Of a stretch of 64,000 nucleotides of DNA, positions 1 through 64,000 are shown piece after piece. Made by a program: the position numbers and the translations under genes. How positions within the stretch are numbered: position 1 is the first letter of the stretch; each line of letters starts with the position of its first letter. Under the pieces are notes generated by a model. That model ran no database searches and was not told the DNA's origin. It saw only the letters and a list, made by a program, of their open reading frames with translations. Source of the stretch: Calditrichia bacterium (lineage in GTDB: Bacteria > Calditrichota > Calditrichia > RBG-13-44-9 > J075); contig JANQQU010000030.1 of assembly GCA_028284905.1 (NCBI GenBank), forward strand, positions 62,001-126,000, read 5' to 3'.

Positions 1-380
1 CAGGCGACGACGTATTCTCGCAGGGATGCTTCCAGGCGAAGTTCCTGGGACCATTCTACATTGTAGCCGACATTGCGGGCATCGATGCAGGGTCGCGGAA
101 TTTCCAGGCGATCCTTGATCTGCACTGTTTTCAATTCCATGATGCGCCCGCCGCCCAGAAAGGAAAGCACGATGTTTTGCGCCAGTTGGGTATGTGGTCC
201 GGAGGCCGGTCCTAACGGCGTTGCTGCACGCTTATCATGAAAATCGACGGAAAAGTCGTATCCGGGAAATCCCTGGTAAAACTTGCGTTTCGGATAACCA
301 TAGATCGATTCTTTTGCAGTATATTCCGCTATTATGCTTGCCAGGTGGGTGCCAAGATCCACACCGATGAGTTCTGCCAT
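1..380 (-). CDS. ygfK: YgfK-like putative selenate reductase/oxidoreductase subunit, N-terminal part
   Basis: Partial gene running off the left edge; the 126 visible residues begin at an ATG at 380 preceded by AGGAG ten bases upstream. The segment has ATPLGPASGPHTQLAQNIV, then GGGRIMELKTVQIKDRLE, then PCIDARNVGYNVEWS. This closely follows what I remember of the N-terminus of Escherichia coli YgfK, a large Fe-S/FAD protein related to dihydropyrimidine dehydrogenase and glutamate synthase small subunit and associated with the selenate/purine catabolism cluster. The matching part is the flavin-binding TIM-barrel start. The catalytic, Fe-S and FAD domains lie outside the window, so activity and partners cannot be judged. 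Confidence 0.82.
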   Translation of the reverse strand, partial: MAELIGVDLGTHLASIIAEYTAKESIYGYPKRKFYQGFPGYDFSVDFHDKRAATPLGPASGPHTQLAQNIVLSFLGGGRIMELKTVQIKDRLEIPRPCIDARNVGYNVEWSQELRLEASLREYVVA

Positions 381-857
381 TAAACGAAGGCTCCTGAATT
401 ACTTGCGCCGTCCAACTTTCGTATCAATTATTATCCCTTCCTCATCGCTGAAATCACAGCCATTAATCATAATGACTTTCGCGATAGATACTTGTGAAAA
501 TAATCAATACTCTGAAAATGAAAATTTCTCATACTGGATAACTTTTTGTCCAAGACCGAACAATGCGCCCCGAATGATATAAGTTTAAAATAATGCTGGG
601 AAATAATCAAATAATCAACGATTAATTTTATTTCACGGCGATTCCCGAAAGAATTATCAGCAGAATGCGCGAGTCCGGGTTATCATAAATATCGCTTGTG
701 CCAACTTGCGAATAACCATATAATATTTTTCGGGTTATTGAGCTCATTTCTTTAGTATTGAGAAAATTAACCTTCTGTGCCTGTCTTATTTTGATAAAGC
801 TTTATATCTGAGAATTATTTCAAATTTGCGCGTATTTAAAAAGTTTGGAGCCTTCCC
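381..857. other. AT-rich divergent intergenic region
   Basis: About 480 bases between the leftward YgfK-like gene and the rightward deiodinase-like gene. It must contain both promoters, but I could not pick a convincing -35/-10 pair in the AT-rich background. A short open frame here on the plus strand overlaps the YgfK start and has no ribosome binding site. I see no RNA gene, repeat array or mobile element. Confidence 0.6.
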
Positions 858-1526
858 TTGAAAAAAGCACAGTTTATACCGTTAGCGGATTACCAGGAAT
901 ATTCGACCGAGGAAATGAAAGAACGTTCAGCCGCTTTTTATCAGGAGATTAAGCGACGACGCACAGTGCGGGATTATTCCGCTCAGCCGGTAGACCGCAA
1001 AGTTATCGAAAATTGCCTGCTGGCCGCCGGCACCGCCCCCAATGGCGCCAATCGTCAACCCTGGCATTTCGTTGTTATCAGCGATCCGGAGATAAAACGG
1101 GAAATTCGCATCGCCGCGGAAAAGGAAGAACAGGAATTCTACAATGGCCGTGCGCCGCAGGAGTGGCTGGATGCCCTCGCCCATCTCGGCACCGATGAAT
1201 TCAAACCGTTTTTGGAAACGGCGCCCTATCTCATCGCCATTTTTGCCCAGAGCTATGAACCAATGGAAAATGAGAAACGGGCGAAAAATTATTATGTGCA
1301 GGAATCGGTTGGTATCGCGACGGGTTTTCTGATTAATGCCCTGCACCATAGCGGACTGGCGACATTAACACATACGCCCAGCCCGATGGCTTTTTTGAAC
1401 AATATTTTAAAACGACCGAAAAATGAACGTCCCTATCTATTACTGGTAGTTGGACACCCGGCGGAAGATGCTTCCGTACCTGATATTAGCAAAAAACCAT
1501 TGGATGATATTGCCACTTTTTTCTAA
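858..1526 (+). CDS. Iodotyrosine deiodinase (IYD)-type nitroreductase family flavoprotein
   Basis: A 222-residue protein of the nitroreductase fold, starting at TTG 858 with GGAG seven bases upstream. Residues 33-41 (RRRTVRDYS) and 62-69 (NGANRQPW) are the FMN-binding signatures. The insertion at residues 86-121 is the active-site lid typical of iodotyrosine deiodinases, with E91, Y95 and K116 in the exact spacing (E, +4 Y, +21 K) of the residues that grip the halotyrosine zwitterion. In this family FMN is reduced and halide is reductively removed from halogenated tyrosines. The complete triad argues for true IYD-like substrate binding rather than a generic nitroreductase; the physiological substrate and electron donor are unknown. 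It sits alone, followed by 260 bases of non-coding DNA. Confidence 0.85.
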
Positions 1527-1601
1527 GCATGTAAGCATTAAGACAAAAATATTTTGTAATTATAAAAAATCGAAATTAAGCGCTCAACTGCCATTTGCAA
1601 A

Positions 1602-1617
1602 TGGGCAAATGGGCAAA
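1602..1617. repeat. Two tandem TGGGCAAA octamers
   Basis: Two perfect copies of TGGGCAAA, preceded by the related TTTGCAAA, lie in the gap between the deiodinase-like and AAA+ genes. The reverse complement of the same octamer (TTTGCCCA) is repeated four times at 58201-58232, so the unit recurs in this genome. There is no sign of coding function. Confidence 0.6.
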
Positions 1618-1789
1618 AATATCTGCGAATAACCATTGATCTGTTGATTATCTGGATATTTTATCTAAATAATTATGCTGTAATAAAAGATTTTCGATTT
1701 TCAGGGAAGTAGTAAATAACCATTGAATGTTCGTTCCCGGATGCTTTATATAATTAACATTCGGAACGGTTGAGGACAGGAGCAAATTT

Positions 1790-4700
1790 TTGGATATTCT
1801 AATTTCCGTAATTGTCGGGATTTTTGTCGGCTATTACCTGCATCGTAAAGCAACTGCCAACGAAGCGAACAGCCAACCACTGATTTCAACACCTGCAGCA
1901 CCCGCGCCTGCCGAGGGAGAGCAACCGAAAACCGGCGACGACAACCTTTATAAGCTGGCTGAAAAAGTAGACGAATTTTACGAGCGTTCTTCCGCATATC
2001 CGGATGATCTGCTTGAACTGGACGACTTTAAAAAAGGTGTGGAGCTGCTCCGGGATAAACAAAAATATGCCATCGATGATCTCTTTGGCTATGCCACCGG
2101 CGTCAACGTCATGCTGGCCTGTATGGCTCTGGAAGCGCTTTCCGAGCGGGATGATATGGAAGATGATCCCGAGCAGTTATTTAAGCTGCTCTCCCACTCC
2201 CTTTACTGGCCGCGCTATTTCGTCCTCAAGCTGCTGCACAAACGTTTAAAAGCCCCGATGCTTAGCCAGGTGCTTTCCCGGCTGGACGATACCTGGACGG
2301 ATAACGTGCCATTGCGGGTATTGAAGGAGTTTATCAAGAACCGTCTGGAAGCCGGCGACCCGCTAACCTTTGGTGATGAGCTTAAAGATGCAACGGAAAA
2401 TCAGCTGGAAGAACTGGAAAGCCTCGTCAAAGAACTGGGCAAGGAATACCAGGACCCGTTGAAAGATGAAATCGAGCAGCTGCAAGGCACCCGCATCGAC
2501 AAGGAATTTTTGAAAAGCTTCGGGGAATTCTGGTTTGATGAAGGCGATGATGGTGATGAATGGATTTCCCATGAAGATCTGCGTGATAAGGTCGACCAAC
2601 TGGAACAATCCCTGCAGGAAGAAAAATCCCCCTCGGTTATTCTGGTGGGCGAACAAGGCGTGGGAAAAACTGCGATTGCCCGCTGCCTTGGACTGCGCCT
2701 GAAGGAAAAGGGCTGGCACATTTTTGAAGCCGGTTCGACCAATCTACTCGCCGGACAAATGTATATCGGTCAATTGGAAGAGCGGGTGCAGAACCTGGTT
2801 CAGAAAATTGGCGGCAAACGCAAAGTGCTTTGGGTAATTCCTAATTTTCACGAGCTTATGTGGGCCGGCACGCACAAATACAGCCCGATGTCCCTGCTCG
2901 ACATGCTTTTCCCTTACATCGAAAAAGGGGACTTGCTAATCCTGGGCGAAACCCACCCCACCGCTTATGAGCGACTGGTACAAAATTCTCCACGGCTGCG
3001 TTCTGTTCTACAAACCATAACCGTGCAACCATTACCACAGGAAAAAACGATCGCACTGGCGCAGGAATGGGTGAATCGCAAAACAGAAGAAAACACCAAG
3101 GAAGCAGTCATCACAGCCGAGACACTCGCAGAAGCTTTTCAGCTTACACAGCAATATATGGGTGATAAAGCGGCTCCGGGTAATCTGCTCCAGTTTATTA
3201 ATCTCACCTGGAAACGCATGTCCAGCGGAGAAGATGACGCGCCGCGGGAAATCAATCTGGACGACCTGCTCGTTACGCTCTCTCAGTTGACCGGTCTGCC
3301 GATCAATATACTTGATGATCGCCAGGGTCTCGATCTCACATCGCTGGAGTCCTTTTTCCACCAACGGGTGCTGGGGCAACCGGAGGCAATTCATTGCCTG
3401 GTCGAAAGAGTTGCGATGATCAAGGCCGGGCTTACTGATCCCACGCGTCCCCAGGGTGTTTTTCTCTTTGCCGGCCCAACCGGTACCGGTAAAACAGAAA
3501 TCGCGAAAACTCTCGCGGAATTTCTCTTTGGCTCCGAACAGCGCATGATTCGTTTGGATATGAGTGAATTTCAAACCCCAATGTCGATTGATCGCATTAT
3601 TGGAGAGGGAGAGAATAATCCGAAAAGCACTGCATTGGTCAACCTGATCCGCAAGCAACCCTTCTCGGTGGTATTGCTGGACGAGTTTGAAAAATCCGAC
3701 CCGAATGTCTGGGACCTCTTTCTGCAGGTTTTTGATGATGGCCGCTTGACCGATCGCCGCGGCAACACTGCAGATTTCCGTCATTGCATTATTATCATGA
3801 CGTCGAATCTTGGCGGTGCGATTCCGACCGGCACGAGCATTGGGTTTACCGGCGCACAGAACATTTTTACCTCTACCCATGTGGATAAGGCGATTACCAA
3901 AACCTTTCGGAAAGAATTTATTAACCGGATCGACCGCATCATCATATTCCAGCCGCTAAATCGCACGGTAATGCGCGAGATTCTTCGGAACGAGCTGCAG
4001 GCAGTAATGCAGCGCCGGGGACTGAGAAATCGCACCTGGGCGGTGGAATGGCATGATTCCGCTATCGAGTTCCTGCTGGACAAAGGCTTCACCCCGGATC
4101 TTGGCGCACGTCCTTTAAAACGGGCAATCGAACGCTTTTTACTGTCGCCGCTGTCTATGACAATTGTCAATCATCAATTTCCGGAAGGCGACCAGTTTCT
4201 TTTTGTGCGCAGTAAAGCCAAGCAGATCGAAGTAGAGTTTATCGATCCTGATACGCCGGACGATGGCGGCCTTTCCGAGGCAATCCCGGAAGGAGAAGAA
4301 GAACCACGTTTGGAGAGTATTTTACTCGATCCGGCCGGCACCATTCAGGAGGCTGCATTCCTGAAGAAGAAGTATGAGGAAATAGAAGCGATACTCGCCA
4401 ACGAAGAATGGGAAAACAGGAAAGCGGATGCACTCTCGCAAACGGCTCGTCCCGGATTTTGGGAATCTCCGGAGCGCTTTGCGACGCTTGGTCTCGCGGA
4501 GTATATGGATCGTATCGAGTCCGGATTCAACACCGCCCAACGCTTGCTGGAGCGACTGATTGGCAATAATCCCAGCGATCGCAAACAATTTTCCGTACCG
4601 CTGGTTCAACGGCTTTCCCAACAGTTGTATTTGATTGATTCGGCAATTCTCTGCGTGCAGGCAGATCACATTCGCGACGCGTTCGTTCTCGTAGAGGCCG

Positions 4701-5179
4701 GTAGCGATACCCAGGTAAAACAAGATCAGCATAATGATTTTGCCCGGCAGGTCGCCGGCATGTACCGTAACTGGGTGGAAAAACGGCGGATGCGTTTCAA
4801 GATACTGTCGGAAAGCAATGGCAACGACGAAATACCATACCGGCTAATGATGGCAGTTGCCGGCTACGCCAGTCTTGGTATTCTGGAAAATGAACAAGGC
4901 CTTCATGTGCTCGAAATACCCGCCGGCGGCAAATCATTCCGTCGTTGCAAGACGCATGTCCGTGTCGTTCCGCAGCCGATCGAACCAGCCGGATACGAAT
5001 CCGGTGCTCTTTTAAAGCAGGCGACAGAAGCATTTGCGAAGGAAAAGATTGAAGACGATCGCTTGACGATCATCCGGCGTTATCGGGAGGCCCCCTCTCC
5101 GTTGGTGCGGGACAGCCGAAAGTGGCGAACCGGCCGCCTGGATCGGGTGCTTGGCGGAGACTTTGACCTCTTCTCTTAG
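1790..5179 (+). CDS. Membrane-anchored ClpB-like AAA+ ATPase fused to a degenerate release-factor-2-like module
   Basis: 1129 residues from TTG 1790 (ACAGGAG seven bases upstream). Layout: one hydrophobic N-terminal segment (1-18), a helical ClpB-N/middle-like region (50-250), AAA+ domain 1 with Walker A GEQGVGKT at 287-294, then AAA+ domain 2 with GPTGTGKT at 562-569, Walker B LLDE near 629-632, sensor TSN at 671-673 and GAR at 772-774. Domain 1 has a degenerate Walker B (VIPNFHEL where VIDELH-type is expected), so it probably binds but does not hydrolyse ATP. Residues 855-1061 align well, by eye, with the N-terminal and PCRF parts of release factor 2 (e.g. DAFVLVEAGSDTQVKQD and GYASLGILENEQGLHVLEIP). 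Residues 1094-1129 match the RF2 C-terminal end. The GGQ domain between them is missing and the SPF stop-codon motif is not kept. Likely a ribosome- or aggregate-directed unfoldase; function unproven. Confidence 0.85.
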   Translation: MDILISVIVGIFVGYYLHRKATANEANSQPLISTPAAPAPAEGEQPKTGDDNLYKLAEKVDEFYERSSAYPDDLLELDDFKKGVELLRDKQKYAIDDLFGYATGVNVMLACMALEALSERDDMEDDPEQLFKLLSHSLYWPRYFVLKLLHKRLKAPMLSQVLSRLDDTWTDNVPLRVLKEFIKNRLEAGDPLTFGDELKDATENQLEELESLVKELGKEYQDPLKDEIEQLQGTRIDKEFLKSFGEFWFDEGDDGDEWISHEDLRDKVDQLEQSLQEEKSPSVILVGEQGVGKTAIARCLGLRLKEKGWHIFEAGSTNLLAGQMYIGQLEERVQNLVQKIGGKRKVLWVIPNFHELMWAGTHKYSPMSLLDMLFPYIEKGDLLILGETHPTAYERLVQNSPRLRSVLQTITVQPLPQEKTIALAQEWVNRKTEENTKEAVITAETLAEAFQLTQQYMGDKAAPGNLLQFINLTWKRMSSGEDDAPREINLDDLLVTLSQLTGLPINILDDRQGLDLTSLESFFHQRVLGQPEAIHCLVERVAMIKAGLTDPTRPQGVFLFAGPTGTGKTEIAKTLAEFLFGSEQRMIRLDMSEFQTPMSIDRIIGEGENNPKSTALVNLIRKQPFSVVLLDEFEKSDPNVWDLFLQVFDDGRLTDRRGNTADFRHCIIIMTSNLGGAIPTGTSIGFTGAQNIFTSTHVDKAITKTFRKEFINRIDRIIIFQPLNRTVMREILRNELQAVMQRRGLRNRTWAVEWHDSAIEFLLDKGFTPDLGARPLKRAIERFLLSPLSMTIVNHQFPEGDQFLFVRSKAKQIEVEFIDPDTPDDGGLSEAIPEGEEEPRLESILLDPAGTIQEAAFLKKKYEEIEAILANEEWENRKADALSQTARPGFWESPERFATLGLAEYMDRIESGFNTAQRLLERLIGNNPSDRKQFSVPLVQRLSQQLYLIDSAILCVQADHIRDAFVLVEAGSDTQVKQDQHNDFARQVAGMYRNWVEKRRMRFKILSESNGNDEIPYRLMMAVAGYASLGILENEQGLHVLEIPAGGKSFRRCKTHVRVVPQPIEPAGYESGALLKQATEAFAKEKIEDDRLTIIRRYREAPSPLVRDSRKWRTGRLDRVLGGDFDLFS

Positions 5180-5190
5180 AAAGAGATATG

Positions 5191-5207
5191 GAGGCGTAAA
5201 TCGCCTC
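5191..5207. other. Small hairpin after the AAA+ gene
   Basis: GAGGCG-taaat-CGCCTC forms a six-pair stem just downstream of the AAA+/RF2-like gene. There is no following T-tract, so it is not a classical intrinsic terminator. Confidence 0.35.
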
Positions 5208-5340
5208 GAATGTGATGCAGCGCCTTGATTTTTAATGCTTGATCCATTACGATAAGCCGATAGGATAAATAAGAATACAGATCATCAAAATATAATCACT
5301 GTTTAGTAACATCTTGTTTATTTTAATGAAAGGGGACATT

Positions 5341-6252
5341 ATGACACTTTTAAAATTTAGCAATCGGGTAATGTTACTGCTGATCGCAATTACAATGATA
5401 TTGCAGGCACAATCCGGCATTCGAGTGGTACAAAAACATACCTCGGCTGTCGATCCGAAGGAGAATGGCACTCAGACGATATCCATCTCGCAGAATGCGC
5501 TGGCGATTGAATCGAAATCACCGGCATATCATTATCTGATGATCTTCCGGGCAATGGACAAGGTGATTGAAAATGCCGATTTAAAAAACGGCACTTATAT
5601 GCAAATCACTGGTGAACAGATTCAACAGTTTGGTGCTATCAAGCAGCAGGCAATGCCGCAGCTGGGGGCATATCAGGACCTCATCAAGCAAAAAATGGCA
5701 GAGGCGAAGGAGAAAATGTCCGAAGAAGACCGGAAAAAATTTGAACAATATACGAAGCAGCACGGTAGTCCCATTCCCGGCATGCCCGGCGAAGAAGAAA
5801 CTGAAGACCAAACGAAATTCGAAGTATCCGGCACTGGCATTACTGTCGGCCAATGGTCCAACACTACCCATTATATCGGGTATGAAGGCAAAAGCAAAAT
5901 TGAAGAAGTATGGACTATTTCTCCGAAATCGCTAAATATCACCCAGGGCGACCTTAGTGTTTTCGAAAAGCTCGGTGATTTTCTCTCACCGCTCAGCAGC
6001 GACATGGCAGAAAAAATGGCCGGCAGTTTCCGGGTTGGCAGCGAAGAGTTTGAGAAGAGAAACGGCTTTGCCGGCATTCCGGTGAAAAGACAGGAAATCA
6101 ATAGCAACGGCCAGGTTTCCTCGACGGATATGACCGAAGAAGTTTCTCGTCAGAATTTCTCCGCGGAAACTTTCCAGATTCCGAACAAAGAAAAACTGAA
6201 GAAGCAAGATATTATGGGCGGTGCGCAGGAGCAGATGAGACAATTCCGCTAG
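5341..6252 (+). CDS. Secreted DUF4412-like protein of unknown function
   Basis: 303 residues. I chose the ATG at 5341 because AAAGGGG lies five bases upstream; a longer in-frame start at 5314 lacks this. Residues 1-29 are a signal peptide (hydrophobic MLLLIAITMILQAQSG). The rest is a polar periplasmic or outer-membrane-facing protein with a charged helical stretch rich in K/E near residues 110-140 and a C-terminal half with short beta-type segments. The style (signal peptide, sequence such as GIPVKRQEINSNGQ, repeated mention of a bound or converted ligand fold) is like DUF4412/LolA-fold proteins of FCB bacteria, but I cannot name the function. A strong terminator follows. Confidence 0.7.
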   Translation: MTLLKFSNRVMLLLIAITMILQAQSGIRVVQKHTSAVDPKENGTQTISISQNALAIESKSPAYHYLMIFRAMDKVIENADLKNGTYMQITGEQIQQFGAIKQQAMPQLGAYQDLIKQKMAEAKEKMSEEDRKKFEQYTKQHGSPIPGMPGEEETEDQTKFEVSGTGITVGQWSNTTHYIGYEGKSKIEEVWTISPKSLNITQGDLSVFEKLGDFLSPLSSDMAEKMAGSFRVGSEEFEKRNGFAGIPVKRQEINSNGQVSSTDMTEEVSRQNFSAETFQIPNKEKLKKQDIMGGAQEQMRQFR

Positions 6253-6283
6253 TCGTTAGCCTTTAGTAATATTTTCAAAATTT

Positions 6284-6346
6284 AGTGGCAGTAGCAATTG
6301 CAGTAGGCAAAAAAAAGCCACTGTCAACTGCTGCTGCCACTTTTTT
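6284..6346 (+). terminator. Intrinsic terminator after the DUF4412-like gene
   Basis: An imperfect long stem pairs AGTGGCAGTAGC at 6284 with the complement ending GCTGCTGCCACT at 6341. An inner GGC/GCC closes over an A8 loop, and a six-base T-tract follows immediately (6341-6346). Confidence 0.85.
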
Positions 6347-6370
6347 ATTACATCGCCAAACGTATCGCAT

Positions 6371-7585
6371 ATGGACACTGCAAATCCCCTCGACTATCTG
6401 AATACGCAAATTCTTCACTGGGAAGAAAATCCGGAGAACGAAACGCTACGCCAGCAGCAGTTACAGGCTTTTCATTCTCCCCGTCTGTATGAATTTCTTG
6501 CCTGGCAATATCAGGAATTAGCACCGTCAGGGATTCTAAGCGTTGCCGGCAGGCCATTTCCGGCAGCATTAATTGAATTGCCGAGCTCACTACGATCATC
6601 CCCGGATAGTCTTTTAGGTCAACTCCGGCAAGTCCGGCAGCAAGCACTTCCGGATACATTCCACCAAACCAGCGAATATTATCTTAATGCCTTGAAATCT
6701 CAATTGCCCGCTATGTGGGACGGCGAAACCTATTGTCTATCATCGCTGCAGGCAGACGAGCCTCTTCAGCTTCATTGCCGTACGGGGACTTATTTCAAAG
6801 CCTTAAAAACCTGTGATATCCTGGAATTCGAGTTGCTCACCCAATTTGGCAAACGGATGCCGGACGCAGCAGAATTTGGAGCATTCAGCGAGGAATTATC
6901 ACTTCGGCAAATGCTTCACAAAAACGGCAATCCACTGCTTGGCGATTGTGGGCGGGAAGCAGCGATTGGTATTTCCCTGGCGATATTTTTCCGGAAAGGA
7001 AATGACTACCATGCTTTGCTGCGTACCTGCACGGCGCGAAATGCTTACTCCCCTCGCCTGTTTCACAGCGTTCCTTCCCTGATGATGCAACCAGTAAGCG
7101 CAGACCATCAGGGGGAGTATTCGATTCTCCACAATATTTTTCGGGAATATTTGGAAGAAGTGTTTGATCATCCGGAAATAGAGCATTTATCGGAGGCGTC
7201 GGCGCCCAAGGCATTCTACCAACATCCCGACATGGAATATTTGCAGCAGCTTCTTGCCCGGGGGGATGCCCAGCTTGAGCTGAGCGGCATGGCTGTGGAC
7301 CTTTTTAAATTACGACCGGAAATATGCGCGGTATTGATTATCGATACTCCGGAGTGGATTGAAAATCATCTAAGTGAAAAAAACGAGCTTTCCCGCCCGG
7401 CAGATCTAACTTTCCCGGCATCTCAATCAAAAATTACTCCGTCAACCATCGAGAGTCGAATTTTTGCGGTCCAATTAGGGAAAAATGGCAATCTGCCTGC
7501 GGATATTCTGCTTCCGGATCATTTTTCGCCACCGGGAGCTGCCGCATTATTTCTGGGTTTAAGAACGCTGCAGCAAAGACTTTAA
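6371..7585 (+). CDS. Hypothetical cytosolic protein
   Basis: 404 residues, no signal peptide or membrane segment, and no catalytic motif I recognise. It starts 25 bases after the preceding terminator and has no clear Shine-Dalgarno sequence, so the start at 6371 is uncertain. The C-terminal third ends in a hydrophobic motif, LPDHFSPPGAAALFLGLRTL, that reads like a packed helix. The central region has many H/C/E residues but no regular metal-binding pattern. Base composition resembles the neighbouring genes. It could be a two-domain regulator or Nudix-like protein, but nothing in the sequence proves it. Confidence 0.6.
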   Translation: MDTANPLDYLNTQILHWEENPENETLRQQQLQAFHSPRLYEFLAWQYQELAPSGILSVAGRPFPAALIELPSSLRSSPDSLLGQLRQVRQQALPDTFHQTSEYYLNALKSQLPAMWDGETYCLSSLQADEPLQLHCRTGTYFKALKTCDILEFELLTQFGKRMPDAAEFGAFSEELSLRQMLHKNGNPLLGDCGREAAIGISLAIFFRKGNDYHALLRTCTARNAYSPRLFHSVPSLMMQPVSADHQGEYSILHNIFREYLEEVFDHPEIEHLSEASAPKAFYQHPDMEYLQQLLARGDAQLELSGMAVDLFKLRPEICAVLIIDTPEWIENHLSEKNELSRPADLTFPASQSKITPSTIESRIFAVQLGKNGNLPADILLPDHFSPPGAAALFLGLRTLQQRL

Positions 7586-7690
7586 TATACTGTATAAATT
7601 AGATTTACAGCCATTCTGAAAAATACATTTGGAAATCAAATCGGAAATCTGTGATCGACCCGTTTTCCAAAGCACTAGTGATTTTTTTAA

Positions 7691-7808
7691 GTTAAAGGTG
7701 AGCCCTTTTTGGGTTGCCTGGTACCGACCTCCCACCAGGCGCACCGGGGGCATGCATGGTGCCGGGTATATACCTAGTGTACCTCACCGCAGCCCCTGGT
7801 GTCTTTTT
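7691..7808 (+). ncRNA. Candidate structured RNA (unassigned)
   Basis: This convergent gap between two genes holds a GC-rich block that folds as a multibranch structure. A closing stem GGTGAG (7697-7702) pairs with CTCACC (7783-7788). Inside are CCC/GGG over T5, a perfect GCCTGGT/ACCAGGC hairpin (7716-7740), GCACC/GGTGC over a 12-base loop (7741-7762) and the self-complementary GGTATATACC (7765-7774). CACC at 7785-7788 can instead pair with GGTG at 7798-7801, just before TCTTTTT, giving a terminator-like alternative. No plus-strand gene follows, so it is not an obvious riboswitch. I do not recognise the family. It could also be the remnant of a mobile element end. Confidence 0.4.
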
Positions 7809-7825
7809 ATTCCTGCAAGAAAATC

Positions 7826-9484
7826 TTATCGGCGAATACCAACGATCTCATAGCGATTATTTTCTGAATCCCACTCAATAAAAACATTCACTTCGCTGCT
7901 CCATCCGGTACCGTTAACTTTTTCCGATTGTAAAGAAAAACGCCATTGTGCGCTTTCGTTTTTATCCAGCGATGCCAGAGAGATGCAAGTTTCTTTTGTA
8001 GTGTTGGGGCTTTCAATACGCTTGCCATTTTTATAAACACTGTATTGATAATTTCGTTCTGCGTCCGTTAAACCGCTTCGTACTGCCAAATCCGAAAAGC
8101 AAAGTGATGCTCCCCCCTGCTCATTTTTCGCCAGATTGAATTTATCCAGAGAAGGCACCCGACTGAACCAATATTCCCCGACAATGCGCTGACGAGCGAC
8201 GAGGGTTTCGATTAAGTATTCAGCAGCTTCCGGATCGGAATATTGTCCGCTTTCCACCGCAGCACGAATTTGTCCCTCGGTAAAAGTCATTACCATTCTT
8301 GCGCCCCAAAATCCATCGGCGTTGGTAACATTGAGGAATGCCGGATTCGGCAAAATATACTTGTATTTTTGCGGATGAAATCCCTCCGTAGAAAAATTCC
8401 CAATCGCCGGATATTTGATTGCCGGTTTCCGTTCCCAGGGCCGTTTGTAGGCACCTAATGAGCCAATCGTTTTTGCAACTTGCTTCAAGTCTCCGGGGCC
8501 TTCCCGGCCAATTTCCGGCGGCATTGGTTCATCCCCCTGGCTGCCCAGGGTAGAGCCGAAATCGATCAGGTAATGGCGCATGTATCCTTCCGGGACAAAT
8601 ACATCAAGGGTATTATTATCCTTGGTATCATAATGATTTACCCAGGCCGCCATCACCCGTAATCCGCGCAGTTCGCGGCGATGCTCGTGGGGAATGACAT
8701 CATTGGCGTCATCTTTCCGCACACCACTGTAGCGGAACGAGCCCATCGGCTTGCCGGGCAGATATTTACTGGCAATTACCCGAATATGTCCGTTCGGCAA
8801 TTTTTGAATTCGGCTAAGAATATCATCCAGATCGGCCTGATTCATAAACCGCTTATTGCCCTGCTTATCGGTCAGTTTCACTTCATCACCCAGGCGAAGA
8901 ATTGACGGGTCGAAAGTAACCAGGTAATTCTCCGGCACATTATAGCCGGCGGCATGGAACAGCTTTGTCGAAACAGCTTCCGCGCCGGTGGACATTTCCG
9001 GAGAGCCGAGCGGGTCAAACTTGATCACGTATCTATCGCCCCGGCTGTCTTCAATCGAAAATCCCGGTGTTACGCCCTGCGCTTTGGCACGAAAGATTGC
9101 CCATTCGCCGTTGGTATCCGGCCCGTCGCTGCTGTTTGGGCCGCGGGTAATTTCTGCCAGAGACATTTCCTGAATGCTGTTGCGGTTTGTAAACCAGCTG
9201 GAATTATAGACCTCATCGAAGGCATCGATATTAAAAGCTTCCCGCGGTTTTCCGGCCATCCCCCGAAAATGCATGGATAGATCGAAAATGCGCTCCACCT
9301 GCATCGTTGCCAACTTATTGACATTATCCCCGGCAAGGTTCACTTCGCGGGATTCCGGAGCCGGTACCGGCCGTTGGTCATTCGGTGGGCGATCCGGTGC
9401 TACGAAGCGGGAGGAGCCGCAGGAGAACAAAAAGATTGAAAGCATCAGAAACATACTGCGTCGAAGAAAAAGAATATTATTCAT
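7826..9484 (-). CDS. Outer-membrane-type lipoprotein with an atypical kinase-like domain
   Basis: 552 residues with a lipobox (LFSC, Cys22), so exported and lipidated. Residues 145-315 carry the order of elements seen in HipA/PI3-4-kinase-like folds. These are YVIKF with a candidate ATP-binding Lys155, a helix with Glu169, an N-H-Y-D-T-K-D-N-N loop at 283-291 resembling the catalytic D-x(4)-N, and LIDFGS with a DFG-like Asp308. The C-terminal 130 residues look like a beta-rich domain. A kinase-like lipoprotein facing the periplasm or surface would be unusual, since ATP is absent there. It may be a pseudokinase or use another nucleotide. It lies 47 bases after the Omp85-like gene on the same strand, so the two are probably co-transcribed and act together at the outer membrane. 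No good ribosome binding site is visible. Confidence 0.72.
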   Translation of the reverse strand: MNNILFLRRSMFLMLSIFLFSCGSSRFVAPDRPPNDQRPVPAPESREVNLAGDNVNKLATMQVERIFDLSMHFRGMAGKPREAFNIDAFDEVYNSSWFTNRNSIQEMSLAEITRGPNSSDGPDTNGEWAIFRAKAQGVTPGFSIEDSRGDRYVIKFDPLGSPEMSTGAEAVSTKLFHAAGYNVPENYLVTFDPSILRLGDEVKLTDKQGNKRFMNQADLDDILSRIQKLPNGHIRVIASKYLPGKPMGSFRYSGVRKDDANDVIPHEHRRELRGLRVMAAWVNHYDTKDNNTLDVFVPEGYMRHYLIDFGSTLGSQGDEPMPPEIGREGPGDLKQVAKTIGSLGAYKRPWERKPAIKYPAIGNFSTEGFHPQKYKYILPNPAFLNVTNADGFWGARMVMTFTEGQIRAAVESGQYSDPEAAEYLIETLVARQRIVGEYWFSRVPSLDKFNLAKNEQGGASLCFSDLAVRSGLTDAERNYQYSVYKNGKRIESPNTTKETCISLASLDKNESAQWRFSLQSEKVNGTGWSSEVNVFIEWDSENNRYEIVGIRR

Positions 9485-9531
9485 AAAAGTATCTGTCTAT
9501 GTTAAAAAATTTACATTCCGGTTAAACAGCA

Positions 9532-10863
9532 TCAGTTTAAGTTGAAATAAATACGGAAACGCTCTTTACTGACGGCAAATTGCAATACTGCCTTTACATC
9601 ATCATCATTCCAAATGCGGATACCGCCGCCATAGCCAAAATTGAGCAGGTCCGTGGAAAAATCCTCGGTGATATTATTCGCGACATGACCGGCATCTACA
9701 AAGAAGAAACTGTCCATGCGATGCCAAAGCGGAATGCGGTATTCTGCCGATCCAATTGCCAGATCACGGTCCCTGAAGCGCCCCCGGTCAAAGCCGCGGA
9801 TCGTATCCCGATAACCCAGTTCACTGAGAAAATAAAAGGGAATCTGGTCGCCATCACTGCTCGGGCGGGTGGTTTCCGCTGCAACGCGCAGTGCCAGTAC
9901 CCGATTATGACCAAAGTGAATGTAGCGGGTAATATCAGCAGCCAATTTTCGGAAATTGAATGGGCCATCATCGGTATCCTGGAATAGCGTTCCGGAGAGT
10001 TTCATCTCATACCCGCGATTGGGATTGCCCCGGCGATTACGGGAATCATACATCAACCCACCGTGATATTGTATCACTTTCACCCGGGTTTGCAAACCGG
10101 GCACTTCCGAGCGGTTATAGAGCTCAAAAGTGGATGGCGATTCGCTATTACTACCGAAAATATTGTTTTGGTCCCAGCGAACGATTCCCTGAAGACTCAA
10201 TGCGGATGAGGCTTTAATATTCAAACCACCCTCGACAGTGCTATATTCGTGGGTAAAAAAGCTCTTCTCATTACGGACACTTTCCGGCCCCAGGCCAAAA
10301 AAGGATTCATCCGGTAACTTGCGATAACGCGCCCGTACATTGGTGTATACCGGCCCGCCCAGGCGGATATCCTCCCATTCGATCCGATACCGCTGGCGAC
10401 TGTTGATGCTACCGGTAACCGTTAATGTCAAGGCAGATTCCGGATTGAAGATGCCTTTCTGGGTGAGCTTTGCACCATAACCGGAGCGGTTGGAGAACTT
10501 CGGTGATAACCTCCGTTGCCCGTCGGCAGAAGTTACCAGCTCTTTCGCACGGGGGATCAGTTTCTCATCGTAGATATATCCGACAATGCCTTCCTGCGCC
10601 TTAAAGAACAGCACCAGCGGAAAACTGACGATTGTCGCCGGTAAAGAGACAATATGTTCCCAGGTTTTTTTGCTGCGATATTTTTTTCGATAAAACTCTG
10701 TGCTATCTGCTGCGTCTCCTTTATATTCCGGCTGAACTTCGGATTGCGCGAAGGCAGGAACAGTAAATAGCGTTGTCAGTATTAATAGAATCAGCGTGCC
10801 CCGGATCATCGAAGTGGAAATAAATGATAAGGAAGATCGCCGAGCATCATCGTTTAACATCAT
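9532..10863 (-). CDS. Omp85/BamA-TamA-like outer membrane beta-barrel without POTRA domains
   Basis: 443 residues from ATG 10863 (AAAGGAG five bases upstream; the longer reading from 10917 is not needed). A signal peptide ends near TVPAFAQS. The mature protein is short for Omp85 and has no obvious POTRA repeats. The C-terminal 300 residues alternate polar and hydrophobic residues as in a barrel. IRGFDRGRFRD is the Omp85 loop-6 (V/I)RGF signature, and the protein ends with an amphipathic strand (FRIYFNLN). It is probably an outer membrane translocation or lipid/protein insertion pore. The kinase-like lipoprotein gene follows in the same direction, suggesting a dedicated partner. Confidence 0.78.
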   Translation of the reverse strand: MMLNDDARRSSLSFISTSMIRGTLILLILTTLFTVPAFAQSEVQPEYKGDAADSTEFYRKKYRSKKTWEHIVSLPATIVSFPLVLFFKAQEGIVGYIYDEKLIPRAKELVTSADGQRRLSPKFSNRSGYGAKLTQKGIFNPESALTLTVTGSINSRQRYRIEWEDIRLGGPVYTNVRARYRKLPDESFFGLGPESVRNEKSFFTHEYSTVEGGLNIKASSALSLQGIVRWDQNNIFGSNSESPSTFELYNRSEVPGLQTRVKVIQYHGGLMYDSRNRRGNPNRGYEMKLSGTLFQDTDDGPFNFRKLAADITRYIHFGHNRVLALRVAAETTRPSSDGDQIPFYFLSELGYRDTIRGFDRGRFRDRDLAIGSAEYRIPLWHRMDSFFFVDAGHVANNITEDFSTDLLNFGYGGGIRIWNDDDVKAVLQFAVSKERFRIYFNLN

Positions 10864-10963
10864 AGAGACTCCTTTGGTGGCAGATAGCGACTGTGAAGAT
10901 CGGCTAAAAATAAACACGGATTGTAAAAAAACAAAAGAATTACTGCAACTTATGGAGCGCTTA

Positions 10964-11431
10964 ATGAGTGAGATAAAGAGAATTGCCGATCAATTGACCC
11001 GTGCGATGGAAAAGGACGCCTGGCATGGCGACTCCCTCTTACCTTTATTAAAAAATATTAAAGCAGCAGAAGCCCTGGCAAAACCCCTGGAAAATGTTCA
11101 TAATATCTGGGAGCTTGTTTTACATATTCGTGGCTGGCAGGATGCAGTGCGCCGCCGCCTGGCAGGTACTGTAACAGAACTATCCGTTTCCGAAGACTGG
11201 CCGCCAATTGCTGACACCAGCGAAAAAGCCTGGAAGGCAACGGTAGAAAGACTCAGCGCCAGTTATCAAAGATTACGAGAGACAATCCTCGCCTTAAGTG
11301 ATAAGGATCTCGAGGCACCGGCCACCGGCAAAGGGTATCCGGTTTATATTATGCTTCATGGCTTAATTCAGCATAATGTCTATCATACCGGGCAAATAGC
11401 GATCCTTCGCAAAGAAATTCAAGCAAGCTAA
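10964..11431 (+). CDS. DinB/YfiT-family four-helix-bundle protein
   Basis: 155 residues from ATG 10964, with GGAG six bases upstream; an upstream in-frame extension would overlap the divergent Omp85-like gene and is not supported. His54 (ELVLHIRGW) and the His137/His141 pair (LIQHNVYHTGQI) are the three metal ligands of the DinB superfamily. Members are metal-dependent thiol transferases or DNA-damage-linked proteins of mostly unknown substrate. It is divergent from the Omp85-like gene, with about 100 bases between the two starts. Confidence 0.88.
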   Translation: MSEIKRIADQLTRAMEKDAWHGDSLLPLLKNIKAAEALAKPLENVHNIWELVLHIRGWQDAVRRRLAGTVTELSVSEDWPPIADTSEKAWKATVERLSASYQRLRETILALSDKDLEAPATGKGYPVYIMLHGLIQHNVYHTGQIAILRKEIQAS

Positions 11432-11460
11432 AAAGCCTTTAAAATTCATCCTTTTATCGC

Positions 11461-11483
11461 AGCCACCTCGGAGTAAGGTGGCT
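11461..11483 (+). terminator. Hairpin after dinB-like gene
   Basis: AGCCACCT-cggagta-AGGTGGCT gives a perfect eight-pair stem 30 bases after the stop codon. There is no T-tract, so termination is only possible. Confidence 0.4.
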
Positions 11484-11620
11484 ACGGTTGTGACAATCAA
11501 TCCTCTAATTTCTTTTCCCGCAAAATTATTCTTCTCGCAAAGATACTTTGCGCCGGCAAATTTTGATGCTTCGGGGGTTTTCGATATATTGAGTTACACG
11601 TAAATTCAAAGGAGAATGTA

Positions 11621-11974
11621 ATGGAAAAATTTGTGCCGATTATTGGCCGGGTATTACTGAGTTTAATATTTCTCACATCCGGTGTAGGTAAAATATTCAG
11701 CTTTGCCGGCACCCAGGGATACATGGAAGCGCATGGTATGCCGATGAGCGCAGTATTACTGGTCATCGCGATTATTTTAGAAATTGGTGGTGCCCTGGCA
11801 ATTATGACCGGCTTTAAAATGCGAACCGGGATTTTAGCCCTGATCGTCTTCCTTATTCCCGCCACGGCAATTTTTCACTCCAATCTGGCGGACCAAACTC
11901 AGATGATTATGTTCATGAAAAACATTTCAATTTTAGGCGGTTTGCTGGTGCTTTATGGCCATAGCACTGATTAA
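11621..11974 (+). CDS. DoxX-family integral membrane protein
   Basis: 117 residues with four predicted membrane helices (about 5-22, 45-65, 70-88, 95-113). The first helix ends in LTSGVGKIFSF, the usual DoxX/DoxD signature of small membrane proteins linked to quinone or thiosulfate redox and oxidative stress. AAAGGAG stands six bases before the ATG. It is a single-gene unit, followed by a convergent bidirectional hairpin. Its specific role is unknown. Confidence 0.88.
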   Translation: MEKFVPIIGRVLLSLIFLTSGVGKIFSFAGTQGYMEAHGMPMSAVLLVIAIILEIGGALAIMTGFKMRTGILALIVFLIPATAIFHSNLADQTQMIMFMKNISILGGLLVLYGHSTD

Positions 11975-12100
11975 GGAAAACAGCTTTAAGCAAAACCATG
12001 ATCCATATTTCTTGCTTCAAATAATAACAAACACTTTTGCGCAACGATGCTTTGTTATTATTTGAAGTTGCATCATCAGAGGAAGGGATACTTTCTTCGT

Positions 12101-12152
12101 TGATCGTTGATCGTTGTTCGTTCTTCGAGGAACGGAGAACGATCAACGATCA
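12101..12152. terminator. Long inverted repeat between convergent genes
   Basis: A 23-base arm at 12101-12123 pairs with 12130-12152 with two mismatches across a six-base loop (TTCGAG). The left arm itself is made of TGATCGT-type heptamers. It lies between the DoxX gene and the convergent trans-sulfuration gene, fitting a bidirectional terminator. Confidence 0.7.
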
Positions 12153-12162
12153 CAGTTTGGTA

Positions 12163-13305
12163 TCAGGAAAGTGCCTGTTCCAAATCCGTAATAAGATCCT
12201 GCACGTCTTCGATGCCGACAGACAGGCGAATCAAATTTTTTGGTACGACGCTGTGTGGGCCTTCCACACTGGCGCGATGTTCAATTAAACTTTCCACGCC
12301 CCCCAGAGAAGTGGCCGGCGTAAATACCGTCGCCCGGGTAGCCACCTGCTGAGCATAAGCGGCGTCCCCTTTTACCAGTAAAGACATCATTCCCCCGAAA
12401 CCGTTGGTCATCTGTTTTTTCGCGATATGATGACCGGGATGGCTTTCCAGTCCCGGGTATAGCACTTTTTCGATTTTCGGATGATTTTCAAAATGCCGGG
12501 CGAGTTTCAGGGCATTTTCCGACGCTCTTTCAAATCGCAGGGAAAGCGTGCGCATCCCGCGCAGCAACAGCCAGGCTTCGAATGGTCCCTGAATGCCACC
12601 CACATACTTGCGAATCATTTTAATTTCTTCCCAGCGTTCGTTTTTCTCCCGGGTGACGACGATCCCGGCAGTTACATCGCTATGGCCATTGAGGTATTTC
12701 GTGGCGGAATGAAAAACTAAATCTGCCCCCAGTGAAATGGGTTGTGTCGTAATCGGCGTGGAGACAGTCGCATCAACCGCGAGAATGGCGCCGGCATTAT
12801 GCGCCGCTTCCGCAGATGCGGCAATGTCGATGACGTCCCAGGTGGGATTAACCGGCGATTCGATCCAGACGATCACTGTTTTCCCCGGACGTAACGCTTT
12901 CTCTAAGCCTTCCGGATCACTGGCATCGAATAAAGTTAAATCGATATTCCGTTTTCGGGAGATATAGCGAAGCCAGTCCTGCGCGCCATGATACATCACC
13001 GTCGGGGCGACAATATGCTCCCCGGCATTCACCGTCTCAAAAATCGCGGTGATACCGGCCATACCGGAAGCAAAAAGTTTTGCTTCTGCCCCCTTGTCCA
13101 GGGTCGCGGCCAGTTTTTCCACGGGATCAAACGTCGGGTTTTGGTAACGCCCGTAAATGTATTCCCCCATTAACTCATATTGGGCATTGCGGGCGAATGT
13201 GGTTGAGAAATGCAGCGGTGGCACAACAGCACCAGTGGTTGGCTCCGGCGCCTCTCCACCGTGTGCGAGTAAGGTTTCTGCAGAAAAATTTTTATCCTTA
13301 GCCAT
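12163..13305 (-). CDS. Cys/Met-metabolism PLP enzyme (cystathionine gamma-synthase/lyase type)
   Basis: 380 residues, full length for the family. ETLLAHGG at the N-terminus, YGRYQNPT at 51-58, FASGMAGITA near 78 and the PLP lysine K203 in HSATKYLNGHSD identify a fold-type I enzyme of the MetB/MetC/MetZ group. These catalyse gamma-elimination or gamma-replacement on homoserine esters or cystathionine. Which reaction applies cannot be decided from the sequence alone. GGAG lies about six bases before the ATG. It appears monocistronic, with hairpins on both sides, so housekeeping sulfur amino acid metabolism is the simplest role. Confidence 0.88.
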   Translation of the reverse strand: MAKDKNFSAETLLAHGGEAPEPTTGAVVPPLHFSTTFARNAQYELMGEYIYGRYQNPTFDPVEKLAATLDKGAEAKLFASGMAGITAIFETVNAGEHIVAPTVMYHGAQDWLRYISRKRNIDLTLFDASDPEGLEKALRPGKTVIVWIESPVNPTWDVIDIAASAEAAHNAGAILAVDATVSTPITTQPISLGADLVFHSATKYLNGHSDVTAGIVVTREKNERWEEIKMIRKYVGGIQGPFEAWLLLRGMRTLSLRFERASENALKLARHFENHPKIEKVLYPGLESHPGHHIAKKQMTNGFGGMMSLLVKGDAAYAQQVATRATVFTPATSLGGVESLIEHRASVEGPHSVVPKNLIRLSVGIEDVQDLITDLEQALS

Positions 13306-13376
13306 TGTCTCCTCCTTATGTCGTGAACGATTGGTAATATAGACGACATTTTTTCCGGAGGATGCAATGTTTAATC

Positions 13377-13487
13377 GGAATGTGGAATGTGGAATGTGGA
13401 ATGCGGAATGCGGAATGCGGAATGCGGAATGCGGAATTTAGGGTTCAGTGTTTTTCATTCCGAATTCGAAATTCCGCATTCCGCATT
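13377..13487. repeat. Heptamer tandem array with inverted tail
   Basis: Eight consecutive seven-base units (GGAATGT three times, then GGAATGC five times) run from 13377 to 13432 with a degenerate ninth. An 18-base stretch at 13470-13487 is the exact complement of 13421-13438, so the array can fold into a long hairpin. It separates two leftward genes and may terminate the upstream MacB-like permease transcript. There are no spacers, so it is not CRISPR. Confidence 0.85.
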
Positions 13488-13494
13488 TACCTAA

Positions 13495-15915
13495 TCATTC
13501 ATATCGTAAGGCATCAACAGGGTTCGATAACGCTACCTTAATCGCCTGATAGCTAATTGTTAGAAGCGCAATTCCCAGGGCGAGGGCGCCGGCTGAGAGA
13601 AATACCCAGGCGCCGATGTCAATCCGATAAGCGAAATTCCCCAGCCATTTATTCATCACCCAATACCCTAATGGCGCGGCAATCAGGAAAGCAATGAAAA
13701 CCAGGCGGGTGAACTCCCGAGAAATCAATAGAATTAATCCCGGCACAGAAGCACCAAGCACTTTTCGCACGCCGATCTCCTTGGTGCGATTTTCCGTGGT
13801 AAAGGAAGCCAAACCAAACAATCCCAAACAAGCAATGAAGATAGCCAGCAAAGTAAAGTATTGAATGATCAGGGAAAGACTTTCTTCCGAGCGATACAAT
13901 CTTTCCAGATTCTTATCGAGAAATTGAAAGCTTAAAGGCCACGCGGTGATGAACTGTCCCCAGGTTTCACGAATATGTGCCATTCCGGCATTAACATTTC
14001 CGGCATTGAGGCGAACTGCCATACGATGCCCGCCAAACCGAATTACCAGCGCTTTCAGACTTTCGTGGAGAGACTGATAATGGAAATCTTTCACCACTCC
14101 GACAACCTTTCCGGATTGCCGAATACTGCCATTTGTGCGAACCCGATCCAGCTTTTTCCCGAGCGCTGAGGATGCATCCCACCCAAACTCTTTAGCCGCG
14201 GCTTCGTTGATGAGAAACGCCTCTTCACTATCGGTGGGGAAATCCTTTGAAAACGTCCGGCCACTGACAAATTCCAAATCGAGCACCGCTTCAATATCAT
14301 GGGAAGCGGTCAGCATACCAATCCACATCGGTTTATCTGCAGACATTCCCTCCGGCACATAAGCATTGGCGATGCCGTCGGAAGTACCGGGGACACTGCC
14401 GCCGATGCGGCTAACGGCCTGAATACCGGGATGATTCAGTAATGCATTTTTCATCGGTTCATAGTTATTCAGGGCATCTCCGAACATGTCGATAAACACA
14501 ACCTGTTCCTTGTTTATGCCGAGGTCTTTGTTTTTCAGATAATCCAATTGGTTGTAAATAACGTTAATACTAATTAGCAAAAGCAGCGAAACTGTAAATT
14601 GAGAAACTACCAAAACCCAACGCAGGGATGACTTTCCTTTGGCAGGATTAGGGTTGCCGGAAACGATACCTTTTAACACCAAAATCGGACGAAATCCCGA
14701 AAGGAAAAAGGCCGGATAACTGCCGGCAATAACGCCCACGAACATTCCGATAAAAAGCATTCCGGATACGATTTGCCAGTCTTGCAAATAGAAAACGGCC
14801 AGAGATTTTCCGGTAAGTGAATTAAAGAGCGGCAGGGATAATTCAATCATCGCTATAGTTAAAATTAACGCACACATGCTGAGCAGGATGCTTTCCCCGA
14901 GAAATTGGCCGATCAGGGTCGAGCGATAGGCGCCAAGCACTTTCCGCATGCCAACTTCTTTCGCCCGGCTGGCAGAGCGGGCAGTCGCCAGGTTCATAAA
15001 ATTGATACAGGCGATCAGCAAAATCAGTATTGCAATGGCGGAAAAGATGTATACATAAACAATATTACCATTTGCAGCGACCTCTAAATAACGCTGGGAG
15101 TGTAAATGAATATCCGTTAGAGCTTGTAGTTCCAGGGACGATCCCTCCCGTACGGATTCCGGAAAATGCCGGTTAACAAAATCCGGTAGCTGCGCCGCAA
15201 TCGCTGCATTCCCGGAAGGGTCTTCCAGTAACAAGTAGGTCCAGGCAGATTGCCACACCCAATTATTTTCGTACCCGTCTCCCCCCCACCAGTTGCGCAG
15301 GGTTGCCAGAGAGGTAATGAAATCGAATTTAATATGGGAATTGGCAGGAATATCTTTTAGCACGGCTCCAACAGTGAGATCCAACTGATTATTAAATCGA
15401 ATTTGCTGCCCCAGCGGGTTTTCTTCACCAAAATATTTTTTTGCAGTTTTCGCTGTAATGACCACTTGATTCGGTGTTTTTAAAGCAGCCTGGTCGCCTT
15501 GCAGAAAATCGAAGCTGAAAATTTCAAAAAACGTCGAATCCGAAAACAAGAAATCTTTTTCAGCATAGGATTGAGTTCCTACCGATAATACCAGATCATT
15601 CCCCCAGGATGTCGGCCGGTAAAAGCGAACAACACTGCGAATCACTTCCGGATTTTCCACCTGGAGTACTCTCCCTACCGGAAAAGGCGATGTTGCCAGA
15701 TGCTCAACGTTATCGGTGCTGGTCCAGGTATCCACAACACGAATAATATTATCTGCCTTGCTATGAAATTTGTCATAACTGATCTCCTCCCGGACAAACA
15801 ATAGCATTAAAATACAGGCGGTCATACCAATGGATAATCCCAATAAGTTTATCCCGGTATATACTTTATGACGAATCAGATTTCGGAAAGCAATTTTAAG
15901 GTAATTGAAAAACAT
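13495..15915 (-). CDS. MacB/FtsX-type ABC transporter permease
   Basis: 806 residues from ATG 15915 (AGGAG six bases upstream). The layout is typical of the long FCB-type permeases: membrane helix at 20-40 (GINLLGLSIGMTACILMLLF), a MacB periplasmic core (50-240), three membrane helices with SRAKEVGMRKVLGA near 325, a second periplasmic domain (about 440-670), and a final FtsX block with NRTKEIGVRKVLGA near 690 and three more helices. The two matching VRKVLGA/MRKVLGA motifs mark the internal duplication. Such proteins work with a separate ATPase in mechanotransmission or export of lipoproteins and peptides; no ATPase gene is adjacent here. Confidence 0.88.
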   Translation of the reverse strand: MFFNYLKIAFRNLIRHKVYTGINLLGLSIGMTACILMLLFVREEISYDKFHSKADNIIRVVDTWTSTDNVEHLATSPFPVGRVLQVENPEVIRSVVRFYRPTSWGNDLVLSVGTQSYAEKDFLFSDSTFFEIFSFDFLQGDQAALKTPNQVVITAKTAKKYFGEENPLGQQIRFNNQLDLTVGAVLKDIPANSHIKFDFITSLATLRNWWGGDGYENNWVWQSAWTYLLLEDPSGNAAIAAQLPDFVNRHFPESVREGSSLELQALTDIHLHSQRYLEVAANGNIVYVYIFSAIAILILLIACINFMNLATARSASRAKEVGMRKVLGAYRSTLIGQFLGESILLSMCALILTIAMIELSLPLFNSLTGKSLAVFYLQDWQIVSGMLFIGMFVGVIAGSYPAFFLSGFRPILVLKGIVSGNPNPAKGKSSLRWVLVVSQFTVSLLLLISINVIYNQLDYLKNKDLGINKEQVVFIDMFGDALNNYEPMKNALLNHPGIQAVSRIGGSVPGTSDGIANAYVPEGMSADKPMWIGMLTASHDIEAVLDLEFVSGRTFSKDFPTDSEEAFLINEAAAKEFGWDASSALGKKLDRVRTNGSIRQSGKVVGVVKDFHYQSLHESLKALVIRFGGHRMAVRLNAGNVNAGMAHIRETWGQFITAWPLSFQFLDKNLERLYRSEESLSLIIQYFTLLAIFIACLGLFGLASFTTENRTKEIGVRKVLGASVPGLILLISREFTRLVFIAFLIAAPLGYWVMNKWLGNFAYRIDIGAWVFLSAGALALGIALLTISYQAIKVALSNPVDALRYE

Positions 15916-16394
15916 GGCGATCTCCTGCATAAAATTCGGATTTTAGCTGCTTTCTGTAATTCAATTACGATGCCAAGCCTTTAATCTGTTGTTATTAATA
16001 GGATTAGGCGGAAGCGAACATTGAGAGGCAGAGAATCATTGTTCGTGAATAATACACCGGGTGTGCGTTGGTGAACAATCCTGATTACCATTCGCACCAG
16101 AACTATAAAGCTGAAAAAGCAGATTTTTATCTGGAGAAAAATATTCCTCATTACCATTTCAATAACACGTCGTTATTAATAGAATAAGAAAATCTGGCCT
16201 CCCAAACCAAAAATCTTCCATTCAATATCATTAAAAACAGCATCTTACAAAATTTTTAAATTATGGTGCGATATTTGTTATTGCCAGGGAAGCAATTCCG
16301 AAAGCGTTTTCGGCATTCTTATCATTCAGCCTGCCGCTTTTGCTATCGCTGCAAACTGCCTGTTAAGATTTACTTTTATCGATAAGGGAAGCAG
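15916..16394. other. Divergent intergenic region with a 20-base direct repeat
   Basis: About 480 bases between the leftward permease and rightward glucanase genes. Two near-identical 20-base segments (15988-16007 and 16169-16188, 17 matches) share the core GTTATTAATAG. They could be regulator sites for the glucanase. No open frame or RNA was seen. Confidence 0.45.
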
Positions 16395-19300
16395 ATGAAA
16401 AACAATTTCAAATCTCCGATTCGTTCACATTATTTCAAGAAGCCTTTTTCCGGCTTTACCATATTGCTGTTTGTTTGTTTCCTTTCGATGAGCACCATAG
16501 GGCAAACGGTTGCAGTCGGCAACGGAAGCTATAGCCTTTCACTGCCCAGCGGGGCTGTGGGGCCACAAAATTTTACCGGATCAAATGTTTTCCCGAAAGT
16601 CTCGCCGGCGTTTAATCAGCCGGTTCAAACCAACGATTTTTGGAGCAGTCTGATATTTCCGTTTTTTAATTCGCCACATTCAAACATCCTCTATGCGCAG
16701 CCACTCAATTTAAAAGCAGTTTCTACCGGACTGGAAATGGGATACACAACAGACCATATTTTTGTCGCCAATGATTATCTCTACCCCTATGTGCCGCAAT
16801 TGACGGTCAGCGTTAGTGGATTATCCGCCTCACAGACGCTTACGCATCATTATGGCGATTGGACGGTAACCGCCTTGTGGGAAGATGGACCGGTATCAAT
16901 GGAAGCAACACTTGGGCATGGTCTGCCCTATGCTTTTTTCAAAATTAGTGGCGGTAACGCCGTTATTACATCGGCACAGACACCAAATATCTGGTTTAAT
17001 CAAGATGAAGTATTGGGAATAACCATTAATGGAAAACATTATGGCATATTTGCCCCAACCGGATCGAGTTGGTCCGGAACAAGCACCTTCCAGTCTTCAC
17101 TGAATGGTAAGGATTATCTTTCGGTTGCACTCCTGCCAGACACTAATCCGGCAACACTGGAATTATTCAGAAGCCGTGCATATGCCTTTGTTACCAACAG
17201 CACTGTCGACTGGCATTATAACGAACTGACTTCGGAACTGACCAGCACATATACTTACGAAACCGTTTTGAAAGACAGTAACGCAACCAATGTCAACGAA
17301 ACTTTGACGGCGCTTTATCGCCATCAGTGGTTAAATACATCTGAGACTTTACTGAACTATACCTACCAATCGCCACGGGGAACAATGAAATTATTTGCCG
17401 GCAATTCATTTACAACAGATTTGATGTTCACCGGGGTTTTGCCGGCATTGCCGGATGAGGGTAATTATAATCCCACTGAACTGTTAAATCATGTTCAGAA
17501 TGTTGCCAGTGAAACACTGCCGGTTGGCCCAACTTATGAAAATGGTAAAGCGATGGCGCGCTTTACACATTTGGTGCATATTGCTGATCAGTTGGGAGCG
17601 ATTACCGAACGCGACCACTTTCTTAGTGAGATAAAAAACAGACTGGAAGATTGGTTTACCGTTGGAGGCGAGCAGGAATATTCCTATAACGAAGATTGGG
17701 ATGTACTCACCGGTTATCCATCCGGGTTCGGCGCGGATGATCAGATCAATGACCATCATTTTCATGCCAGCTATGCCATAATGAGCGCCGCAACAATCGC
17801 GCAATATGACAGCGCCTGGGCTGCGCAGGACAACTGGGGTGGCATGGTCAATTTGCTGATCAAAGACGCTGATAACTGGGACAGAAATGACCCGCAGTTT
17901 CCCTTTTTGAGAACCTTTGATGCCTACGCCGGTCATTCCTGGGCAGCCGGTCATGGCGACTTCGCAGAGGGTAATAACCAGGAATCCAGCTCCGAATCGA
18001 TGAACTTTGCATCCGCGGTTATCCTCTGGGGGGAAGCGACCGATCAGGATGAAATCCGCGATTTAGGTATTTTTTTACATGCTACCGAAGCGTCGGCTGT
18101 GGAACATTATTGGTTTGATGTCGCAAACGAAGTTTTTCCAGAAGCTTACCCGCACGTCGCGATTGGCATGGTATGGGGTGGAAAAGGCGTGCATTCAACC
18201 TGGTTTGGTGCACACCCGGAATTTATTCACGGTATCAATATTCTCCCGGTTACCAGCGCTTCTTTATACCTGGGAAAACATCCGGATTATGTGCTTGATA
18301 ATTATAATGAAATTGTTGCCGAGAGGAACGGACAGCCGATTATCTGGCAGGATATCCTCTGGCAATATTTGGCATTGTCAGATCCAAATCTGGCGTTGTC
18401 ATACTATTATGCGGACATTGATTATGAACCATTTGATGGGGAATCCCGTGCGCATACCTATCATTGGCTATATAATCTGAAAAAAATGGGTCAGGTGGAA
18501 ACAACGATCTTTGCAGATATTCCCACTTATGCTGTTTTCCGGGATCCGGCTGGTGATTTGACCTACGTTGCCTATAATGCCGGTTCACAAGATCGCCTGG
18601 TTACATTTTCCGATGGATACTCCATGACGGTCGCCCCGAAAGAATTGAAGGCGTTTAGTACCTCCCCGACGGATCCGAATGCACCGGTTGCATTGGTCTT
18701 GTCCGATAAAACCTCCGGGAAAGTACCATTAACCATTGAATTTAGCGGTAGTAACAGTTTTGATCCGAACGGATCATCATTGGCCTATTTCTGGGATTTT
18801 GGTGACGGTGAAACGGCGCAGGTCGATGATACCTCGCATGTTTTTACCGATGTTGGTACCTACACCGTCGCTTTGACTGTAACAAACGATCTAAATATCT
18901 CAACAACCGATAGCATTTCGATTACTGTGCTGGGGAACGGAACACCTTATTTAGGCGCACCATTTAGTGTGCCGGGGCTTATTCAGGCGGAATTCTATGA
19001 TGTCGGCGGTGAGGGCGTTGCATATCATGATGTTGATGCCATCAACTGGGGCGTGCCTTTCCGAAGCTCGGAGGGGGTTGATATCGAAGCCTCAAATGAT
19101 ATTGGCGGCGGCTACAATATCGGCTGGATTGAAGATGGCGAATGGATTGAGTTTACAATCGACGTGCAGGAAGCGGGGATGTACACCGTGGTTCCCTATA
19201 TCTCATCCGTTCCGGGCGGCGGTAGCTTGCATATTGAATTTAACGGTATCGATCTGACCGGCAATGTCAGCGTACCGGTCACCGGTGGCTGGCAATTCTG

Positions 19301-19730
19301 GGAAGAGCTGCCGATTCCAGATGTTTTTTTAGAAGCTGGCGAACAAATCATGCATGTTGAGTTTCATTTCGGGCAGTTTAACTTAAACTGGATTGATATC
19401 AGGCCTGCTCCGGTGGGAATCGATGACAGAGAAGAAATCCCAAACCAGTTTGAGTTAAAGCAAAACTATCCAAATCCGTTTAACCCAACCACGCAATTTG
19501 ATATCGAGATTCCCGAATCCGGATGGGTAACGCTGAAGATCTATAATTTAATTGGTCAGGAAGTCGCTACACTGGTAAATCAGGCACTGCGGCCCGGTTA
19601 CCATTCCTACATCTGGGATGGCTCTAACTATGCCAGTGGCGTGTATTATTATCACATAACCGTCCATTCGGATAAAGCTGGCGGCAAGCGCAGATACGAC
19701 CAAACAAGGAAGATGTTATTGCTCAAATAA
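16395..19730 (+). CDS. Secreted GH81 endo-beta-1,3-glucanase with PKD, CBM6-like and NYPNPFNP sorting domains
   Basis: 1111 residues with a signal peptide ending near STIGQT. Residues 40-750 form a glycoside hydrolase family 81 catalytic region. The GH81 signatures NDHHFHASY, FDAYAGHSWAAGHGDF and NQESSSESMN are all present, the last holding the catalytic glutamates. A PKD-type beta domain follows (about 765-850, with YFWDFGDGE), then a CBM6-like carbohydrate-binding domain (about 860-1000, QAEFYD and IGWIEDGEWIEF). The C-terminal sorting domain starts QNYPNPFNP and ends with basic residues. GH81 enzymes cut laminarin or callose internally. This one is probably exported across the outer membrane by a type IX-like system and kept at the surface to degrade algal or fungal glucan. 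Confidence 0.92.
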   Translation: MKNNFKSPIRSHYFKKPFSGFTILLFVCFLSMSTIGQTVAVGNGSYSLSLPSGAVGPQNFTGSNVFPKVSPAFNQPVQTNDFWSSLIFPFFNSPHSNILYAQPLNLKAVSTGLEMGYTTDHIFVANDYLYPYVPQLTVSVSGLSASQTLTHHYGDWTVTALWEDGPVSMEATLGHGLPYAFFKISGGNAVITSAQTPNIWFNQDEVLGITINGKHYGIFAPTGSSWSGTSTFQSSLNGKDYLSVALLPDTNPATLELFRSRAYAFVTNSTVDWHYNELTSELTSTYTYETVLKDSNATNVNETLTALYRHQWLNTSETLLNYTYQSPRGTMKLFAGNSFTTDLMFTGVLPALPDEGNYNPTELLNHVQNVASETLPVGPTYENGKAMARFTHLVHIADQLGAITERDHFLSEIKNRLEDWFTVGGEQEYSYNEDWDVLTGYPSGFGADDQINDHHFHASYAIMSAATIAQYDSAWAAQDNWGGMVNLLIKDADNWDRNDPQFPFLRTFDAYAGHSWAAGHGDFAEGNNQESSSESMNFASAVILWGEATDQDEIRDLGIFLHATEASAVEHYWFDVANEVFPEAYPHVAIGMVWGGKGVHSTWFGAHPEFIHGINILPVTSASLYLGKHPDYVLDNYNEIVAERNGQPIIWQDILWQYLALSDPNLALSYYYADIDYEPFDGESRAHTYHWLYNLKKMGQVETTIFADIPTYAVFRDPAGDLTYVAYNAGSQDRLVTFSDGYSMTVAPKELKAFSTSPTDPNAPVALVLSDKTSGKVPLTIEFSGSNSFDPNGSSLAYFWDFGDGETAQVDDTSHVFTDVGTYTVALTVTNDLNISTTDSISITVLGNGTPYLGAPFSVPGLIQAEFYDVGGEGVAYHDVDAINWGVPFRSSEGVDIEASNDIGGGYNIGWIEDGEWIEFTIDVQEAGMYTVVPYISSVPGGGSLHIEFNGIDLTGNVSVPVTGGWQFWEELPIPDVFLEAGEQIMHVEFHFGQFNLNWIDIRPAPVGIDDREEIPNQFELKQNYPNPFNPTTQFDIEIPESGWVTLKIYNLIGQEVATLVNQALRPGYHSYIWDGSNYASGVYYYHITVHSDKAGGKRRYDQTRKMLLLK

Positions 19731-19871
19731 TCCGCGAAAATATTATTGCGGATAAATGTGTCGAGCGCCGGCGAATAGCCAAAAGCAGAAAAAGAGACAT
19801 CTGCCTTTATTAAATTTTTTGCAAATTTCCCCTGTTTAGCTACACAAAACATAACTTCTTTAACGCTCTTT

Positions 19872-19916
19872 AAAGATTGATCTTAGCACCTAAAAAAATT
19901 GGTGAGATCAATCTTT
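19872..19916 (+). terminator. Terminator after the GH81 gene
   Basis: A perfect 12-pair stem (AAAGATTGATCT with AGATCAATCTTT) has an inner CACC/GGTG pair over an A/T-rich loop, followed by ATTCT. It sits 140 bases after the stop codon and just before the Rrf2 promoter. Confidence 0.75.
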
Positions 19917-19963
19917 ATTCTCTCAACCAGCGAAAAAATTTTGAGACATTTTCATTTTTTTTG

Positions 19964-19999
19964 TTGACAAACCTCCTTTCTGTAACTATTATTGTTACG
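19964..19999 (+). promoter_or_regulatory. Promoter and operator of the Rrf2-family regulator
   Basis: TTGACA (19964-19969), a 17-base spacer and TATTAT (19987-19992) make a near-consensus sigma-70-type promoter. The inverted repeat TGTAAC-N7-GTTACG (19981-19999) covers the -10 box exactly, so a bound dimer would block transcription. The same inverted repeat recurs upstream of the RND gene, which supports autoregulation by the gene product. Confidence 0.8.
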
Positions 20000-20019
20000 A
20001 AAGAAAAAAGGATAATATT

Positions 20020-20538
20020 GTGAATACCAGTAGTAAATTTGTCGTCGCCACTCATATTCTCGCGGCTATCATTATTCGGCAAAAGGTCGAAGGCAGACCG
20101 GTGCCGGTAAAGTCCAATTTTCTTTCGGACAGCGTGAATACCAATCCGGTAGTGATTCGACGTATTCTCGGAAAGCTTCGGGAAGCAGCGCTGGTAGATT
20201 CCAAAGGCGGGAAAGAGGGAGGCTCCTGGCTTACCCAATCCCCTGAAAATATTACCCTAAGTACTGTCTATGAAGCCGTTGAAGATGGCGACCTCTGCCG
20301 CCATCATTACAGCACTCCCGACCAATGTTGTCCGGTCGGCAGTACTATACAGGATATTATGAGCGGTCATCTCTATGAAGCGGAACGTGCAATGAAAGCT
20401 TCCCTGGCAAAAACAACCCTACGACAAATTACTGAAGACATTTTTGAGCGCTCCGGCGTAAATGCCCTGCTCGCAGCCGGTAAGAGTTACATGGAAATCG
20501 CCCAAATGCTGCGGGCCAACATGGAGGTTGTTAACTAA
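20020..20538 (+). CDS. Rrf2-family transcriptional repressor
   Basis: 172 residues from GTG 20020. The N-terminal winged helix (residues 1-75) has ILGKLREAALVDSKGGKEGGSWL, typical of Rrf2 recognition and wing. A cysteine-containing middle part (C90 RHHYSTPDQCC PVGSTIQ) differs from the three-cysteine Fe-S signature of IscR/NsrR. It resembles the YwnA-type subgroup with a CPVG motif. It may sense redox or a small electrophile through cysteines rather than hold a cluster. Operators with the same TGTAAC-N7-GTTACA pattern lie at its own promoter and before the RND operon just downstream, so it most likely represses both. Confidence 0.87.
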   Translation: MNTSSKFVVATHILAAIIIRQKVEGRPVPVKSNFLSDSVNTNPVVIRRILGKLREAALVDSKGGKEGGSWLTQSPENITLSTVYEAVEDGDLCRHHYSTPDQCCPVGSTIQDIMSGHLYEAERAMKASLAKTTLRQITEDIFERSGVNALLAAGKSYMEIAQMLRANMEVVN

Positions 20539-20569
20539 TGAATCATGCATTTAAAAATTTGCAGCTTAC

Positions 20570-20588
20570 TGTAACAAGTTTTGTTTCA
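20570..20588 (+). promoter_or_regulatory. Third, imperfect operator copy
   Basis: TGTAAC-N7-GTTTCA has the same half-site and spacing as the two better operators. It lies 32 bases after the regulator stop and 155 bases before the RND gene, so it could help loop formation or widen repression. Confidence 0.5.
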
Positions 20589-20702
20589 GAAAAAAAGAAT
20601 AAACCTAGCCACATAATTTTACGGATAACCACTGCCTAAATATAAACCAGTGTAAAAACATCTGTGAATACCTGTGGCAAATAAAAAACGCATCAACCAT
20701 AC

Positions 20703-20721
20703 TGTAACCACCACTGTTACA
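20703..20721 (+). promoter_or_regulatory. Rrf2 operator upstream of the RND operon
   Basis: A perfect inverted repeat TGTAAC-N7-GTTACA ends 22 bases before the ATG of the RND transporter, close to the expected transcription start. It matches the site over the regulator's own promoter. A ribosome binding site AAAGGGG follows. Confidence 0.75.
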
Positions 20722-20743
20722 CTAAATTAAAGGGGCAACCTTC

Positions 20744-23122
20744 ATGCAACCATCTTCCACACGCTTTGAGCAAAAAGTGATCGCTTACACCCGGCAAATA
20801 ATCAAATGGCGCTGGCTGGTAGTGATCGGAACGCTTCTCCTGGTTTTTCTCGCCGGTAGCCGTGCCGGTGGATTATTTTTTGACACCAACTATCGCGCTT
20901 TTTTCAGCGATGAAAATCCGCAACTGCAGGCCTTTGAAAAGCTGCAAAACGTTTACACCCAAAATGATAATATTCTCTTCGTACTCGCACCGAAGAACGG
21001 TAAAGTTTTTACGCCGGACAATCTGACTGCGATCGAGTCACTGACCGAATCCACCTGGCGAATTCCTTTCGCAATGCGGGTTGATGCTGTTACTAACTTC
21101 CAGCATACCTGGTCGCAGGAAGACGATCTTATTGTCGAAGATTTAGTTAGCGATGCGGAAAGCCAACCGTTCACCACACTAGATCGGGCGAAAAACATCG
21201 CCATTGACGAGCCTTTTCTAAAAGATCGTATTATTAACCAGGACGCTTCTGTTACCGGCGTTAATGTCACCCTGCAATTCCAGAGCGGTGATGCCAGCGA
21301 GCTTCCCACAGCGGTCGCTTATGCCCGGCAGCTTGCAGATGATATCCGTCAGGCACATCCGGATATCGCCGTTCACATCACTGGCATTGCCATGCTGAAT
21401 AATGCCTTCATGGAAGTCAGTCAAAACGAGATGGGCACCTTACTGCCAATTATGATGCTGGTGATGATCCTGATAATGATTTTCGCCCTGCGCTCTTTTT
21501 CTGGCACTTTCGCGACCATACTGTTGCTGATATTTTCCGTAGGTATTGCGATGGGATTCGGCGGTTTATTCAACATTGGCTTAACACCTCCATCCGCGCA
21601 GGCGCCGACGATTATTCTTACCCTGGCAATTGCCGATAGTATCCATATTCTTGTTAGCATGCTGCGGGAAATGCGCAGAGGATCAGCAAAATATGAAGCA
21701 ATTATCGAGAGTATTCGGGTCAATTTCGGACCGGTCTTTCTGACCAGCCTTTCTACGGTAATTGGCTTCCTCAGCCTGAATTTCAGTGATGTGCCGCCAT
21801 TCAATCACTTAGGCAATATTACCGCTGTCGGCGTCACTGCAGCATTCCTGCTCTCTGTTTCATTCCTTCCGGCCCTGATGGCAATTTTGCCGGTGCGGGT
21901 GCGCAGTACCAAGGAAAGCACCTCTCCGCTAATGGATCGCTTCGCGAACATGGTTATTCGCCGCCGCCAGCCGCTGCTCTGGGGCTCAGCCTTAACGATG
22001 CTTGTCCTCACCGCGCTTATTCCCATGAATGAACTGGATGACCGTTTCGTGGAATATTTCGATGAACGCATCGAATTTCGCACCGATACTGATTTTGCAA
22101 CCGAAAACCTCACCGGCGTTTACCAGATCGAATTTTCACTCGGTGGTGGGGAAAGTGGCAGCATCTCCAATCCAGTTTATTTGGATCGCGTCGAAGCATT
22201 TGCCAACTGGTACCGCGAGCAACCGCATGTCATCCACGTCAACAGTTTTACCGATGTGATGAAACGGCTGAACAAAAACATGCATAGCGACGACCCGGCA
22301 TATTATCGCCTGCCGGACAGCCGGGAACTGGCAGCACAATATCTGCTACTGTATGAGATGTCTCTGCCGTACGGACTGGATTTAAACAATCAGATTAATG
22401 TCGATAAATCCGCTACCCGCTTTACGGTTACTTTAAACGATATCAGCTCCGCGGAAATCCGTGACCTCAGCGAACGGGGCCGCTACTGGTTGGAAAACAA
22501 TGCACCGGCAGAAATGCATGCCACCGGCTCCGGACCAATGGTAATGTTTGCCTACATTTCCGGCATCAATATTCGCAGTATGCTCATCGGCAGCACCGCA
22601 GCATTACTGTTGATTTCTCTGCTGATGATTTTCGCATTACGCAGCGTTAAGCTGGGATTGATAAGCTTCATCCCCAACCTGATTCCCGCCGCAGTTGCAT
22701 TCGGTATTTGGGGATTGACTTCCGGTAACGTCAATCTCGGCCTCTCCGTGGTCATCGGGATGACCATGGGTATTGTCGTGGATGATTCCATTCACTTCCT
22801 GAGCAAATATCGCCGGGCGCGCCGGGAGAAAAAGATGGACGAGCAGGATGCCGTTCGCTACGCTTTTTCCAGCGTTGGTATTGCCTTGACGGTCACCTCG
22901 CTGATTTTAGTCGCCGGATTTGCGATTCTTGCAACTTCTGCCTTCGACATGAATGCCAGCATGGGCAAGATGACCGCATTAACCATTGCGATCGCCTTAA
23001 TGGTAGACTTTTTCTTTCTCCCGCCATTACTCATCTGGCTGGACAAAGCGAGAAAAGTGCGGCGCTTTCCGAAAGGATCAGGCGTACCGGCACCGGTATT
23101 TAATAGTAACCGTCAACGATAA
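20744..23122 (+). CDS. RND/MMPL-superfamily exporter
   Basis: 792 residues with 12 membrane helices in two halves. The first half has a helix near 23-41, an extracytoplasmic loop of about 185 residues, and five helices from 225 to 385. The second half starts at about 410, has another large loop, and five helices from 610 to 770. IADSIHILVSMLREM (about 298) and VDDSIHFLSKYRRA (about 680) carry the intramembrane Asp residues used for proton coupling. Single-gene RND proteins of this type move lipids, hopanoids or sterols. The next two genes give the usual periplasmic LolA-like carrier and outer membrane protein, so the trio probably carries a lipid to the outer membrane. It is controlled by the upstream Rrf2 regulator. 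Confidence 0.87.
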   Translation: MQPSSTRFEQKVIAYTRQIIKWRWLVVIGTLLLVFLAGSRAGGLFFDTNYRAFFSDENPQLQAFEKLQNVYTQNDNILFVLAPKNGKVFTPDNLTAIESLTESTWRIPFAMRVDAVTNFQHTWSQEDDLIVEDLVSDAESQPFTTLDRAKNIAIDEPFLKDRIINQDASVTGVNVTLQFQSGDASELPTAVAYARQLADDIRQAHPDIAVHITGIAMLNNAFMEVSQNEMGTLLPIMMLVMILIMIFALRSFSGTFATILLLIFSVGIAMGFGGLFNIGLTPPSAQAPTIILTLAIADSIHILVSMLREMRRGSAKYEAIIESIRVNFGPVFLTSLSTVIGFLSLNFSDVPPFNHLGNITAVGVTAAFLLSVSFLPALMAILPVRVRSTKESTSPLMDRFANMVIRRRQPLLWGSALTMLVLTALIPMNELDDRFVEYFDERIEFRTDTDFATENLTGVYQIEFSLGGGESGSISNPVYLDRVEAFANWYREQPHVIHVNSFTDVMKRLNKNMHSDDPAYYRLPDSRELAAQYLLLYEMSLPYGLDLNNQINVDKSATRFTVTLNDISSAEIRDLSERGRYWLENNAPAEMHATGSGPMVMFAYISGINIRSMLIGSTAALLLISLLMIFALRSVKLGLISFIPNLIPAAVAFGIWGLTSGNVNLGLSVVIGMTMGIVVDDSIHFLSKYRRARREKKMDEQDAVRYAFSSVGIALTVTSLILVAGFAILATSAFDMNASMGKMTALTIAIALMVDFFFLPPLLIWLDKARKVRRFPKGSGVPAPVFNSNRQR

Positions 23123-23130
23123 AAGTAACG

Positions 23131-23166
23131 GTCATCGCCTCATTGAAAACACTTTGAGGCAATGAC
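23131..23166 (+). other. Intercistronic hairpin
   Basis: GTCAT-c-GCCTCA pairs with TGAGGC-a-ATGAC across a 12-base loop, between the RND and LolA-like genes. With no T-tract it is better read as an mRNA stability or attenuation element than as a full terminator. Confidence 0.55.
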
Positions 23167-23191
23167 AACCTTAAAATCAAGGAGCTATATT

Positions 23192-24025
23192 ATGTGCTGT
23201 AATTTTTCATTTAACAGAAACATCGATTTCATCAGACAACATTTTATTCATATCGTTATCTCCATGGGCATTCTCCTGTTGGTGCCGATGTTAACCCGGG
23301 CAGAAAGCGCAGCCGAGCAAGGACTGTCTATCGCAATCGAAGCAGATTTACGCGACAGTGGGTTTGGCGATTTTACCGCCGAACTGCAGATGATTCTTCG
23401 TAACCGCCACGGCGAAGAAAGCACCCGCAACCTGCGCAGCAGCAATTTGGAAGTCGAAGATGACGGCGATAAATCCCTGGTGATTTTTGATCAGCCCCGT
23501 GATGTAAAAGGGACCGCCTTTCTTTCCTTCACCCATAAATCCGGCCCGGACGATCAATGGATCTACCTCCCGGCGTTGAAACGGGTGAAACGGATCGCTT
23601 CGAACAATAAGTCCGGTCCATTCATGGGTAGCGAGTTTGCTTATGAGGATATTTCTTCCCAGGAAGTGGAAAAATATACCTACAAATTCATTGACGAAGC
23701 AGTGCTCGACGGACAAAGAACTTTCATCATTGAGCGCTACCCGGTAGATAAGAACTCAGGGTATACCAAGCAGGTCGTCTGGATCGACCAGACCCATTAT
23801 CGATTCCTGAAAGTAGATTTCTACGATCGTAAAAACACTTTGCTGAAAACGCTCACCTACACCGGCTATCAGCAGTATGAGGATAAATACTGGCGCGCGG
23901 ATGAGATGCACATGGTTAATCATCAAACCGGGAAAAGCACCCTGCTGAGATGGCGGGACTATCAGTTTTCCACTGGCTTGACTAAAAAGAACTTTAATAA
24001 AAACAGTCTGAAAAGAGCGCGTTAA
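23192..24025 (+). CDS. Periplasmic LolA-like (outer membrane lipoprotein-sorting) protein
   Basis: 277 residues from ATG 23192, chosen because AAGGAG lies seven bases upstream. A signal peptide covers about residues 10-37 (VISMGILLLVPMLTRAES). The mature part has the LolA-like half-barrel pattern, with QWIYLPALKRVKRIASNNKSG and FAYEDIS as its best signatures, as in the outer-membrane lipoprotein-sorting family found next to MMPL exporters. It probably shields a lipid in the periplasm between the RND pump and the outer membrane partner. Confidence 0.85.
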   Translation: MCCNFSFNRNIDFIRQHFIHIVISMGILLLVPMLTRAESAAEQGLSIAIEADLRDSGFGDFTAELQMILRNRHGEESTRNLRSSNLEVEDDGDKSLVIFDQPRDVKGTAFLSFTHKSGPDDQWIYLPALKRVKRIASNNKSGPFMGSEFAYEDISSQEVEKYTYKFIDEAVLDGQRTFIIERYPVDKNSGYTKQVVWIDQTHYRFLKVDFYDRKNTLLKTLTYTGYQQYEDKYWRADEMHMVNHQTGKSTLLRWRDYQFSTGLTKKNFNKNSLKRAR

Positions 24026-24040
24026 CCTGCGCAATCGACC

Positions 24041-24070
24041 TGCCGCTGCAGCTTTATTAATGCAGCGGCA
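24041..24070 (+). other. Intercistronic hairpin
   Basis: TGCCGCTGCA and TGCAGCGGCA form a perfect ten-pair stem over a ten-base loop between the LolA-like and outer membrane protein genes. Each gap of this operon therefore has a hairpin, which suggests graded expression. Confidence 0.6.
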
Positions 24071-24092
24071 ATAAAGACCTGAAGGGGATATT

Positions 24093-25325
24093 GTGGAACC
24101 ATTAACTTCATTTTATCATCGCTATCGGTTAAAATTTTTTCTAACCCTGTTTTCAATAATTTTTTTCAGTTCGGCAGCTTTTACCCAGGGCGGGGAACTG
24201 AGTGGTTACGTCGCCAGTGAGTCCCGGGTATTTCCCCGCTCGCCGCTCTACCTTTCCCAGCAGGGCAGCGGTCTTTCCTTTTCGCTGCAGCCAGAGTATT
24301 ATCACGAATGGGGCGATGGTTTACAAAGCTTTCTAATCGTTCCTTTCTTCCGCTACGACCAACTGGATGACGAACGTACTCACTTCGATCTACGCGAATT
24401 CTACTGGCAATATCTTGGCGACAGCTGGGAGCTAAAAGCTGGTATCCGAAAAATATTTTGGGGCGTCACCGAGTCTGCTCACCTGGTGGATGTCATCAAC
24501 CAAACTGATTTAGTAGAAAATCTTGACGGCGAGCAGAAATTGGGGCAACCAATGGTCGATTTTCTCTGGATTCGCGATTGGGGCAACTTACATTTTTTCC
24601 TGCTGCCTTACTTTCGCGAGCGCACTTTTCCGGGATCAGACGGTCGATTTCGCGCCCCGCTGTCCGTCGATAATGGCGCTGCTGTTTATGAATCCGATGC
24701 TGAAGAGAATCACATCGACTGGGCAATTTATTACACCCATACACTCGGCAGTTTCGACCTTGGCCTCTCCTATTTTAACGGGACCAACCGGGAAGCACGC
24801 CTGCAACCGGGCAGCAATGATGATGGAGAAGACGTCCTTGTCCCCTATTACGATCTGATGCAACAGACTGGTCTGGACCTTCAATACACCAATGGTGGTT
24901 GGCTCTGGAAGCTGGAAATGATCAGCCGGATCGCCCGCGATCGGGGCATGTTTGCGGCGGTCGGCGGATTCGAATATACTTTCCCGAACATTCGCAACAG
25001 CGGTATCGATTTGGGCATCATTGGCGAATATCTCTTTGATGACCGGCGCAGCCAATATTTTGCCCCAACCCCTTTTCAGGATGACATTTTTCTCGGCGCC
25101 CGCCTTGCTTTTAATGATGTGCAAAGCAGTGAACTGCTTCTGGGCGCAATTACCGACCGGGAGAATGGCTCTACATTTCTCAATCTGGAAGCAAGCCGGC
25201 GGATTGGCAACAATTTTAAAGCAACAGTGGAATTACGCAGTTTTCTGAATATCGATCGTAATGATGCGCTGAATTCCTTTCGCCGGGACAGCTATTTTCG
25301 CTTCGAGTTAGCCCGTTTTTTCTAA
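24093..25325 (+). CDS. Outer membrane beta-barrel protein of the RND/LolA-like operon
   Basis: 410 residues from GTG 24093 with GAAGGGG five bases upstream. A signal peptide (residues 10-33) precedes a chain of alternating strands and turns, with repeated aromatic girdles and a C-terminal phenylalanine (FRFELARFF), as in 16- to 18-stranded porins. GIRKIFWGVTESAHLVDVIN resembles DUF1302/alginate-export-type barrels often found with MMPL pumps. It is the likely outer membrane end of the export route. It is last in the operon, followed by three strong inverted repeats. Confidence 0.8.
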   Translation: MEPLTSFYHRYRLKFFLTLFSIIFFSSAAFTQGGELSGYVASESRVFPRSPLYLSQQGSGLSFSLQPEYYHEWGDGLQSFLIVPFFRYDQLDDERTHFDLREFYWQYLGDSWELKAGIRKIFWGVTESAHLVDVINQTDLVENLDGEQKLGQPMVDFLWIRDWGNLHFFLLPYFRERTFPGSDGRFRAPLSVDNGAAVYESDAEENHIDWAIYYTHTLGSFDLGLSYFNGTNREARLQPGSNDDGEDVLVPYYDLMQQTGLDLQYTNGGWLWKLEMISRIARDRGMFAAVGGFEYTFPNIRNSGIDLGIIGEYLFDDRRSQYFAPTPFQDDIFLGARLAFNDVQSSELLLGAITDRENGSTFLNLEASRRIGNNFKATVELRSFLNIDRNDALNSFRRDSYFRFELARFF

Positions 25326-25375
25326 AGATTCTATCATTCAAGCCCACATCACACCTCCTAATCAACGCCACCTCC

Positions 25376-25414
25376 AACTCATTCCCATCCCGGTAGCCGG
25401 GATGGGAATGAGTT
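25376..25414. terminator. Perfect 18-pair hairpin
   Basis: AACTCATTCCCATCCCGG (25376-25393) pairs perfectly with 25397-25414 across TAG, followed by TCTTATTGTT. It is the first of three inverted repeats in the convergent gap and probably ends the RND operon. Confidence 0.75.
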
Positions 25415-25464
25415 TCTTATTGTTCTTCCCAAACTCCCGTTTCCAGCTTACTCCTCGCTTACTC

Positions 25465-25518
25465 CTCGTTCCCAAACTCCCGAGACTGTGTAAAAAGTCT
25501 CGGGAGTTTGGGAACGAG
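25465..25518. repeat. Perfect 23-pair inverted repeat
   Basis: A 23-base arm at 25465-25487 pairs perfectly with 25496-25518 across an eight-base loop (GTGTAAAA). It is unusually long for a terminator and not followed by a T-tract. The AAACTCCCG motif also occurs once more just upstream, at 25430. Confidence 0.75.
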
Positions 25519-25543
25519 TAATGGAAAAAAAATCAGTTTGATA

Positions 25544-25585
25544 ACAAAAAACGCGTATCGCTAATTAGCAATACGCGTTTTTTGT
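25544..25585. terminator. Bidirectional terminator
   Basis: ACAAAAAACGCGTAT pairs with ATACGCGTTTTTTGT over a 12-base loop. The stem carries A6 on one side and T6 on the other, so it works for transcripts from both sides and mainly for the leftward 1367-residue protein gene that ends at 25607. Confidence 0.85.
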
Positions 25586-25606
25586 CAAGAATATTTCGCA
25601 AAAAAA

Positions 25607-28600
25607 TCAGCGCAATAAAATCATCTTACGTGCTGCGACGAAGCTGCCGGCGCTGATGCGGTAGATGTAAAGCCCGCTGCCAGCCAGGCGGCCATTATTA
25701 TCCCGCCCATTCCAACGCACATTGTAGTAACCGGCATTCTGCTGAGCAGATAGCAGCGTGCGCACTTTCTGACCGAGCACGTTAAAGATTTCGATGGTAA
25801 CCCGCTCGGCTTGCGGTAGCGCATAGCGAATTTCTGTTTCCGGGTTAAAGGGATTCGGATAGTTCTGCGCCAGGGCAAATTCCGTGGGAATTTCTGCTGC
25901 GTCATCGGCAATACCGACCACGGTGCGATTGAGGCGCGCAGCAGCTCCCTGTATGCGACGGAAACCGGTCAGTCCTATGTTGCTGCCGCTGCCGTTTGCT
26001 TGATCGATGGCAATGAGAAACCCCGGCACTACGCCATTGTCCTTAATACCGTAGAGATTGCCGGCTTGATCGAAGAGCAGTCCTTCCGATTGTCCCAGAC
26101 TGGTTTGCCCGGTAAAGCCGACAAGGGTTGCTGAGGCATTCGCAGTGTTGATAGTAAAAATACCATCCGGTTGGGTGGCATTGCCGCCGGTGGCTCCCCA
26201 AAGCGTGCCGTTGGTAGGATCGAAGGCCAGGCCGGTAAACTCATCGCCGGTAGCGCCGATCGCAGTGGCGTTGCCATTGTTGGTATCGACGTGATAGAGG
26301 GTGTAATCCGGCCCTTCCGTGCTGATGGCGTAGAGATTATCTGCGCCATCGAAGGCCATTGTAGAGATACCAGTGAGCGTCGTGGTTACCGCCGGGCGGG
26401 ATTCCCCGGAGACGTGATTCAGTTCATATAAATCACCACTGCCAAGTTCCGCCGCCCATATCTGTCCGCTTGTGCTGACAGCCAGGGCCGAAGTGCCGGG
26501 CAGACCACTATTACCGACTAAACTGCCGGCACCACTGTTCGGATTCAGGGTAAAGAGATCACCATCAGGCGTGCTATTGTGCATACCATTCGACCCGTAT
26601 AGTGTATTCCACGGCGTCTCCGATCCCTGCCCATTCAGTGCGACATCGACGGTTGGGGTTTCCGGATCGTCGCTGGTAATGGTGATGCTGCCGGCGTATG
26701 CCGAGCTATCGGATGGGGTGAATATCGCATGAAATGTCTCCGAATTACCGGGCGCAATGCTTAAGGGAAGATTGCCGGAAAGGCTGTCGAGAATGACCTG
26801 AAAAGCACCACCGGGATCGGAAATATCACTGATGGTTAAGGTCTGGTCGCCAATACTGTTAATTGTGACATTCAATGGTGTACTACTCCAGTTGGCTGCA
26901 GCGGTACCAAAATCAATTTCCGGGGTTGCCAGGGAAATGTGGCTGCCATTTAAGATGACTTTCCAGGAAGCAAATCCGTTAGCCAAGGGCAGTTCCGATG
27001 GCGGGATGCGCCGGATAATTGTCGGCGTAATTGTCGCCGGATCAAATGAAAAAAATACGTTTTCAATGAGACCTCCGGTACTGAATATCGGGACTATCCC
27101 ATACCCATTCCCCTGACCATCGAAGCCCAGTGAATTTACAATCTTAATAAAGCCGGCAGGCGTTTCGATATCGACCTTGCCGACTTCGGTTAGTTCACCG
27201 TTTGCCGGGTTCAGTTCGTAAATAAAATCTGTATCAGAACCAAAGGGGCCTCCGGAAAGGTATATTTTGTTATCCAAAGGGTTGTAGGCAATGTCTCCGG
27301 GAAGAAAATCGGGAATACTGCCGAGCGTTTCCAGGATACCGGTAGCGAGATTATAGCTATGAACAACATATTCAGTACTGGTCCCGTTAAAAAAGAACTC
27401 CAACCCATAGAGCAGATCATTCGGACCGAAATCCATGAAAGAGAATTCTACTCCTATGCTTGCAAAAAAAGTTGTTGTGCCGGTAGCAGGATCTACCTGG
27501 TAAAGATCGCCCAAACTGGATGCGAATACTTCTCCCTGGGAATTAATGGCGATACCATCCGCGGTAATACCGTCAATTTCTCCGACTGTCGTTGCAGTGC
27601 CATTAAGTGGATCAACCGTCGCCAATACGGTCGGGAAATTGGGTGCGGCACCGCTAAAGGAAGTATACATGATATTTTCCTGCGGCAATGCCGCCGGGTT
27701 GCTGGCGGTACCGCTAAAGTAAACCATTATTTCCGGAGCATTCGGATCATTACCGGAGATTTTCAGAGAATCGCTGTAGCCGCCGGGAACGGTTGGGCGA
27801 AATTCCACCCGGAATTCTTCTATGCCTAATAAAGGAATAGATATCGGTAGTGTGCCCCCATTGGAAAGCGCGCTGAGATCAATTGCAAAAGGGAGGCCCG
27901 GCATGGAAATATCGCTGATGGTGAGATCTGCACTACCAAAATTCTCGATTGAGACCATAAAGCCCAATGTATCGCCAATGCTAATATTCGGCAAGGCAAC
28001 ATTCCGCGGTCCAACACCCATAAACGGGTCCGGCAGCTGATCCGGCAGCGTGGCGCTGGCCCAGGCGGTTTCCCAACGGCCATCCTCGTTGCCGGTACCG
28101 GCCCGGGTGCCGGCATAAAGATTGAATACCCAAAACTGGGTGCTGTCCGCGGGATCCACGGAAATACCGCTATAATCGCCCCAGCGATTCCGGAAGCCGC
28201 CAAAGGTACGCACGTAAAAGTCTAAACCTTCTGCGACAGTCTCCGGGGGACGGGTTGAACCGGGAGAGTCGTTAGCCATACGTCCGGTGGTATAAGCGCC
28301 TCCATAAAGATTGGGGCCAGCGGCGGAGAAACCAAATTGGGCATCGCCGGCATTATTGACTGCTACCGATGGATAAAATGTATGCGTTTCCGGAGAGAGT
28401 GTTTCTCCGCCGATATTTCCCTGGTCCTCAAGAACAACAGGATTGTCGGGTGCGCCGGTGGTGTTCAACTTAAACCAATGGGCAGTCGATTGTCCGGCAT
28501 CGCTGCCATCGGGAGGATTGACATCGGTAACCGCCCAGAGTGCACCATTTCTCCAGACCGCATCATAGACCCGGCGGTCGCCGCCGTTAAGATATTGATT

Positions 28601-29710
28601 CTGTTGGGAGGCACCCGGTTGCGGGACGAGGGAAACACTGAGTTGGGTATTGTCGATATTGCCAACATCCACTGTTTCGTAGGTAAATACTGGTCCGCCG
28701 TTGTTGCCTAAAGGATCATCCACGCGGACGACCTGTACCAGTTCATTGATTCCGTTAGTTAAGCCATCGTAGGAGATCAGGTAAGTGCCGATATCGCCAC
28801 TGCCGCCGGGAATGCCACCCGCGCCGTATACCTGGGCAGGCATCGTTGTAGACGCAATACCTTCATTCTCATAGGGATCATGCACTGTTAGCGAAGCCGG
28901 ACCACCATCGTAGAATCCGCCGCTAACCCCCTTGTCGATAATCCAGAGGCGTGTGGCAACTCCTCCGATGGTAAACGGAAACATATTGGCAGTGACATAA
29001 ATCGCTTCTTCATCCACTTCAAAGCCGGGATAATCTGCCCAATGTTCAAAATCGTCAATCAATACTTTTGAATCGAAGCCCATATAATACCAATCGGCGG
29101 CGGTCGCCGTTGCCGGCGAAGCGGTTTTGGATACAGCAAGGAGGATCCGGGATTCATCGGGACTATCGGTTTTCTCCATAGTAATAATCACAAAGCGGTC
29201 TTCGTAGGGATCGAATACCACCTTCGGATCGAAGGTAAATGTGCCAAGTGTAATGCTGCCGAGCGGTGCGAAAAAATCTTTCAGGTCATCCTTCCAAAGC
29301 AGGTTACCGGATTTATCCCGGGCTTCCACCAGTACATTTACTGCAGCAATAACCATATCATAACCGGCGGCGCCATGGGGATCGGGGGGGATAAAGCTAA
29401 AGCCGATAAGTGCGGAATTATCTTCCCAAACCGGACCGGGAAAGGTAATACCGATGCCGTCGCTAGGGGAGTGAATTGCCGACCAGGGGATGCCGGTGAA
29501 GCTTTCCGGCAGCAACTCACTTTTTTGTTGATGTTCTTTGCTGTCGAAGCGCGGCACTGGCTGTTGATAGGTAAGGCCGGTGCGGGGATCGGTCACGCGC
29601 TTTTCTTCTGCCATTAACTGAAAAGTGCTCGATAAGATAAAAATAAATATCAATAGCTTACAAAAGCTATACTGACGGTTCTCTCTCTGCCATACAGTCG
29701 CTAGCGTCAT
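25607..29710 (-). CDS. Very large secreted protein with choice-of-anchor/propeller repeats and NYPNPFNP sorting domain
   Basis: 1367 residues from ATG 29710 (AAGGAG five bases upstream). A signal peptide ends near STFQLMAEE. Residues 60-560 resemble secreted hydrolase- or adhesin-like beta structure of FCB bacteria. Two ASPM-SPD2-Hydin-like immunoglobulin domains follow (near 600-680 and 975-1060, with FGSADLTISDIS and IGDQTLTISDISDPGG). They alternate with two beta-propeller-like stretches rich in NPLDN, DPATG and GNLYG. The C-terminal 80 residues are a sorting domain (QNYPNPFNPETE ... ARKMILLR). It is probably a surface or extracellular protein exported by a type IX-like system. No catalytic residues are evident. 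Confidence 0.82.
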   Translation of the reverse strand: MTLATVWQRENRQYSFCKLLIFIFILSSTFQLMAEEKRVTDPRTGLTYQQPVPRFDSKEHQQKSELLPESFTGIPWSAIHSPSDGIGITFPGPVWEDNSALIGFSFIPPDPHGAAGYDMVIAAVNVLVEARDKSGNLLWKDDLKDFFAPLGSITLGTFTFDPKVVFDPYEDRFVIITMEKTDSPDESRILLAVSKTASPATATAADWYYMGFDSKVLIDDFEHWADYPGFEVDEEAIYVTANMFPFTIGGVATRLWIIDKGVSGGFYDGGPASLTVHDPYENEGIASTTMPAQVYGAGGIPGGSGDIGTYLISYDGLTNGINELVQVVRVDDPLGNNGGPVFTYETVDVGNIDNTQLSVSLVPQPGASQQNQYLNGGDRRVYDAVWRNGALWAVTDVNPPDGSDAGQSTAHWFKLNTTGAPDNPVVLEDQGNIGGETLSPETHTFYPSVAVNNAGDAQFGFSAAGPNLYGGAYTTGRMANDSPGSTRPPETVAEGLDFYVRTFGGFRNRWGDYSGISVDPADSTQFWVFNLYAGTRAGTGNEDGRWETAWASATLPDQLPDPFMGVGPRNVALPNISIGDTLGFMVSIENFGSADLTISDISMPGLPFAIDLSALSNGGTLPISIPLLGIEEFRVEFRPTVPGGYSDSLKISGNDPNAPEIMVYFSGTASNPAALPQENIMYTSFSGAAPNFPTVLATVDPLNGTATTVGEIDGITADGIAINSQGEVFASSLGDLYQVDPATGTTTFFASIGVEFSFMDFGPNDLLYGLEFFFNGTSTEYVVHSYNLATGILETLGSIPDFLPGDIAYNPLDNKIYLSGGPFGSDTDFIYELNPANGELTEVGKVDIETPAGFIKIVNSLGFDGQGNGYGIVPIFSTGGLIENVFFSFDPATITPTIIRRIPPSELPLANGFASWKVILNGSHISLATPEIDFGTAAANWSSTPLNVTINSIGDQTLTISDISDPGGAFQVILDSLSGNLPLSIAPGNSETFHAIFTPSDSSAYAGSITITSDDPETPTVDVALNGQGSETPWNTLYGSNGMHNSTPDGDLFTLNPNSGAGSLVGNSGLPGTSALAVSTSGQIWAAELGSGDLYELNHVSGESRPAVTTTLTGISTMAFDGADNLYAISTEGPDYTLYHVDTNNGNATAIGATGDEFTGLAFDPTNGTLWGATGGNATQPDGIFTINTANASATLVGFTGQTSLGQSEGLLFDQAGNLYGIKDNGVVPGFLIAIDQANGSGSNIGLTGFRRIQGAAARLNRTVVGIADDAAEIPTEFALAQNYPNPFNPETEIRYALPQAERVTIEIFNVLGQKVRTLLSAQQNAGYYNVRWNGRDNNGRLAGSGLYIYRISAGSFVAARKMILLR

Positions 29711-29977
29711 ATAGGCTCCTTGCGGTATTGTGGTGGTTAAAAAAATTGGATAGTTTATCAAAGATGCGTCAATTGGTGCTGATTTACAGTTCTCAAATGC
29801 AAGTAAATTCGAAGTCTCATTACTATACTAAATAACTATTAAATTTCAAATGAATTTTCGGTTGAAAAAATACTTTAGACATGCTTCAAGTAATGCGTAA
29901 TTTGAATCAAGAATGCTTTCTGTACGCCGCTTAATTTAACGATAACTTCGGAGAAAATCTGAGATTGATGAGCTTCA

Positions 29978-31174
29978 ATGAATATCTTTAGCGGACAAAA
30001 TAACGATCATTTTTATGAGCGAATGCCCGGTTTTCGGGATTTTAATGCTTTTTACCGTTTACGCTGGTATCTGCCCCTACCGAGCAACTGGCTGGTGGTG
30101 ATTACCGATGTCGAGGGATCCACACAGGCGATTTCGGAGGGGCGGTATAAAGATGTGAATGCGGTCGGGGTCGCTTCAATTGTTGCCTTAATAAACGCGG
30201 TGAAGCCGCTGAACGTGCCATTTGTTTTCGGAGGAGACGGAGCGACAATTTGTGTGCCGCCAACTTGCAAAGATGCGGTAATGGCAGCGTTGATAGCTAC
30301 CCGGCAGATGGCTGTTGAACAATTTGGACTGCAATTACGCATAGGCGTTGTGCCAATGGCAGAATTGAAGCGACGAAAACAGCGGGTATTGGTGGGTAAG
30401 TACCAACCGAGCGAGCAATATCAACAGGCGATGTTTCTCGGGGAAGGCCTGGATGCAGCGGAAGCGCTGATTAAAGATCCTGCGCCGAATAATCCTTTTC
30501 AGATCCGCGAGGCGGATATTACTCCTAGCGCCAGCTATGCCGGGTTCGAATGCCGCTGGAACGAAGTACCCAGCCCACATGGAGAGAATGTCACTATTCT
30601 GGTGAAAGCGTTAGCGAAGGACGCATTTACCCGAAAAATCATTTATAAAGATGTGCTCAATAAAATTTATGAGATTTACGGGCCGGAACAGACCCATCAT
30701 CCTTTGCGTCCGGAAGGGTTGTCGCTAAGTGCCGCTTATCGCCGTTTATCCCAGGAAATCAAGATCGTCAATGCCTTTCAGTCTTTTGCACAACGTTGGT
30801 TCTATCGCCTGAAGCTGAAAATTTTGGTTTATATGGGCCGTTGGATGATGGCCCGGAAGATGATGACTACTAACGGGGATTGGGGGAATTACAAGGCCAA
30901 TTTGATTGCGAATAGCGATTTTCGCAAATTTGATGGCGTGCTGCGAATGGTCATCGCCGGCACCGCACAGCAACGGGAAAAACTCATTGCAACATTTCGG
31001 GAATTTCGAGAGCAGGGGAAAATTGCCTACGGACTTCACGTCTCCGCAACAGCCTTAATTACCTGTGTAATTAGCGATTACAAGACGGATCATATCCATT
31101 TTCTCGACGGCGCAAATGGAGGATATGCCATTGCTGCGAAGTCTTTAAAGAAGCAGTTACGGGAAGAGGCTTAA
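29978..31174 (+). CDS. DUF3095 family, adenylate/guanylate-cyclase-like protein
   Basis: 398 residues, cytosolic. The region 30-110 (WLVVITDVEGSTQAISEGRYKDVN ... FVFGGDGATICVP) has the class III cyclase fold with a metal-binding Asp in ITDVEGS and another in GGDGA. The C-terminal half is the DUF3095-specific part, ending DHIHFLDGANGGYAIAAKSLK. The domain order and length fit DUF3095 well. Whether it makes a cyclic nucleotide is not established for the family. It stands alone, between the large secreted protein (divergent) and an SGNH lipoprotein. Confidence 0.85.
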   Translation: MNIFSGQNNDHFYERMPGFRDFNAFYRLRWYLPLPSNWLVVITDVEGSTQAISEGRYKDVNAVGVASIVALINAVKPLNVPFVFGGDGATICVPPTCKDAVMAALIATRQMAVEQFGLQLRIGVVPMAELKRRKQRVLVGKYQPSEQYQQAMFLGEGLDAAEALIKDPAPNNPFQIREADITPSASYAGFECRWNEVPSPHGENVTILVKALAKDAFTRKIIYKDVLNKIYEIYGPEQTHHPLRPEGLSLSAAYRRLSQEIKIVNAFQSFAQRWFYRLKLKILVYMGRWMMARKMMTTNGDWGNYKANLIANSDFRKFDGVLRMVIAGTAQQREKLIATFREFREQGKIAYGLHVSATALITCVISDYKTDHIHFLDGANGGYAIAAKSLKKQLREEA

Positions 31175-31279
31175 TAGGCATTTCGTTGTAAAAATTAATA
31201 GGAAACAAATAATCGGTGGGTGGGTTGGAATGAGTATACGAGGGACGAAAATAAATATCTAATCGGAGGAGATTATTTG

Positions 31280-32131
31280 ATGGGAAAACGCGACAATTTA
31301 AATTGGCGCCGATATGGTGTAATTTTATTACTAGCCGGTTGCCTGTTATTTTTGCTGGCATGTAGTAAAAACGACAACTCGGTTTCTGCCGACGAAAATA
31401 CGGAAAACCTTGCCAATGCCCGCCCGGATTGCAATTCCTGCAATGTCCTTTTTATCGGGTCCAGCTATCTTGCTTATATCGGAAATGACGTGATTGATAT
31501 CTTTGGCCGATTCGCGGAAGCGGGCGGGAAAGATGTTCATATCGAACGGCGGGATGTTGGCGGGCGGCGGCTGCATCATCATGTGGAAGATCCCTTTACC
31601 CTGGAAAAAATTCGCGAGCGGCAATGGGATTACGTGATTCTGCAGGGAAATGCTGCTTATCTTTCCAAAAAGAAATGGCATGATAACATCATCCCTTTTC
31701 TGGAGGAAATGCGGGGAATTATTAAAGAAACCTCTCCGAATGCCTGTGTAGTATATATGATGCCCTGGGCATATCTGGATGGTTTGGCCTGGTTGCCGGA
31801 CGAAACCGAAACGTACGAGCAGATGCAGGATAGCCTTTATCATTACACCACCCAGGTTGTGCAGGAACTGGACATTGCGACTGCTCCGGCCGGCTGGGCT
31901 TGGTTTACTGCAATCCAGAATAATTACGAGGCAGAACTCTATCTGAATGATTTTAATCATCAGAGCATTTCCGGGGCCTATTTAACCGCTGCGGTTTTTT
32001 ATGCGACGGTTTATGGGGAAGAAGCGCCGATGATTACTTTTCCGTTACAAGACCTGGACGACCCGCCATATCTGCGCTCGCTTGGTTTCCAAACTGTTAT
32101 GGGGAATTTGCCCCTGTGGAATATCTATTAG
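31280..32131 (+). CDS. SGNH-hydrolase-like lipoprotein (DUF4886-like)
   Basis: 283 residues from ATG 31280 (GGAGGAG nine bases upstream). A lipobox LLAC follows a hydrophobic helix, so it is a lipoprotein. LFIGSSYLAYIGND holds the SGNH serine (block I). RQWDYVILQGNAAYL is the block III Asn/Gln region, and a His near NDFNHQS could be the catalytic base. It has the DUF4886/SGNH look. It faces away from the leftward cluster whose last gene starts just downstream, so shared regulation is unlikely. The substrate, perhaps an O-acyl polysaccharide, is unknown. Confidence 0.72.
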   Translation: MGKRDNLNWRRYGVILLLAGCLLFLLACSKNDNSVSADENTENLANARPDCNSCNVLFIGSSYLAYIGNDVIDIFGRFAEAGGKDVHIERRDVGGRRLHHHVEDPFTLEKIRERQWDYVILQGNAAYLSKKKWHDNIIPFLEEMRGIIKETSPNACVVYMMPWAYLDGLAWLPDETETYEQMQDSLYHYTTQVVQELDIATAPAGWAWFTAIQNNYEAELYLNDFNHQSISGAYLTAAVFYATVYGEEAPMITFPLQDLDDPPYLRSLGFQTVMGNLPLWNIY

Positions 32132-32207
32132 CCAAATATTTGGGGTGTGAATGTAATAGGTTTAAAATACGGCATGTTTTCCTGATGCTGACGGGACTTT
32201 TACGGAG

Positions 32208-33275
32208 TTACTCAGGCAGTTTAGAAGGGGGTTTCCCTGGGAAGATGCCTTCTTTATTTAATAAAGCTGCTAATCTTTTCGTAGCCACGATTGCTCCCTC
32301 CCGTTTTAAATGAGCAAGGTCAAACATATTTTCGACCGCAAAGAGCGCCGGATATTTATTCGGCAGATTCAAATCCACTAAAGGAATGTTTGCGAAGTGC
32401 GTTTCCAATAGTGGATCAACGGCACTTTGTTTGCCTTGTACGGGAGGTTTGAGAAAAATGAGTTTGATGCCCCTTGACTCACATTGACGGATCATATCTA
32501 TAATTATCTCTATGGTTGTTAATCGGAATTCAAAACTTTGATTTTTTCGCTTGCCGTCGTTTAATGTTGCCTTCTTGAGCAACGCCCGGTATTCCTGCTG
32601 ACCTTCTTGAGAAATGAAATACTGCCGCCGTTTCCGGTATTCCGTTCCTATCTCGGCTTCCAGGGATTTATATCCTTTGTATCCATGTAATTTCAGGGGC
32701 AAGGCAGCGCCGGGATCTCGAGAAAAAGTACGATAAAATTGCCGTAACTCTCCGGCAGAAGTCATATTCATACTAAAATGGTTCAGGCAGGTTTTAATCA
32801 TTTCCGCTTTTTCCGTAAATGAAAAAGACGATTGAAGAATTGCGGAACAGGCAATGGTTGTTCGTTTTACATCGTGGTATTTCGTTATGCGCCATGCCAG
32901 CCAATTTTCTGCAGCGGGCACCGGTTTAAAATTAGGAACTTCCAAAATCAGGTATTTTAGTTGAGGCAAGTTTCGCTGTAATATTTCTTCCAGCATATAT
33001 TGCGTTTCAAGCATTTGCATGCCAGGAATTCCCATGTTAAAGGAAGTAATCTGTTGATTCTTTCCGCTCATCAACGAATCGAAAAGGGGGGGGAGAAAAC
33101 TGCGATAGGTGAGGCTGGTGCCTAGAAAAATCGTGTTTATCGAATCGGCTTGCCAGTTAAGAGCCCTGATTTTCTTACGAACTATTGGGTCATTAATAAC
33201 CGGTATCTGCTGCAGACCGGCAAAGAAACCGGCTAAAATGATGGATAATAAAATTGTATTTTTAAGGAATTTCAT
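32208..33275 (-). CDS. SGNH-like acyl-transfer partner protein A
   Basis: 355 residues with one N-terminal membrane anchor (3-24) and a periplasmic body. It is one of five paralogues in this cluster. They share an N-terminal QxDSINTxFLG(S/T)S motif (here ADSINTIFLGTSLTY, candidate catalytic Ser), a long helical middle, and C-terminal FDLAHLKREGA with the Asp-x-x-His dyad expected for SGNH/AlgX/DltD-type proteins. It starts 10 bases after the MBOAT A stop, so they are translationally close and likely form one acylation unit. Proteins of this kind finish O-acylation of a surface polymer after an MBOAT channel has passed on the acyl group. Confidence 0.8.
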   Translation of the reverse strand: MKFLKNTILLSIILAGFFAGLQQIPVINDPIVRKKIRALNWQADSINTIFLGTSLTYRSFLPPLFDSLMSGKNQQITSFNMGIPGMQMLETQYMLEEILQRNLPQLKYLILEVPNFKPVPAAENWLAWRITKYHDVKRTTIACSAILQSSFSFTEKAEMIKTCLNHFSMNMTSAGELRQFYRTFSRDPGAALPLKLHGYKGYKSLEAEIGTEYRKRRQYFISQEGQQEYRALLKKATLNDGKRKNQSFEFRLTTIEIIIDMIRQCESRGIKLIFLKPPVQGKQSAVDPLLETHFANIPLVDLNLPNKYPALFAVENMFDLAHLKREGAIVATKRLAALLNKEGIFPGKPPSKLPE

Positions 33276-33284
33276 GATTAATAT

Positions 33285-34760
33285 TTAAAACTGAAAATAA
33301 ATAAACTCAGTCGCCCCAAACTGCCCGCCGACGATGGTCATTAAAAGCACTGAGACGTATACCGTCCAACGAATGATTTTAAGCCGGTTGTTAAGCAAAA
33401 GAATGATTGATTTATCATGCTTTTCTTCTATTAAATGAACCGTCAGGAGTAAAGCAATGCCGGCCAGAATAAGGGAAAAATCAAATTTGGCCATACCAAT
33501 CACTAACTTTGTATCTAAGGTAAAATTGGTTATCATTTGACTTAGTAATACCAGGCAATCACTTAAAGAATTCGCCCGGAAGACTGTTAGGGAAAGTGTA
33601 ACTAAACTAATGGTTACTGCTATACCGATCAAATCCCGGCATTTATCAAAAATGGCGACAGTGATATTGTTTGTCCAGCGACTTCGTAATTTTTCCCAAA
33701 TTTCCTGCCGGTAGGGGGATGTAATTGCACCGCAAATTAGGAAAATCCCTTGCAGCACGCCGAGTATTACAAATGTCCATTTCGCGCCGTGCCAAAGGCC
33801 AATGACAATGAAGGTAAGAAAGAGGCTGCTGAACCAGCGGAATTTAGTAATCCGTTTCCGCCAGGCTAGCGGCTGGAAGAGATAATCCTTGAACCAGGTC
33901 GTCATGGAAATATGCCAGCGATCCCAAAATTCCTGAATCGTTCTGGCAAAAAACGGCCGGCGGAAATTCTCCATCAGTTCATACCCCATTACCCGGGCAG
34001 TACCGATGGCAATATCGGTATAGCCGGAAAAATCGCAGTAGAGTTGAATCAGGAAAAAAAATGAAGCGATTGCAACCGGCAGGCCGGAGTAATCCCCGGG
34101 ATTATTAAACACTTCGTTGACGTATAAGGCAATACGATCAGCGATAAAAAGTTTTTTGAAAAATCCCCAGGTAGCCAATTTGAGACCATCGGTAACCCGT
34201 TGATAATCAAAATGATGTGTTTTTCGAAACTGCGGTAGTAACCGTTGGGATCGTTCAATCGGACCGGCGACCAATTGGGGGAAAAAACTGACATAGAGGG
34301 CAAAAATACCGAGATGCCGCTCCGGTTTCATCTCACCTTTATAGATATCAATAGAGTATGATAAACTCTGAAAGGTATAAAACGATATCCCCACCGGGAG
34401 GAGCAGATCAAATCCCGGGACGTCATACATAATGTTAAACTGCTGAAAAACGACACGAAGGGAATCGTTAAAAAAGTTAAAATATTTGAAGGAAAATAAA
34501 ATACCCAGATTTCCGGTTAAGCTCAGCAATAAATATGGCCAGCGTTTTTCTTTGGCTGGCAGCTTGCCCATTTGCAAACCGGCCCAGTAATCGATCAGGG
34601 TGCTGATGATTATCAGGATGAGGTATTCTGCTTTCCAACAGGCATAGAAATAATAACTGGCTGCCAGCAAAAATCCCCAACGAGCTTTTTGGGGAATGGC
34701 AAAATAGATCGCTACAACGGTTGGGAAAAACAGGACAAAATCGAAGGAATTGAAGAGCAT
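33285..34760 (-). CDS. MBOAT-family O-acyltransferase A (AlgI/DltB-like)
   Basis: 491 residues with about 11 membrane helices. LPVGISFYTFQSLSY (121-135), ERSQRLLPQFR (169-179), DFSGYTDIAIG (243-253), RWHIS with His283 and GLWHGAKW with the catalytic-type His324 are the AlgI/DltB membrane-bound O-acyltransferase signatures. Such proteins accept an acyl group from the cytosol (in DltB, from a carrier protein) and hand it outside. MBOAT B is very similar over its whole length. Its SGNH partner follows by 10 bases. A 166-base gap with a 14-bp tandem repeat separates it from the ACP gene upstream. Confidence 0.92.
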   Translation of the reverse strand: MLFNSFDFVLFFPTVVAIYFAIPQKARWGFLLAASYYFYACWKAEYLILIIISTLIDYWAGLQMGKLPAKEKRWPYLLLSLTGNLGILFSFKYFNFFNDSLRVVFQQFNIMYDVPGFDLLLPVGISFYTFQSLSYSIDIYKGEMKPERHLGIFALYVSFFPQLVAGPIERSQRLLPQFRKTHHFDYQRVTDGLKLATWGFFKKLFIADRIALYVNEVFNNPGDYSGLPVAIASFFFLIQLYCDFSGYTDIAIGTARVMGYELMENFRRPFFARTIQEFWDRWHISMTTWFKDYLFQPLAWRKRITKFRWFSSLFLTFIVIGLWHGAKWTFVILGVLQGIFLICGAITSPYRQEIWEKLRSRWTNNITVAIFDKCRDLIGIAVTISLVTLSLTVFRANSLSDCLVLLSQMITNFTLDTKLVIGMAKFDFSLILAGIALLLTVHLIEEKHDKSIILLLNNRLKIIRWTVYVSVLLMTIVGGQFGATEFIYFQF

Positions 34761-34814
34761 TTAGAAATTCTCTGATTAACTTTATAGAAATTTACCTTTA
34801 CAGCAAATTCAGGA

Positions 34815-34893
34815 AACTGATAACCGATAACTGTTAACCGATAACTGTTAACCGATAACTGTTAACTGATAACTGTTAACTGATAACTGTTAA
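34815..34893. repeat. Tandem 14-base repeat array
   Basis: Five consecutive 14-base units (three of CCGATAACTGTTAA, then two of CTGATAACTGTTAA) start at 34824, preceded by a half unit. Units are directly joined, with no spacers. The array fills the gap between the ACP gene and MBOAT A, so it may separate two transcripts or hold a binding site. Confidence 0.9.
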
Positions 34894-34926
34894 TCAGAAC
34901 CCGAAAGATGCTAACACCTTTTAACC

Positions 34927-35193
34927 CTAGGCTGCTTTTAAACTATTCTCGATATATTCAACCAGGCTGGAAAAACGGTCGAAATCTTTCATGGTTAGGT
35001 TTTGCGGATTGACGACGATCTTAAAATGATTCTCCACCGCAACAAGTAAGTTGAGCATGCGTAAAGAGTCCATTTTTAGATTGTTTTTCAACGAAGTTTC
35101 GTCATTAATGGTAGATGCGTCCAGGTTTACGCCTAATATATCTTTTGATGATAAGATGCCGATAAGTCCTTGTTTAATTTCGCTTCTGGTCAT
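34927..35193 (-). CDS. Stand-alone acyl carrier protein
   Basis: 88 residues, a small acidic helix bundle. KMDSLRMLNLL puts the phosphopantetheine-accepting serine at Ser43 (D42-S43-L44). AAGGA stands seven bases before the ATG. It lies last of four genes, methyltransferase, halogenase and AMP-ligase being upstream, and just before MBOAT A. The likely role is to hold an acyl or aryl acid, loaded by the ligase, for halogenation or methylation and then hand-over to an MBOAT. It is not a fatty acid synthase ACP judging from context and from the absence of fab genes. Confidence 0.88.
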   Translation of the reverse strand: MTRSEIKQGLIGILSSKDILGVNLDASTINDETSLKNNLKMDSLRMLNLLVAVENHFKIVVNPQNLTMKDFDRFSSLVEYIENSLKAA

Positions 35194-35263
35194 GGTAACA
35201 TCCTTCTTGATTATTATAAATTTCTGGTAAAGAATGATTTTTACTTTTTAGGTAGATTTGTTG

Positions 35264-36298
35264 TTACGCTTTATAGCCGCGAACAATACTGCAGGGGTTG
35301 AATACAGACATTGCATGATATTCGATGTCCACAAATCCGGCATCTGCCAGCCAGCTTTGAGTATCCGAAACGGAATGATTATGACCTGACTCGGAGGTGC
35401 AGAGCATGATCAAATCGAAAAACAACGGCCATTGTGCTTCCTGAGGGGCTTCTGCTAAAAACTGCCCCTGTATTATTATGGAACCACCAGGATTAACAAC
35501 GTCATAGAGCCGCTGAATCATTTTGCGACTGCTTGCTTCTCCCAGCATCTGTAGAGTATTGGAAATCAGGACAAGATCATAGCTGCCGGGAATGTCATCT
35601 TCTAGCGCATCTAACCCAAGAAAATCAACTTTGTTTTCGAGCGAATATTGTTTGTGAAGCTCTTTGGCATAACCAATAATTTGCGGTAGATCCAATAGTG
35701 TTAATCTTAATTCCGGATTACACAGTGCCAGTTCATATGCATAAGTGCCAGGACCGGAACCGACATCCAGGAGAGATTGGTAGGCAGAAATATCGAGAAA
35801 TTCCGCCAATTCCTTGGCCGGCAGTGCCGCATAGACATTCATTGCCGTCCGAAAATCTTTGGTCATCGATTGATCAGTACCATGATGTAAAGTCGGGTCT
35901 ACGGTCGGGGCGGAACTACGAACGGCTTGATCCAGATTTACCAATGCTGTTTGGTAAAAATCCAGGCTAAAAACCCAGTCGCCCATATAGTTATTCTCGT
36001 CTTCAGGAAGCATTACCAGCCTGCACGCCTGCGAAAGCTGGAAATTGCTTTCATTATCGGTGATCAATAAATCCACTCCTACCGCTGCGTTTAGCAGCCT
36101 AAGCAACGTCTTCGCATTGGTTTGAGTGGCTTCAGCTAATTCATTTAATGATTTACTGTCAGTACCAATCAGCTTAAAAATTTGCAATTTGTGCAAAGCG
36201 AAAAGAATACTGGATTGAAAATAAGCAGTCGCTATCGACAGAATTTCTTTCTGACTTTTAAACGTCATTAGGCTGGAAGTTGTATTGGGCTGAGTCAT
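35264..36298 (-). CDS. SAM-dependent O-methyltransferase (dimerisation-domain class)
   Basis: 344 residues, the usual size of the plant-caffeate-OMT-like bacterial family. The N-terminal winged-helix dimerisation domain covers residues 20-100 (KSLNELAEATQTNAKTLLRLL). The Rossmann part starts near 165 with LLDVGSGPGTYAYELA (motif I) and continues with TLLDLPQIIGYAK (motif II). AAAGGGGG lies five bases before the ATG. In this family, a hydroxyl, often phenolic, is methylated. Beside the halogenase and ligase, methylation of the same ACP-bound acyl group is likely. Confidence 0.86.
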   Translation of the reverse strand: MTQPNTTSSLMTFKSQKEILSIATAYFQSSILFALHKLQIFKLIGTDSKSLNELAEATQTNAKTLLRLLNAAVGVDLLITDNESNFQLSQACRLVMLPEDENNYMGDWVFSLDFYQTALVNLDQAVRSSAPTVDPTLHHGTDQSMTKDFRTAMNVYAALPAKELAEFLDISAYQSLLDVGSGPGTYAYELALCNPELRLTLLDLPQIIGYAKELHKQYSLENKVDFLGLDALEDDIPGSYDLVLISNTLQMLGEASSRKMIQRLYDVVNPGGSIIIQGQFLAEAPQEAQWPLFFDLIMLCTSESGHNHSVSDTQSWLADAGFVDIEYHAMSVFNPCSIVRGYKA

Positions 36299-36390
36299 GA
36301 TAACCCCCTTTCTGATATGGCCTTAAAGGCAATTTGTTTGATGGTGAAAATCATAAGAACAGATGTGCGAAGTAAACAAACTAGCGGATG

Positions 36391-37779
36391 CTACTGCTCA
36401 ATAAAGGGGGCAAATACTTCCCGATGCTCAGCATTACAAGTGGTTGATACATTAAAACCGGATTTGTCGATGTAGAATTGCTTGAATTTTGTAAGAAACT
36501 GTGGATCTTCAAGTCGGTCGAGCATTTCGCTATATGCTTCGTGGCGATGGAAGAAATCGCCGGCGATTAAGTAATCGAACAAGGAAAATGCAAATTCCTG
36601 CTGTTTGTAATAGCTCTTGTATGCTGGCCCAAGCTGTGTAAAATTAATCCCTTTGGAGTTGTAAAAGAGGCGGATCAATTTATTGACGAGGACATACACA
36701 CCATTAATTTGTTCATAAACAGCAGTTAAGGTGTTTTCGGTTTCTTTCCCATTTTTTTGCAGCTGATCGGCAACAGCGCCGGCAACCAGACGGCCGCTAT
36801 TCATACCCATGTAAACACCGGTGGCAAAGATCGGATCGAGGAATGTCGCGGCATCGCCAACCAGGGCGAAATTGTTGCCATACTTTTCTTCGGAATAGTA
36901 GGAGTAATTTCCGCTGGCGATCAGCGGCTGGGCAATTTCCGCATCCCCGATAATACTTTTCATAAATGGTGAAGAAAAAAGTTCCTGCCGGTAAAAGTCC
37001 ATTTGCCAATCTTCCGAGCCATTTTCCATAATTTTTTTACGGGTGTCCTTAACGTATTGATTATTCAATACTAAACCGATGCTCAGGCGATCGAGCTCAA
37101 TGGGGATTATCCAGATCCATCCTTTTTTATCGCCGCCCAGATAGACAATTTGTAATAAACCTTCCTCCAGGCCCCGGGTCATTTTCGCTTTTTTCCAGTG
37201 GGTGGAAAAAGCGGTGCGATCGAGGTCCGGGTAGGAACGCTTCCATTTTTGCTGACGGGCAAGAAAAGTACCCTGGCCGCTGGCATCAATGATAAAACGA
37301 GATTGGTAAACCCGTTCTTCACCACTTTTTGTAACTGCCTTGGTGAAAACCTGACCATCTTCCCTTTGAAAATCAACATTTCTGACCGTGATCTCTTCTT
37401 CGACGGTCGCGCCATTTTTACGAGCATTATCCAGTAGCAACTGGTCAAACTCCGCGCGGGTGACGTGGAATGCGAGGTGACTGGCATCTTTAATAACATC
37501 GCCAAAGCACCAGGTTGACTGGGAAACCCCGTTAATATCGACAAACTGGGCGCCGGGCTTGCGGACAAAACGATTCTGGATATCTTCCAGCACGCCGAGC
37601 TCTTCGAACACCCAATAATTGTAGGGTAACAAAGATTCTCCAACGTGCTCCCGCGGGAATTTTTCTTTTTCTAAAATGGTTGCCTGTAATCCCTTGCGGG
37701 CGAGTACTGTTGCTGCGGTAGAACCGGCCGGTCCGCCGCCAATAATGAGAACATCCGTTTGTATTTTGACTTCTGACAT
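36391..37779 (-). CDS. Flavin-dependent halogenase-like FAD monooxygenase
   Basis: 462 residues. The FAD-binding GGGPAGST (14-21) and REHVGESLLP (43-52) open the protein. Candidate catalytic Lys74 sits in VRKPGAQF. WIWIIP at 221-226 is the WxWxIP block that separates halogenases from ordinary flavin monooxygenases. GDAATFLDPIFATGVYMGMNSG near 312-333 is the second FAD motif. Residue order fits variant B flavin-dependent halogenases, which work on carrier-protein-bound or free aromatic acids. A geranylgeranyl-reductase-type enzyme was considered but has no WxWxIP. It needs reduced FAD from a reductase; none is in the cluster. It lies between the AMP-ligase and the methyltransferase, with AAAGGA seven bases upstream. 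Confidence 0.8.
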   Translation of the reverse strand: MSEVKIQTDVLIIGGGPAGSTAATVLARKGLQATILEKEKFPREHVGESLLPYNYWVFEELGVLEDIQNRFVRKPGAQFVDINGVSQSTWCFGDVIKDASHLAFHVTRAEFDQLLLDNARKNGATVEEEITVRNVDFQREDGQVFTKAVTKSGEERVYQSRFIIDASGQGTFLARQQKWKRSYPDLDRTAFSTHWKKAKMTRGLEEGLLQIVYLGGDKKGWIWIIPIELDRLSIGLVLNNQYVKDTRKKIMENGSEDWQMDFYRQELFSSPFMKSIIGDAEIAQPLIASGNYSYYSEEKYGNNFALVGDAATFLDPIFATGVYMGMNSGRLVAGAVADQLQKNGKETENTLTAVYEQINGVYVLVNKLIRLFYNSKGINFTQLGPAYKSYYKQQEFAFSLFDYLIAGDFFHRHEAYSEMLDRLEDPQFLTKFKQFYIDKSGFNVSTTCNAEHREVFAPFIEQ

Positions 37780-37798
37780 AAGTGGATCCTTTCCCTGG

Positions 37799-39286
37799 TT
37801 ATAATTCTTCCAATAAGTATTTTTTCAATATTTTTCCTGTTGCGCTGCGCGGTAACGCTTTCTGAATGATGATGCGCCGTGGTACTTTATAGTCTGCTAA
37901 ATTCTCAAGGCAAAATTCAATAATTGTATCTTCAGTGATTTCTGTTGATGACTCTATAAACGCAGTAACGATTTCTCCGGAGATATCATCCGGCGTGCCA
38001 AGCACGACACACTCTTTGATTGCCGGGTGTGCACGGAGTGTTTGCTCAACTTCTCCGGGATCAACCTTCGAACCGGCGACGTTGATAAAAGTGCTTTTTC
38101 GGCCAGTGAGGTGCAGACTGCCATCTTCGCTAATTCGCCCAATATCCCCAGTAAGAAACCAGTCGTTTTGAAATAGCTGCTGATTTAATTCCGGATTGTT
38201 GAGATAACCACTCGTCGTTGCCCGACTTTTTATTTGGAGGTGCCCGGTTTCACCGTCTGATACTGGCGTGTCGTCTTCATCGACGATGCGAATGTGTTTG
38301 CCGCCAATCGGTTTTCCCACCGAGTCAGCATTACCTGACTGAACATCATCGGTTCGCACTGTAACGGTGCCCGCCTCCGAGGAACCATAAAGAGTATTGA
38401 TCGATTTCCCGAATCGTTCCCGAAACTCGTTATTCAGCGTTTCTGTGACTTTTGCGCCGGAGGAGAAACAAAATCGGAGCGAGGAAAAGTCCGGTGCTTC
38501 TTTTAAGTAAGTTCGGTTTAACAAGCCGTACATAAATGGCACACCGGCAAAAAGGGTCGGCCGCTCCTCCGCGACGTACTGAATAAACTTGTTCGGAAAA
38601 AAAGTATCATTTAAAACCAATGTCGCTCGTTTGTAGATGGCCGGAAGCAGGGCAACATTAAAGGCGTAGGAATGATAAAGCGGGGCCGGACAGACAATCC
38701 GGTCTTCCGCCGTTAAAGCGATTGCCTTGGAAAAATGAACAAGCTCATCGCCGACATTCGCATAACTGCGTGGCACAATGCGGGACTTACCACTGGAACC
38801 GGAGGTGAAGAGTAAGATAAATTCCTGGTCTTCCGGAACTGGGACCGCTGCTGGCGGTATTGCCACTGTGTCGGGAAAGTTTACTGCCCAGAGAGAGATA
38901 TCCGCGGGCAAATCCAATCCGGTTATTTCTTTCGCTTGTGGTAATGCCTGGATAATTTCTTCAGTCGTTTTGTCTGCAAGGAGCAACTTCGTTCCGGTCT
39001 CCGCCAGATAATCCTGTAATTCAAATTGTTTGAAGCCTTTATTCAGTAACACACAACTCGCTTGCAGTTTAATCGCAGCCAGGATACTGTAAACAAATCC
39101 CGGGCGGTTTTCCATAAATATGCCAATCCGCCGGTTGCTCCCCGGAAACCCCACGTCAGATAATATTTCAGTGATATTGTTTAAGTGGTTTTCTAATTCA
39201 TGATATGTGATCGTTTCATTCTGATAAATCAAAGCAGGTCTGGACTGATACTCCGCTTCAAATATATGTAGTTGCTGCCAATTCAT
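37799..39286 (-). CDS. Stand-alone AMP-forming acyl/aryl acid ligase
   Basis: 495 residues, full-length ANL-family enzyme. LLFTSGSSGKSR near 154 (P-loop), YGSSEAGTVT near 300, LTGDIGRISEDGS near 370, and PRSATGKILKKYL at the end carry the A3, A5, A7 and A10-type motifs with the conserved final lysine. It activates a carboxylic acid as an adenylate and moves it to CoA or to a carrier protein. With the adjacent ACP it most likely loads ACP, as DltA loads DltC. The chain or aromatic nature of the acid cannot be read from the binding pocket by eye. It is followed by 19 bases and the halogenase gene, so co-transcribed. Confidence 0.88.
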   Translation of the reverse strand: MNWQQLHIFEAEYQSRPALIYQNETITYHELENHLNNITEILSDVGFPGSNRRIGIFMENRPGFVYSILAAIKLQASCVLLNKGFKQFELQDYLAETGTKLLLADKTTEEIIQALPQAKEITGLDLPADISLWAVNFPDTVAIPPAAVPVPEDQEFILLFTSGSSGKSRIVPRSYANVGDELVHFSKAIALTAEDRIVCPAPLYHSYAFNVALLPAIYKRATLVLNDTFFPNKFIQYVAEERPTLFAGVPFMYGLLNRTYLKEAPDFSSLRFCFSSGAKVTETLNNEFRERFGKSINTLYGSSEAGTVTVRTDDVQSGNADSVGKPIGGKHIRIVDEDDTPVSDGETGHLQIKSRATTSGYLNNPELNQQLFQNDWFLTGDIGRISEDGSLHLTGRKSTFINVAGSKVDPGEVEQTLRAHPAIKECVVLGTPDDISGEIVTAFIESSTEITEDTIIEFCLENLADYKVPRRIIIQKALPRSATGKILKKYLLEEL

Positions 39287-39301
39287 CTAATTTCTCGCCG
39301 G

Positions 39302-40342
39302 TTAAAAGTCGATATTTTCACTGATTAATAATTCCGCTAATGTTTCTGTTGCCAGTGCTGCCCCTTTTGTGTTCAGGTGGTAGATATCAAAACGGTTCTC
39401 TGTTGCAAAAAGCGCCGGATATTTTTCCGGAAGATTTAATTCTATGATCGGATAAGGTATATGCGATGTTTTTAATTTATTGATCGCAAAACTCCATGCA
39501 CCGTTCGCAGGAGGGTTTAAAACGATGATATTAATGTTCTGCTTTTGACAGAGTTGAGATATTTCATAAAAGGTTTTCAGCGTAGCTGTCAAAGTATAGC
39601 GGGAGGTTAAAGATGCTTTATCAGCTTGCTGGGCATTTGCCAAAAGTTCCTGGAAAGCTTTCTGTCCCTCTTTAGACAAATAATGAGTACGTTGTCGGGA
39701 AGTCTGGTTACTTAGACCATCATATCCAAAATAATTTAGATAATGTTTTTTGGGCTGATCTACCCTTCTGTTTCTATTACGCAAAGTGGCTTTCCAGATA
39801 TCATGCAAGTCCCCGGAACGGGCATAGTGAGAAAAGCAAATTTGTATCCGCGTTTTTAACATCTGCAATTTTGTGGTGAGCGATAATGGCGATGTTATAA
39901 TTGAGTTACAGATTGTCGTTGTTCGTTGAAAATTATGATAGTTTATGTAACGAGAAGAGCGGCTGTTTATTTGGCGTAGTAGTAAAGAGATGTCATTAAC
40001 TTCCAGAATTAATGTTCTGAGATTTGCGGGCTTATTCGCTAACACCTGCTGTAGTATATATTGGATTTCCAACAGACTGGCGCCGGGTAAACCTAAGTTA
40101 AAAGAGCTGATATTTGCTTTCATTCTTTGATTGATTAAGCTGTCAAAGTAAACAGGGTCAAAGTTCCGATAGGTAACGCTTGAGCCCATAAATAGCGTAT
40201 TTATACTGTCTGACTGAGCGGATAGCGCCTTTAATTTTTTCTTTACCAGCCAATTCTTTTGGGTTCTGGTATCTTCAAAACTGTTGACAATTAGCAGGCA
40301 AGCCAACAGAAAGAGGAAACTGCTACTTAAAAATTTTATCAT
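39302..40342 (-). CDS. SGNH-like acyl-transfer partner protein B
   Basis: 346 residues with an N-terminal membrane anchor (about 3-20). QSDSINTLFMGSSVTYRNF gives the candidate catalytic Ser, and FDIYHLNTKGA near the C-terminus gives Asp and His. It follows the MBOAT B gene by 11 bases and resembles SGNH A, C, D and E throughout, with the helical middle region least conserved. It is the predicted partner of MBOAT B. Confidence 0.8.
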   Translation of the reverse strand: MIKFLSSSFLFLLACLLIVNSFEDTRTQKNWLVKKKLKALSAQSDSINTLFMGSSVTYRNFDPVYFDSLINQRMKANISSFNLGLPGASLLEIQYILQQVLANKPANLRTLILEVNDISLLLRQINSRSSRYINYHNFQRTTTICNSIITSPLSLTTKLQMLKTRIQICFSHYARSGDLHDIWKATLRNRNRRVDQPKKHYLNYFGYDGLSNQTSRQRTHYLSKEGQKAFQELLANAQQADKASLTSRYTLTATLKTFYEISQLCQKQNINIIVLNPPANGAWSFAINKLKTSHIPYPIIELNLPEKYPALFATENRFDIYHLNTKGAALATETLAELLISENIDF

Positions 40343-40353
40343 TTTAAAAGATC

Positions 40354-41850
40354 TTAAAATTGAAAATAGATGAATTCTCTGGCACCAAATTCACCACCAA
40401 CTATAGTGACAAACAAAATGGAGATATAGCAAATCCAGCGGACAACGCTAATTCGCTCCGATATTAATTGGGTAACATGATGCCCTTTTTGCTCTTCCAG
40501 CCAGTGGATAAGCAGCAGAAAAATGCTCATGATCAGGGCAAAATAAAAATCGAATACCTGCGAGCCGGCCATTATCGAAGTGTCGAAACTTATGTTTACA
40601 ATACTCGCAAGAATTGCTATTGCATTTTCCAGGGAACTGGCCCCAAAGAAAATACCGCTAACTGCAAAGAGATTGAAGGTGATGAATCGGGCGAGCCCGT
40701 TTTGAAAATTTTGAGATATGTTTTTCAGGGAAAATCCAGCAAAATTTCCCGGTATAGCATTGTTAACAATTTCGTGCCACCGATCCCATAGTTTTCTGCG
40801 AGAAGGTGAAGTAAGATTACCGATAACCAGATAGATGCCATGTAATGCGCCAAAAATAACGAATGTCCAGTTCGCTCCATGCCAGAGGCCGCAAAGTAGA
40901 AAAACCAGGAAAAGGCTAAACAGGCGAAAGTTTTTGGAAACACCCCGGCGTAATGCCAGCGGGGCGAAAAGATAGTCTTTAAACCAGGTCGTCAGGGAAA
41001 TATGCCAACGATTCCACAAGCCACTGATAGTTTTCGCTAAAAAGGGGCGGCGGAAATTTTCCATCAGGTCGTAGCCCATTACCCTTGCCGCACCAATGGC
41101 AATATCCGAATAACCGGCAAAATCGCAATACACCTGAATCAGAAATAAATAAGCCGCGATTAATATTGGCCAGCCGCTATAGGCGTCTGGGTTGCTGTAT
41201 ACTTCCGAGATATAAAGCGCCAGGCGATCGGCAATGACCAATTTCTGAAAAAAGCCCCAGGTCATCAGTTTAAAACCATCGACAACACGCTGATAATCAA
41301 AATCATTCTTTTGACGAAACTGCGGAAGCAAGCGTTGGGATCGTTCTATCGGTCCGGCGACCAGTTGGGGGAAAAAGCTGACATAAAGGGCAAAAATCCC
41401 CAGATGTCGTTCTGCCGCAACTTTTCCACGATATACATCGATGGAATAAGCCAGTGTCTGGAAAGTGTAAAAGGAAATGCCTACCGGTAAAAGCACATCA
41501 AATGCCGGGACGTCGTAGAATATATTAAATTGTTGAAAAACTGCCCGGGCAGAATCGTTAAAGAAATTGAAATACTTAAAAGAAAAGAGGATGCCCAGGT
41601 TGCTGCAAAGGCTAAGGATTAAAAATGGGCGACGCTGTGCTTTGGTTGCCAGGTTGCCCATTTTCAGGCCAGCCCAATAATCGACAAGCGTGCTGGCCAT
41701 GATCAGTAATAAATATTCTTCTTTCCAGCAAGCATAAAAATAGTAACTGGCAGCGAGCAAAAACCCCCAGCGAAATCGGTAGGGTAAGGCAAAATATATC
41801 GCTACAACGACCGGGAAGAATAGTAAAAAGTCGAAAGAGTTAAAAAGCAT
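40354..41850 (-). CDS. MBOAT-family O-acyltransferase B (AlgI/DltB-like)
   Basis: 498 residues, closely related to MBOAT A over its full length, including the start MLFNSFDF, RWHIS with His283 and GLWHGANW with His324 at the same positions. It differs from A in the C-terminal quarter (about 340-420). It is followed by the SGNH B gene and preceded by SGNH C, 5 bases upstream. Two intact MBOATs in one cluster suggest two acylations (two acyl donors or two acceptor sites). Confidence 0.92.
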   Translation of the reverse strand: MLFNSFDFLLFFPVVVAIYFALPYRFRWGFLLAASYYFYACWKEEYLLLIMASTLVDYWAGLKMGNLATKAQRRPFLILSLCSNLGILFSFKYFNFFNDSARAVFQQFNIFYDVPAFDVLLPVGISFYTFQTLAYSIDVYRGKVAAERHLGIFALYVSFFPQLVAGPIERSQRLLPQFRQKNDFDYQRVVDGFKLMTWGFFQKLVIADRLALYISEVYSNPDAYSGWPILIAAYLFLIQVYCDFAGYSDIAIGAARVMGYDLMENFRRPFLAKTISGLWNRWHISLTTWFKDYLFAPLALRRGVSKNFRLFSLFLVFLLCGLWHGANWTFVIFGALHGIYLVIGNLTSPSRRKLWDRWHEIVNNAIPGNFAGFSLKNISQNFQNGLARFITFNLFAVSGIFFGASSLENAIAILASIVNISFDTSIMAGSQVFDFYFALIMSIFLLLIHWLEEQKGHHVTQLISERISVVRWICYISILFVTIVGGEFGAREFIYFQF

Positions 41851-41855
41851 ATGAA

Positions 41856-42893
41856 TTAGAGATTATTTCGTTTTTCTGTAAACGTATTTGCTAGTATTGC
41901 TGTTACCAGCTTTGCTCCCTGGTGATTGAGATGATTAAGGTCAAAACGGTTTTCTCTGGCAAAAAGCGCCTGATACTTCTCGGGTAAATCCAAATTAAGC
42001 ATAACACAATCAACCTGCTGGGATATCAAATTCTCAACAAGGAATTTTCGTTCTCCAAATGAAGGCATACTCACCAGAATAATTTTTATTTTCCGAGCTT
42101 CGCATTGTTTGAGAATATCTTTGACTATGCTAAGTGCTGTCGCTTGTGTTTGACGATAATGCTTAAACATCTTATTTCTTTTACGATGATTGCCATTCAG
42201 CTTTTGTTGATATTCTTGCTTTCCTTCCTCACTTAAAAAGTGCTGGCGTCTCTTTTGTAAATGTGGATGGCGAACTGTTTTTTGAGTATAGCCATTATAG
42301 TTCCTTAAAGAATCTCCAGGTATGCTTATATCATTAAAAAGAGAATTAACTAAATATCTCATTTCACCTGCCTTAAAAGAATGTTTGGCAAAAAATGTCA
42401 TTCGCGATTTGATCATTTTGTATTGCTGAACTGGCCTGTAGGAACTATTCAGAATTGCTTTGCAGGCGATTAAAGTTCGCTTAAAGTCATGATGGCTAAT
42501 AATTCGGGGCGTTCGATGATTTGCACTGTTTAAGAATAGGGTTAAATCATTAATCTCGAGAATGATTGTTTCCAGATTAGGGATATCCTGGTGTAAGATC
42601 TGCTCGACCCAGTATTGAGCTTCCAGCAGATCCATACCGGGTAAGCTAAAGTTAAATGAATTGGTCTGAAGGCCCAAATTCCTGTTTAAGCTATCAAATA
42701 ATGCCGGGTCAACTGCACTTAAGGTCAAACTGGTGCCAAAAAAAACAGTATTGATTTTTTCCGCTTGAAGATTTATCGCATCCCAGTGCTTTTTGAGGGC
42801 ACGGTCCTGGGTTTTTCTGGTATCATCCAGATTAAAGATGATCAATAAAAAAAGTGTGGTTATAGCAAGTGCCTTTGCTAAAAATTTTATCAT
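41856..42893 (-). CDS. SGNH-like acyl-transfer partner protein C
   Basis: 345 residues with membrane anchor (about 5-20). The N-terminal QAEKINTVFFGTSLTL and the C-terminal FDLNHLNHQGA supply the candidate Ser and Asp-His. It is separated by only 5 bases from MBOAT B downstream. Upstream it is preceded by the decayed MBOAT remnant (42906-43008), as an intact MBOAT precedes SGNH A and B. The base composition here is visibly more AT-rich than in the left half of the window, which could mean later acquisition. Confidence 0.8.
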   Translation of the reverse strand: MIKFLAKALAITTLFLLIIFNLDDTRKTQDRALKKHWDAINLQAEKINTVFFGTSLTLSAVDPALFDSLNRNLGLQTNSFNFSLPGMDLLEAQYWVEQILHQDIPNLETIILEINDLTLFLNSANHRTPRIISHHDFKRTLIACKAILNSSYRPVQQYKMIKSRMTFFAKHSFKAGEMRYLVNSLFNDISIPGDSLRNYNGYTQKTVRHPHLQKRRQHFLSEEGKQEYQQKLNGNHRKRNKMFKHYRQTQATALSIVKDILKQCEARKIKIILVSMPSFGERKFLVENLISQQVDCVMLNLDLPEKYQALFARENRFDLNHLNHQGAKLVTAILANTFTEKRNNL

Positions 42894-42905
42894 TTTATAT
42901 CGACC

Positions 42906-43008
42906 TTAACATTTAAAAATAGTTAAATTCTCAGGCACCAATACGCCCATACTATTGAGACTAACAAAATAAAGATGTAGAAAATCCAGTAAAACGAAGC
43001 TGTTTAAA
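42906..43008 (-). pseudogene. Remnant of a third MBOAT gene (3' end only)
   Basis: About 100 bases resemble, at DNA level, the very 3' end of MBOAT B, including spacing to the next SGNH gene. On the minus strand it reads W-I-F-Y-I-F-I-L-L-V-S-I-V, matching W-I-C-Y-I-S-I-L-F-V-T-I-V of MBOAT B's last helix. A two-base deletion and premature stops break the frame, and everything upstream of the last helix is gone, replaced by the end of SGNH D. It marks a deleted MBOAT that once paired with SGNH C. Confidence 0.78.
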
Positions 43009-43025
43009 CGGTTGTGGGTATTGTT

Positions 43026-44060
43026 TTAATCTTTAAGATGATGAACGGATAACTTTGCTAAAATTTTTGTCGCATGTATGGCCCCGGCATCATTTAGATG
43101 ATTATGGTCAAACCGGTTCTCCGGCGCAAATAGTTCAGGGTATTCTGCTGGCAGGTTCATTTCAATTAGCGGGCAATCTATCTGGTTTACTTCAAGGTTT
43201 TTTATGATGAACTTTTTTTCTCCGTTCGCTGGTAAATTTATTAAAACAAGATTTACACCTCGACTTTTGCAATGGCTAATAATATTACTGAGAATTTGAA
43301 AGGCAGCTAATTGTGTCTGACGGTAATGATTCTGGTTCTTAATCATTAGTTTATGGGTACCGTTTAATCTCGCCTGGTAATCTTCTTGCCCTTCATGAGT
43401 TCTAAAAAAGTGATTCCAATTCTGAAAACCGTTGTTTCTACCTCTTCCTTCCGCATAGCCGGTATAGCTCTTCAATGTATCCGGATAACTTTTCTGCTGG
43501 AAAAAGAATGATTGCCAAATGTGTTTAAGTTCACCCGTCCGAAGAATATGTTTGGCAAATAAATTCAGGCGATCTCTGCTGAATCTAAGCTTTTGGCCAA
43601 TGGGATATGAAGTTTCCCAAATAGCCAGACACACTGTAAACGTTCGTTTAAGATCATGATAATTAATTATTCGGGAAGCGTTATGATTAGCAGAATTCAG
43701 GAATACCCAATAGTCATTAACTTCCAGGTAAATAGTATTCAGGTTTGTAAATTGCATTGTTAAAAGATTTTCCAGGACGTACTGTGTTTCAAGTAAATTC
43801 AATCCGGGTAAACCTAAGTTAAAAGATTTGGTCTGCTGATTATAATTAGCCATTAAACTATCGTAAAGATGAGGATCAATGCCACCATTAGTCATGCTAC
43901 TGCCAAGAAAGAGTGTATTTATCTCCGATAATTGCATTTCCAATGCAGTCATTTTTTTCTTGAAAGATCCGTCGGGAATTTTTCGCGTATCTTCCACATT
44001 ATTCATAATGAATAAAAAAATAAGACTAATAATTATGATGTTGCCGAATAGCTTTGCCAT
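43026..44060 (-). CDS. SGNH-like acyl-transfer partner protein D
   Basis: 344 residues with membrane anchor (about 7-22). LSEINTLFLGSSMTNGG holds the candidate Ser; FDHNHLNDAGA near the C-terminus holds Asp and His. It is unpaired: an MBOAT remnant, not an intact MBOAT, lies after it, and the UbiA gene lies 49 bases before it. It may serve one of the two intact MBOATs or act in another acylation step. Confidence 0.8.
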   Translation of the reverse strand: MAKLFGNIIIISLIFLFIMNNVEDTRKIPDGSFKKKMTALEMQLSEINTLFLGSSMTNGGIDPHLYDSLMANYNQQTKSFNLGLPGLNLLETQYVLENLLTMQFTNLNTIYLEVNDYWVFLNSANHNASRIINYHDLKRTFTVCLAIWETSYPIGQKLRFSRDRLNLFAKHILRTGELKHIWQSFFFQQKSYPDTLKSYTGYAEGRGRNNGFQNWNHFFRTHEGQEDYQARLNGTHKLMIKNQNHYRQTQLAAFQILSNIISHCKSRGVNLVLINLPANGEKKFIIKNLEVNQIDCPLIEMNLPAEYPELFAPENRFDHNHLNDAGAIHATKILAKLSVHHLKD

Positions 44061-44109
44061 CGATAGAATTCAGTATGATTGTTTTTTCAAAATCGGTTAC
44101 AAGGAGAAA

Positions 44110-45126
44110 TCAGCGTAATAGAGATAAAATTCTGGTATATATCGTGAGCCTCATCCATAGCATTCTGCGAAAAATGAGAAGATGCAGTGCCAGCATTGTG
44201 GCATAGAGCGGATTAAGAAGTAGCAGTTGAAATGCTAACAATAATGGCAACCAGGCGACATAAAATTCATTATCTACAAAAGGTAGATAACGTTCACTTT
44301 CCGGGGTTTCCGGAAAGAAATAGGTGAATTGCCATCCTCGCCACCATTTGCTTATTTCCAGTAAAGCAAAGCCACTAACAGCGAATCCTATTGGTGCTGA
44401 ATTGACAGTTAATAAACTAATAAAAGCAGCAAATGTAATCAGCTCTGCAGGGTAAGAAAACCACATTACGATGTTACGAATGTTCTTGCGGGATTTGCTG
44501 CCGGCAAAGGTAATCACATCGATTCTCTGATCGTCCTCGAGATCCAGCAATTGGTGATTAATAATTCCCCGAAAACCAACAAAGAAGGCCCAAATTGTCA
44601 TTGTAATCACGAGTAGCCAGCTATCGATGCCCGCGAGCGGTGCAAGCTGGGTAATTGTATAAGTAATAATAAGGGTCGGTAACATATGTGCTGCAGAGGT
44701 ATCGGCCAATACGCCGAGAATTCCCCGCTCTTTCCAGCGAATGGGGGGCACAGAATATAAAGTTGGCAGCAGGAAATTGGCAGCGTATAAAGATAACATA
44801 AGTGGGGTTGGATTAAGCAGTAAAAACACCGTAAAACCAATGAATAAACAAAACCCTAACAGGAAAAAGCGCATAAAGGGGGAGAGCTTCGCCATGGTGT
44901 TCTTTTTTCCGGCGGCGAGGTCCTGCTCAATATCAAAAATATCATTGATGATATAGCCGTAAGCGCCAACCATGCATATGCTGACAATGAGGATTGGCAA
45001 ACTAAACATCTTCGCTGAAAAAGGCAGATCATTAAGAAAGATGGTTGCATATCCAGCGGCCGCCAGGGGCGGGATTTTCCATTGAAACCATTCCGCGGTG
45101 CGGGCCAGATTATTTATAAATGACAT
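44110..45126 (-). CDS. UbiA-family prenyltransferase
   Basis: 338 residues, about nine membrane helices. NDIFDIEQD (about 61-69) is the first Asp-rich motif, and NHQLLDLEDDQRID (about 190-203) replaces the second with extra acidic residues. YSVPPIRWKERG near 124 fits the usual post-motif loop. Such enzymes attach a prenyl chain to an aromatic ring or sugar, and a few are terpene cyclases. In this cluster the aromatic or sugar acceptor is unknown. Its presence beside DxDD-barrel/P450 genes is the main hint for a terpenoid or meroterpenoid product. Its weak ribosome binding site follows the sulfotransferase by 52 bases. Confidence 0.88.
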   Translation of the reverse strand: MSFINNLARTAEWFQWKIPPLAAAGYATIFLNDLPFSAKMFSLPILIVSICMVGAYGYIINDIFDIEQDLAAGKKNTMAKLSPFMRFFLLGFCLFIGFTVFLLLNPTPLMLSLYAANFLLPTLYSVPPIRWKERGILGVLADTSAAHMLPTLIITYTITQLAPLAGIDSWLLVITMTIWAFFVGFRGIINHQLLDLEDDQRIDVITFAGSKSRKNIRNIVMWFSYPAELITFAAFISLLTVNSAPIGFAVSGFALLEISKWWRGWQFTYFFPETPESERYLPFVDNEFYVAWLPLLLAFQLLLLNPLYATMLALHLLIFRRMLWMRLTIYTRILSLLR

Positions 45127-45178
45127 ATTGTAAGAATTTCTTTCGATTTACGGCACAATTATTGAGCATTGTTGCTTT

Positions 45179-45967
45179 CTAGTATTTAAATAAATAATTG
45201 GGGCTTGCGTCGCAATCGGCCAACTGCTTTTCAAATAGTTTTTTGGCAAAGTCATATAGTGCGACGTCGATATAATTTTTTTCGAGAATTGTCTGCCTGG
45301 TAGCTTCACTGATTGCATCTGCAGAAATCCGCAGCGGATTTTTATTGATGACCGCAATGGTTTTTTTCGGTATTTTTTTTCGGCTCACTGTCTCGAATAA
45401 ATGCAAAAAATCCGCATACCGTTCCATAATCCCAACTTTAATATTCAGATTCACTAACAGGGATTTTGCATATTCTAAATCTGCCTGCGCAATTATTTGC
45501 CCGGTACGGCTTTGCATATTTCCCAGCAGGAATTCGGTTTGCTTGTTCGGAGGTTCCGTTTCTATAAAATCTGTCAGCGTTTCTGGAAAGCGGCGGTTAT
45601 CGCTTTTATAGAGCGGTCGAATGGTATCTTGCTGCCACTGAAGATAGGAAAACAAGGAAAGCGTTTGTTCCAGGGGATTACGAAAGACAATATAAATGTT
45701 TGCACCGTGAAGCAGTTCCCAATGGCCGGGCTTCATAATCTCCTGGGTCATATAGGTAAATATTTCTTTATACGGCGCACCATGTAATTCAATACAATCG
45801 TAAGCGTTTAATTTTCGGCGAATGTTTCTCACCGTTGGTTTTATACAGAAATGAAACGAGCCGGGAAATACATCCTTTAAAATCTTCTGAAAGGTCATCC
45901 CGCCGGTTTTCGGTACATGAAGAAAAACATTTTTGGGGGTGTGACTTTTTCTCCGCCTTATCCACAT
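45179..45967 (-). CDS. Sulfotransferase (PAPS-dependent, Sulfotransfer_2 type)
   Basis: 262 residues. VFLHVPKTGGMTFQ at 14-27 is the 5'-phosphosulfate-binding loop and FRNPLEQTLSLF near 110 is the 3'-phosphate-binding region. It is very similar to the sulfotransferase encoded at 49246-50028, including the shared LNIKVGIMERY block. It should transfer sulfate from PAPS to a hydroxyl of the cluster's lipid, sugar or terpenoid. It lies 16 bases after the barrel-P450 fusion gene. Confidence 0.85.
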   Translation of the reverse strand: MWIRRRKSHTPKNVFLHVPKTGGMTFQKILKDVFPGSFHFCIKPTVRNIRRKLNAYDCIELHGAPYKEIFTYMTQEIMKPGHWELLHGANIYIVFRNPLEQTLSLFSYLQWQQDTIRPLYKSDNRRFPETLTDFIETEPPNKQTEFLLGNMQSRTGQIIAQADLEYAKSLLVNLNIKVGIMERYADFLHLFETVSRKKIPKKTIAVINKNPLRISADAISEATRQTILEKNYIDVALYDFAKKLFEKQLADCDASPNYLFKY

Positions 45968-45982
45968 TATTAATTGCCTGTT

Positions 45983-48322
45983 CTATGATGATTCAAAAAT
46001 CAACGCTAACCGTTTCAAAACACGTAATTGTAATACGTCAAAATATTCCAGTTCATCGATCCTCTGTGCGGCTTGAATACCTTTGAAACTTCTGAAAATT
46101 TCCTGAAGAGCGATTGCCGCTTCCATTCGGGATAGCTGGGCACCAATACAATAGTGGGGCCCGTAGCCAAACACCAGGCTGGTTCGAAAATTTCGATCAA
46201 TATTAAACTGATCCGGCTCGGGAAATTCCGCTTCATCCCGGTTCGCTGAGCCAATTAATGCAAAAACTTCTGCCCCGGCAGGAATTTTTACGCCGCTAAT
46301 TTCCGCTTCTTGTAAAGTGCGCCGGCGGACAAACTGTACTGGGGACTCATACCGCAAAACTTCTTCTACAAATGACGGAATCAGCGTCGGATTCTCCCGA
46401 ATTTGATCTATGAGATTTGGTTTTTTTAAAAGAACTAAAGCAGCGCTACCAATCAGGGATGTTGTTGTTTCGTGTCCGGCAGTAAATAATACCTTCGCAA
46501 GGTTTAAAGTCTGGTCCTTTGTAAAGGATTCCTTCTCAGAAAGTTGGGCGATAATATGGCCGAGCGTATCCCCATCCGGTTGCTGCTTAAAAATCTCAAG
46601 TTGCTTTTCAATAAACTCGAAAAATGAATCGAGGTCATCTGCGTATACTTTTTGTGCTGCCGGGCTAAGCGTACTCAATGTTACTAAAACAGCGGCATCG
46701 GACCAGCGCTTGTATTCTGCCAGGCGATCCGTCGGGAAACCCATTACTCCAGCAATAACTGCGATAGGCAGTGGGATTGCAAGGTCCGCAATTAGATCAC
46801 ATTGCCCAGCCGGTAGTACTTTGTTAATAAACAGACGGGTCTGGTTTTCAATCTCTGTACGGAATGCTTCAATCCGCTTCCGGTTGAAGGTTGCCGTAAA
46901 TGATTTTCGTACCCGTGGATGATCCGGGGCATCCGCCCCCAGCATAGTGCTTTCCATCGGGGCCATAATCGTCGATGAAAAAAGTGATGCATTTTTTAAG
47001 ACTGTTGCAACATCTCTGTGGCGGCTAATAATCCAGTGATCATGCGCTTTATTATAATAAATCGGGGCGCGATTCCGTAGCTCCCGATAATATGGATAGG
47101 GATTCTGGCGCAGTTTCGGATCGGAAATATCGAACTTGAAAGGAGATGAGCTAGTCTTTATCTGTGGTCGGGAGGAAGCCACATTTTTTTTCTGCCTAAT
47201 TTCCTGCTGCTTGTCTTCAGAAGGCGGAGAATTTTGAATTTCGTTCGCGCTAATGAGGTATTGCCGATAACGGGCCAGCGTTTCAATACAAAAAGCAGTG
47301 GTAAGTGCTTCCGAGCCCCAGAATTCAGTTGAGCCACTCTGAAAGGTAAATCGTTGCCAGGAACCGTTTTTTTCTTGATTCGCGAGAATAGATGCCACAG
47401 ACTTAGTGAGCGTGTTATTGTAAGCCTTAAAAGAGATTAGGGTGCAGGCAGCGAGGGCAGCGATTAAATCATTATCCCAATTCTCGTTTTCGGGATACCG
47501 CTGAACAATTCGTTCAACAATGTTCTTTTTCAGCGTACCCAGCGAAGGGGCACTGTGAAGAAAGGCCCGGGAAATCATATAATATAAAACGAAATTATCC
47601 GTATTAAAGGCGCTTGACTCGCCTTCCTGATTATTCGTGATGATATTTTTAACATAGTTGACCGAATCCCTGGTATCAGCACTCTCGCGGAGATATAGCA
47701 GTGTGCTGATATTGCTTCTGAGATCTATAGCGTCTGGAGAAACCGGCTCGGTTTTTGAGTGAAATCGGGGCGACTTGTAATATTTCTCTGGCTTGGCTGG
47801 AGTCCTGGTTTGCCATCGGGACACGACCCCGGCCAGGAGCAGAAGCGCTGATTGACTGAAATGAGTGAACGGCTTATACCGCGGGGTCAACCAGGTGCGA
47901 AAAATACCTTGCTCATTTTTATTCCGCAAAAAGAGGCTTTCATTTCGGGGAACAGTTCTGTTATACATTTTTAGAATGTATGCAGCGCAGGCGGTGTTAT
48001 CCAGATCGGGAGGAATCCGCCAATGTTTGAACTGACGCGAAGAATAATAACGCCACATCCCCGGCCATTCCATTTCGCTTTCCAGAAAGTCCAGCCCTTT
48101 TTGGATCATACCCGTAACCCGTTCATTCTCAATATACCGGAGGGCGTATAGTACGAAAGCGGTAACAAAGGGAGAACTATCCGGTTCACAATCCTGTTCT
48201 AGCTGCTCATCAGCAGCGAGGATTGTCGGGAATTCTCCATGGGGTAATTGATCCTGCGCCAGAAATGCTACTGCCTTGTCCAGTGCAGCATTTAAGGCGC
48301 CTATGTTAATAGAGGAAGCCAT
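45983..48322 (-). CDS. Fusion of DxDN squalene-cyclase-type barrel and cytochrome P450
   Basis: 779 residues. The N-terminal part (1-375) is an alpha/alpha-barrel-like domain related to prenyltransferase/squalene-cyclase repeats, with W-x(15)-PPDLDNTA at 104-111. This is the DxDD-type acid motif in which the last Asp is Asn (D106, D108, N109), and EKNGSWQRF is a QW-like repeat. A Q/K/S-rich linker of about 35 residues follows. The C-terminal part (about 395-779) is a complete bacterial P450 with AGHETTTS (I helix), EEVLRYESP (ExxR) and FGYGPHYCIGAQLSRME (heme Cys). Two other barrel-P450 gene pairs are adjacent, so the fusion is a natural joining of the same two partners. The reaction is unknown; oxidation of a barrel-bound terpenoid is the working idea. 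Confidence 0.85.
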   Translation of the reverse strand: MASSINIGALNAALDKAVAFLAQDQLPHGEFPTILAADEQLEQDCEPDSSPFVTAFVLYALRYIENERVTGMIQKGLDFLESEMEWPGMWRYYSSRQFKHWRIPPDLDNTACAAYILKMYNRTVPRNESLFLRNKNEQGIFRTWLTPRYKPFTHFSQSALLLLAGVVSRWQTRTPAKPEKYYKSPRFHSKTEPVSPDAIDLRSNISTLLYLRESADTRDSVNYVKNIITNNQEGESSAFNTDNFVLYYMISRAFLHSAPSLGTLKKNIVERIVQRYPENENWDNDLIAALAACTLISFKAYNNTLTKSVASILANQEKNGSWQRFTFQSGSTEFWGSEALTTAFCIETLARYRQYLISANEIQNSPPSEDKQQEIRQKKNVASSRPQIKTSSSPFKFDISDPKLRQNPYPYYRELRNRAPIYYNKAHDHWIISRHRDVATVLKNASLFSSTIMAPMESTMLGADAPDHPRVRKSFTATFNRKRIEAFRTEIENQTRLFINKVLPAGQCDLIADLAIPLPIAVIAGVMGFPTDRLAEYKRWSDAAVLVTLSTLSPAAQKVYADDLDSFFEFIEKQLEIFKQQPDGDTLGHIIAQLSEKESFTKDQTLNLAKVLFTAGHETTTSLIGSAALVLLKKPNLIDQIRENPTLIPSFVEEVLRYESPVQFVRRRTLQEAEISGVKIPAGAEVFALIGSANRDEAEFPEPDQFNIDRNFRTSLVFGYGPHYCIGAQLSRMEAAIALQEIFRSFKGIQAAQRIDELEYFDVLQLRVLKRLALIFESS

Positions 48323-48346
48323 GCGCTGTAAAAGATTAAATATTGG

Positions 48347-49249
48347 TTAGGAATTTTTAAAATACTTATGATACCGGGAAATGCAGGCCTGGGAACCATG
48401 CAACCACAGTTTATGAAGCGGAGTACGGGTCTTTTTTGCTAATTCCTCCCGAAAGCGGTTTGCCCAAACATCATTGATTGAATTTGCAAGCTTTTCCATA
48501 CTTATTTTTTGCTCCACAATTTGCGCCGGTATTGATATGTTAAAGGCGTTTGCAATCTTTAGCGCGGCTGTTTCTATCTCATTTTCAAAATCTTCATAGA
48601 ACAAGCGTAGCGGGTGAATATTTGCCCGAATAAAATACGCTTCCCAGGATTTTTCCTTCCGGATTAAAGATTGATAAAGATATAAAATTTGATAAAAATC
48701 ATACTTGATATTTGAATTGGTATCAGTGGTATAACGCTTGTCGTCGTAATTATAGTGCAGTATTTGGCTTTTGTGGAAAATGCCAGTCTGCAGTGCTTTT
48801 GCATAAGAAACAGCCTGGCGTATTTTATCCCTGCGCAGCCAGTATACGTAAAGGATGTCCGGAAAAACCATCGTTGGAATCTTTTCCGCGTCGATATTTT
48901 TTAATTGCGAAAAAGTACGCAAATTAATAATCATCTCTTCAAATTGTTCCCACATAATTTTCATGGAAAAGACGCCATTTTCTGTGGTCCCATCTTGAAA
49001 CACTTGTTTTGCATACATTGGCAGCGGTAACCGCCAACGCTGCAAATGAGCTGCTTCCATCCGCTGCGGCTCGAATTTCTGCCAATATAACTGAAGAAAA
49101 TATTCTTTCGGATAACCCAACAGGTGCGTCTGCTTAAGGGAAGTGGATAGAGCGGTACTGCCGGAACGTGGCGTCGTGCAAATGATTATCGATCGTGTCG
49201 GCTTATTTTCAACACCAATTTCTTTTAAGAATGTTTCTGCTTGGCTCAT
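48347..49249 (-). CDS. Stf0-type sulfotransferase
   Basis: 300 residues from ATG 49249, which overlaps the previous stop as ATGA and so is translationally coupled. IICTTPRSGSTALSTSL is the Stf0 PAPS-binding loop and LLGYPKEYF follows as in trehalose 2-sulfotransferase-type enzymes. VYWLRRDKIRQAVSYAKA near 165 is the second conserved block. Members sulfate glycosides, commonly trehalose or glycolipids, so this enzyme probably acts on a sugar of the product. It differs clearly from the two Sulfotransfer_2-type enzymes in the cluster. Confidence 0.86.
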   Translation of the reverse strand: MSQAETFLKEIGVENKPTRSIIICTTPRSGSTALSTSLKQTHLLGYPKEYFLQLYWQKFEPQRMEAAHLQRWRLPLPMYAKQVFQDGTTENGVFSMKIMWEQFEEMIINLRTFSQLKNIDAEKIPTMVFPDILYVYWLRRDKIRQAVSYAKALQTGIFHKSQILHYNYDDKRYTTDTNSNIKYDFYQILYLYQSLIRKEKSWEAYFIRANIHPLRLFYEDFENEIETAALKIANAFNISIPAQIVEQKISMEKLANSINDVWANRFREELAKKTRTPLHKLWLHGSQACISRYHKYFKNS

Positions 49250-50028
49250 ATAAATTGATACTCCGGACGTGAACCGCATTCGGCCAGCTGTTTTTCAAAT
49301 ATTTCCGTAGCGAACTTGTAAAGCGTTTTATCAAGATTGTTTCGCTCACGGATAATGGCTTTTAGCTCTTCACTGACGGCATCATATGGCAGTTGTTTAC
49401 GATGGCGGTTTTTTATTTCAATAGTACGATTGGGCAATGTGAGTCCGCTGAAGGTTTCAAAAATGTGCAGAAAATCTTCATACCTTTCCATGATGCCAAC
49501 CTTCATGTTTAATTCGACAAGCAACTCCATTGCATAGTCCAAATCTTTTTGCGTCGAACCCATTTCACCGGGCAACGGTATATTGCCAATTACACTGGCT
49601 GTCTGTTGATTAAAACTGGAAAATTTCATGTAATCTTCAAGTGTTATTGGGAAGGGAATCTCCCTTTTTCGATAGGTGTCTAACAAATCATCTTTTCTTT
49701 TGAGCGTATAATTAAAGCAGGAGAGATAGTGTGGCAGCGGGCTTCGGAACATGATAAAGATTTGTGTATCATTCAGCAGATGCCGGTTTTCCGGTTTTAA
49801 AATTTCCAACGTCATATATACCAGATCACCATTAAAAATATCGGCGTGAAATTCGATACAGCTGTATTTTTTCAGGCGCCTTTTAATACTTCCTAAGCGA
49901 GGATCCTTGCAATAATGAAATGAACCGGGAAAAAGTTCTTGCAGGAGATGCCGGAAAGTGGTGCCACCGGTTTTATGGATATGAATAAATATAATTGGTT
50001 TCTGTCGGTTCTTTTTTATAAACCACAT
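49246..50028 (-). CDS. Sulfotransferase (PAPS-dependent, Sulfotransfer_2 type)
   Basis: 260 residues, paralogue of the 45179-45967 enzyme (shared FPGSFH, LNMKVGIMERYEDFLHIFET and FEKQLA blocks). The PAPS loop is IFIHIHKTGGTTFR at 12-25. It overlaps the Stf0-type gene by four bases and follows a P450 gene by 14 bases. Two related enzymes may sulfate two positions of the same product. Confidence 0.85.
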   Translation of the reverse strand: MWFIKKNRQKPIIFIHIHKTGGTTFRHLLQELFPGSFHYCKDPRLGSIKRRLKKYSCIEFHADIFNGDLVYMTLEILKPENRHLLNDTQIFIMFRSPLPHYLSCFNYTLKRKDDLLDTYRKREIPFPITLEDYMKFSSFNQQTASVIGNIPLPGEMGSTQKDLDYAMELLVELNMKVGIMERYEDFLHIFETFSGLTLPNRTIEIKNRHRKQLPYDAVSEELKAIIRERNNLDKTLYKFATEIFEKQLAECGSRPEYQFI

Positions 50029-50042
50029 AAATGCCCGTATCC

Positions 50043-51227
50043 TTATTTCAGTTCAAAAAGTAAATCCAATTTTTGTGGTCTTCGAACACTTAAACTTTTA
50101 TTATAGACCAATTCTTCCAGGGCATGGGCACAGCGAAATGATTTTACCCGCTCAAAAAAAGCCTCTAGCGTAAGTCTGGCTTCCATGCGGGCCAAATGAA
50201 TGCCAATGCAATAATGCGGGCCGGTGCCGAATGCAAAATGCCCCCGGGGATTACGGGAAAGTAAGAATTTGTCCGGATCGGGAAATTGTGTTTCGTCCCG
50301 GTTGGCAGATCCCAGTAAAACCATTATCTTGCTGCCTTTCGGTATATCTTTTCCGGCAATTTTTACATCTTTTGTTGTGCAGCGAAAAACATATTGAGAA
50401 GGGGCATTGTAACGCAGCGCCTCTTCAATCATACCCGGGATCAACTCCGAATTAGCATGCAATGCCGATAGTATATCCGGTTTCTTTAAAAGCGTTACAA
50501 TCAGGTTGGCCAAAAAGTTGGTTGTTGTTTCACTGCCGGCGACTAATACGACCTTCATAAGCGCAGCAGTTTCTGCTATACTTAATCGATCGCTTTCTTC
50601 TTTTGTCAGAAAAACTTCATTGAAAGGGTTCTCTTGCTTTTTTTGACGATAGTCTGTTACGTGCTGCAGGCAGAATACATCTAGCTCACCGACTTCTCTT
50701 TCCAGTTTCTTTAGCTCTTTTGAGCGCATCGATTTGCCGATTGTTTCGAAGGCGACTGCATTAGACCAGCGAATATAGTCATCATAATAGGCCGGATCTA
50801 ATTTAAGTAATTTGATGACCAGGCTGACCGGAAAAGGTAAAGCAAGTCCATTAACAAAATCCCCGCTGCCACCCTCAGTTAATTCATCAACCATTTTTAG
50901 CGCCAATTCCCGGGCCCAATCTTCCAACCGCTGCAGCCGCTTTGGAGAAAATGCCTTGGAAATTCTTTGCCGTATGGAGGCATGATCCTGCAGATCTTTA
51001 TCGAAAATTGTATCCGGCATTTTAGTTACCAGGCCGACGGAAGAAAAATCTGCCGGATTTTTCAGAATCGCATTAACATCTTCATACCGTGATATTACCC
51101 AGAAACCATGTTTCTTAAAATAATGTACCGGGGAATGATGCCGTAATTCCTTGTATAATGGGTAGGGATTATTGTATCGCTCCGGGAGAAAAAAGTCCAT
51201 TTTATCAAGTTTTCTAAACCAATTCAT
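50043..51227 (-). CDS. Cytochrome P450 of a barrel-P450 pair
   Basis: 394 residues, full soluble bacterial P450. LVAGSETTTNF near 237 is the I-helix with acid-Thr pair (E, T), EEALRYNAPSQY near 278 is the ExxR region, and FAFGTGPHYCIGIHLARME near 334 is the heme loop. The gene follows the DxDD barrel gene by 10 bases, the same order as in the fused protein. It needs an electron donor (ferredoxin and reductase), none of which is in the cluster. It probably oxidises the terpenoid intermediate handled by the neighbouring barrel protein. Confidence 0.92.
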   Translation of the reverse strand: MNWFRKLDKMDFFLPERYNNPYPLYKELRHHSPVHYFKKHGFWVISRYEDVNAILKNPADFSSVGLVTKMPDTIFDKDLQDHASIRQRISKAFSPKRLQRLEDWARELALKMVDELTEGGSGDFVNGLALPFPVSLVIKLLKLDPAYYDDYIRWSNAVAFETIGKSMRSKELKKLEREVGELDVFCLQHVTDYRQKKQENPFNEVFLTKEESDRLSIAETAALMKVVLVAGSETTTNFLANLIVTLLKKPDILSALHANSELIPGMIEEALRYNAPSQYVFRCTTKDVKIAGKDIPKGSKIMVLLGSANRDETQFPDPDKFLLSRNPRGHFAFGTGPHYCIGIHLARMEARLTLEAFFERVKSFRCAHALEELVYNKSLSVRRPQKLDLLFELK

Positions 51228-51236
51228 GCCTTTCCC

Positions 51237-52340
51237 TTATCTCTTGCAATTTTCCAGAATGATTTTCAGTGCAGAAATGCAGCTGGCGGTGGTAACGACG
51301 TTGTGGACGTCTTTTGCGATTAATACATCATCTGCAGCTTCATAAAAGTGCCAGATTGTTTCCGTACTTTTCCAGGCACCGTCGCTATCTTGATTTTTTA
51401 ATATGTAATCTATTCCCCGGGCAAGATGCTCATCGACTGGGGTATGCCTTCCCAACGCCTGCAGCGCTAATCCGGAATTATATGGATCGCCCCAACTGCC
51501 ATCCGCCATTTGTTGCTGATGTAAAAAACGAATCGTTTTTTCTATTTCATTTTCAAAACCCGGTAATTGTGCCAGTAATTCCATAAAGCTGTTGCTGCCA
51601 AAATATTTCCCCGGGTAAAAATATGAATACCAGTAACCTTCCGGTGCCTGGCACCGCCGTATCAACTTTGGATTGATGTATTCTTCATAATCCGTACCAA
51701 GCAGCATTAAGAAAAAATTTGCATTGACTTCCGGGTGCATTTCAAAATTGTTGCCGGGGCTTGGTTCGGTGACCAGATGATAGTTGCTGCGAGTGCCGAA
51801 TCTTGAAAATCCTTTTTCTCTTTTATCACGAATTTCCTTATTACTGAAAGGATCATAAATAGCGGTTCCCTTTCGAACGGTCGGAAATGTTATGAACCCT
51901 TTTTCCAGGTGAATACCCTTGTTGGTGAACCTGAGTGACTTACGGTAGAAGATCGGTAAACAATCGAGCGGCTTAAAATTATTCAGCTTGCGGATGGTTC
52001 TTAAGGCCATAATTGTGTCATCTGCATCTATATACGGATAATTCGTTGGACCTTTAAAATATTTGCCGGCAGAATATCCCCAGGCACCGTTTAATTCCTC
52101 GGAATGGATTCTCATTAGTACCAATGCCCGCTCGGATTCGCTCAAATCTTCCCCAATTGCTTTGGTGAGAAAGAAGTTGCTGAATAGATGCCCCTTTTCG
52201 TCTGAAAAAAATAAATTGCCAGCGGAATCGAAACAGGAAAGTCCGCATTTACCTGCCACCAGCTGGCGCTTCAGGAAATCGGTGCCAGCCTGTATTGCTG
52301 TTGTTAATTTGTCTACTGCCAGGGTATGAAGCGTTTTCAT
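51237..52340 (-). CDS. DxDD-containing squalene-cyclase-type alpha/alpha-barrel protein
   Basis: 367 residues, no signal peptide. NGAWGYSAGKYFKG then PYIDADDTIMAL (D105, D107, D108, T109) reproduce the GGW...DVDDTA block of class II terpene cyclases, whose middle Asp is the catalytic acid. Further QW-like repeats come at MADGSWGDPYNSGLAL (about 288) and DSDGAWKSTETIW (about 325). At about 370 residues it is roughly half of squalene-hopene cyclase, i.e. one barrel rather than two. Whether it cyclises alone, as a heterodimer with the paralogous barrel, or only binds a prenyl chain, is unknown. It precedes a P450 by 10 bases. Confidence 0.82.
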   Translation of the reverse strand: MKTLHTLAVDKLTTAIQAGTDFLKRQLVAGKCGLSCFDSAGNLFFSDEKGHLFSNFFLTKAIGEDLSESERALVLMRIHSEELNGAWGYSAGKYFKGPTNYPYIDADDTIMALRTIRKLNNFKPLDCLPIFYRKSLRFTNKGIHLEKGFITFPTVRKGTAIYDPFSNKEIRDKREKGFSRFGTRSNYHLVTEPSPGNNFEMHPEVNANFFLMLLGTDYEEYINPKLIRRCQAPEGYWYSYFYPGKYFGSNSFMELLAQLPGFENEIEKTIRFLHQQQMADGSWGDPYNSGLALQALGRHTPVDEHLARGIDYILKNQDSDGAWKSTETIWHFYEAADDVLIAKDVHNVVTTASCISALKIILENCKR

Positions 52341-52468
52341 TCAGGAACCTTGGATATTTCTCTTAACGGCGAGCGGTAATTGCAGGAAGTGGTCTCTTTG
52401 CGTTTAAGGAATGGGAAATACTCATAAAATCTCATTTCGGAAAATTATTTAGCCTTAATTCTGCGTAA

Positions 52469-53656
52469 TTAATTATGGAATATTTTCAGTTTTAGCTCTC
52501 GTAACCCTCGCACCTGTACCGTATCATGACGTTTCTGCGGTTGATCCGGGACGAGTTGAAAATCTGCAATCCGGGAGAAAAGTATATTGCAAGCAATCCG
52601 TGCTTCCAGGCGGGAAAGATGCAGGCCAAAGCAATAATGAGGGCCGGCGCCAAAAGCAATATGTTTACGGGTGTTTCGATTTACAGAAAAAGTATCCGGA
52701 TCCGGAAATACTTCGGCATCCCGGTTGGCAGCACCTATCAGGAGAAAAACCTGCGCACCGGCGGGAATCGTTACATTGTCTATCGTAATCGCCTGTGTTG
52801 TGTAGCGCTGAACAAATTGGGTTGGGGATTCATAGCGAAGCACTTCTTCCAGCATTTGGGGAATTAGTTCTGGATTATTTCGAACCAGGGCAAACTCATC
52901 GGGAAATTTAAGTAAATTTACCATTGCATTGGTTAGTAAATTTGTGGTTGTTTCGTAACCGCCGACCAGGATCAATTTTCCCATATTTGCTGCTTCCTGC
53001 AAGGAAACGCTCATCCGATTATTTTTATCGAATAATGCATCGTTAAGAATACAATCCTTTGGAGATTCCATCATTTGAGAGAAGTGCGCTTCAAAAAAAT
53101 CATGGAATTTTTTTTCATAGGTTCTTGTAGCTTCCTGGCTAAAGGTTTTGATCTTTACGCCGGAAGCCGCGTCGGACCAAATCATATAATCTTTCATGCC
53201 GGCCGGATCAATACCAACAATTTCTGAAATTACCCGCATCGGCAATGGGGAAGCTAAAGACTCAACGAAATTAACAGTTTGTTTACCCTTCCATTGATCG
53301 ATTAACAAATTAGTTTGCTCAGCGATAAATGATTCCAGTTCAGCCATGCGGCGAGCTGTAAATGCCGGCATTACCTTTTTACGAATCTCAGTATGATTCG
53401 GTGGATCTTCCCCGATCAGGGTCTGATTTTCGAAAGGTACAATACCTTTCGAGGAATATAACTCCGGATGTTTTAAGGCATAAGAAACATCTTCATATCG
53501 GCTGAGCGCCCAACATTGATCATTTGGGAAATAGTGAACCGGGGCATTCTCCCGTAGATATTGATAAAACGGATAAGGATCCAGGCGAACTTCATCGGAA
53601 AAAAAACTAAGCTTTAAGGGACTGCGGAATTTATTCATAAATTGTTTAATCTTCAT
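52469..53656 (-). CDS. Cytochrome P450 of a second barrel-P450 pair
   Basis: 395 residues. VGGYETTTNLL near 240 (I helix; the usual Ala/Gly is Gly-Tyr here), EEVLRYESPTQFV near 278 (ExxR) and IAFGAGPHYCFGLHLSRLE near 338 (heme Cys) identify a bacterial P450. The start overlaps the end of the barrel gene upstream by 11 bases, so the pair is translationally coupled. Sequence similarity to the other two P450s of the cluster suggests a common origin by duplication. Confidence 0.92.
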   Translation of the reverse strand: MKIKQFMNKFRSPLKLSFFSDEVRLDPYPFYQYLRENAPVHYFPNDQCWALSRYEDVSYALKHPELYSSKGIVPFENQTLIGEDPPNHTEIRKKVMPAFTARRMAELESFIAEQTNLLIDQWKGKQTVNFVESLASPLPMRVISEIVGIDPAGMKDYMIWSDAASGVKIKTFSQEATRTYEKKFHDFFEAHFSQMMESPKDCILNDALFDKNNRMSVSLQEAANMGKLILVGGYETTTNLLTNAMVNLLKFPDEFALVRNNPELIPQMLEEVLRYESPTQFVQRYTTQAITIDNVTIPAGAQVFLLIGAANRDAEVFPDPDTFSVNRNTRKHIAFGAGPHYCFGLHLSRLEARIACNILFSRIADFQLVPDQPQKRHDTVQVRGLRELKLKIFHN

Positions 53657-54653
53657 TTTTTGCTCCTGAAAAATTTTTGATTGCCGAGAGGCAAAGTGAA
53701 GTAGTTACAATGTGATTTGTATCTTTAGCTTGCCAAACATCTTCATTTTGACCATAAAATTCCCAGATTATCCGCTCACTAAGCCAGGCGCCATCAGTCT
53801 GTTGAGTTTTTAAAAGAAACTCGATGCCTTTGTGAATTTGTTTGTTGGGAGGGCAATAGAGCAGCAAGCATTTTAGCGCAAGGGCGGTTTCGTAACAATC
53901 ACTATTGCTTCCCCAGGAGCCATCATCATTCTGGCTCTCTTGCAGAAACTGAATACCTCGTTCCTTGCTTTGCGGCAGCTTATCAAAGTGGCTCAGCAGA
54001 CTGAGGAATTGGTAAGTCGAAAAATATTTACCGGGATAGAAATAGGAATGCCAATACCCATGTGGAGACTGCGAACGGGCGATTAGATCGAAATTAATAT
54101 ACTTTTCAAAGTTGGTATCGAAGAGGGTATGATAAACATTGGCATTCACTTCCGGGTGAATATGGAAGTTGTTCTTTTCGCAAGGTTTGATGACCAGGTG
54201 CGGGCGCTTGCCTGTGGCGAAGGTGACAAAACCTTTTTCCCACCAGCGATCTTGACCTGGCCATTGCCATTTCGAACGGTAAAAATGCAGTAAGCGATCC
54301 GGCGATTTATAGACCTTGAGCTTACGGTAGGTGCGGAGGGCAAAGGCGCTGTCGTCAGCATCAACAAAGTGTGGGTTATCCTCCGGCCCCTTGTAATAAC
54401 CGCGGGGCGAGTATCCCCAAAAGCCTTCATGCTCTTCGGTAAGCAGGCGCATGAGCAGCACCGCGCGTTCGACTTCGCTCAATTCATCTGCGATGGCTTC
54501 CGCAATAAAAAATGCGCTGAACAAATGACCCCTGTCGTTGGAAAAGCGAGGAGTGCCATCCGATCCGAAACAGGAAAGGCCATACTGACCAGCGCGCAAC
54601 TGTTGTTTGATAAAGATGATGCCACTTTTTACAGCAGTATTAATGTTTCTCAA
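53646..54653 (-). CDS. DxDD-containing squalene-cyclase-type alpha/alpha-barrel protein (second copy)
   Basis: 335 residues when read from TTG 54653 (AAAGAG six bases upstream). The frame is open further but there overlaps the glycosyltransferase and lacks homology to its paralogue. WGYSPRGYYKGP then HFVDADDSAFAL is the class II cyclase acid motif with Ser instead of Thr, and QNDDGSWGSNSD with QQTDGAWLS are QW-like repeats. HPEVNANV and HSYFYPGKYF match the first barrel (PEVNANFF, YSYFYPGKYF). The product chemistry is as for the first copy. The overlap with the P450 gene that follows suggests coupled expression. Confidence 0.8.
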   Translation of the reverse strand: MRNINTAVKSGIIFIKQQLRAGQYGLSCFGSDGTPRFSNDRGHLFSAFFIAEAIADELSEVERAVLLMRLLTEEHEGFWGYSPRGYYKGPEDNPHFVDADDSAFALRTYRKLKVYKSPDRLLHFYRSKWQWPGQDRWWEKGFVTFATGKRPHLVIKPCEKNNFHIHPEVNANVYHTLFDTNFEKYINFDLIARSQSPHGYWHSYFYPGKYFSTYQFLSLLSHFDKLPQSKERGIQFLQESQNDDGSWGSNSDCYETALALKCLLLYCPPNKQIHKGIEFLLKTQQTDGAWLSERIIWEFYGQNEDVWQAKDTNHIVTTSLCLSAIKNFSGAKNED

Positions 54654-55866
54654 GAAATGCTCTTTTATTAATAAATTGTTGATAATTCTCTGCAGATTTT
54701 TCGGCAATGCGGATATCGGTAAATTTTCTCTCAATCGTTTCCCGGGCTGCAGTTCCCAATTTATTTCGCAGGTTTTTATCTTCAATAAACCGTGCCAATT
54801 GTTTTGTATAATCCTCCGGGTTCTCTCCGGCGGCAAGTAAACCATTGGCTTCATCTTCGATCAACTCCGGTAGCCCGCCCTGCTTGGCAGCGACAATCGC
54901 TCGTCCCGCAGCCATTGCTTCCAGGCAGCTGTAGGGGCAATTTTCCCAGAGACTGGGAATCAGGAAAATATCGGTCTGGCGCATCGCCGAGCGCATATCC
55001 CGCATTCCCAATTTGCCGAGATAGTGCACCGTCCCTTTTAAAGGTTTACCGGCTAAATGTGGTAGTAAGGTTTTCGCCATATAACCATCGTCATCTGCCC
55101 CGGCGAAAACGAAATCGACATCATACTTGCTTAAAATTTTCTCGGCAATTTCCGGACAAAGGTGGACCCCTTTCCGGCGTTCCATTCGGGCGGCAAAAAG
55201 AATCATCGGCCGATCTTTTCGCAAACCAAATTTTTGACGAAAATCGATTTGATCGGTAGCATCGAAGAGATCCAAATCGATGCCATTGGGAATCACCCCA
55301 ATGTTTTTTCGGACGCCCATTTTTTCCTTTACATCCTGCCGTAGATAGGTTGAGCAGGCATTTAAGGCGGTTGCATTGCTTATTGCCCGCCCTTCCAGAG
55401 CGGAACAAAGCTTTATTTCTGCGCTGGAAAGATGAGAAAAATGACCAATGAGCGCCACCGGTCCATGGAATTTGATAAAGGTTGGTGTAGCAATACGATG
55501 ATTGAGAAAAAATCCTTCCGCGCCGCAATCGGGCATTTCCATTGCATCATAGCGATAGTTTTTCGCCAGGCGGTCGAAGAGATGGCGCATGGAAAGAGCA
55601 TTTTCTATCCGCCCCTTTGCCCACCAGTAGCGAAAGGGATAAAGCGGGCGCAGCATCCACTGCCAGGGATTGGCAATCTTATAACGAAAAATTCTTACAC
55701 CGTCTACTTCACTATCTTTCCTGTCTCCGGGGTTGACTGCACCGGCGAGCACATGAACGGTATGGCCAAGCTTTACCAGGGCCCGTGCCTGGTACCAGGT
55801 GTAGGTGCCAATACCGCCAAAGCCGGTATCGGGAGGGAACTCGTATGATAGTAAGGCAATATTCAT
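54640..55866 (-). CDS. GT4-family glycosyltransferase
   Basis: 408 residues, two Rossmann domains. The N-terminus is SYEFPPDTGFGGIGTYT with the GT-B acceptor-side glycine loop. FAARMERRKGVHL near 220 and PSLWENCPYSCLEAMAAG near 292 carry the GT4 donor-binding Glu pair. It retains configuration and uses a nucleotide sugar, likely at the cytosolic face. Its 3' end overlaps the barrel gene by 14 bases, and the larger GT4-GT2 fusion lies 12 bases upstream, so all are one transcript. It probably glycosylates the cluster's lipid or terpenoid. Confidence 0.9.
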   Translation of the reverse strand: MNIALLSYEFPPDTGFGGIGTYTWYQARALVKLGHTVHVLAGAVNPGDRKDSEVDGVRIFRYKIANPWQWMLRPLYPFRYWWAKGRIENALSMRHLFDRLAKNYRYDAMEMPDCGAEGFFLNHRIATPTFIKFHGPVALIGHFSHLSSAEIKLCSALEGRAISNATALNACSTYLRQDVKEKMGVRKNIGVIPNGIDLDLFDATDQIDFRQKFGLRKDRPMILFAARMERRKGVHLCPEIAEKILSKYDVDFVFAGADDDGYMAKTLLPHLAGKPLKGTVHYLGKLGMRDMRSAMRQTDIFLIPSLWENCPYSCLEAMAAGRAIVAAKQGGLPELIEDEANGLLAAGENPEDYTKQLARFIEDKNLRNKLGTAARETIERKFTDIRIAEKSAENYQQFINKRAFLEKH

Positions 55867-55877
55867 TGAAAAATAAA

Positions 55878-58082
55878 TTAGTGGCTGAAAATTCGCTTAA
55901 GGCGAGTGCTAAAATTGAACAGCGGATCGATAATTTTTCGACCAAGGTTGCCGCGCAGGCGATCCAATAAATCCAGCAATCGGAGATGATCTATATGGAG
56001 CGAATGAGCAATGCGGGATTCGCTGAGCAGTAACATCTCCGAATATTGCGTGTTCAGTTTGCATGGCAAATGAGAAAGCATTATTCGGCGCATATTGAGG
56101 TGTTCATCAATGTTTTTGCTAATGTTTCTCTGGGCATCGCCCGGACAGCTGCCGATAATTTCCGGGAGAGTTACCGCCTGCCAGCCATTAGTGATAATTC
56201 GATTGAAAAGGTCCCAGGTTTCATATCCGCTAACAAGATCCGGGGAGAAACCATCTGTTTCCTGTAGCGCCTCGGTGCGGATAATGCTGATTGACGCTAA
56301 CTCGTTTTTCAACCACTGATAGGGAAACGCCGGATTAGGAAATGTCTTTAAGTGTTTTGCTTTGGCGTCGTTATAAAACCAACCGGAGATGAGTCCGATT
56401 TTCGGGGAGTGTTGCAATATTTTCTGGCCGGTTAACAGAAAGCCGGCTGACAGTCGGTCGCCCGGGTTGAGGAAAACCACCCCTGCCGGAGGAATTTCCA
56501 GGGAAAGAATTGCTTCGAGCGCTGCATTTTTGGCTTGAATCGCGGTAGCGCCGGGCAGATTAATTAACTGTATGTGCTTGTTTCCTGCAGTCAGATGGCC
56601 TGATAGCGGCTGTAGAGCAGTATTGACAAAAATTATGCTGGAGTAATGTTGTTGCTGATCTTGTAAGTGCTGAAGAGTTTGCCGAAGCGACTTTTCGGAC
56701 CCACCGATTACAGTAATTGCAATACTACTTGTAACGGCAGGCACTTCCTTGATTTTTTCCGGTTTTTCGGAATGTATTCCGTTTTGCAGCATGCCGTTAA
56801 CGATCATCTCAGTTTGCTGGCGATTGTAACGGTCAATCACTTCTGCCCGAAAGGCAAGGTGCTGATCCAGGACTGTTGCTGTATCACATTTCCTACGAAT
56901 CGCCTCTGCTGCGTGTGCCCCCATTGTGGCTAATTGCTGTGGTTCAGTTTCCAAAGCGCGTTGCAGGGCTGCGGCCAAAAGGTGACTGTCTGCCCGTTCT
57001 ACCAGCCAGCCGGAGCGGTTATCTTCGATCATCTCCGCCATACCGCCAGTGCGGGTGGCAATTACCGGTAAGCCGGAGGACATCGCCTCGATGCAGGTGT
57101 TTGGGAAATTTTCCCAGCGGGAGGGCACCACAGCGATGCGGGCCTTTGCTAAAAGTGCAGGAATCGCCGAGCGCTGTTGTTCGCCTAAAAAATTGAAACG
57201 GGTGCGATAATCTGCCGGTATCATGCGGTCCAGCAGTTCCGGGCCACTGATCTCATTATCGCCGAGCTCGTTGCTGCCGATAAATTGAAAAGAAGCATTT
57301 GGGTTTTCCCGGGCAATGGTAAGTGCACCTTCGATCCATTCCAGCACCCCTTTTCGCTCTTCCAGGCGGCCAACATAACAGATCTCGCCATTTTCCCAGG
57401 TGGCATTATTGCGGGCTTGATGCGGAAATTCGCTGACTGGCAAAGGGATTACCCGAATCGCATCATTACTCAATTGAAATTGATCGGCAATCTGATCCGC
57501 CAGAAATTGGCTGGGGCAAAGCAGGCCGTCCGCCCGGTTAATGCTAAAATCCTCCAACCGTTTCGCCGTTTGATAAAACGGGTGACCGATATCGCTGCCG
57601 TTATTTCTGGCGACAATTTCAGTGGACGTATGGAGATGCACAACAATTGGCGGTTGGGGAGACGGCCCTAAACCGAGCATACGCCGTAGCTGTAAATAAT
57701 AAAGCGGCGCTTCAAACTCCTGCCCTTCGATAATATCGATGTTTTCTGCCACGATCAATTTTTCTGCCAGCAGGCAAGCCTGCCAGGCGAAGGATTGGGG
57801 GGAATAGCCGTTTTGGAAAAGCGCACGGTCCGGCACTCGCTTTAACTGTGGATGCGGCCTGCTGTGCGGTGCGCTGGTATGATGATCATAAGGTATTCGA
57901 TGAATCATCAACCGTCCGTTGCAACGGGTCTCCAATGCCTGCGCTGCTGACCGGCAGGATTGTGCAATAACATGAACTGTTTCGCCATGTGCTGCCATAA
58001 TACGGGAGATATTTTCCGCATAAGTAGCGATACCGCCTCCGACCGCCGGAGGAAACTCTCGACAGATGATTAGATGCTTCAT
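55878..58082 (-). CDS. Fused GT4 and GT2-like glycosyltransferase
   Basis: 734 residues. The first part (1-410) is a GT4 enzyme: REFPPAVGGGIATYAENIS at the start, YVGRLEERKGVLEWIEGA near 236 and PSRWENFPNTCIEAMSSG near 318. The second part (about 450-690) is a GT2/GT-A-like domain with SSIAITVIGGSEKSLRQTL and VVFLNPGDRLSAG in place of the DxD region, so its divalent-metal site is changed (PGD). ETWDLFNRIITNGW is the later acceptor motif. One polypeptide may add two sugars, or the second domain may only bind. No shine-dalgarno is obvious; the start at 58082 is the only in-frame ATG near the conserved N-terminus. Confidence 0.85.
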   Translation of the reverse strand: MKHLIICREFPPAVGGGIATYAENISRIMAAHGETVHVIAQSCRSAAQALETRCNGRLMIHRIPYDHHTSAPHSRPHPQLKRVPDRALFQNGYSPQSFAWQACLLAEKLIVAENIDIIEGQEFEAPLYYLQLRRMLGLGPSPQPPIVVHLHTSTEIVARNNGSDIGHPFYQTAKRLEDFSINRADGLLCPSQFLADQIADQFQLSNDAIRVIPLPVSEFPHQARNNATWENGEICYVGRLEERKGVLEWIEGALTIARENPNASFQFIGSNELGDNEISGPELLDRMIPADYRTRFNFLGEQQRSAIPALLAKARIAVVPSRWENFPNTCIEAMSSGLPVIATRTGGMAEMIEDNRSGWLVERADSHLLAAALQRALETEPQQLATMGAHAAEAIRRKCDTATVLDQHLAFRAEVIDRYNRQQTEMIVNGMLQNGIHSEKPEKIKEVPAVTSSIAITVIGGSEKSLRQTLQHLQDQQQHYSSIIFVNTALQPLSGHLTAGNKHIQLINLPGATAIQAKNAALEAILSLEIPPAGVVFLNPGDRLSAGFLLTGQKILQHSPKIGLISGWFYNDAKAKHLKTFPNPAFPYQWLKNELASISIIRTEALQETDGFSPDLVSGYETWDLFNRIITNGWQAVTLPEIIGSCPGDAQRNISKNIDEHLNMRRIMLSHLPCKLNTQYSEMLLLSESRIAHSLHIDHLRLLDLLDRLRGNLGRKIIDPLFNFSTRLKRIFSH

Positions 58083-58120
58083 GGCTGTTCACATTTGGGT
58101 TAATTGATGAGACTTAATTC

Positions 58121-58232
58121 AAAGTTCAAAGTTCAGGGTTCAGAGTTAAGAGTTGTGATATTTTAAGGCTGTGTTTTCGATGACGCTTCGGTGTCAAAAT
58201 TTTGCCCATTTGCCCATTTGCCCATTTGCCCA
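58121..58232. repeat. Two short tandem arrays (heptamer and octamer)
   Basis: Five consecutive heptamers of the form A(A/G)(A/G)GTT(C/A/G) run from 58121 to 58155. Forty-five bases later, four perfect TTTGCCCA octamers run from 58201 to 58232. They fill the gap between two glycosyltransferase genes. The octamer is the reverse complement of the unit at 1602-1617. Confidence 0.85.
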
Positions 58233-58251
58233 TTGAAATTATTTACCTCTC

Positions 58252-59175
58252 TTACAAAAGATTCAACACCCGGAGCATGTAGCCTCCGGCAAAGCGAATA
58301 TTATAGCGGCAGAACATAATCGGTTTGCGCTTTGCAAACGGGGAGAAAAAGATGATTGCAACCAGGTAAAAAAGGACATTGGCAAATTTGCGCATAAAGG
58401 TAAATGCTATCTTCGGCTTGGAGGCGTATTTCTGGTCGATTGCCGCATCGGACAATCCCTGTCCAAGGGCGCGCTTAAAAAACCATTTTTCATTAAGCTT
58501 TTCCGGGGAAATGACATGTTTTACAACAGCCTGCGGCACATATACTACTTTCTTACCGGCGCTTTCCAGCCGAAGATTCATTTCCGTTTCTTCTCCGGAA
58601 ATCATCGTTCCATTGCTGGACCAGCCTAGTTGATTGGAAAATCCTCCGATTTCTTGCAGGTTCTTTTTGCGATAGGAAATATTCGCGCCCCAGGGGTAAT
58701 GGGGATAGCGGAGGCTGGAGACTTCATTGAATTTGAAGCGGGTAATGCCAAGGGGGGGGAGCAGAAAGCTCGGTAGCCAGGTTGGTCGGATACCTTCCGG
58801 CCACTCCGGGGAAAGGTCTCCACCGGCCACGGCTACATGGGGATCCTCATAAACTGCGGCAATATTCGCTGCCCAGTGATCACTAACTGGAATGGCATCG
58901 TCATCAATAAAGATGATGACATCTCCCTGCGCTTTTTTTAAGGCAAGATTGCGTGCATTAGACAATCCGGATTTTTCTTCATAAAAGTAGTGCAGTGGAA
59001 TGGGGCTGTCCGTTTGCAGCGACTCTGTTATTTGGCGCGTATTGTCGCTGGAGCAATTATCAACCACCAAAACTTCTAATTTCCCCCGTGTATATTGTTG
59101 CTTTAATACGGCTGAAATTGTAGCATAGAGGCTTTGTGCCCGATTGTGAGTACAGATAGCTATCGAAATATTCAT
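58252..59175 (-). CDS. GT2-family glycosyltransferase
   Basis: 307 residues. ISIAICTHNRAQSLYATI at the N-terminus, VVDNCSSDNT near 40, GLSNARNLALKKAQGDVIIFIDDDAIP near 70-100 (DxD-type metal site) and SGEETEMNLRLESAG near 200 define a GT2 inverting enzyme. Two hydrophobic stretches near the C-terminus (VLFYLVAIIFF) suggest membrane association. It is separated from the GT4-GT2 fusion by the tandem repeats and from the upstream SGNH E gene by 502 bases, so it probably starts its own transcript. Confidence 0.9.
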   Translation of the reverse strand: MNISIAICTHNRAQSLYATISAVLKQQYTRGKLEVLVVDNCSSDNTRQITESLQTDSPIPLHYFYEEKSGLSNARNLALKKAQGDVIIFIDDDAIPVSDHWAANIAAVYEDPHVAVAGGDLSPEWPEGIRPTWLPSFLLPPLGITRFKFNEVSSLRYPHYPWGANISYRKKNLQEIGGFSNQLGWSSNGTMISGEETEMNLRLESAGKKVVYVPQAVVKHVISPEKLNEKWFFKRALGQGLSDAAIDQKYASKPKIAFTFMRKFANVLFYLVAIIFFSPFAKRKPIMFCRYNIRFAGGYMLRVLNLL

Positions 59176-59677
59176 ATATTTATAGGAATTCGCCCGGATA
59201 TAGCTCCGCCACGTCAGTTACAGTCGTAACTAAAAACGTTAGGCATTCTCATCGTTTTGATTGCGGCATAAAGATTAAATATTTATTGATCTCAGAATTG
59301 AACTTGAAGCGCACATACTGCCCCGGTATGTTTGAATCTCATTAAATATTTTGCTGGAAAGCGTAGGATAGAAGGAGTGATCGGAGGATATGAGATGATG
59401 GTAAAATGTTTCTGGTAATTAAATTCTGTTCTAAAAATTTTACCGATAAGCTGCCATCCATAGCTAGCAAGCATAACATGTATAAGAACAAATGAGATGC
59501 GACCCTGCAAACTCAAAGCTTCTTCAATAACTTTTTTATAAACAAGGAGAAGCGTTTATACTTATCGGAAATATATTCAACAACGCTTTTTTTATTACGG
59601 TGAAAATCACAAATTTTGTTTTTTCGAATACTTCATAAAGCTTTAGTCGTTAGGATCAAGCGCTCAATTCTGGTTTG
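59176..59677. other. Non-coding gap in the cluster
   Basis: About 500 bases, AT-rich, no supported gene; a short leftward open frame (59292-59516) has no homology signal or binding site. It likely holds the promoter for the downstream glycosyltransferase and P450 genes and the terminator of the SGNH E transcript. I could not see a clear -35/-10 pair or hairpin. Confidence 0.5.
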
Positions 59678-60736
59678 TTATGGGGTTTGCTTTTGCTGAG
59701 CATCCATAGCGATTAAGCGAGCCAGTTCCCGGGTGGCTAAGGTGGCCCCTTTCCGGTTTAAATGGGTGATATCGAATCGGGTATCTACAGTAAACAGATG
59801 CGGATATTTTTTGGGGTGATTTAAGTCGAAGAAAGGTATGGACAACTGCATATTTTTTATCTGATTAGTGATGAAGCTCCAGCGCCCGTCTGCCGGAGGC
59901 ATCATGAAAATTACGTTTAACCCGCGTTCTTGACACATTCTTATCATTTCTGCTAATATCGGATAGGCGATGTGTTGGGATTTATGGAATCTTGCTGCTA
60001 ATTTTTCCGGTTTTTGAGCATTTGCTAAAATTGTAAAAAATTCCTGCTGGCCTTTCGGAGATAAAAAGTGCGCCAATCGTTTATCAATCGTTTTACCCGA
60101 TTCATCTTCCAGGCAAAGAAATCCATTGTAAGCGAGATATTTATCCCGTTCCTTCATCTGTAATTGATCCGATTTATGGGCAAGTGTCCGGTAAATATGC
60201 TTGGCTTCGCCCATGCGAAATAAACGCTTGCTAAATACCGACAAACGCTCGAAATACATACGTTTTTTTTCCGACAGCGAATGAGAAGAAGCCCAAATCG
60301 CCTGTAAGGCTTTTAAGGTATGGCTGAAATTGTGATAGTAAATCGTTCGCCAGGAGTCAATATTAATTTCAACCAGTTCCGGGGAAAAATCACTGATCTC
60401 CAATACGATGGTTCGCAGCTTCGGTAAGTCCATTCGGAGAATTTCTTCCAGGACATAGTGCATCTCCAGCATATTTATTCCCGGGATGCCAACGTTAAAA
60501 GATTTTGTTGAAATACCGAGGTCCTTCATTTCCTTATCAAAGAGTGCCGGATCAATGCCCCGGTAAGTCGCACTGCTGCCGAGGAAGATATTGTTTACAC
60601 TGTCTGACTGGGCTGTTAATCCTTTGTACTTATCGTTTATCAACCTGTCGTGTAATGAGGTAACACGGTGTAATGGGAGCAAAAGAAGAATAAAAACGAC
60701 ACTAAAGAATAAAAGCCTGAGGATCAGCTTATTCAT
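59678..60736 (-). CDS. SGNH-like acyl-transfer partner protein E (unpaired)
   Basis: 352 residues from ATG 60736 (AGAGGG seven bases upstream; the adjacent ATG at 60739 is equally possible). The start overlaps the stop of the GDSL protein gene, so they are coupled. N-terminal anchor (about 3-22). QSDSVNNIFLGSSATYRG provides the candidate Ser, FDITHLNRKGA the Asp and His. It is the fifth relative of the MBOAT-linked family but has no MBOAT nearby, 16 kb from the others. It may serve MBOAT A or B in trans. Confidence 0.8.
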   Translation of the reverse strand: MNKLILRLLFFSVVFILLLLPLHRVTSLHDRLINDKYKGLTAQSDSVNNIFLGSSATYRGIDPALFDKEMKDLGISTKSFNVGIPGINMLEMHYVLEEILRMDLPKLRTIVLEISDFSPELVEINIDSWRTIYYHNFSHTLKALQAIWASSHSLSEKKRMYFERLSVFSKRLFRMGEAKHIYRTLAHKSDQLQMKERDKYLAYNGFLCLEDESGKTIDKRLAHFLSPKGQQEFFTILANAQKPEKLAARFHKSQHIAYPILAEMIRMCQERGLNVIFMMPPADGRWSFITNQIKNMQLSIPFFDLNHPKKYPHLFTVDTRFDITHLNRKGATLATRELARLIAMDAQQKQTP

Positions 60737-61748
60737 CATCAATCCCTCTAGTAATCTGAGAATTTTTCGGGGAGGTTTTTGGGTTAAGGCTGGAAAGCTT
60801 TGTAAAAATTGCATCCGCCGCAGTGCGGTGCCCGAGTTCATTCGGGTGGAGTCGGTCCGATGTTTTAATCTTTAAATCCACCGGTTTATATTTAGCGAAT
60901 GCCGGAAGCAGATCCAGGGTATCGAAGCCATTTTCCTGCGCTTCAGCCAGTACCTGTTGGTGAATCGCATGCCAGGGATAGTCCTGAAAGGTTGCCTGCG
61001 GATCTTCATCGAGCAGGGGAAAAACGGCCAACAATACCGGAAAATTGTGTGCTATTGAAAGATCACGGATTTTCTGAAATGACGATCGCACTGTCTCCCA
61101 TTTCTCCGCATCGCAATGCATTTTTGAATAATAATCAAAAGATTTACAGCCTGGAATTACAGGGGGTTGGAAAATCGGGGTCTCGATGGCATTGATTTTT
61201 TTCAGCATCCAGTGAAGTGCCATTGAGGGGGCATTTTCCCGGAGAAAGAAATCATTAATGCTACCATCTGAGGTGGGATCATTTAATACGTAGGATATAA
61301 TTAGCCGATCCGGCTGCATGGCAATTCCCCATTCCGTCAGTAAACGGGACTGCTGGACGGTTGCATACTGATCCATGCCAAAGTTGATAATTTCGAATTT
61401 TTCTCCGGAAGCATGTAGCCGCTCTTCCAACAAATCCGTGTAACGATCCGCTACATCCTGAATACCATAGCCGCGCGTTACCGAATCGCCAATGATCAAT
61501 ATACGGGTAGTACCGGGAGGCTTTTGATCGGAATGTTCCCGATCACGGAATCCCCGGGTATTAATTTCCCGGGAAACATTCGGTTTTACCGTATAAATCA
61601 TATCCGGATGTTCGGCAGATTGATATTTAGTGCGTTGCTTTACATAAAAATGATATGCCTGAAAAGTTAACTCCATTAACATCAGGCAAAAGAATAAAGC
61701 GCCGAGGATGAGAAAAAAGTTTCGAAAGATATTGATTGATTTACGCAT
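60729..61748 (-). CDS. Membrane-anchored GDSL/SGNH hydrolase
   Basis: 339 residues with an N-terminal membrane anchor (about 8-28). IIGDSVTRGYGI (near 84) is the GDSL block with catalytic Ser. ISYVLNDPTSDG near 152 provides the block III Asn, and DRLHPNELGH near 308 the Asp-x-x-His dyad. Unlike the five SGNH-like proteins linked to the MBOATs, it has a complete set of SGNH hydrolase blocks. It could de-acylate or trans-acylate the exported product. It is coupled to SGNH E. Confidence 0.85.
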   Translation of the reverse strand: MRKSINIFRNFFLILGALFFCLMLMELTFQAYHFYVKQRTKYQSAEHPDMIYTVKPNVSREINTRGFRDREHSDQKPPGTTRILIIGDSVTRGYGIQDVADRYTDLLEERLHASGEKFEIINFGMDQYATVQQSRLLTEWGIAMQPDRLIISYVLNDPTSDGSINDFFLRENAPSMALHWMLKKINAIETPIFQPPVIPGCKSFDYYSKMHCDAEKWETVRSSFQKIRDLSIAHNFPVLLAVFPLLDEDPQATFQDYPWHAIHQQVLAEAQENGFDTLDLLPAFAKYKPVDLKIKTSDRLHPNELGHRTAADAIFTKLSSLNPKTSPKNSQITRGIDDE

Positions 61749-61827
61749 AAAGATATTCTTAAAAAGACGGTTAACATTTTCATTAAAAAGGGGAAGGGGG
61801 TGATGAAGATTCTTCTAGAGCCTTTTA

Positions 61828-62685
61828 TTACTTATATTGTTGTTGCTGCCAATTTCGGGAGGCATCAACGCCGGTTTTTTCTTTTAGCCAACGGTCGAAA
61901 ACATTTCGGTATAATCTTTGTTTACCCAAAGAACCCCGGAAACGTAATTTCCAGACGATATAATTCCGTTCGATCAAGCCAATACCATGTTTTCGCAATA
62001 TCCATTTTATGCCTTTCCTGGAATCACTGAGCAGCTGATGGGTCGTAAAACGTTCCCCGTCGCAGTGGTTCCGGTAGAGATACAAGCATTCCTTGACCGC
62101 TTTAAAAACGGTGCCATTTTCTGCCATGCTCCAGGGAAAATCATAGTCATCAGAGGCCTGCAGTAAATTCTCATCAATGCCGCCAATTTCTGCCCACTTT
62201 GTCTTTCGCCAGCAAAGCAAGTGTTTTATCGGCGACCCCCATCTGAAATCACTCATCTTAAAAGATGAGCGGCTGTCATATATCTTGCTAATCGGTTGGC
62301 TTTTTTCATCAATAATTCTTCGAGATGAATGAAAAAAATCGACGCCGGGATTTTCCTGTATTTCCCGATTTAACACCGCTATGGCGTTATCCGCCCACTT
62401 ATCGTCGCCAAGGAGAATGGCTGCAAAGGGTGTTTCCGCTTTTTCCACGCCGCTGTTAATTGCCCCGGCAAATCCCCGGCGGTGATTGCTGATTAGCGAG
62501 ATTCGCTCATCCGTTAGTTGTGCGCACAATAAGTTGTGAAATTTGCTGAGGTCCTCAGGTTCTACGACAATATTCATTCGCCAGTTCGGATCACTCTGCT
62601 GAATAATCGATTGGATCGCTTCATCCATATACGCTTTTACAAAATATTTAAGGGGGAGAACAGCGGTTACCAAAGGTGCCTGCAT
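61828..62685 (-). CDS. GT2-family glycosyltransferase
   Basis: 285 residues. VTAVLPLKYFVKAYMDEAI at the N-terminus, NHRRGFAGAINSGVEKAETP near 67, AILLGDDKWAD (metal-binding GDD), and LQASDDYDFPWSMAENG near 177 are GT2 motifs. It is probably cytosolic with a basic C-terminus. It is the first gene of the SGNH/GDSL group and likely adds an early sugar. The 62-base gap to the alpha/beta hydrolase upstream may be the cluster's left-reading promoter region. Confidence 0.88.
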   Translation of the reverse strand: MQAPLVTAVLPLKYFVKAYMDEAIQSIIQQSDPNWRMNIVVEPEDLSKFHNLLCAQLTDERISLISNHRRGFAGAINSGVEKAETPFAAILLGDDKWADNAIAVLNREIQENPGVDFFHSSRRIIDEKSQPISKIYDSRSSFKMSDFRWGSPIKHLLCWRKTKWAEIGGIDENLLQASDDYDFPWSMAENGTVFKAVKECLYLYRNHCDGERFTTHQLLSDSRKGIKWILRKHGIGLIERNYIVWKLRFRGSLGKQRLYRNVFDRWLKEKTGVDASRNWQQQQYK

Positions 62686-62746
62686 GTTGATTGTTTCCTG
62701 ATTAAAAGATCAAAAGAGTTTTCCATGAGAACAAGTGTCTGTATGA

Positions 62747-63772
62747 TTACTTTGGGCAAGGCCACACTGTAGGGATTGCCTTAACCAGCCATTTTACGAG
62801 CGCTGCATTCACTTCGGTTGGTTTTTCCAGCGCCATCCAATGTCCTGAGCGAATAATCTCCTCTGACAAGTTAAGGCAGTAGGTTCGCATAGGTTCTGCA
62901 AGGCGAGAGTGAATACACTCACAAACATAATCATAATGAGCGGCAATGAAGAGGGCAGGGATATCGAGATAACCATTATTTTGCGCCGTTTTTGCGTATT
63001 CAGCGTTCGTAGTGTGGTTCATATACCATGAAGATGGGCCAAAGAAACCGTTGCGCTCTAATGCAGAGATATAGCTCTTTAGATCATCCTCTGTAATGAC
63101 ATCTTTGTCCCGTGGTAGATCCGGAATATCTCTCAAACCGAAAATAGCATGATTACGCCGAGCCATCGCCGTTAAAGTAGGCTGGTGCTCACCTTCAGGA
63201 TTTCCCTTGCGAAACGCTAGCTTCATAAAGTTATTGACATTCGCATCCAATTGTGCAATCGCATCGTCAAAATTCTCTTCATAATAGCGCATGTAATCCC
63301 ATTGACCGGCAGGGAATTCATTTTCGGGATAGCGGTCACGATTGACAAGCGTTATTATATGATCAAGCCCACGTTCAAGCGTGTAGTATGGTAGACATAA
63401 ACTCGCAACTGCATGGCAGCGCTCCGGATGGTGACTAGCTATATTCCACACGACTGGGCTACCCCAATCATGCCCCACCCAAACCGCTTTTCTACCTCCC
63501 AGGGAGTCTAGTAAATCGAGCATATCACCCACGATCAGTTCCTGTGCGTAATCGCTGTGTTTGTCATAAATGGAAGAACGCCCGTAGCCTCGCATATCTG
63601 GTGCAATGGCACGGAACCCCAGTGCACCCAGCGCAGTAAGTTGATGTCGCCAACTGATAGACAGCTCTGGCCAGCCATGGATGAAAATGATCAACGGACC
63701 ATCTTCAGGACCCGCAGCGAGGTAGAAAGTCGTATGTGAATTCTTTTTAACGCTATGTTCTGTGATTGTCAT
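62747..63772 (-). CDS. Epoxide-hydrolase-like alpha/beta hydrolase
   Basis: 341 residues, no signal peptide. HGWPELSISW (32-41) is the oxyanion-hole HGxP motif, GHDWGS puts the nucleophile at Asp102, and SGHWMALEKP near the C-terminus puts the catalytic His. An Asp nucleophile points to an epoxide hydrolase or haloalkane dehalogenase-type enzyme; cap-domain residues such as GPSSWYMN include a candidate tyrosine for epoxide binding. It might process an oxidised intermediate of the cluster, but its base composition and lack of coupling leave it possible that it only lies beside it. Confidence 0.82.
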   Translation of the reverse strand: MTITEHSVKKNSHTTFYLAAGPEDGPLIIFIHGWPELSISWRHQLTALGALGFRAIAPDMRGYGRSSIYDKHSDYAQELIVGDMLDLLDSLGGRKAVWVGHDWGSPVVWNIASHHPERCHAVASLCLPYYTLERGLDHIITLVNRDRYPENEFPAGQWDYMRYYEENFDDAIAQLDANVNNFMKLAFRKGNPEGEHQPTLTAMARRNHAIFGLRDIPDLPRDKDVITEDDLKSYISALERNGFFGPSSWYMNHTTNAEYAKTAQNNGYLDIPALFIAAHYDYVCECIHSRLAEPMRTYCLNLSEEIIRSGHWMALEKPTEVNAALVKWLVKAIPTVWPCPK

Positions 63773-63894
63773 TTATCTCTTTTTGTTGTTCAGGCAAACT
63801 ACAGATATTATACCGTCCCTTATTCTTTAGCAATTTGAGGTAATTAACTGTTGGCCGAATGATTTATTCTGAAAAAGAGAAATGATTCAATCTG

Positions 63895-64000
63895 CTATTT
63901 CTTGTTCAGATAAGCGATATGATATTTGTAATTCAGATTCTGAGTACCGGTACCCTGGGTATTCCGCCGGGTATGGTATAATGCTTCCTTAAAGGTCATG
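63895..64000 (-). CDS. C-terminal end of a gene leaving the window (unidentified)
   Basis: A frame open from the right edge down to a TAG at 63895 gives about 35 residues, including YHTRRNTQGTGTQNLNYKY. A methionine 2 codons inside the edge is unlikely to be a start. No family can be named. It could be a chance open frame, so it is kept only as a possible partial gene on the same strand as the hydrolase. Confidence 0.3.
   Translation of the reverse strand, partial: MTFKEALYHTRRNTQGTGTQNLNYKYHIAYLNKK

Follow-up and report, generated by a model that had tools for sequence, protein, structure and literature searches.

A ClpC-like AAA+ ATPase fused to a release factor 2-like module without its GGQ domain

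Results

A Clp-type ATPase with a release factor 2-like C terminus

The Clp-RF protein is a Clp/Hsp100 ATPase with a surprising partner domain, a C-terminal module best described, from sequence and predicted fold, as a release factor 2 (RF2) of which domain 1 and the domain 2/4 body remain, the GGQ domain having been excised and the codon-reading loops lost. Its gene lies in a 64,000-nt stretch of DNA (the window) from a Calditrichia bacterium (assembly GCA_028284905.1, contig JANQQU010000030.1), and about 36 members share its build and come from Calditrichota, Acidobacteriota, Planctomycetota and a single Rokubacteria bin. By its sequence features the protein is neither a ClpB, nor a standard ClpA or ClpC, nor a release factor. 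We tentatively favor, somewhat short of an even chance, a role as a membrane-tethered, ClpP-linked unfoldase that a decoy RF2 guides to ribosomes.

The layout of the gene is given in Table 1. A hydrophobic N terminus is present in nearly all complete members of the family. The region that follows it (aa 46–240) matched no Pfam family, and the Clp_N double domain was not found there. Pfam matched AAA_2 at residues 553–716 (8e-45) and ClpB_D2-small at 723–802 (3e-15). The full-length AlphaFold model of the 1129-aa protein has a pTM of 0.35 and was therefore used for secondary structure and single-domain matches only. No non-coding RNA was found within or upstream of the gene.

Table 1 Features of the Clp-RF gene (nucleotide positions in the window)
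Feature	Position	Strand	Basis
Whole ORF, 1129 aa + stop; TTG start	1790..5179	+	ORF call
Shine-Dalgarno-like AGGAG, 7 nt upstream of TTG	1778..1782	+	Sequence
Predicted N-terminal membrane anchor, aa 1-22	1790..1855	+	Hydropathy; AlphaFold helix 2-26
All-helical N-terminal domain, aa 49-240, in place of Clp_N	1934..2509	+	AlphaFold, Pfam-negative
AAA+ D1, aa 262-478, ClpC-like, catalytic residues gone	2573..3223	+	Alignment
D1 Walker A GEQGVGKT	2648..2671	+	Alignment; kept here
D1 pore loop GQMYIGQLE, aromatic Y325	2753..2779	+	Family counts
Degenerate D1 Walker B VLWVIPN	2825..2845	+	Family counts
AAA+ D2 and D2-small, aa 490-818, ATPase motifs intact	3257..4243	+	Pfam, alignment
D2 Walker A GPTGTGKT	3473..3496	+	Alignment
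D2 pore-loop position, GYVGYEEGG of ClpB/ClpC replaced	3593..3628	+	Alignment, family counts
D2 Walker B VVLLDE	3668..3685	+	Family counts
PhiGF tripeptide I684-G685-F686 at the ClpC ClpP-docking loop position	3839..3847	+	Alignment, family counts
RF2-like domain 1, aa 855-960, RF2-type FW motif	4352..4669	+	Profiles, fold
RF2-like domain 2, aa 961-1066, without GGTE loop and SPF	4670..4987	+	Profiles, joint alignment
Shortened loop at the RF2 SPF position, IPAGGK region	4916..4933	+	Alignment
RF2-like C-terminal tail, domain 4 part, aa 1088-1129: IRRYREAPSPLVRD...WRTGRLDRVLGGDFDLF	5051..5176	+	Alignment, tail search

The C-terminal module resembles RF2 in profile, fold and tail

The module was recognized by several profiles. 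Pfam PCRF matched residues 979–1041 at 24.8 bits in the full protein, just above its cut-off of 24 bits, and at 29.2 bits when the C-terminal part was searched alone, and the NCBIfam model TIGR00020 (prfB) matched residues 858–1041 (E=1e-9). A profile built from five orthologues and compared with the PDB found RF2 chains at E=1.6e-13 and RF1 at 6e-8. An AlphaFold2 model of the module computed from 12 sequences (pLDDT 86, pTM 0.83) had free Escherichia coli RF2 (1GQE) as its best Foldseek match in the PDB (E 2.1e-11), and the matches listed were exclusively RF2 and RF1 structures. The tail alone (residues 1088–1129) placed RF2 proteins at the top among several thousand ORFs, at weak E values of 0.03–0.1. 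In profile–profile comparison with RF2 proteins, drawn from the window genome and other family-bearing genomes, the module aligned from domain 1 into the PCRF region, and through to the C terminus only when the alignment was forced to be global.

The joint alignment with RF2 places the gap at the GGQ domain. The RF2-type FW motif of domain 1 occurs in 32/32 modules and in all eight RF2 sequences, compared with none of five RF1 sequences. Neither GGQ nor SPF was found in any of the 32 alignable modules, and a loose pattern, GG[TDE]E, matched one of them; the decoding-centre elements GGTE, SPF and HTS of RF2 are lost. Tested for the features of release factor 2, the module thus has domain 1, the PCRF fold and the RF2 C-terminal tail and lacks the GGQ domain. 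The first-pass annotation, made from the sequence of this one protein, had proposed RF2-like order and spacing in residues 855–1061 and 1094–1129 with loss of GGQ and SPF; both proposals held, and the comparison with RF2 structures that it had called for is the significant profile match above.

Placed in one tree with the RF1 and RF2 of the same genome set, the RF-like modules group as a single clade with 100/100 support, on a long stem and apart from both factors. They carry invariant residues of their own that are absent from RF2, such as LGLAEYMDR and WRTGR, and their tail is enriched in arginine, with 7.1 K+R compared with 4.8 in RF2; the extra arginines would fit an acidic or RNA partner. 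Taken together, the profile, fold, tail and FW-motif matches argue that the module derives from RF2 or from the RF2 stem.

ATP hydrolysis and substrate grip appear divided between the two AAA+ domains

The motor was compared by alignment with the genome's own ClpB and ClpC and with a third Clp paralogue encoded there, and motifs were counted over the family. D1 keeps its Walker A motif in most members, with the threonine lost in several Planctomycete members, and its pore-loop aromatic (Y, F or W at the position of Y325) in 33 of 34. Position 351 of the D1 Walker B is proline or arginine in all 34 and the catalytic glutamate in none, and the Arg-finger region is not conserved. D2 retains Walker A, the NRxD Arg finger and the GARPL sensor 2, and both Walker B acidic residues, D631 and E632, are present in 35/35; the GYVG pore loop of D2 is lost in all members, with unrelated variable residues in its place. 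This pattern suggests that hydrolysis falls to D2 and the grip on substrate to the pore aromatic of D1.

The class of the motor was assigned from several comparisons. D1 scores highest against ClpC, and for D2 the best single-chain PDB matches are ClpB. The curated models score far below their cut-offs (TIGR03346 ClpB, 348.8 bits against 1232; TIGR02639 ClpA, 331.2 against 993). No ClpB middle coiled-coil domain is present between D1 and D2 in the alignment; D1 runs straight into the D2 linker. Foldseek matches of the whole model, which is of low overall confidence, are mostly ClpC and ClpC–ClpP complexes, with a ClpB entry at the top. We class the AAA+ core as ClpC-like and not as a true ClpB. 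The earlier label 'ClpB-like' was thus right about an Hsp100 pair of AAA+ domains, which is borne out by the Pfam matches and by alignment with the genome's own ClpB and ClpC, and loose about ClpB identity, given the affinity of D1, the missing middle domain and the low scores. Its membrane anchor agrees with the hydropathy prediction, and its broken D1 Walker B extends to every member.

A Gly-Phe pair stands at the docking-loop position in 36/36 members, and every neighboring loop position is variable. The family readings (SIGF, RVGF, LGF and FGF) align with SMGF of the ClpC encoded in the same genome, and PhiGF is absent from its ClpB and from the third, ClpV-like paralogue. In Staphylococcus aureus ClpC, PhiGF docks into ClpP, and mutating it abolishes binding (PMC12521514). 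This invariant, ClpP-docking-like motif favors partnership with a protease, as in ClpC, over a disaggregase role of the ClpB type. The first-pass annotation had noted neither this motif nor the division of functions between D1 and D2. The window genome has two ClpP genes, and the unfoldase probably works with ClpP. The third paralogue itself (L046 on G000 C8, an 879-aa ORF) has a diverged Arg-finger region and may be the ATPase of a type VI or contractile system.

The fusion is a conserved family without a fixed gene neighborhood

Six of the 40 genomes in the window's class carry the module. For the phyla of L025 (named Acidobacteria), L027 (named Planctomycetota) and L028 (named Rokubacteria), the figures are 11 of 396, 15 of 392 and 1 of 95 genomes, respectively. 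Wherever the contig permits checking, it is preceded by two AAA+ modules, and complete family ORFs span about 1050–1510 aa. Mean pairwise identity over 28 complete members falls from 61% in D2 through 54% in the RF tail, 39% in the RF domains and 37% in D1 to 25% in the helical domain. Searching 40 Calditrichota genomes for the helical domain and D1 without the RF module returned none; the next matches were plain ClpC and then ClpB. Monophyly, conservation and this constant association argue that the RF module is functional. The first-pass suggestion that similar fusions could exist, to be sought as joins of ClpB AAA+ and PCRF, has thereby yielded the present family.

Several sequences called for separate inspection. 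A member labeled Deltaproteobacteria (L021) lies on the same contig as G006, which is placed in the window's own family, so it was rejected as evidence for a further phylum. Two half-modules (L098, L099) were rejected as true truncations; both stop at contig ends. L016 (998–4285; the orthologue in G012) contains one in-frame TAG in its PCRF part (MY*QWAARRRMR) and is otherwise open and conserved; the TAG could equally reflect recoding, an error or a recent nonsense mutation. L100 and L102 seem to be split or to contain frameshifts, which, like the TAG, is to be expected of metagenome bins. In L013 (G006 C251), a second stretch at 2247–2348, about 0.7 kb downstream of the gene, matches residues 245–277 of the query for the RF tail at 85% identity and might stem from a broken duplication or a misassembly; the stretch was not seen in a one-frame translation of 2000–2420.

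The window genome also encodes ordinary RF2 (L019) and RF1 (L018), ClpB, ClpC, ClpX, HslU and a tmRNA. A nitroreductase gene (858–1526, same strand) lies upstream of the Clp-RF gene; the pair adjoins in three same-family Calditrichota genomes only, with inter-frame gaps of 46–231 nt. An M48 peptidase, HisS, an AbiEii-type gene, PhoX and aconitase are each found near one member or one lineage. No translation or proteolysis gene recurs as a neighbor across lineages, and with no widely kept neighbor of any kind we rejected a conserved gene partner. A mobile-element origin was rejected for want of matches in plasmids, phages or viral contigs, and a defense system because the PADLOC matches are generic AAA+.

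Elsewhere in the window, 35264–54854 (− strand) holds a likely natural-product cluster with an O-methyltransferase, a flavin halogenase-like protein, an AMP-ligase, an MBOAT acyltransferase, a UbiA prenyltransferase, a squalene-hopene-cyclase-like protein and P450s (two checked, a third by sequence similarity). Repeated proteins of about 345 aa with an FLGTSLT/FLGSS motif, some adjoining MBOAT proteins, are encoded at 32208–44060 and 59678–60841 (− strand); by eye from translations, there are at least five copies in the former and two in the latter. The one searched against Pfam had no match.

Discussion

The Clp-RF protein shares features with several known systems. Like ClpC (MecB)–ClpP, it has two AAA+ modules, a D1 nearest ClpC, the PhiGF motif in the same position and the D2 ATPase residues; unlike ClpC, it is without Clp_N, the ClpC middle domain, the D1 Walker B and Arg finger and the D2 pore loop, and it adds the N-terminal anchor, the helical domain and the RF2-like tail. 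It resembles ClpB/Hsp104 in the sequence of D2 and D2-small and differs in lacking the middle domain, Clp_N and pore loop 2, in having PhiGF and in its inactive D1. With RF2 (prfB) it has in common domain 1 with the FW motif, the PCRF/domain 2 fold and the tail pattern LVxD..TG...VLxGDxD, whereas the GGQ domain is excised, SPF, GGTE and HTS are lost, and the module stands behind an AAA+ protein and in its own clade. Like mtRF1, PrfH and other unusual class I release factors, it is an RF relative without normal stop-codon duty; as far as is known, those factors keep the GGQ domain. The closest parallel in concept is Vms1/VLRF1 with Cdc48/p97, in which an RF-derived protein and an AAA+ unfoldase are linked in the quality control of stalled ribosomes (PMC6514570); there, however, the RF fold is unrelated, the ATPase is recruited through a VIM motif rather than fused, and VLRF1 can retain peptidyl-tRNA hydrolase activity.

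In the mechanism that we favor, the anchor would hold a presumed hexameric ring at the inner membrane with its body in the cytosol. The RF2-like modules would dock on ribosomes without ending translation, most plausibly through domain 1 at the uL11 stalk or at the A-site entrance. D2 would hydrolyze ATP, and D1, nucleotide-binding only or inert, would grip the client through its pore aromatic. The client, perhaps A-site-bound proteins or products of stalled membrane-protein synthesis, would be unfolded and handed to ClpP docked at the PhiGF loops. In RF2 itself, domain 1 touches the L11 stalk, and ArfA-dependent release at stalled ribosomes does not require SPF (PMC5378476), so that an RF2 that reads no codon and has no GGQ could still dock. 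The term 'ribosome-binding module' is plausible for a protein part that keeps the fold core and domain 1 and has shed every known codon-reading element; the loss of the GGTE, SPF and HTS contacts makes canonical A-site binding doubtful. Counting against this mechanism are the lack of a recurring translation or proteolysis neighbor, the D2 without the pore loop needed for ordinary threading and the tmRNA, which already covers ribosome rescue, and the module, placed after D2, may sit near the ClpP face and could hinder ClpP docking. That the protein is a ribosome-targeted Clp protease, in which the dead RF2 is an adaptor to stalled or A-site-blocked ribosomes and bound material is destroyed or extracted, we consider unlikely, together with the corollary that this would be a bacterial route of quality control distinct from tmRNA, ArfA/ArfB, RqcH, MutS2/SmrB and HflX.

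A serious contender, itself short of probable, is that the RF2-like fold was exapted for a non-ribosomal use in a membrane-tethered Clp-type unfoldase or protease unrelated to translation, where it might form a rim or collar at the D2 end, an oligomerization or autoinhibition element, or a receptor for a membrane or cytosolic client. A module that has kept mainly the RF fold core, has lost every known residue touching codon or peptidyl-tRNA, has acquired invariant residues of its own on a long stem branch and has no recurring translation-linked neighbors would suit such a use, yet the retention of domain 1 and the RF2 tail motifs in order and spacing despite great divergence, and the arginine enrichment of the tail, are harder to reconcile with it.

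Quite improbable, to our judgment, is a stalled-ribosome splitter or a hibernation or protection factor acting as an A-site decoy without proteolysis, with ATP hydrolysis by D2 driving subunit separation or the ejection of A-site-bound factors. Ribosome splitting had been raised in the first-pass annotation and gained no specific support. An RF2 without GGQ would be a natural A-site plug, and the missing D2 pore loop suggests pulling or remodeling over processive threading; against this, the ClpP-docking motif is conserved, the D1 pore aromatic is retained, the decoding loops are lost, and an anchored complex of hexameric size would have awkward access to the A site. An assembly or gene-calling artefact or a decaying fusion can practically be dismissed, for although the named members all come from metagenome bins, with the TAG and the split or frameshifted frames described above, the same architecture, strongly conserved, recurs in about 36 genomes of several phyla, long contigs of 4.06 Mb (G008) and 1.55 Mb (G486) among them, and these independent assemblies already refute it.

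We know of no Clp/Hsp100 protein with a translation factor among its domains. Among the AAA+ and Clp mentions in a survey of release-factor evolution (PMC6514570), the Vms1–CDC48 link is the only one, and no Clp fusion appears. Our literature search, whose coverage of subscription papers and preprints is thin, found nothing that joins PCRF and ClpB or describes this build, and 'undescribed' is accordingly provisional. Present in scattered members of at least four phyla, the architecture hints that protein degradation may be connected to the ribosome in a way not yet described. If the module still finds ribosomes, the Clp-RF protein would be a hard-wired bacterial unfoldase–ribosome link, analogous in idea to eukaryotic Vms1–Cdc48. 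Even if its role is not ribosomal, the family shows a release factor turned into an accessory domain of a Clp protein, and a Clp of two rings that apparently divide hydrolysis and grip between them.

What the first reader, a model, noticed from the sequence alone, without database searches (positions are those of the whole stretch)
45983..54653. Three barrel-P450 modules, one fused: a possible undescribed oxidative cyclase unit
Two barrel genes each directly precede a P450, and a third barrel is fused to a P450 in the same order. All three barrels keep the GxW ... D-x-D block seen in class II terpene cyclases (DADDT, DADDS and DLDNT), but each is about half the size of squalene-hopene cyclase. 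Fusion is strong evidence that barrel and P450 work together. Single-barrel DxDD proteins tied to P450s are not a system I know.
Basis: partly seen in the sequence, partly recalled or inferred. Interest (0 to 1): 0.76.

Follow-up and report, generated by a model that had tools for sequence, protein, structure and literature searches.

The report
Single-barrel terpene cyclases paired with P450s
Three small enzymes that look like terpene-ring-forming cyclases, each tied to an oxidising P450, belong to a recurring and apparently undescribed bacterial gene module that also holds a membrane prenyltransferase and is often set among sugar-transfer, sulfation and export genes, so it probably builds an unknown oxidised, sugar- or sulfate-decorated terpenoid.

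Summary
Barrels A and B (both DADD) each abut a P450; barrel C (DLDN) is fused to one. Sequence profiles and an AlphaFold model (pLDDT 90) place barrel C with class II terpene cyclases. Its nearest solved relative is the cyclase domain of drimenol synthase AsDMS (Z 32.8; profile E 2e-22), and C's D108 aligns with AsDMS's catalytic D333. A and B belong to a separate cyclase lineage near SHC-like enzymes.

Barrel C homologues in five other phyla sit beside or are fused to P450s (12 of 22 clade loci) and, above all, UbiA prenyltransferases (18 of 22). Fusions include barrel-P450, P450-barrel, glycosyltransferase-barrel-P450, barrel-UbiA and PhyH-UbiA-barrel. Sulfotransferases, glycosyltransferases and Wzm/Wzt-type exporters recur nearby.

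Best reading: a UbiA, single-domain class II cyclase and P450 pathway making an exported terpenoid conjugate. Reaction, order, acceptor and product are inferred, not shown. I found no description of the module in the open-access papers searched. New variant of a known kind.

The parts
53646..54653 (-). Barrel A: single-domain class II terpene-cyclase-like protein, DADDS motif (ORF extends to 54854; TTG start at 54653 likely)
   Evidence: PF13243 E 1.1e-9 over cut-off; nearest PDB sequence 8pak, single-domain SHC-like, E 2e-11; start
52469..53656 (-). P450-A, heme Cys and ETT I-helix motif intact
   Evidence: PF00067 E 4e-31; motifs
51237..52340 (-). Barrel B: single-domain class II terpene-cyclase-like protein, DADDT motif
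   Evidence: PF13243 E 5.5e-8 over cut-off; AF2 pLDDT 69, best structural matches SsDMS, 8paj, SHC, MstE at Z 21-23
50043..51227 (-). P450-B, motifs intact
   Evidence: PF00067 E 1.4e-35; motifs
49246..50028 (-). Sulfotransferase-like protein
   Evidence: Sulfotransfer_2 E 0.005, below the curated cut-off; 43% identical to 45179-45967
48347..49279 (-). Stf0-type sulfotransferase
   Evidence: PF09037 E 1.1e-36
47231..48322 (-). Barrel C domain of the fusion: AsDMS-like class II cyclase domain, DLDNT motif, D106/D108
   Evidence: AF2 pLDDT 90.4; AsDMS Z 32.8, rmsd 2.4 over 290; family profile vs AsDMS E 2.3e-22
45983..47155 (-). P450 domain of the fusion (P450-C), motifs intact
   Evidence: PF00067 E 2.8e-29; motifs
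45179..45967 (-). Sulfotransferase-like protein
   Evidence: Sulfotransfer_2 E 0.03, below the curated cut-off; paralogue of 49246-50028
44110..45126 (-). UbiA prenyltransferase with both Asp motifs (NDIFDIEQD, DLEDD): the constant partner of barrel C homologues elsewhere
   Evidence: PF01040 E 4.9e-13; linkage; motifs
54640..55866 (-). GT4-type glycosyltransferase directly upstream of barrel A
   Evidence: overlaps the barrel A ORF; grouped with GT4 genes
55878..58082 (-). GT4 glycosyltransferase
   Evidence: PF00534 E 7e-29
58252..59175 (-). GT2 glycosyltransferase; homologues next to barrel C relatives in L010 and L097
   Evidence: PF00535; clustering

Best explanation
The three barrels are single-domain (beta-domain) class II terpene cyclases that work with P450s and a UbiA prenyltransferase in one terpenoid pathway. 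Proposed mechanism: UbiA (44110-45126) attaches a polyprenyl chain (C15 or C20) to an acceptor. A barrel then folds the chain in its alpha/alpha-barrel cavity and the middle Asp of DxD(D/N) (B D107, C D108) protonates the terminal double bond, or an epoxide, to start ring closure. The paired P450 oxidises the product, and sulfotransferases and glycosyltransferases decorate it. Barrel C belongs to the recurring module; A and B are a second cyclase lineage serving the same cluster. Shown computationally: homology, predicted fold, catalytic-Asp alignment, intact P450 and UbiA motifs, and linkage and fusion across phyla. Inferred: activity, substrate, order of steps, acceptor and product.
For: Family profile A5 matches AsDMS across the domain at E 2.3e-22, with PPDlDDT aligned to FPDDLDTT; AsDMS D333, the middle Asp, is essential for cyclization (PMC9128629). 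AF2 model of C: pLDDT 90; top structures are all class II cyclases, Z 23-33, with non-cyclase toroids at or below 20.7. A/B over the PF13243 cut-off. DxD is invariant in 22 aligned barrels, including four whose sequence could not have matched the DxDD search pattern (L020, L023, L025, L026). Within the 23-row clade of C, UbiA lies within the fetched stretch in 18 of 22 other loci and P450 in 12; a 19th UbiA lies 17 kb away on L020's contig. Six new strong hits from unpatterned profile searches: 5 UbiA-linked. Control toroid loci: UbiA 1 of 12 (weak), P450 0 of 12. In G045 and G046 the only PF00067 match in the genome is the P450 fused to the barrel. Both UbiA Asp motifs conserved in all 25 UbiA rows.
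Against: No activity data. No prenyl-diphosphate synthase or clear acceptor-making enzyme is identified in the window. Some UbiA-barrel loci have no P450 or PhyH nearby (L012, L015, L016, L022, L101, L102), so oxidation is optional. C has DxDN, which is rare (also L102); its activity is unproven. Barrel B's model is of moderate confidence. A/B-type barrels were found paired with P450s only in this window.
Confidence: 0.72

Rival explanations
1. Reverse order: the barrel first cyclises free FPP or GGPP to a bicyclic diphosphate, as AsDMS does, and UbiA then uses that cyclic diphosphate as donor. UbiA takes the place of the HAD phosphatase of AsDMS.
For: Barrel C is closest to AsDMS, which acts on FPP; UbiA-barrel fusions parallel the HAD-TC fusion.
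Against: MstE-type enzymes act after prenylation; no test here separates the two; no diphosphate-binding site was examined.
Confidence: 0.3
2. P450 first: the P450 epoxidises the terminal alkene and the barrel opens the epoxide, which could explain the DxDN of barrel C (a weaker acid is needed for an epoxide, as in oxidosqualene cyclases).
For: Direct P450 fusion and DLDN in C; P450s of A, B and C keep heme Cys and ETT.
Against: DVDN also occurs in L102, which has no P450 nearby; most P450-fused homologues keep DxDD; AstC works on FPP with DxDT (PMC13244436), so loss of the fourth Asp does not imply an epoxide.
Confidence: 0.15
3. The barrels are glycan-acting alpha/alpha toroids (epimerase, lyase or glucuronyl hydrolase type) in a polysaccharide cluster, and the Asp motif is coincidental.
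For: Glycosyltransferase/sulfotransferase surroundings; cellobiose epimerase and GH105 share the fold at Z about 17-20.
Against: Sequence hits to solved structures are led by terpene cyclases; a clear Z gap for C; UbiA linkage and fusion; invariant DxD.
Confidence: 0.06
4. The barrels are catalytically dead scaffolds that present a prenylated substrate to the P450 or UbiA.
For: DxDN in barrel C; frequent fusion; a helper role is not excluded by homology.
Against: DxD invariant in 22 of 22 aligned barrels; A and B keep full DxDD.
Confidence: 0.07

Closest known systems
Drimenol synthase AsDMS and HAD-TC cyclases (AsDMS, AncC, AstC)
   Same: Closest solved fold and sequence to barrel C (Z 32.8; profile E 2.3e-22); single beta domain; DLD motif with the catalytic middle Asp aligned
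   Different: No HAD phosphatase domain on the window barrels; fused instead to a P450 here and to UbiA elsewhere; motif DLDNT rather than DxDTT
MstE, merosterolic acid synthase of Scytonema (monodomain class II cyclase)
   Same: Stand-alone ~365-aa beta domain; acts on a prenylated acceptor (GG-DHB); similar fold to C (Z 27.5)
   Different: Not the closest sequence or fold; sulfotransferases, glycosyltransferases and P450 fusion as seen here are not part of what I read about it
Single-domain SHC-like proteins 8paj (Archangium) and 8pak (Cystobacter), and 6ij1 (Actinoplanes)
   Same: Best PDB sequence matches of barrel A (8pak, 8paj, E 1e-10 to 2e-11); same size and single-domain build
   Different: Their function was not found here; only ~31-34% identical to barrel A over the aligned C-terminal part
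Squalene-hopene cyclase
   Same: Beta-domain fold, DxDD, QW-like repeats; Pfam SQHop_cyclase_C hit for A and B
   Different: Half the size, no gamma domain, far below the NCBIfam hopene_cyclase cut-off
Bacterial class II cyclase plus P450 diterpene clusters (e.g. Streptomyces plasmid L011)
   Same: Cyclase next to P450s
   Different: There with a class I terpene synthase and a polyprenyl synthetase, no UbiA, no fusion; the cyclase ORF is ~532 aa rather than a single ~360-aa barrel

Membership tests
Class II terpene cyclase (beta domain) | alpha/alpha-barrel beta-domain fold | tested here: met
   C: Z 23-33 to class II cyclases. B: Z 18.6-22.7, moderate model
Class II terpene cyclase (beta domain) | DxDD-type general-acid motif at the catalytic position | tested here: met
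   A, B DxDD; C DxDN with the middle Asp aligned to AsDMS D333
Class II terpene cyclase (beta domain) | Protonation-initiated cyclisation of a prenyl chain | not testable with these tools
   needs enzyme assay
Squalene-hopene cyclase | beta-gamma two-domain architecture, ~630 aa | tested here: not met
   335-367 aa, one barrel
Squalene-hopene cyclase | NCBIfam hopene_cyclase cut-off (431 bits) | tested here: not met
   12.7-27.6 bits
HAD-TC drimenol synthase (AsDMS-like) | TC domain homology | tested here: met
   barrel C family profile E 2.3e-22
HAD-TC drimenol synthase (AsDMS-like) | N-terminal HAD phosphatase domain with DDxxE | tested here: not met
   barrel begins at residue ~7 of the fusion; Pfam finds only P450 and barrel-type hits
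HAD-TC drimenol synthase (AsDMS-like) | DxDTT motif | tested here: not met
   DLDNT in C, DADDT and DADDS in B and A
MstE-type monodomain cyclase | single beta domain as a whole protein | tested here: met
   A and B
MstE-type monodomain cyclase | acts on UbiA-prenylated aromatic acceptor | not testable with these tools
   UbiA is linked but the acceptor is unknown
MstE-type monodomain cyclase | closest relationship to MstE by sequence | tested here: inconclusive
   E 0.04 for A/B and 0.005 for the C family; other cyclases score better
Cytochrome P450 | heme-ligand Cys in FxxGxxxCxG, ExxR, I-helix acid-alcohol pair | tested here: met
   all three window P450s
UbiA prenyltransferase | NDxxDxxxD and DxxxD motifs, Pfam UbiA | tested here: met
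   E 4.9e-13, both motifs

The most novel reading that the evidence does not exclude
A previously undescribed, cross-phylum class of biosynthetic module in which UbiA and an AsDMS-like single-domain cyclase, usually with a P450 or PhyH oxygenase, build a cyclised terpenoid that is attached to, or caps, a sulfated or glycosylated surface glycan or glycolipid exported by a Wzm/Wzt-type ABC transporter. That would be terpenoid-decorated surface glycans in bacteria.
Probability: 0.25. Interest if true: 0.82.

Novelty: new variant of a known kind. Interest (0 to 1): 0.62.

Why it matters
The barrel C family gets no reliable domain call (e.g. no NCBIfam hit for the Novosphingobium member; weak or no PF13243), so genome-mining tools that rely on such models may miss these clusters. 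The module links three enzyme classes by repeated gene fusion and occurs in at least six phyla counting the window's own. It gives a concrete, testable route to new oxidised terpenoid conjugates, and ready-made barrel-P450 and barrel-UbiA fusions for studying hand-over of intermediates. The frequent glycosyltransferase, sulfotransferase and exporter neighbours raise the question whether bacteria attach cyclised terpenoids to surface glycans.

Tried and rejected
First genome-contig scan with barrels A+B found no relatives, as did a viral-contig scan: A/B-type barrels remain without close relatives in what was searched. Own-phylum search (40 genomes) with barrel B found only this genome. Considered and rejected: 'three copies of one unit' (A/B and C are different lineages); 'SHC homologue' (far below cut-off, one domain); glycan-acting toroid; P450s as heme-less glycosyltransferase activators (TIGR04515 was hit, but the heme Cys is present). 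P450 tree: window A, B and C group together (89/88), but module P450s of other phyla do not form one supported clade, so a single origin of the pairing was not shown. Literature searches for UbiA with terpene cyclase, sulfotransferase or polysaccharide returned nothing describing the module; only open-access PMC papers were searched, so absence is not proof. The MstE paper itself was not held. The presence of HAD phosphatases near the module was not tested.
Full report
What is there. On the - strand between 61.7 and 32 kb lies a run of genes: glycosyltransferases (58252-59175, 55878-58082, 54640-55866), barrel A, P450-A, barrel B, P450-B, two sulfotransferase-type genes, the barrel C-P450 fusion, a third sulfotransferase-like gene and a UbiA prenyltransferase, followed by SGNH-like, MBOAT, AMP-ligase, FAD-enzyme, O-methyltransferase and carrier-protein genes.

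Are the barrels terpene cyclases? A and B exceed Pfam's cut-off for SQHop_cyclase_C and their best solved-structure sequence matches are single-domain SHC-like proteins and SHC. Barrel C alone is invisible to phmmer against the PDB. Once 22 homologues were aligned, its family profile matched drimenol synthase AsDMS over nearly the whole cyclase domain at E 2.3e-22, with the family's PPDlDDT on AsDMS's FPDDLDTT. The middle Asp of AsDMS, D333, is required for cyclization (PMC9128629) and corresponds to window C D108. AlphaFold gave a confident model of C (pLDDT 90, pTM 0.91), whose best structural matches are AsDMS (Z 32.8, rmsd 2.4, 290 aligned), single-domain 8paj, MstE, 6ij1 and SHC (Z about 27); sugar epimerases and glycoside hydrolases of the same general fold stay at or below Z 20.7. 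Barrel B's model is weaker (pLDDT 69) but ranks class II cyclases first too, with a smaller margin over sugar enzymes (22.7 against 18.6). Profile comparison aligns A/B with C at E 7e-20, DADD on DLDN.

How general is the linkage? A tblastn of barrel A against plasmids hit a Nostoc protein that proved to be PhyH oxygenase-UbiA-barrel-TPR in one chain, homologous to both barrel C and the window UbiA. A scan of 84,980 species genomes with an alignment of barrel C, the Nostoc and the Novosphingobium barrels gave 21 loci in Cyanobacteriota, Acidobacteriota, Verrucomicrobiota, Pseudomonadota, Bacteroidota, Chloroflexota and others. Because that scan used motif patterns, I added profile searches without patterns over 387, 386, 395 and 398 genomes of four phyla. 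They gave six further strong members, five of them beside or fused to UbiA; the sixth lies 1.8 kb from a contig end. A maximum-likelihood tree puts barrel C in a 23-row clade (support 88/97). Of the 22 other members, 18 have UbiA and 12 have a P450 in the fetched stretch, and only two have neither, both near contig ends. L020's UbiA turned up 17 kb away. Members outside the clade, such as the Chloroflexota ones, mostly lack both. Control loci with other toroids had UbiA in 1 of 12 (weak) and P450 in 0 of 12. Background is low: about 49 UbiA matches in roughly 57 Mb over ten carrier genomes, under 2% per 20 kb. In two Bacteroidota carriers the genome's only P450 match is the one fused to the barrel.

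Fusions. Barrel-P450 (window); glycosyltransferase-barrel-P450 (L018, L021, L024); P450-barrel, the opposite order (L028-L030); barrel-UbiA (L015, L022); PhyH-UbiA-barrel (L010, L097). Opposite orders require at least two fusion events. A FabD/PKS-type acyltransferase domain is a further occasional partner, fused to UbiA (L018, L021) or P450 (L020, L103) or standing nearby (L017, L023). Recurrent neighbours are GT4 enzymes, sulfotransferases and Wzm/Wzt-type exporters. The smallest clean set is L102: acyltransferase, ABC exporter, glycosyltransferase, barrel, UbiA, glycosyltransferase, with no P450.

Mechanism. UbiA partners keep both Asp motifs in all 25 rows, and the window P450s keep heme Cys, ExxR and the I-helix ETT, so both are likely active enzymes. 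I propose prenylation by UbiA, class II ring closure by the barrel, P450 oxidation, then sulfation and glycosylation. The order is not shown. AsDMS cyclises FPP itself, whereas MstE cyclises a prenylated dihydroxybenzoate (PMC9401909); either precedent could hold. DxDN in C does not argue for inactivity, since AstC works with DxDT (PMC13244436) and L102 independently carries DVDN; it leaves open an epoxide-opening role, which would fit the fused P450.

A and B versus C. A and B are sisters in a different part of the tree, with SHC-like proteins, while the three window P450s group together (89/88, A and B sisters). So P450s seem to have duplicated locally and been paired with two cyclase lineages. 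This A/B pairing was not found elsewhere, and the scans for A/B relatives were poor, so its generality is untested.

Novelty. Single-domain class II cyclases are known, as are cyclase-P450 clusters. What I could not find described is the UbiA-barrel-oxygenase module, its fusions, and its glycosyltransferase/sulfotransferase/exporter setting (open-access papers only). I file it as a new variant of a known kind.

Noticed in passing
window 32208-44060: A Dlt-like acyl-transfer set: AMP-ligase 37799-39286, carrier protein 34927-35193 (PF00550), MBOATs 33285-34760 and 40354-41850, several SGNH/DltD-like genes, interleaved with a CmlS-like FAD enzyme 36391-37779 and an O-methyltransferase 35264-36298. 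It may make and transfer an unusual acyl group.
   Followed up: partly
L017 6999-7997; L018 12255-14624; L020 1570-3789; L021 4373-6862; L023 10669-11808; L103 11393-13639: FabD/PKS-type acyltransferase domain recurrently linked or fused to UbiA or P450 in barrel C modules.
   Followed up: partly
L013 11254-14580; L014 12001-13059: Module-type UbiA without a barrel in the fetched stretch: methyltransferase-UbiA-PhyH fusion in Oscillatoria, and UbiA with GTs, radical SAM, AsnB, polyprenyl synthetase, Wzm/Wzt, PhyH and sulfotransferase in Methylomagnum.
   Followed up: no
L018, L019, L020, L021, L024, L103, L109 P450 domains: I-helix acid of the acid-alcohol pair is replaced (V/A/T before T) although the heme Cys is kept, which hints at a non-classical P450 reaction.
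   Followed up: no
L031, L032, L035: Chloroflexota barrel homologues with PPDLDDT but without UbiA or P450 nearby; partner unknown.
   Followed up: no
L022 9875-12889: Barrel and UbiA joined by a spacer of repeated 'GVDAxWYLxxYPD...NPLVHYLRHG' units.
   Followed up: no
window 16395-19730 and 25607-29761: Large secreted proteins ending in NYPNPFNP-type C-terminal sorting segments, of the kind seen with type IX secretion (assignment from general knowledge).
   Followed up: no
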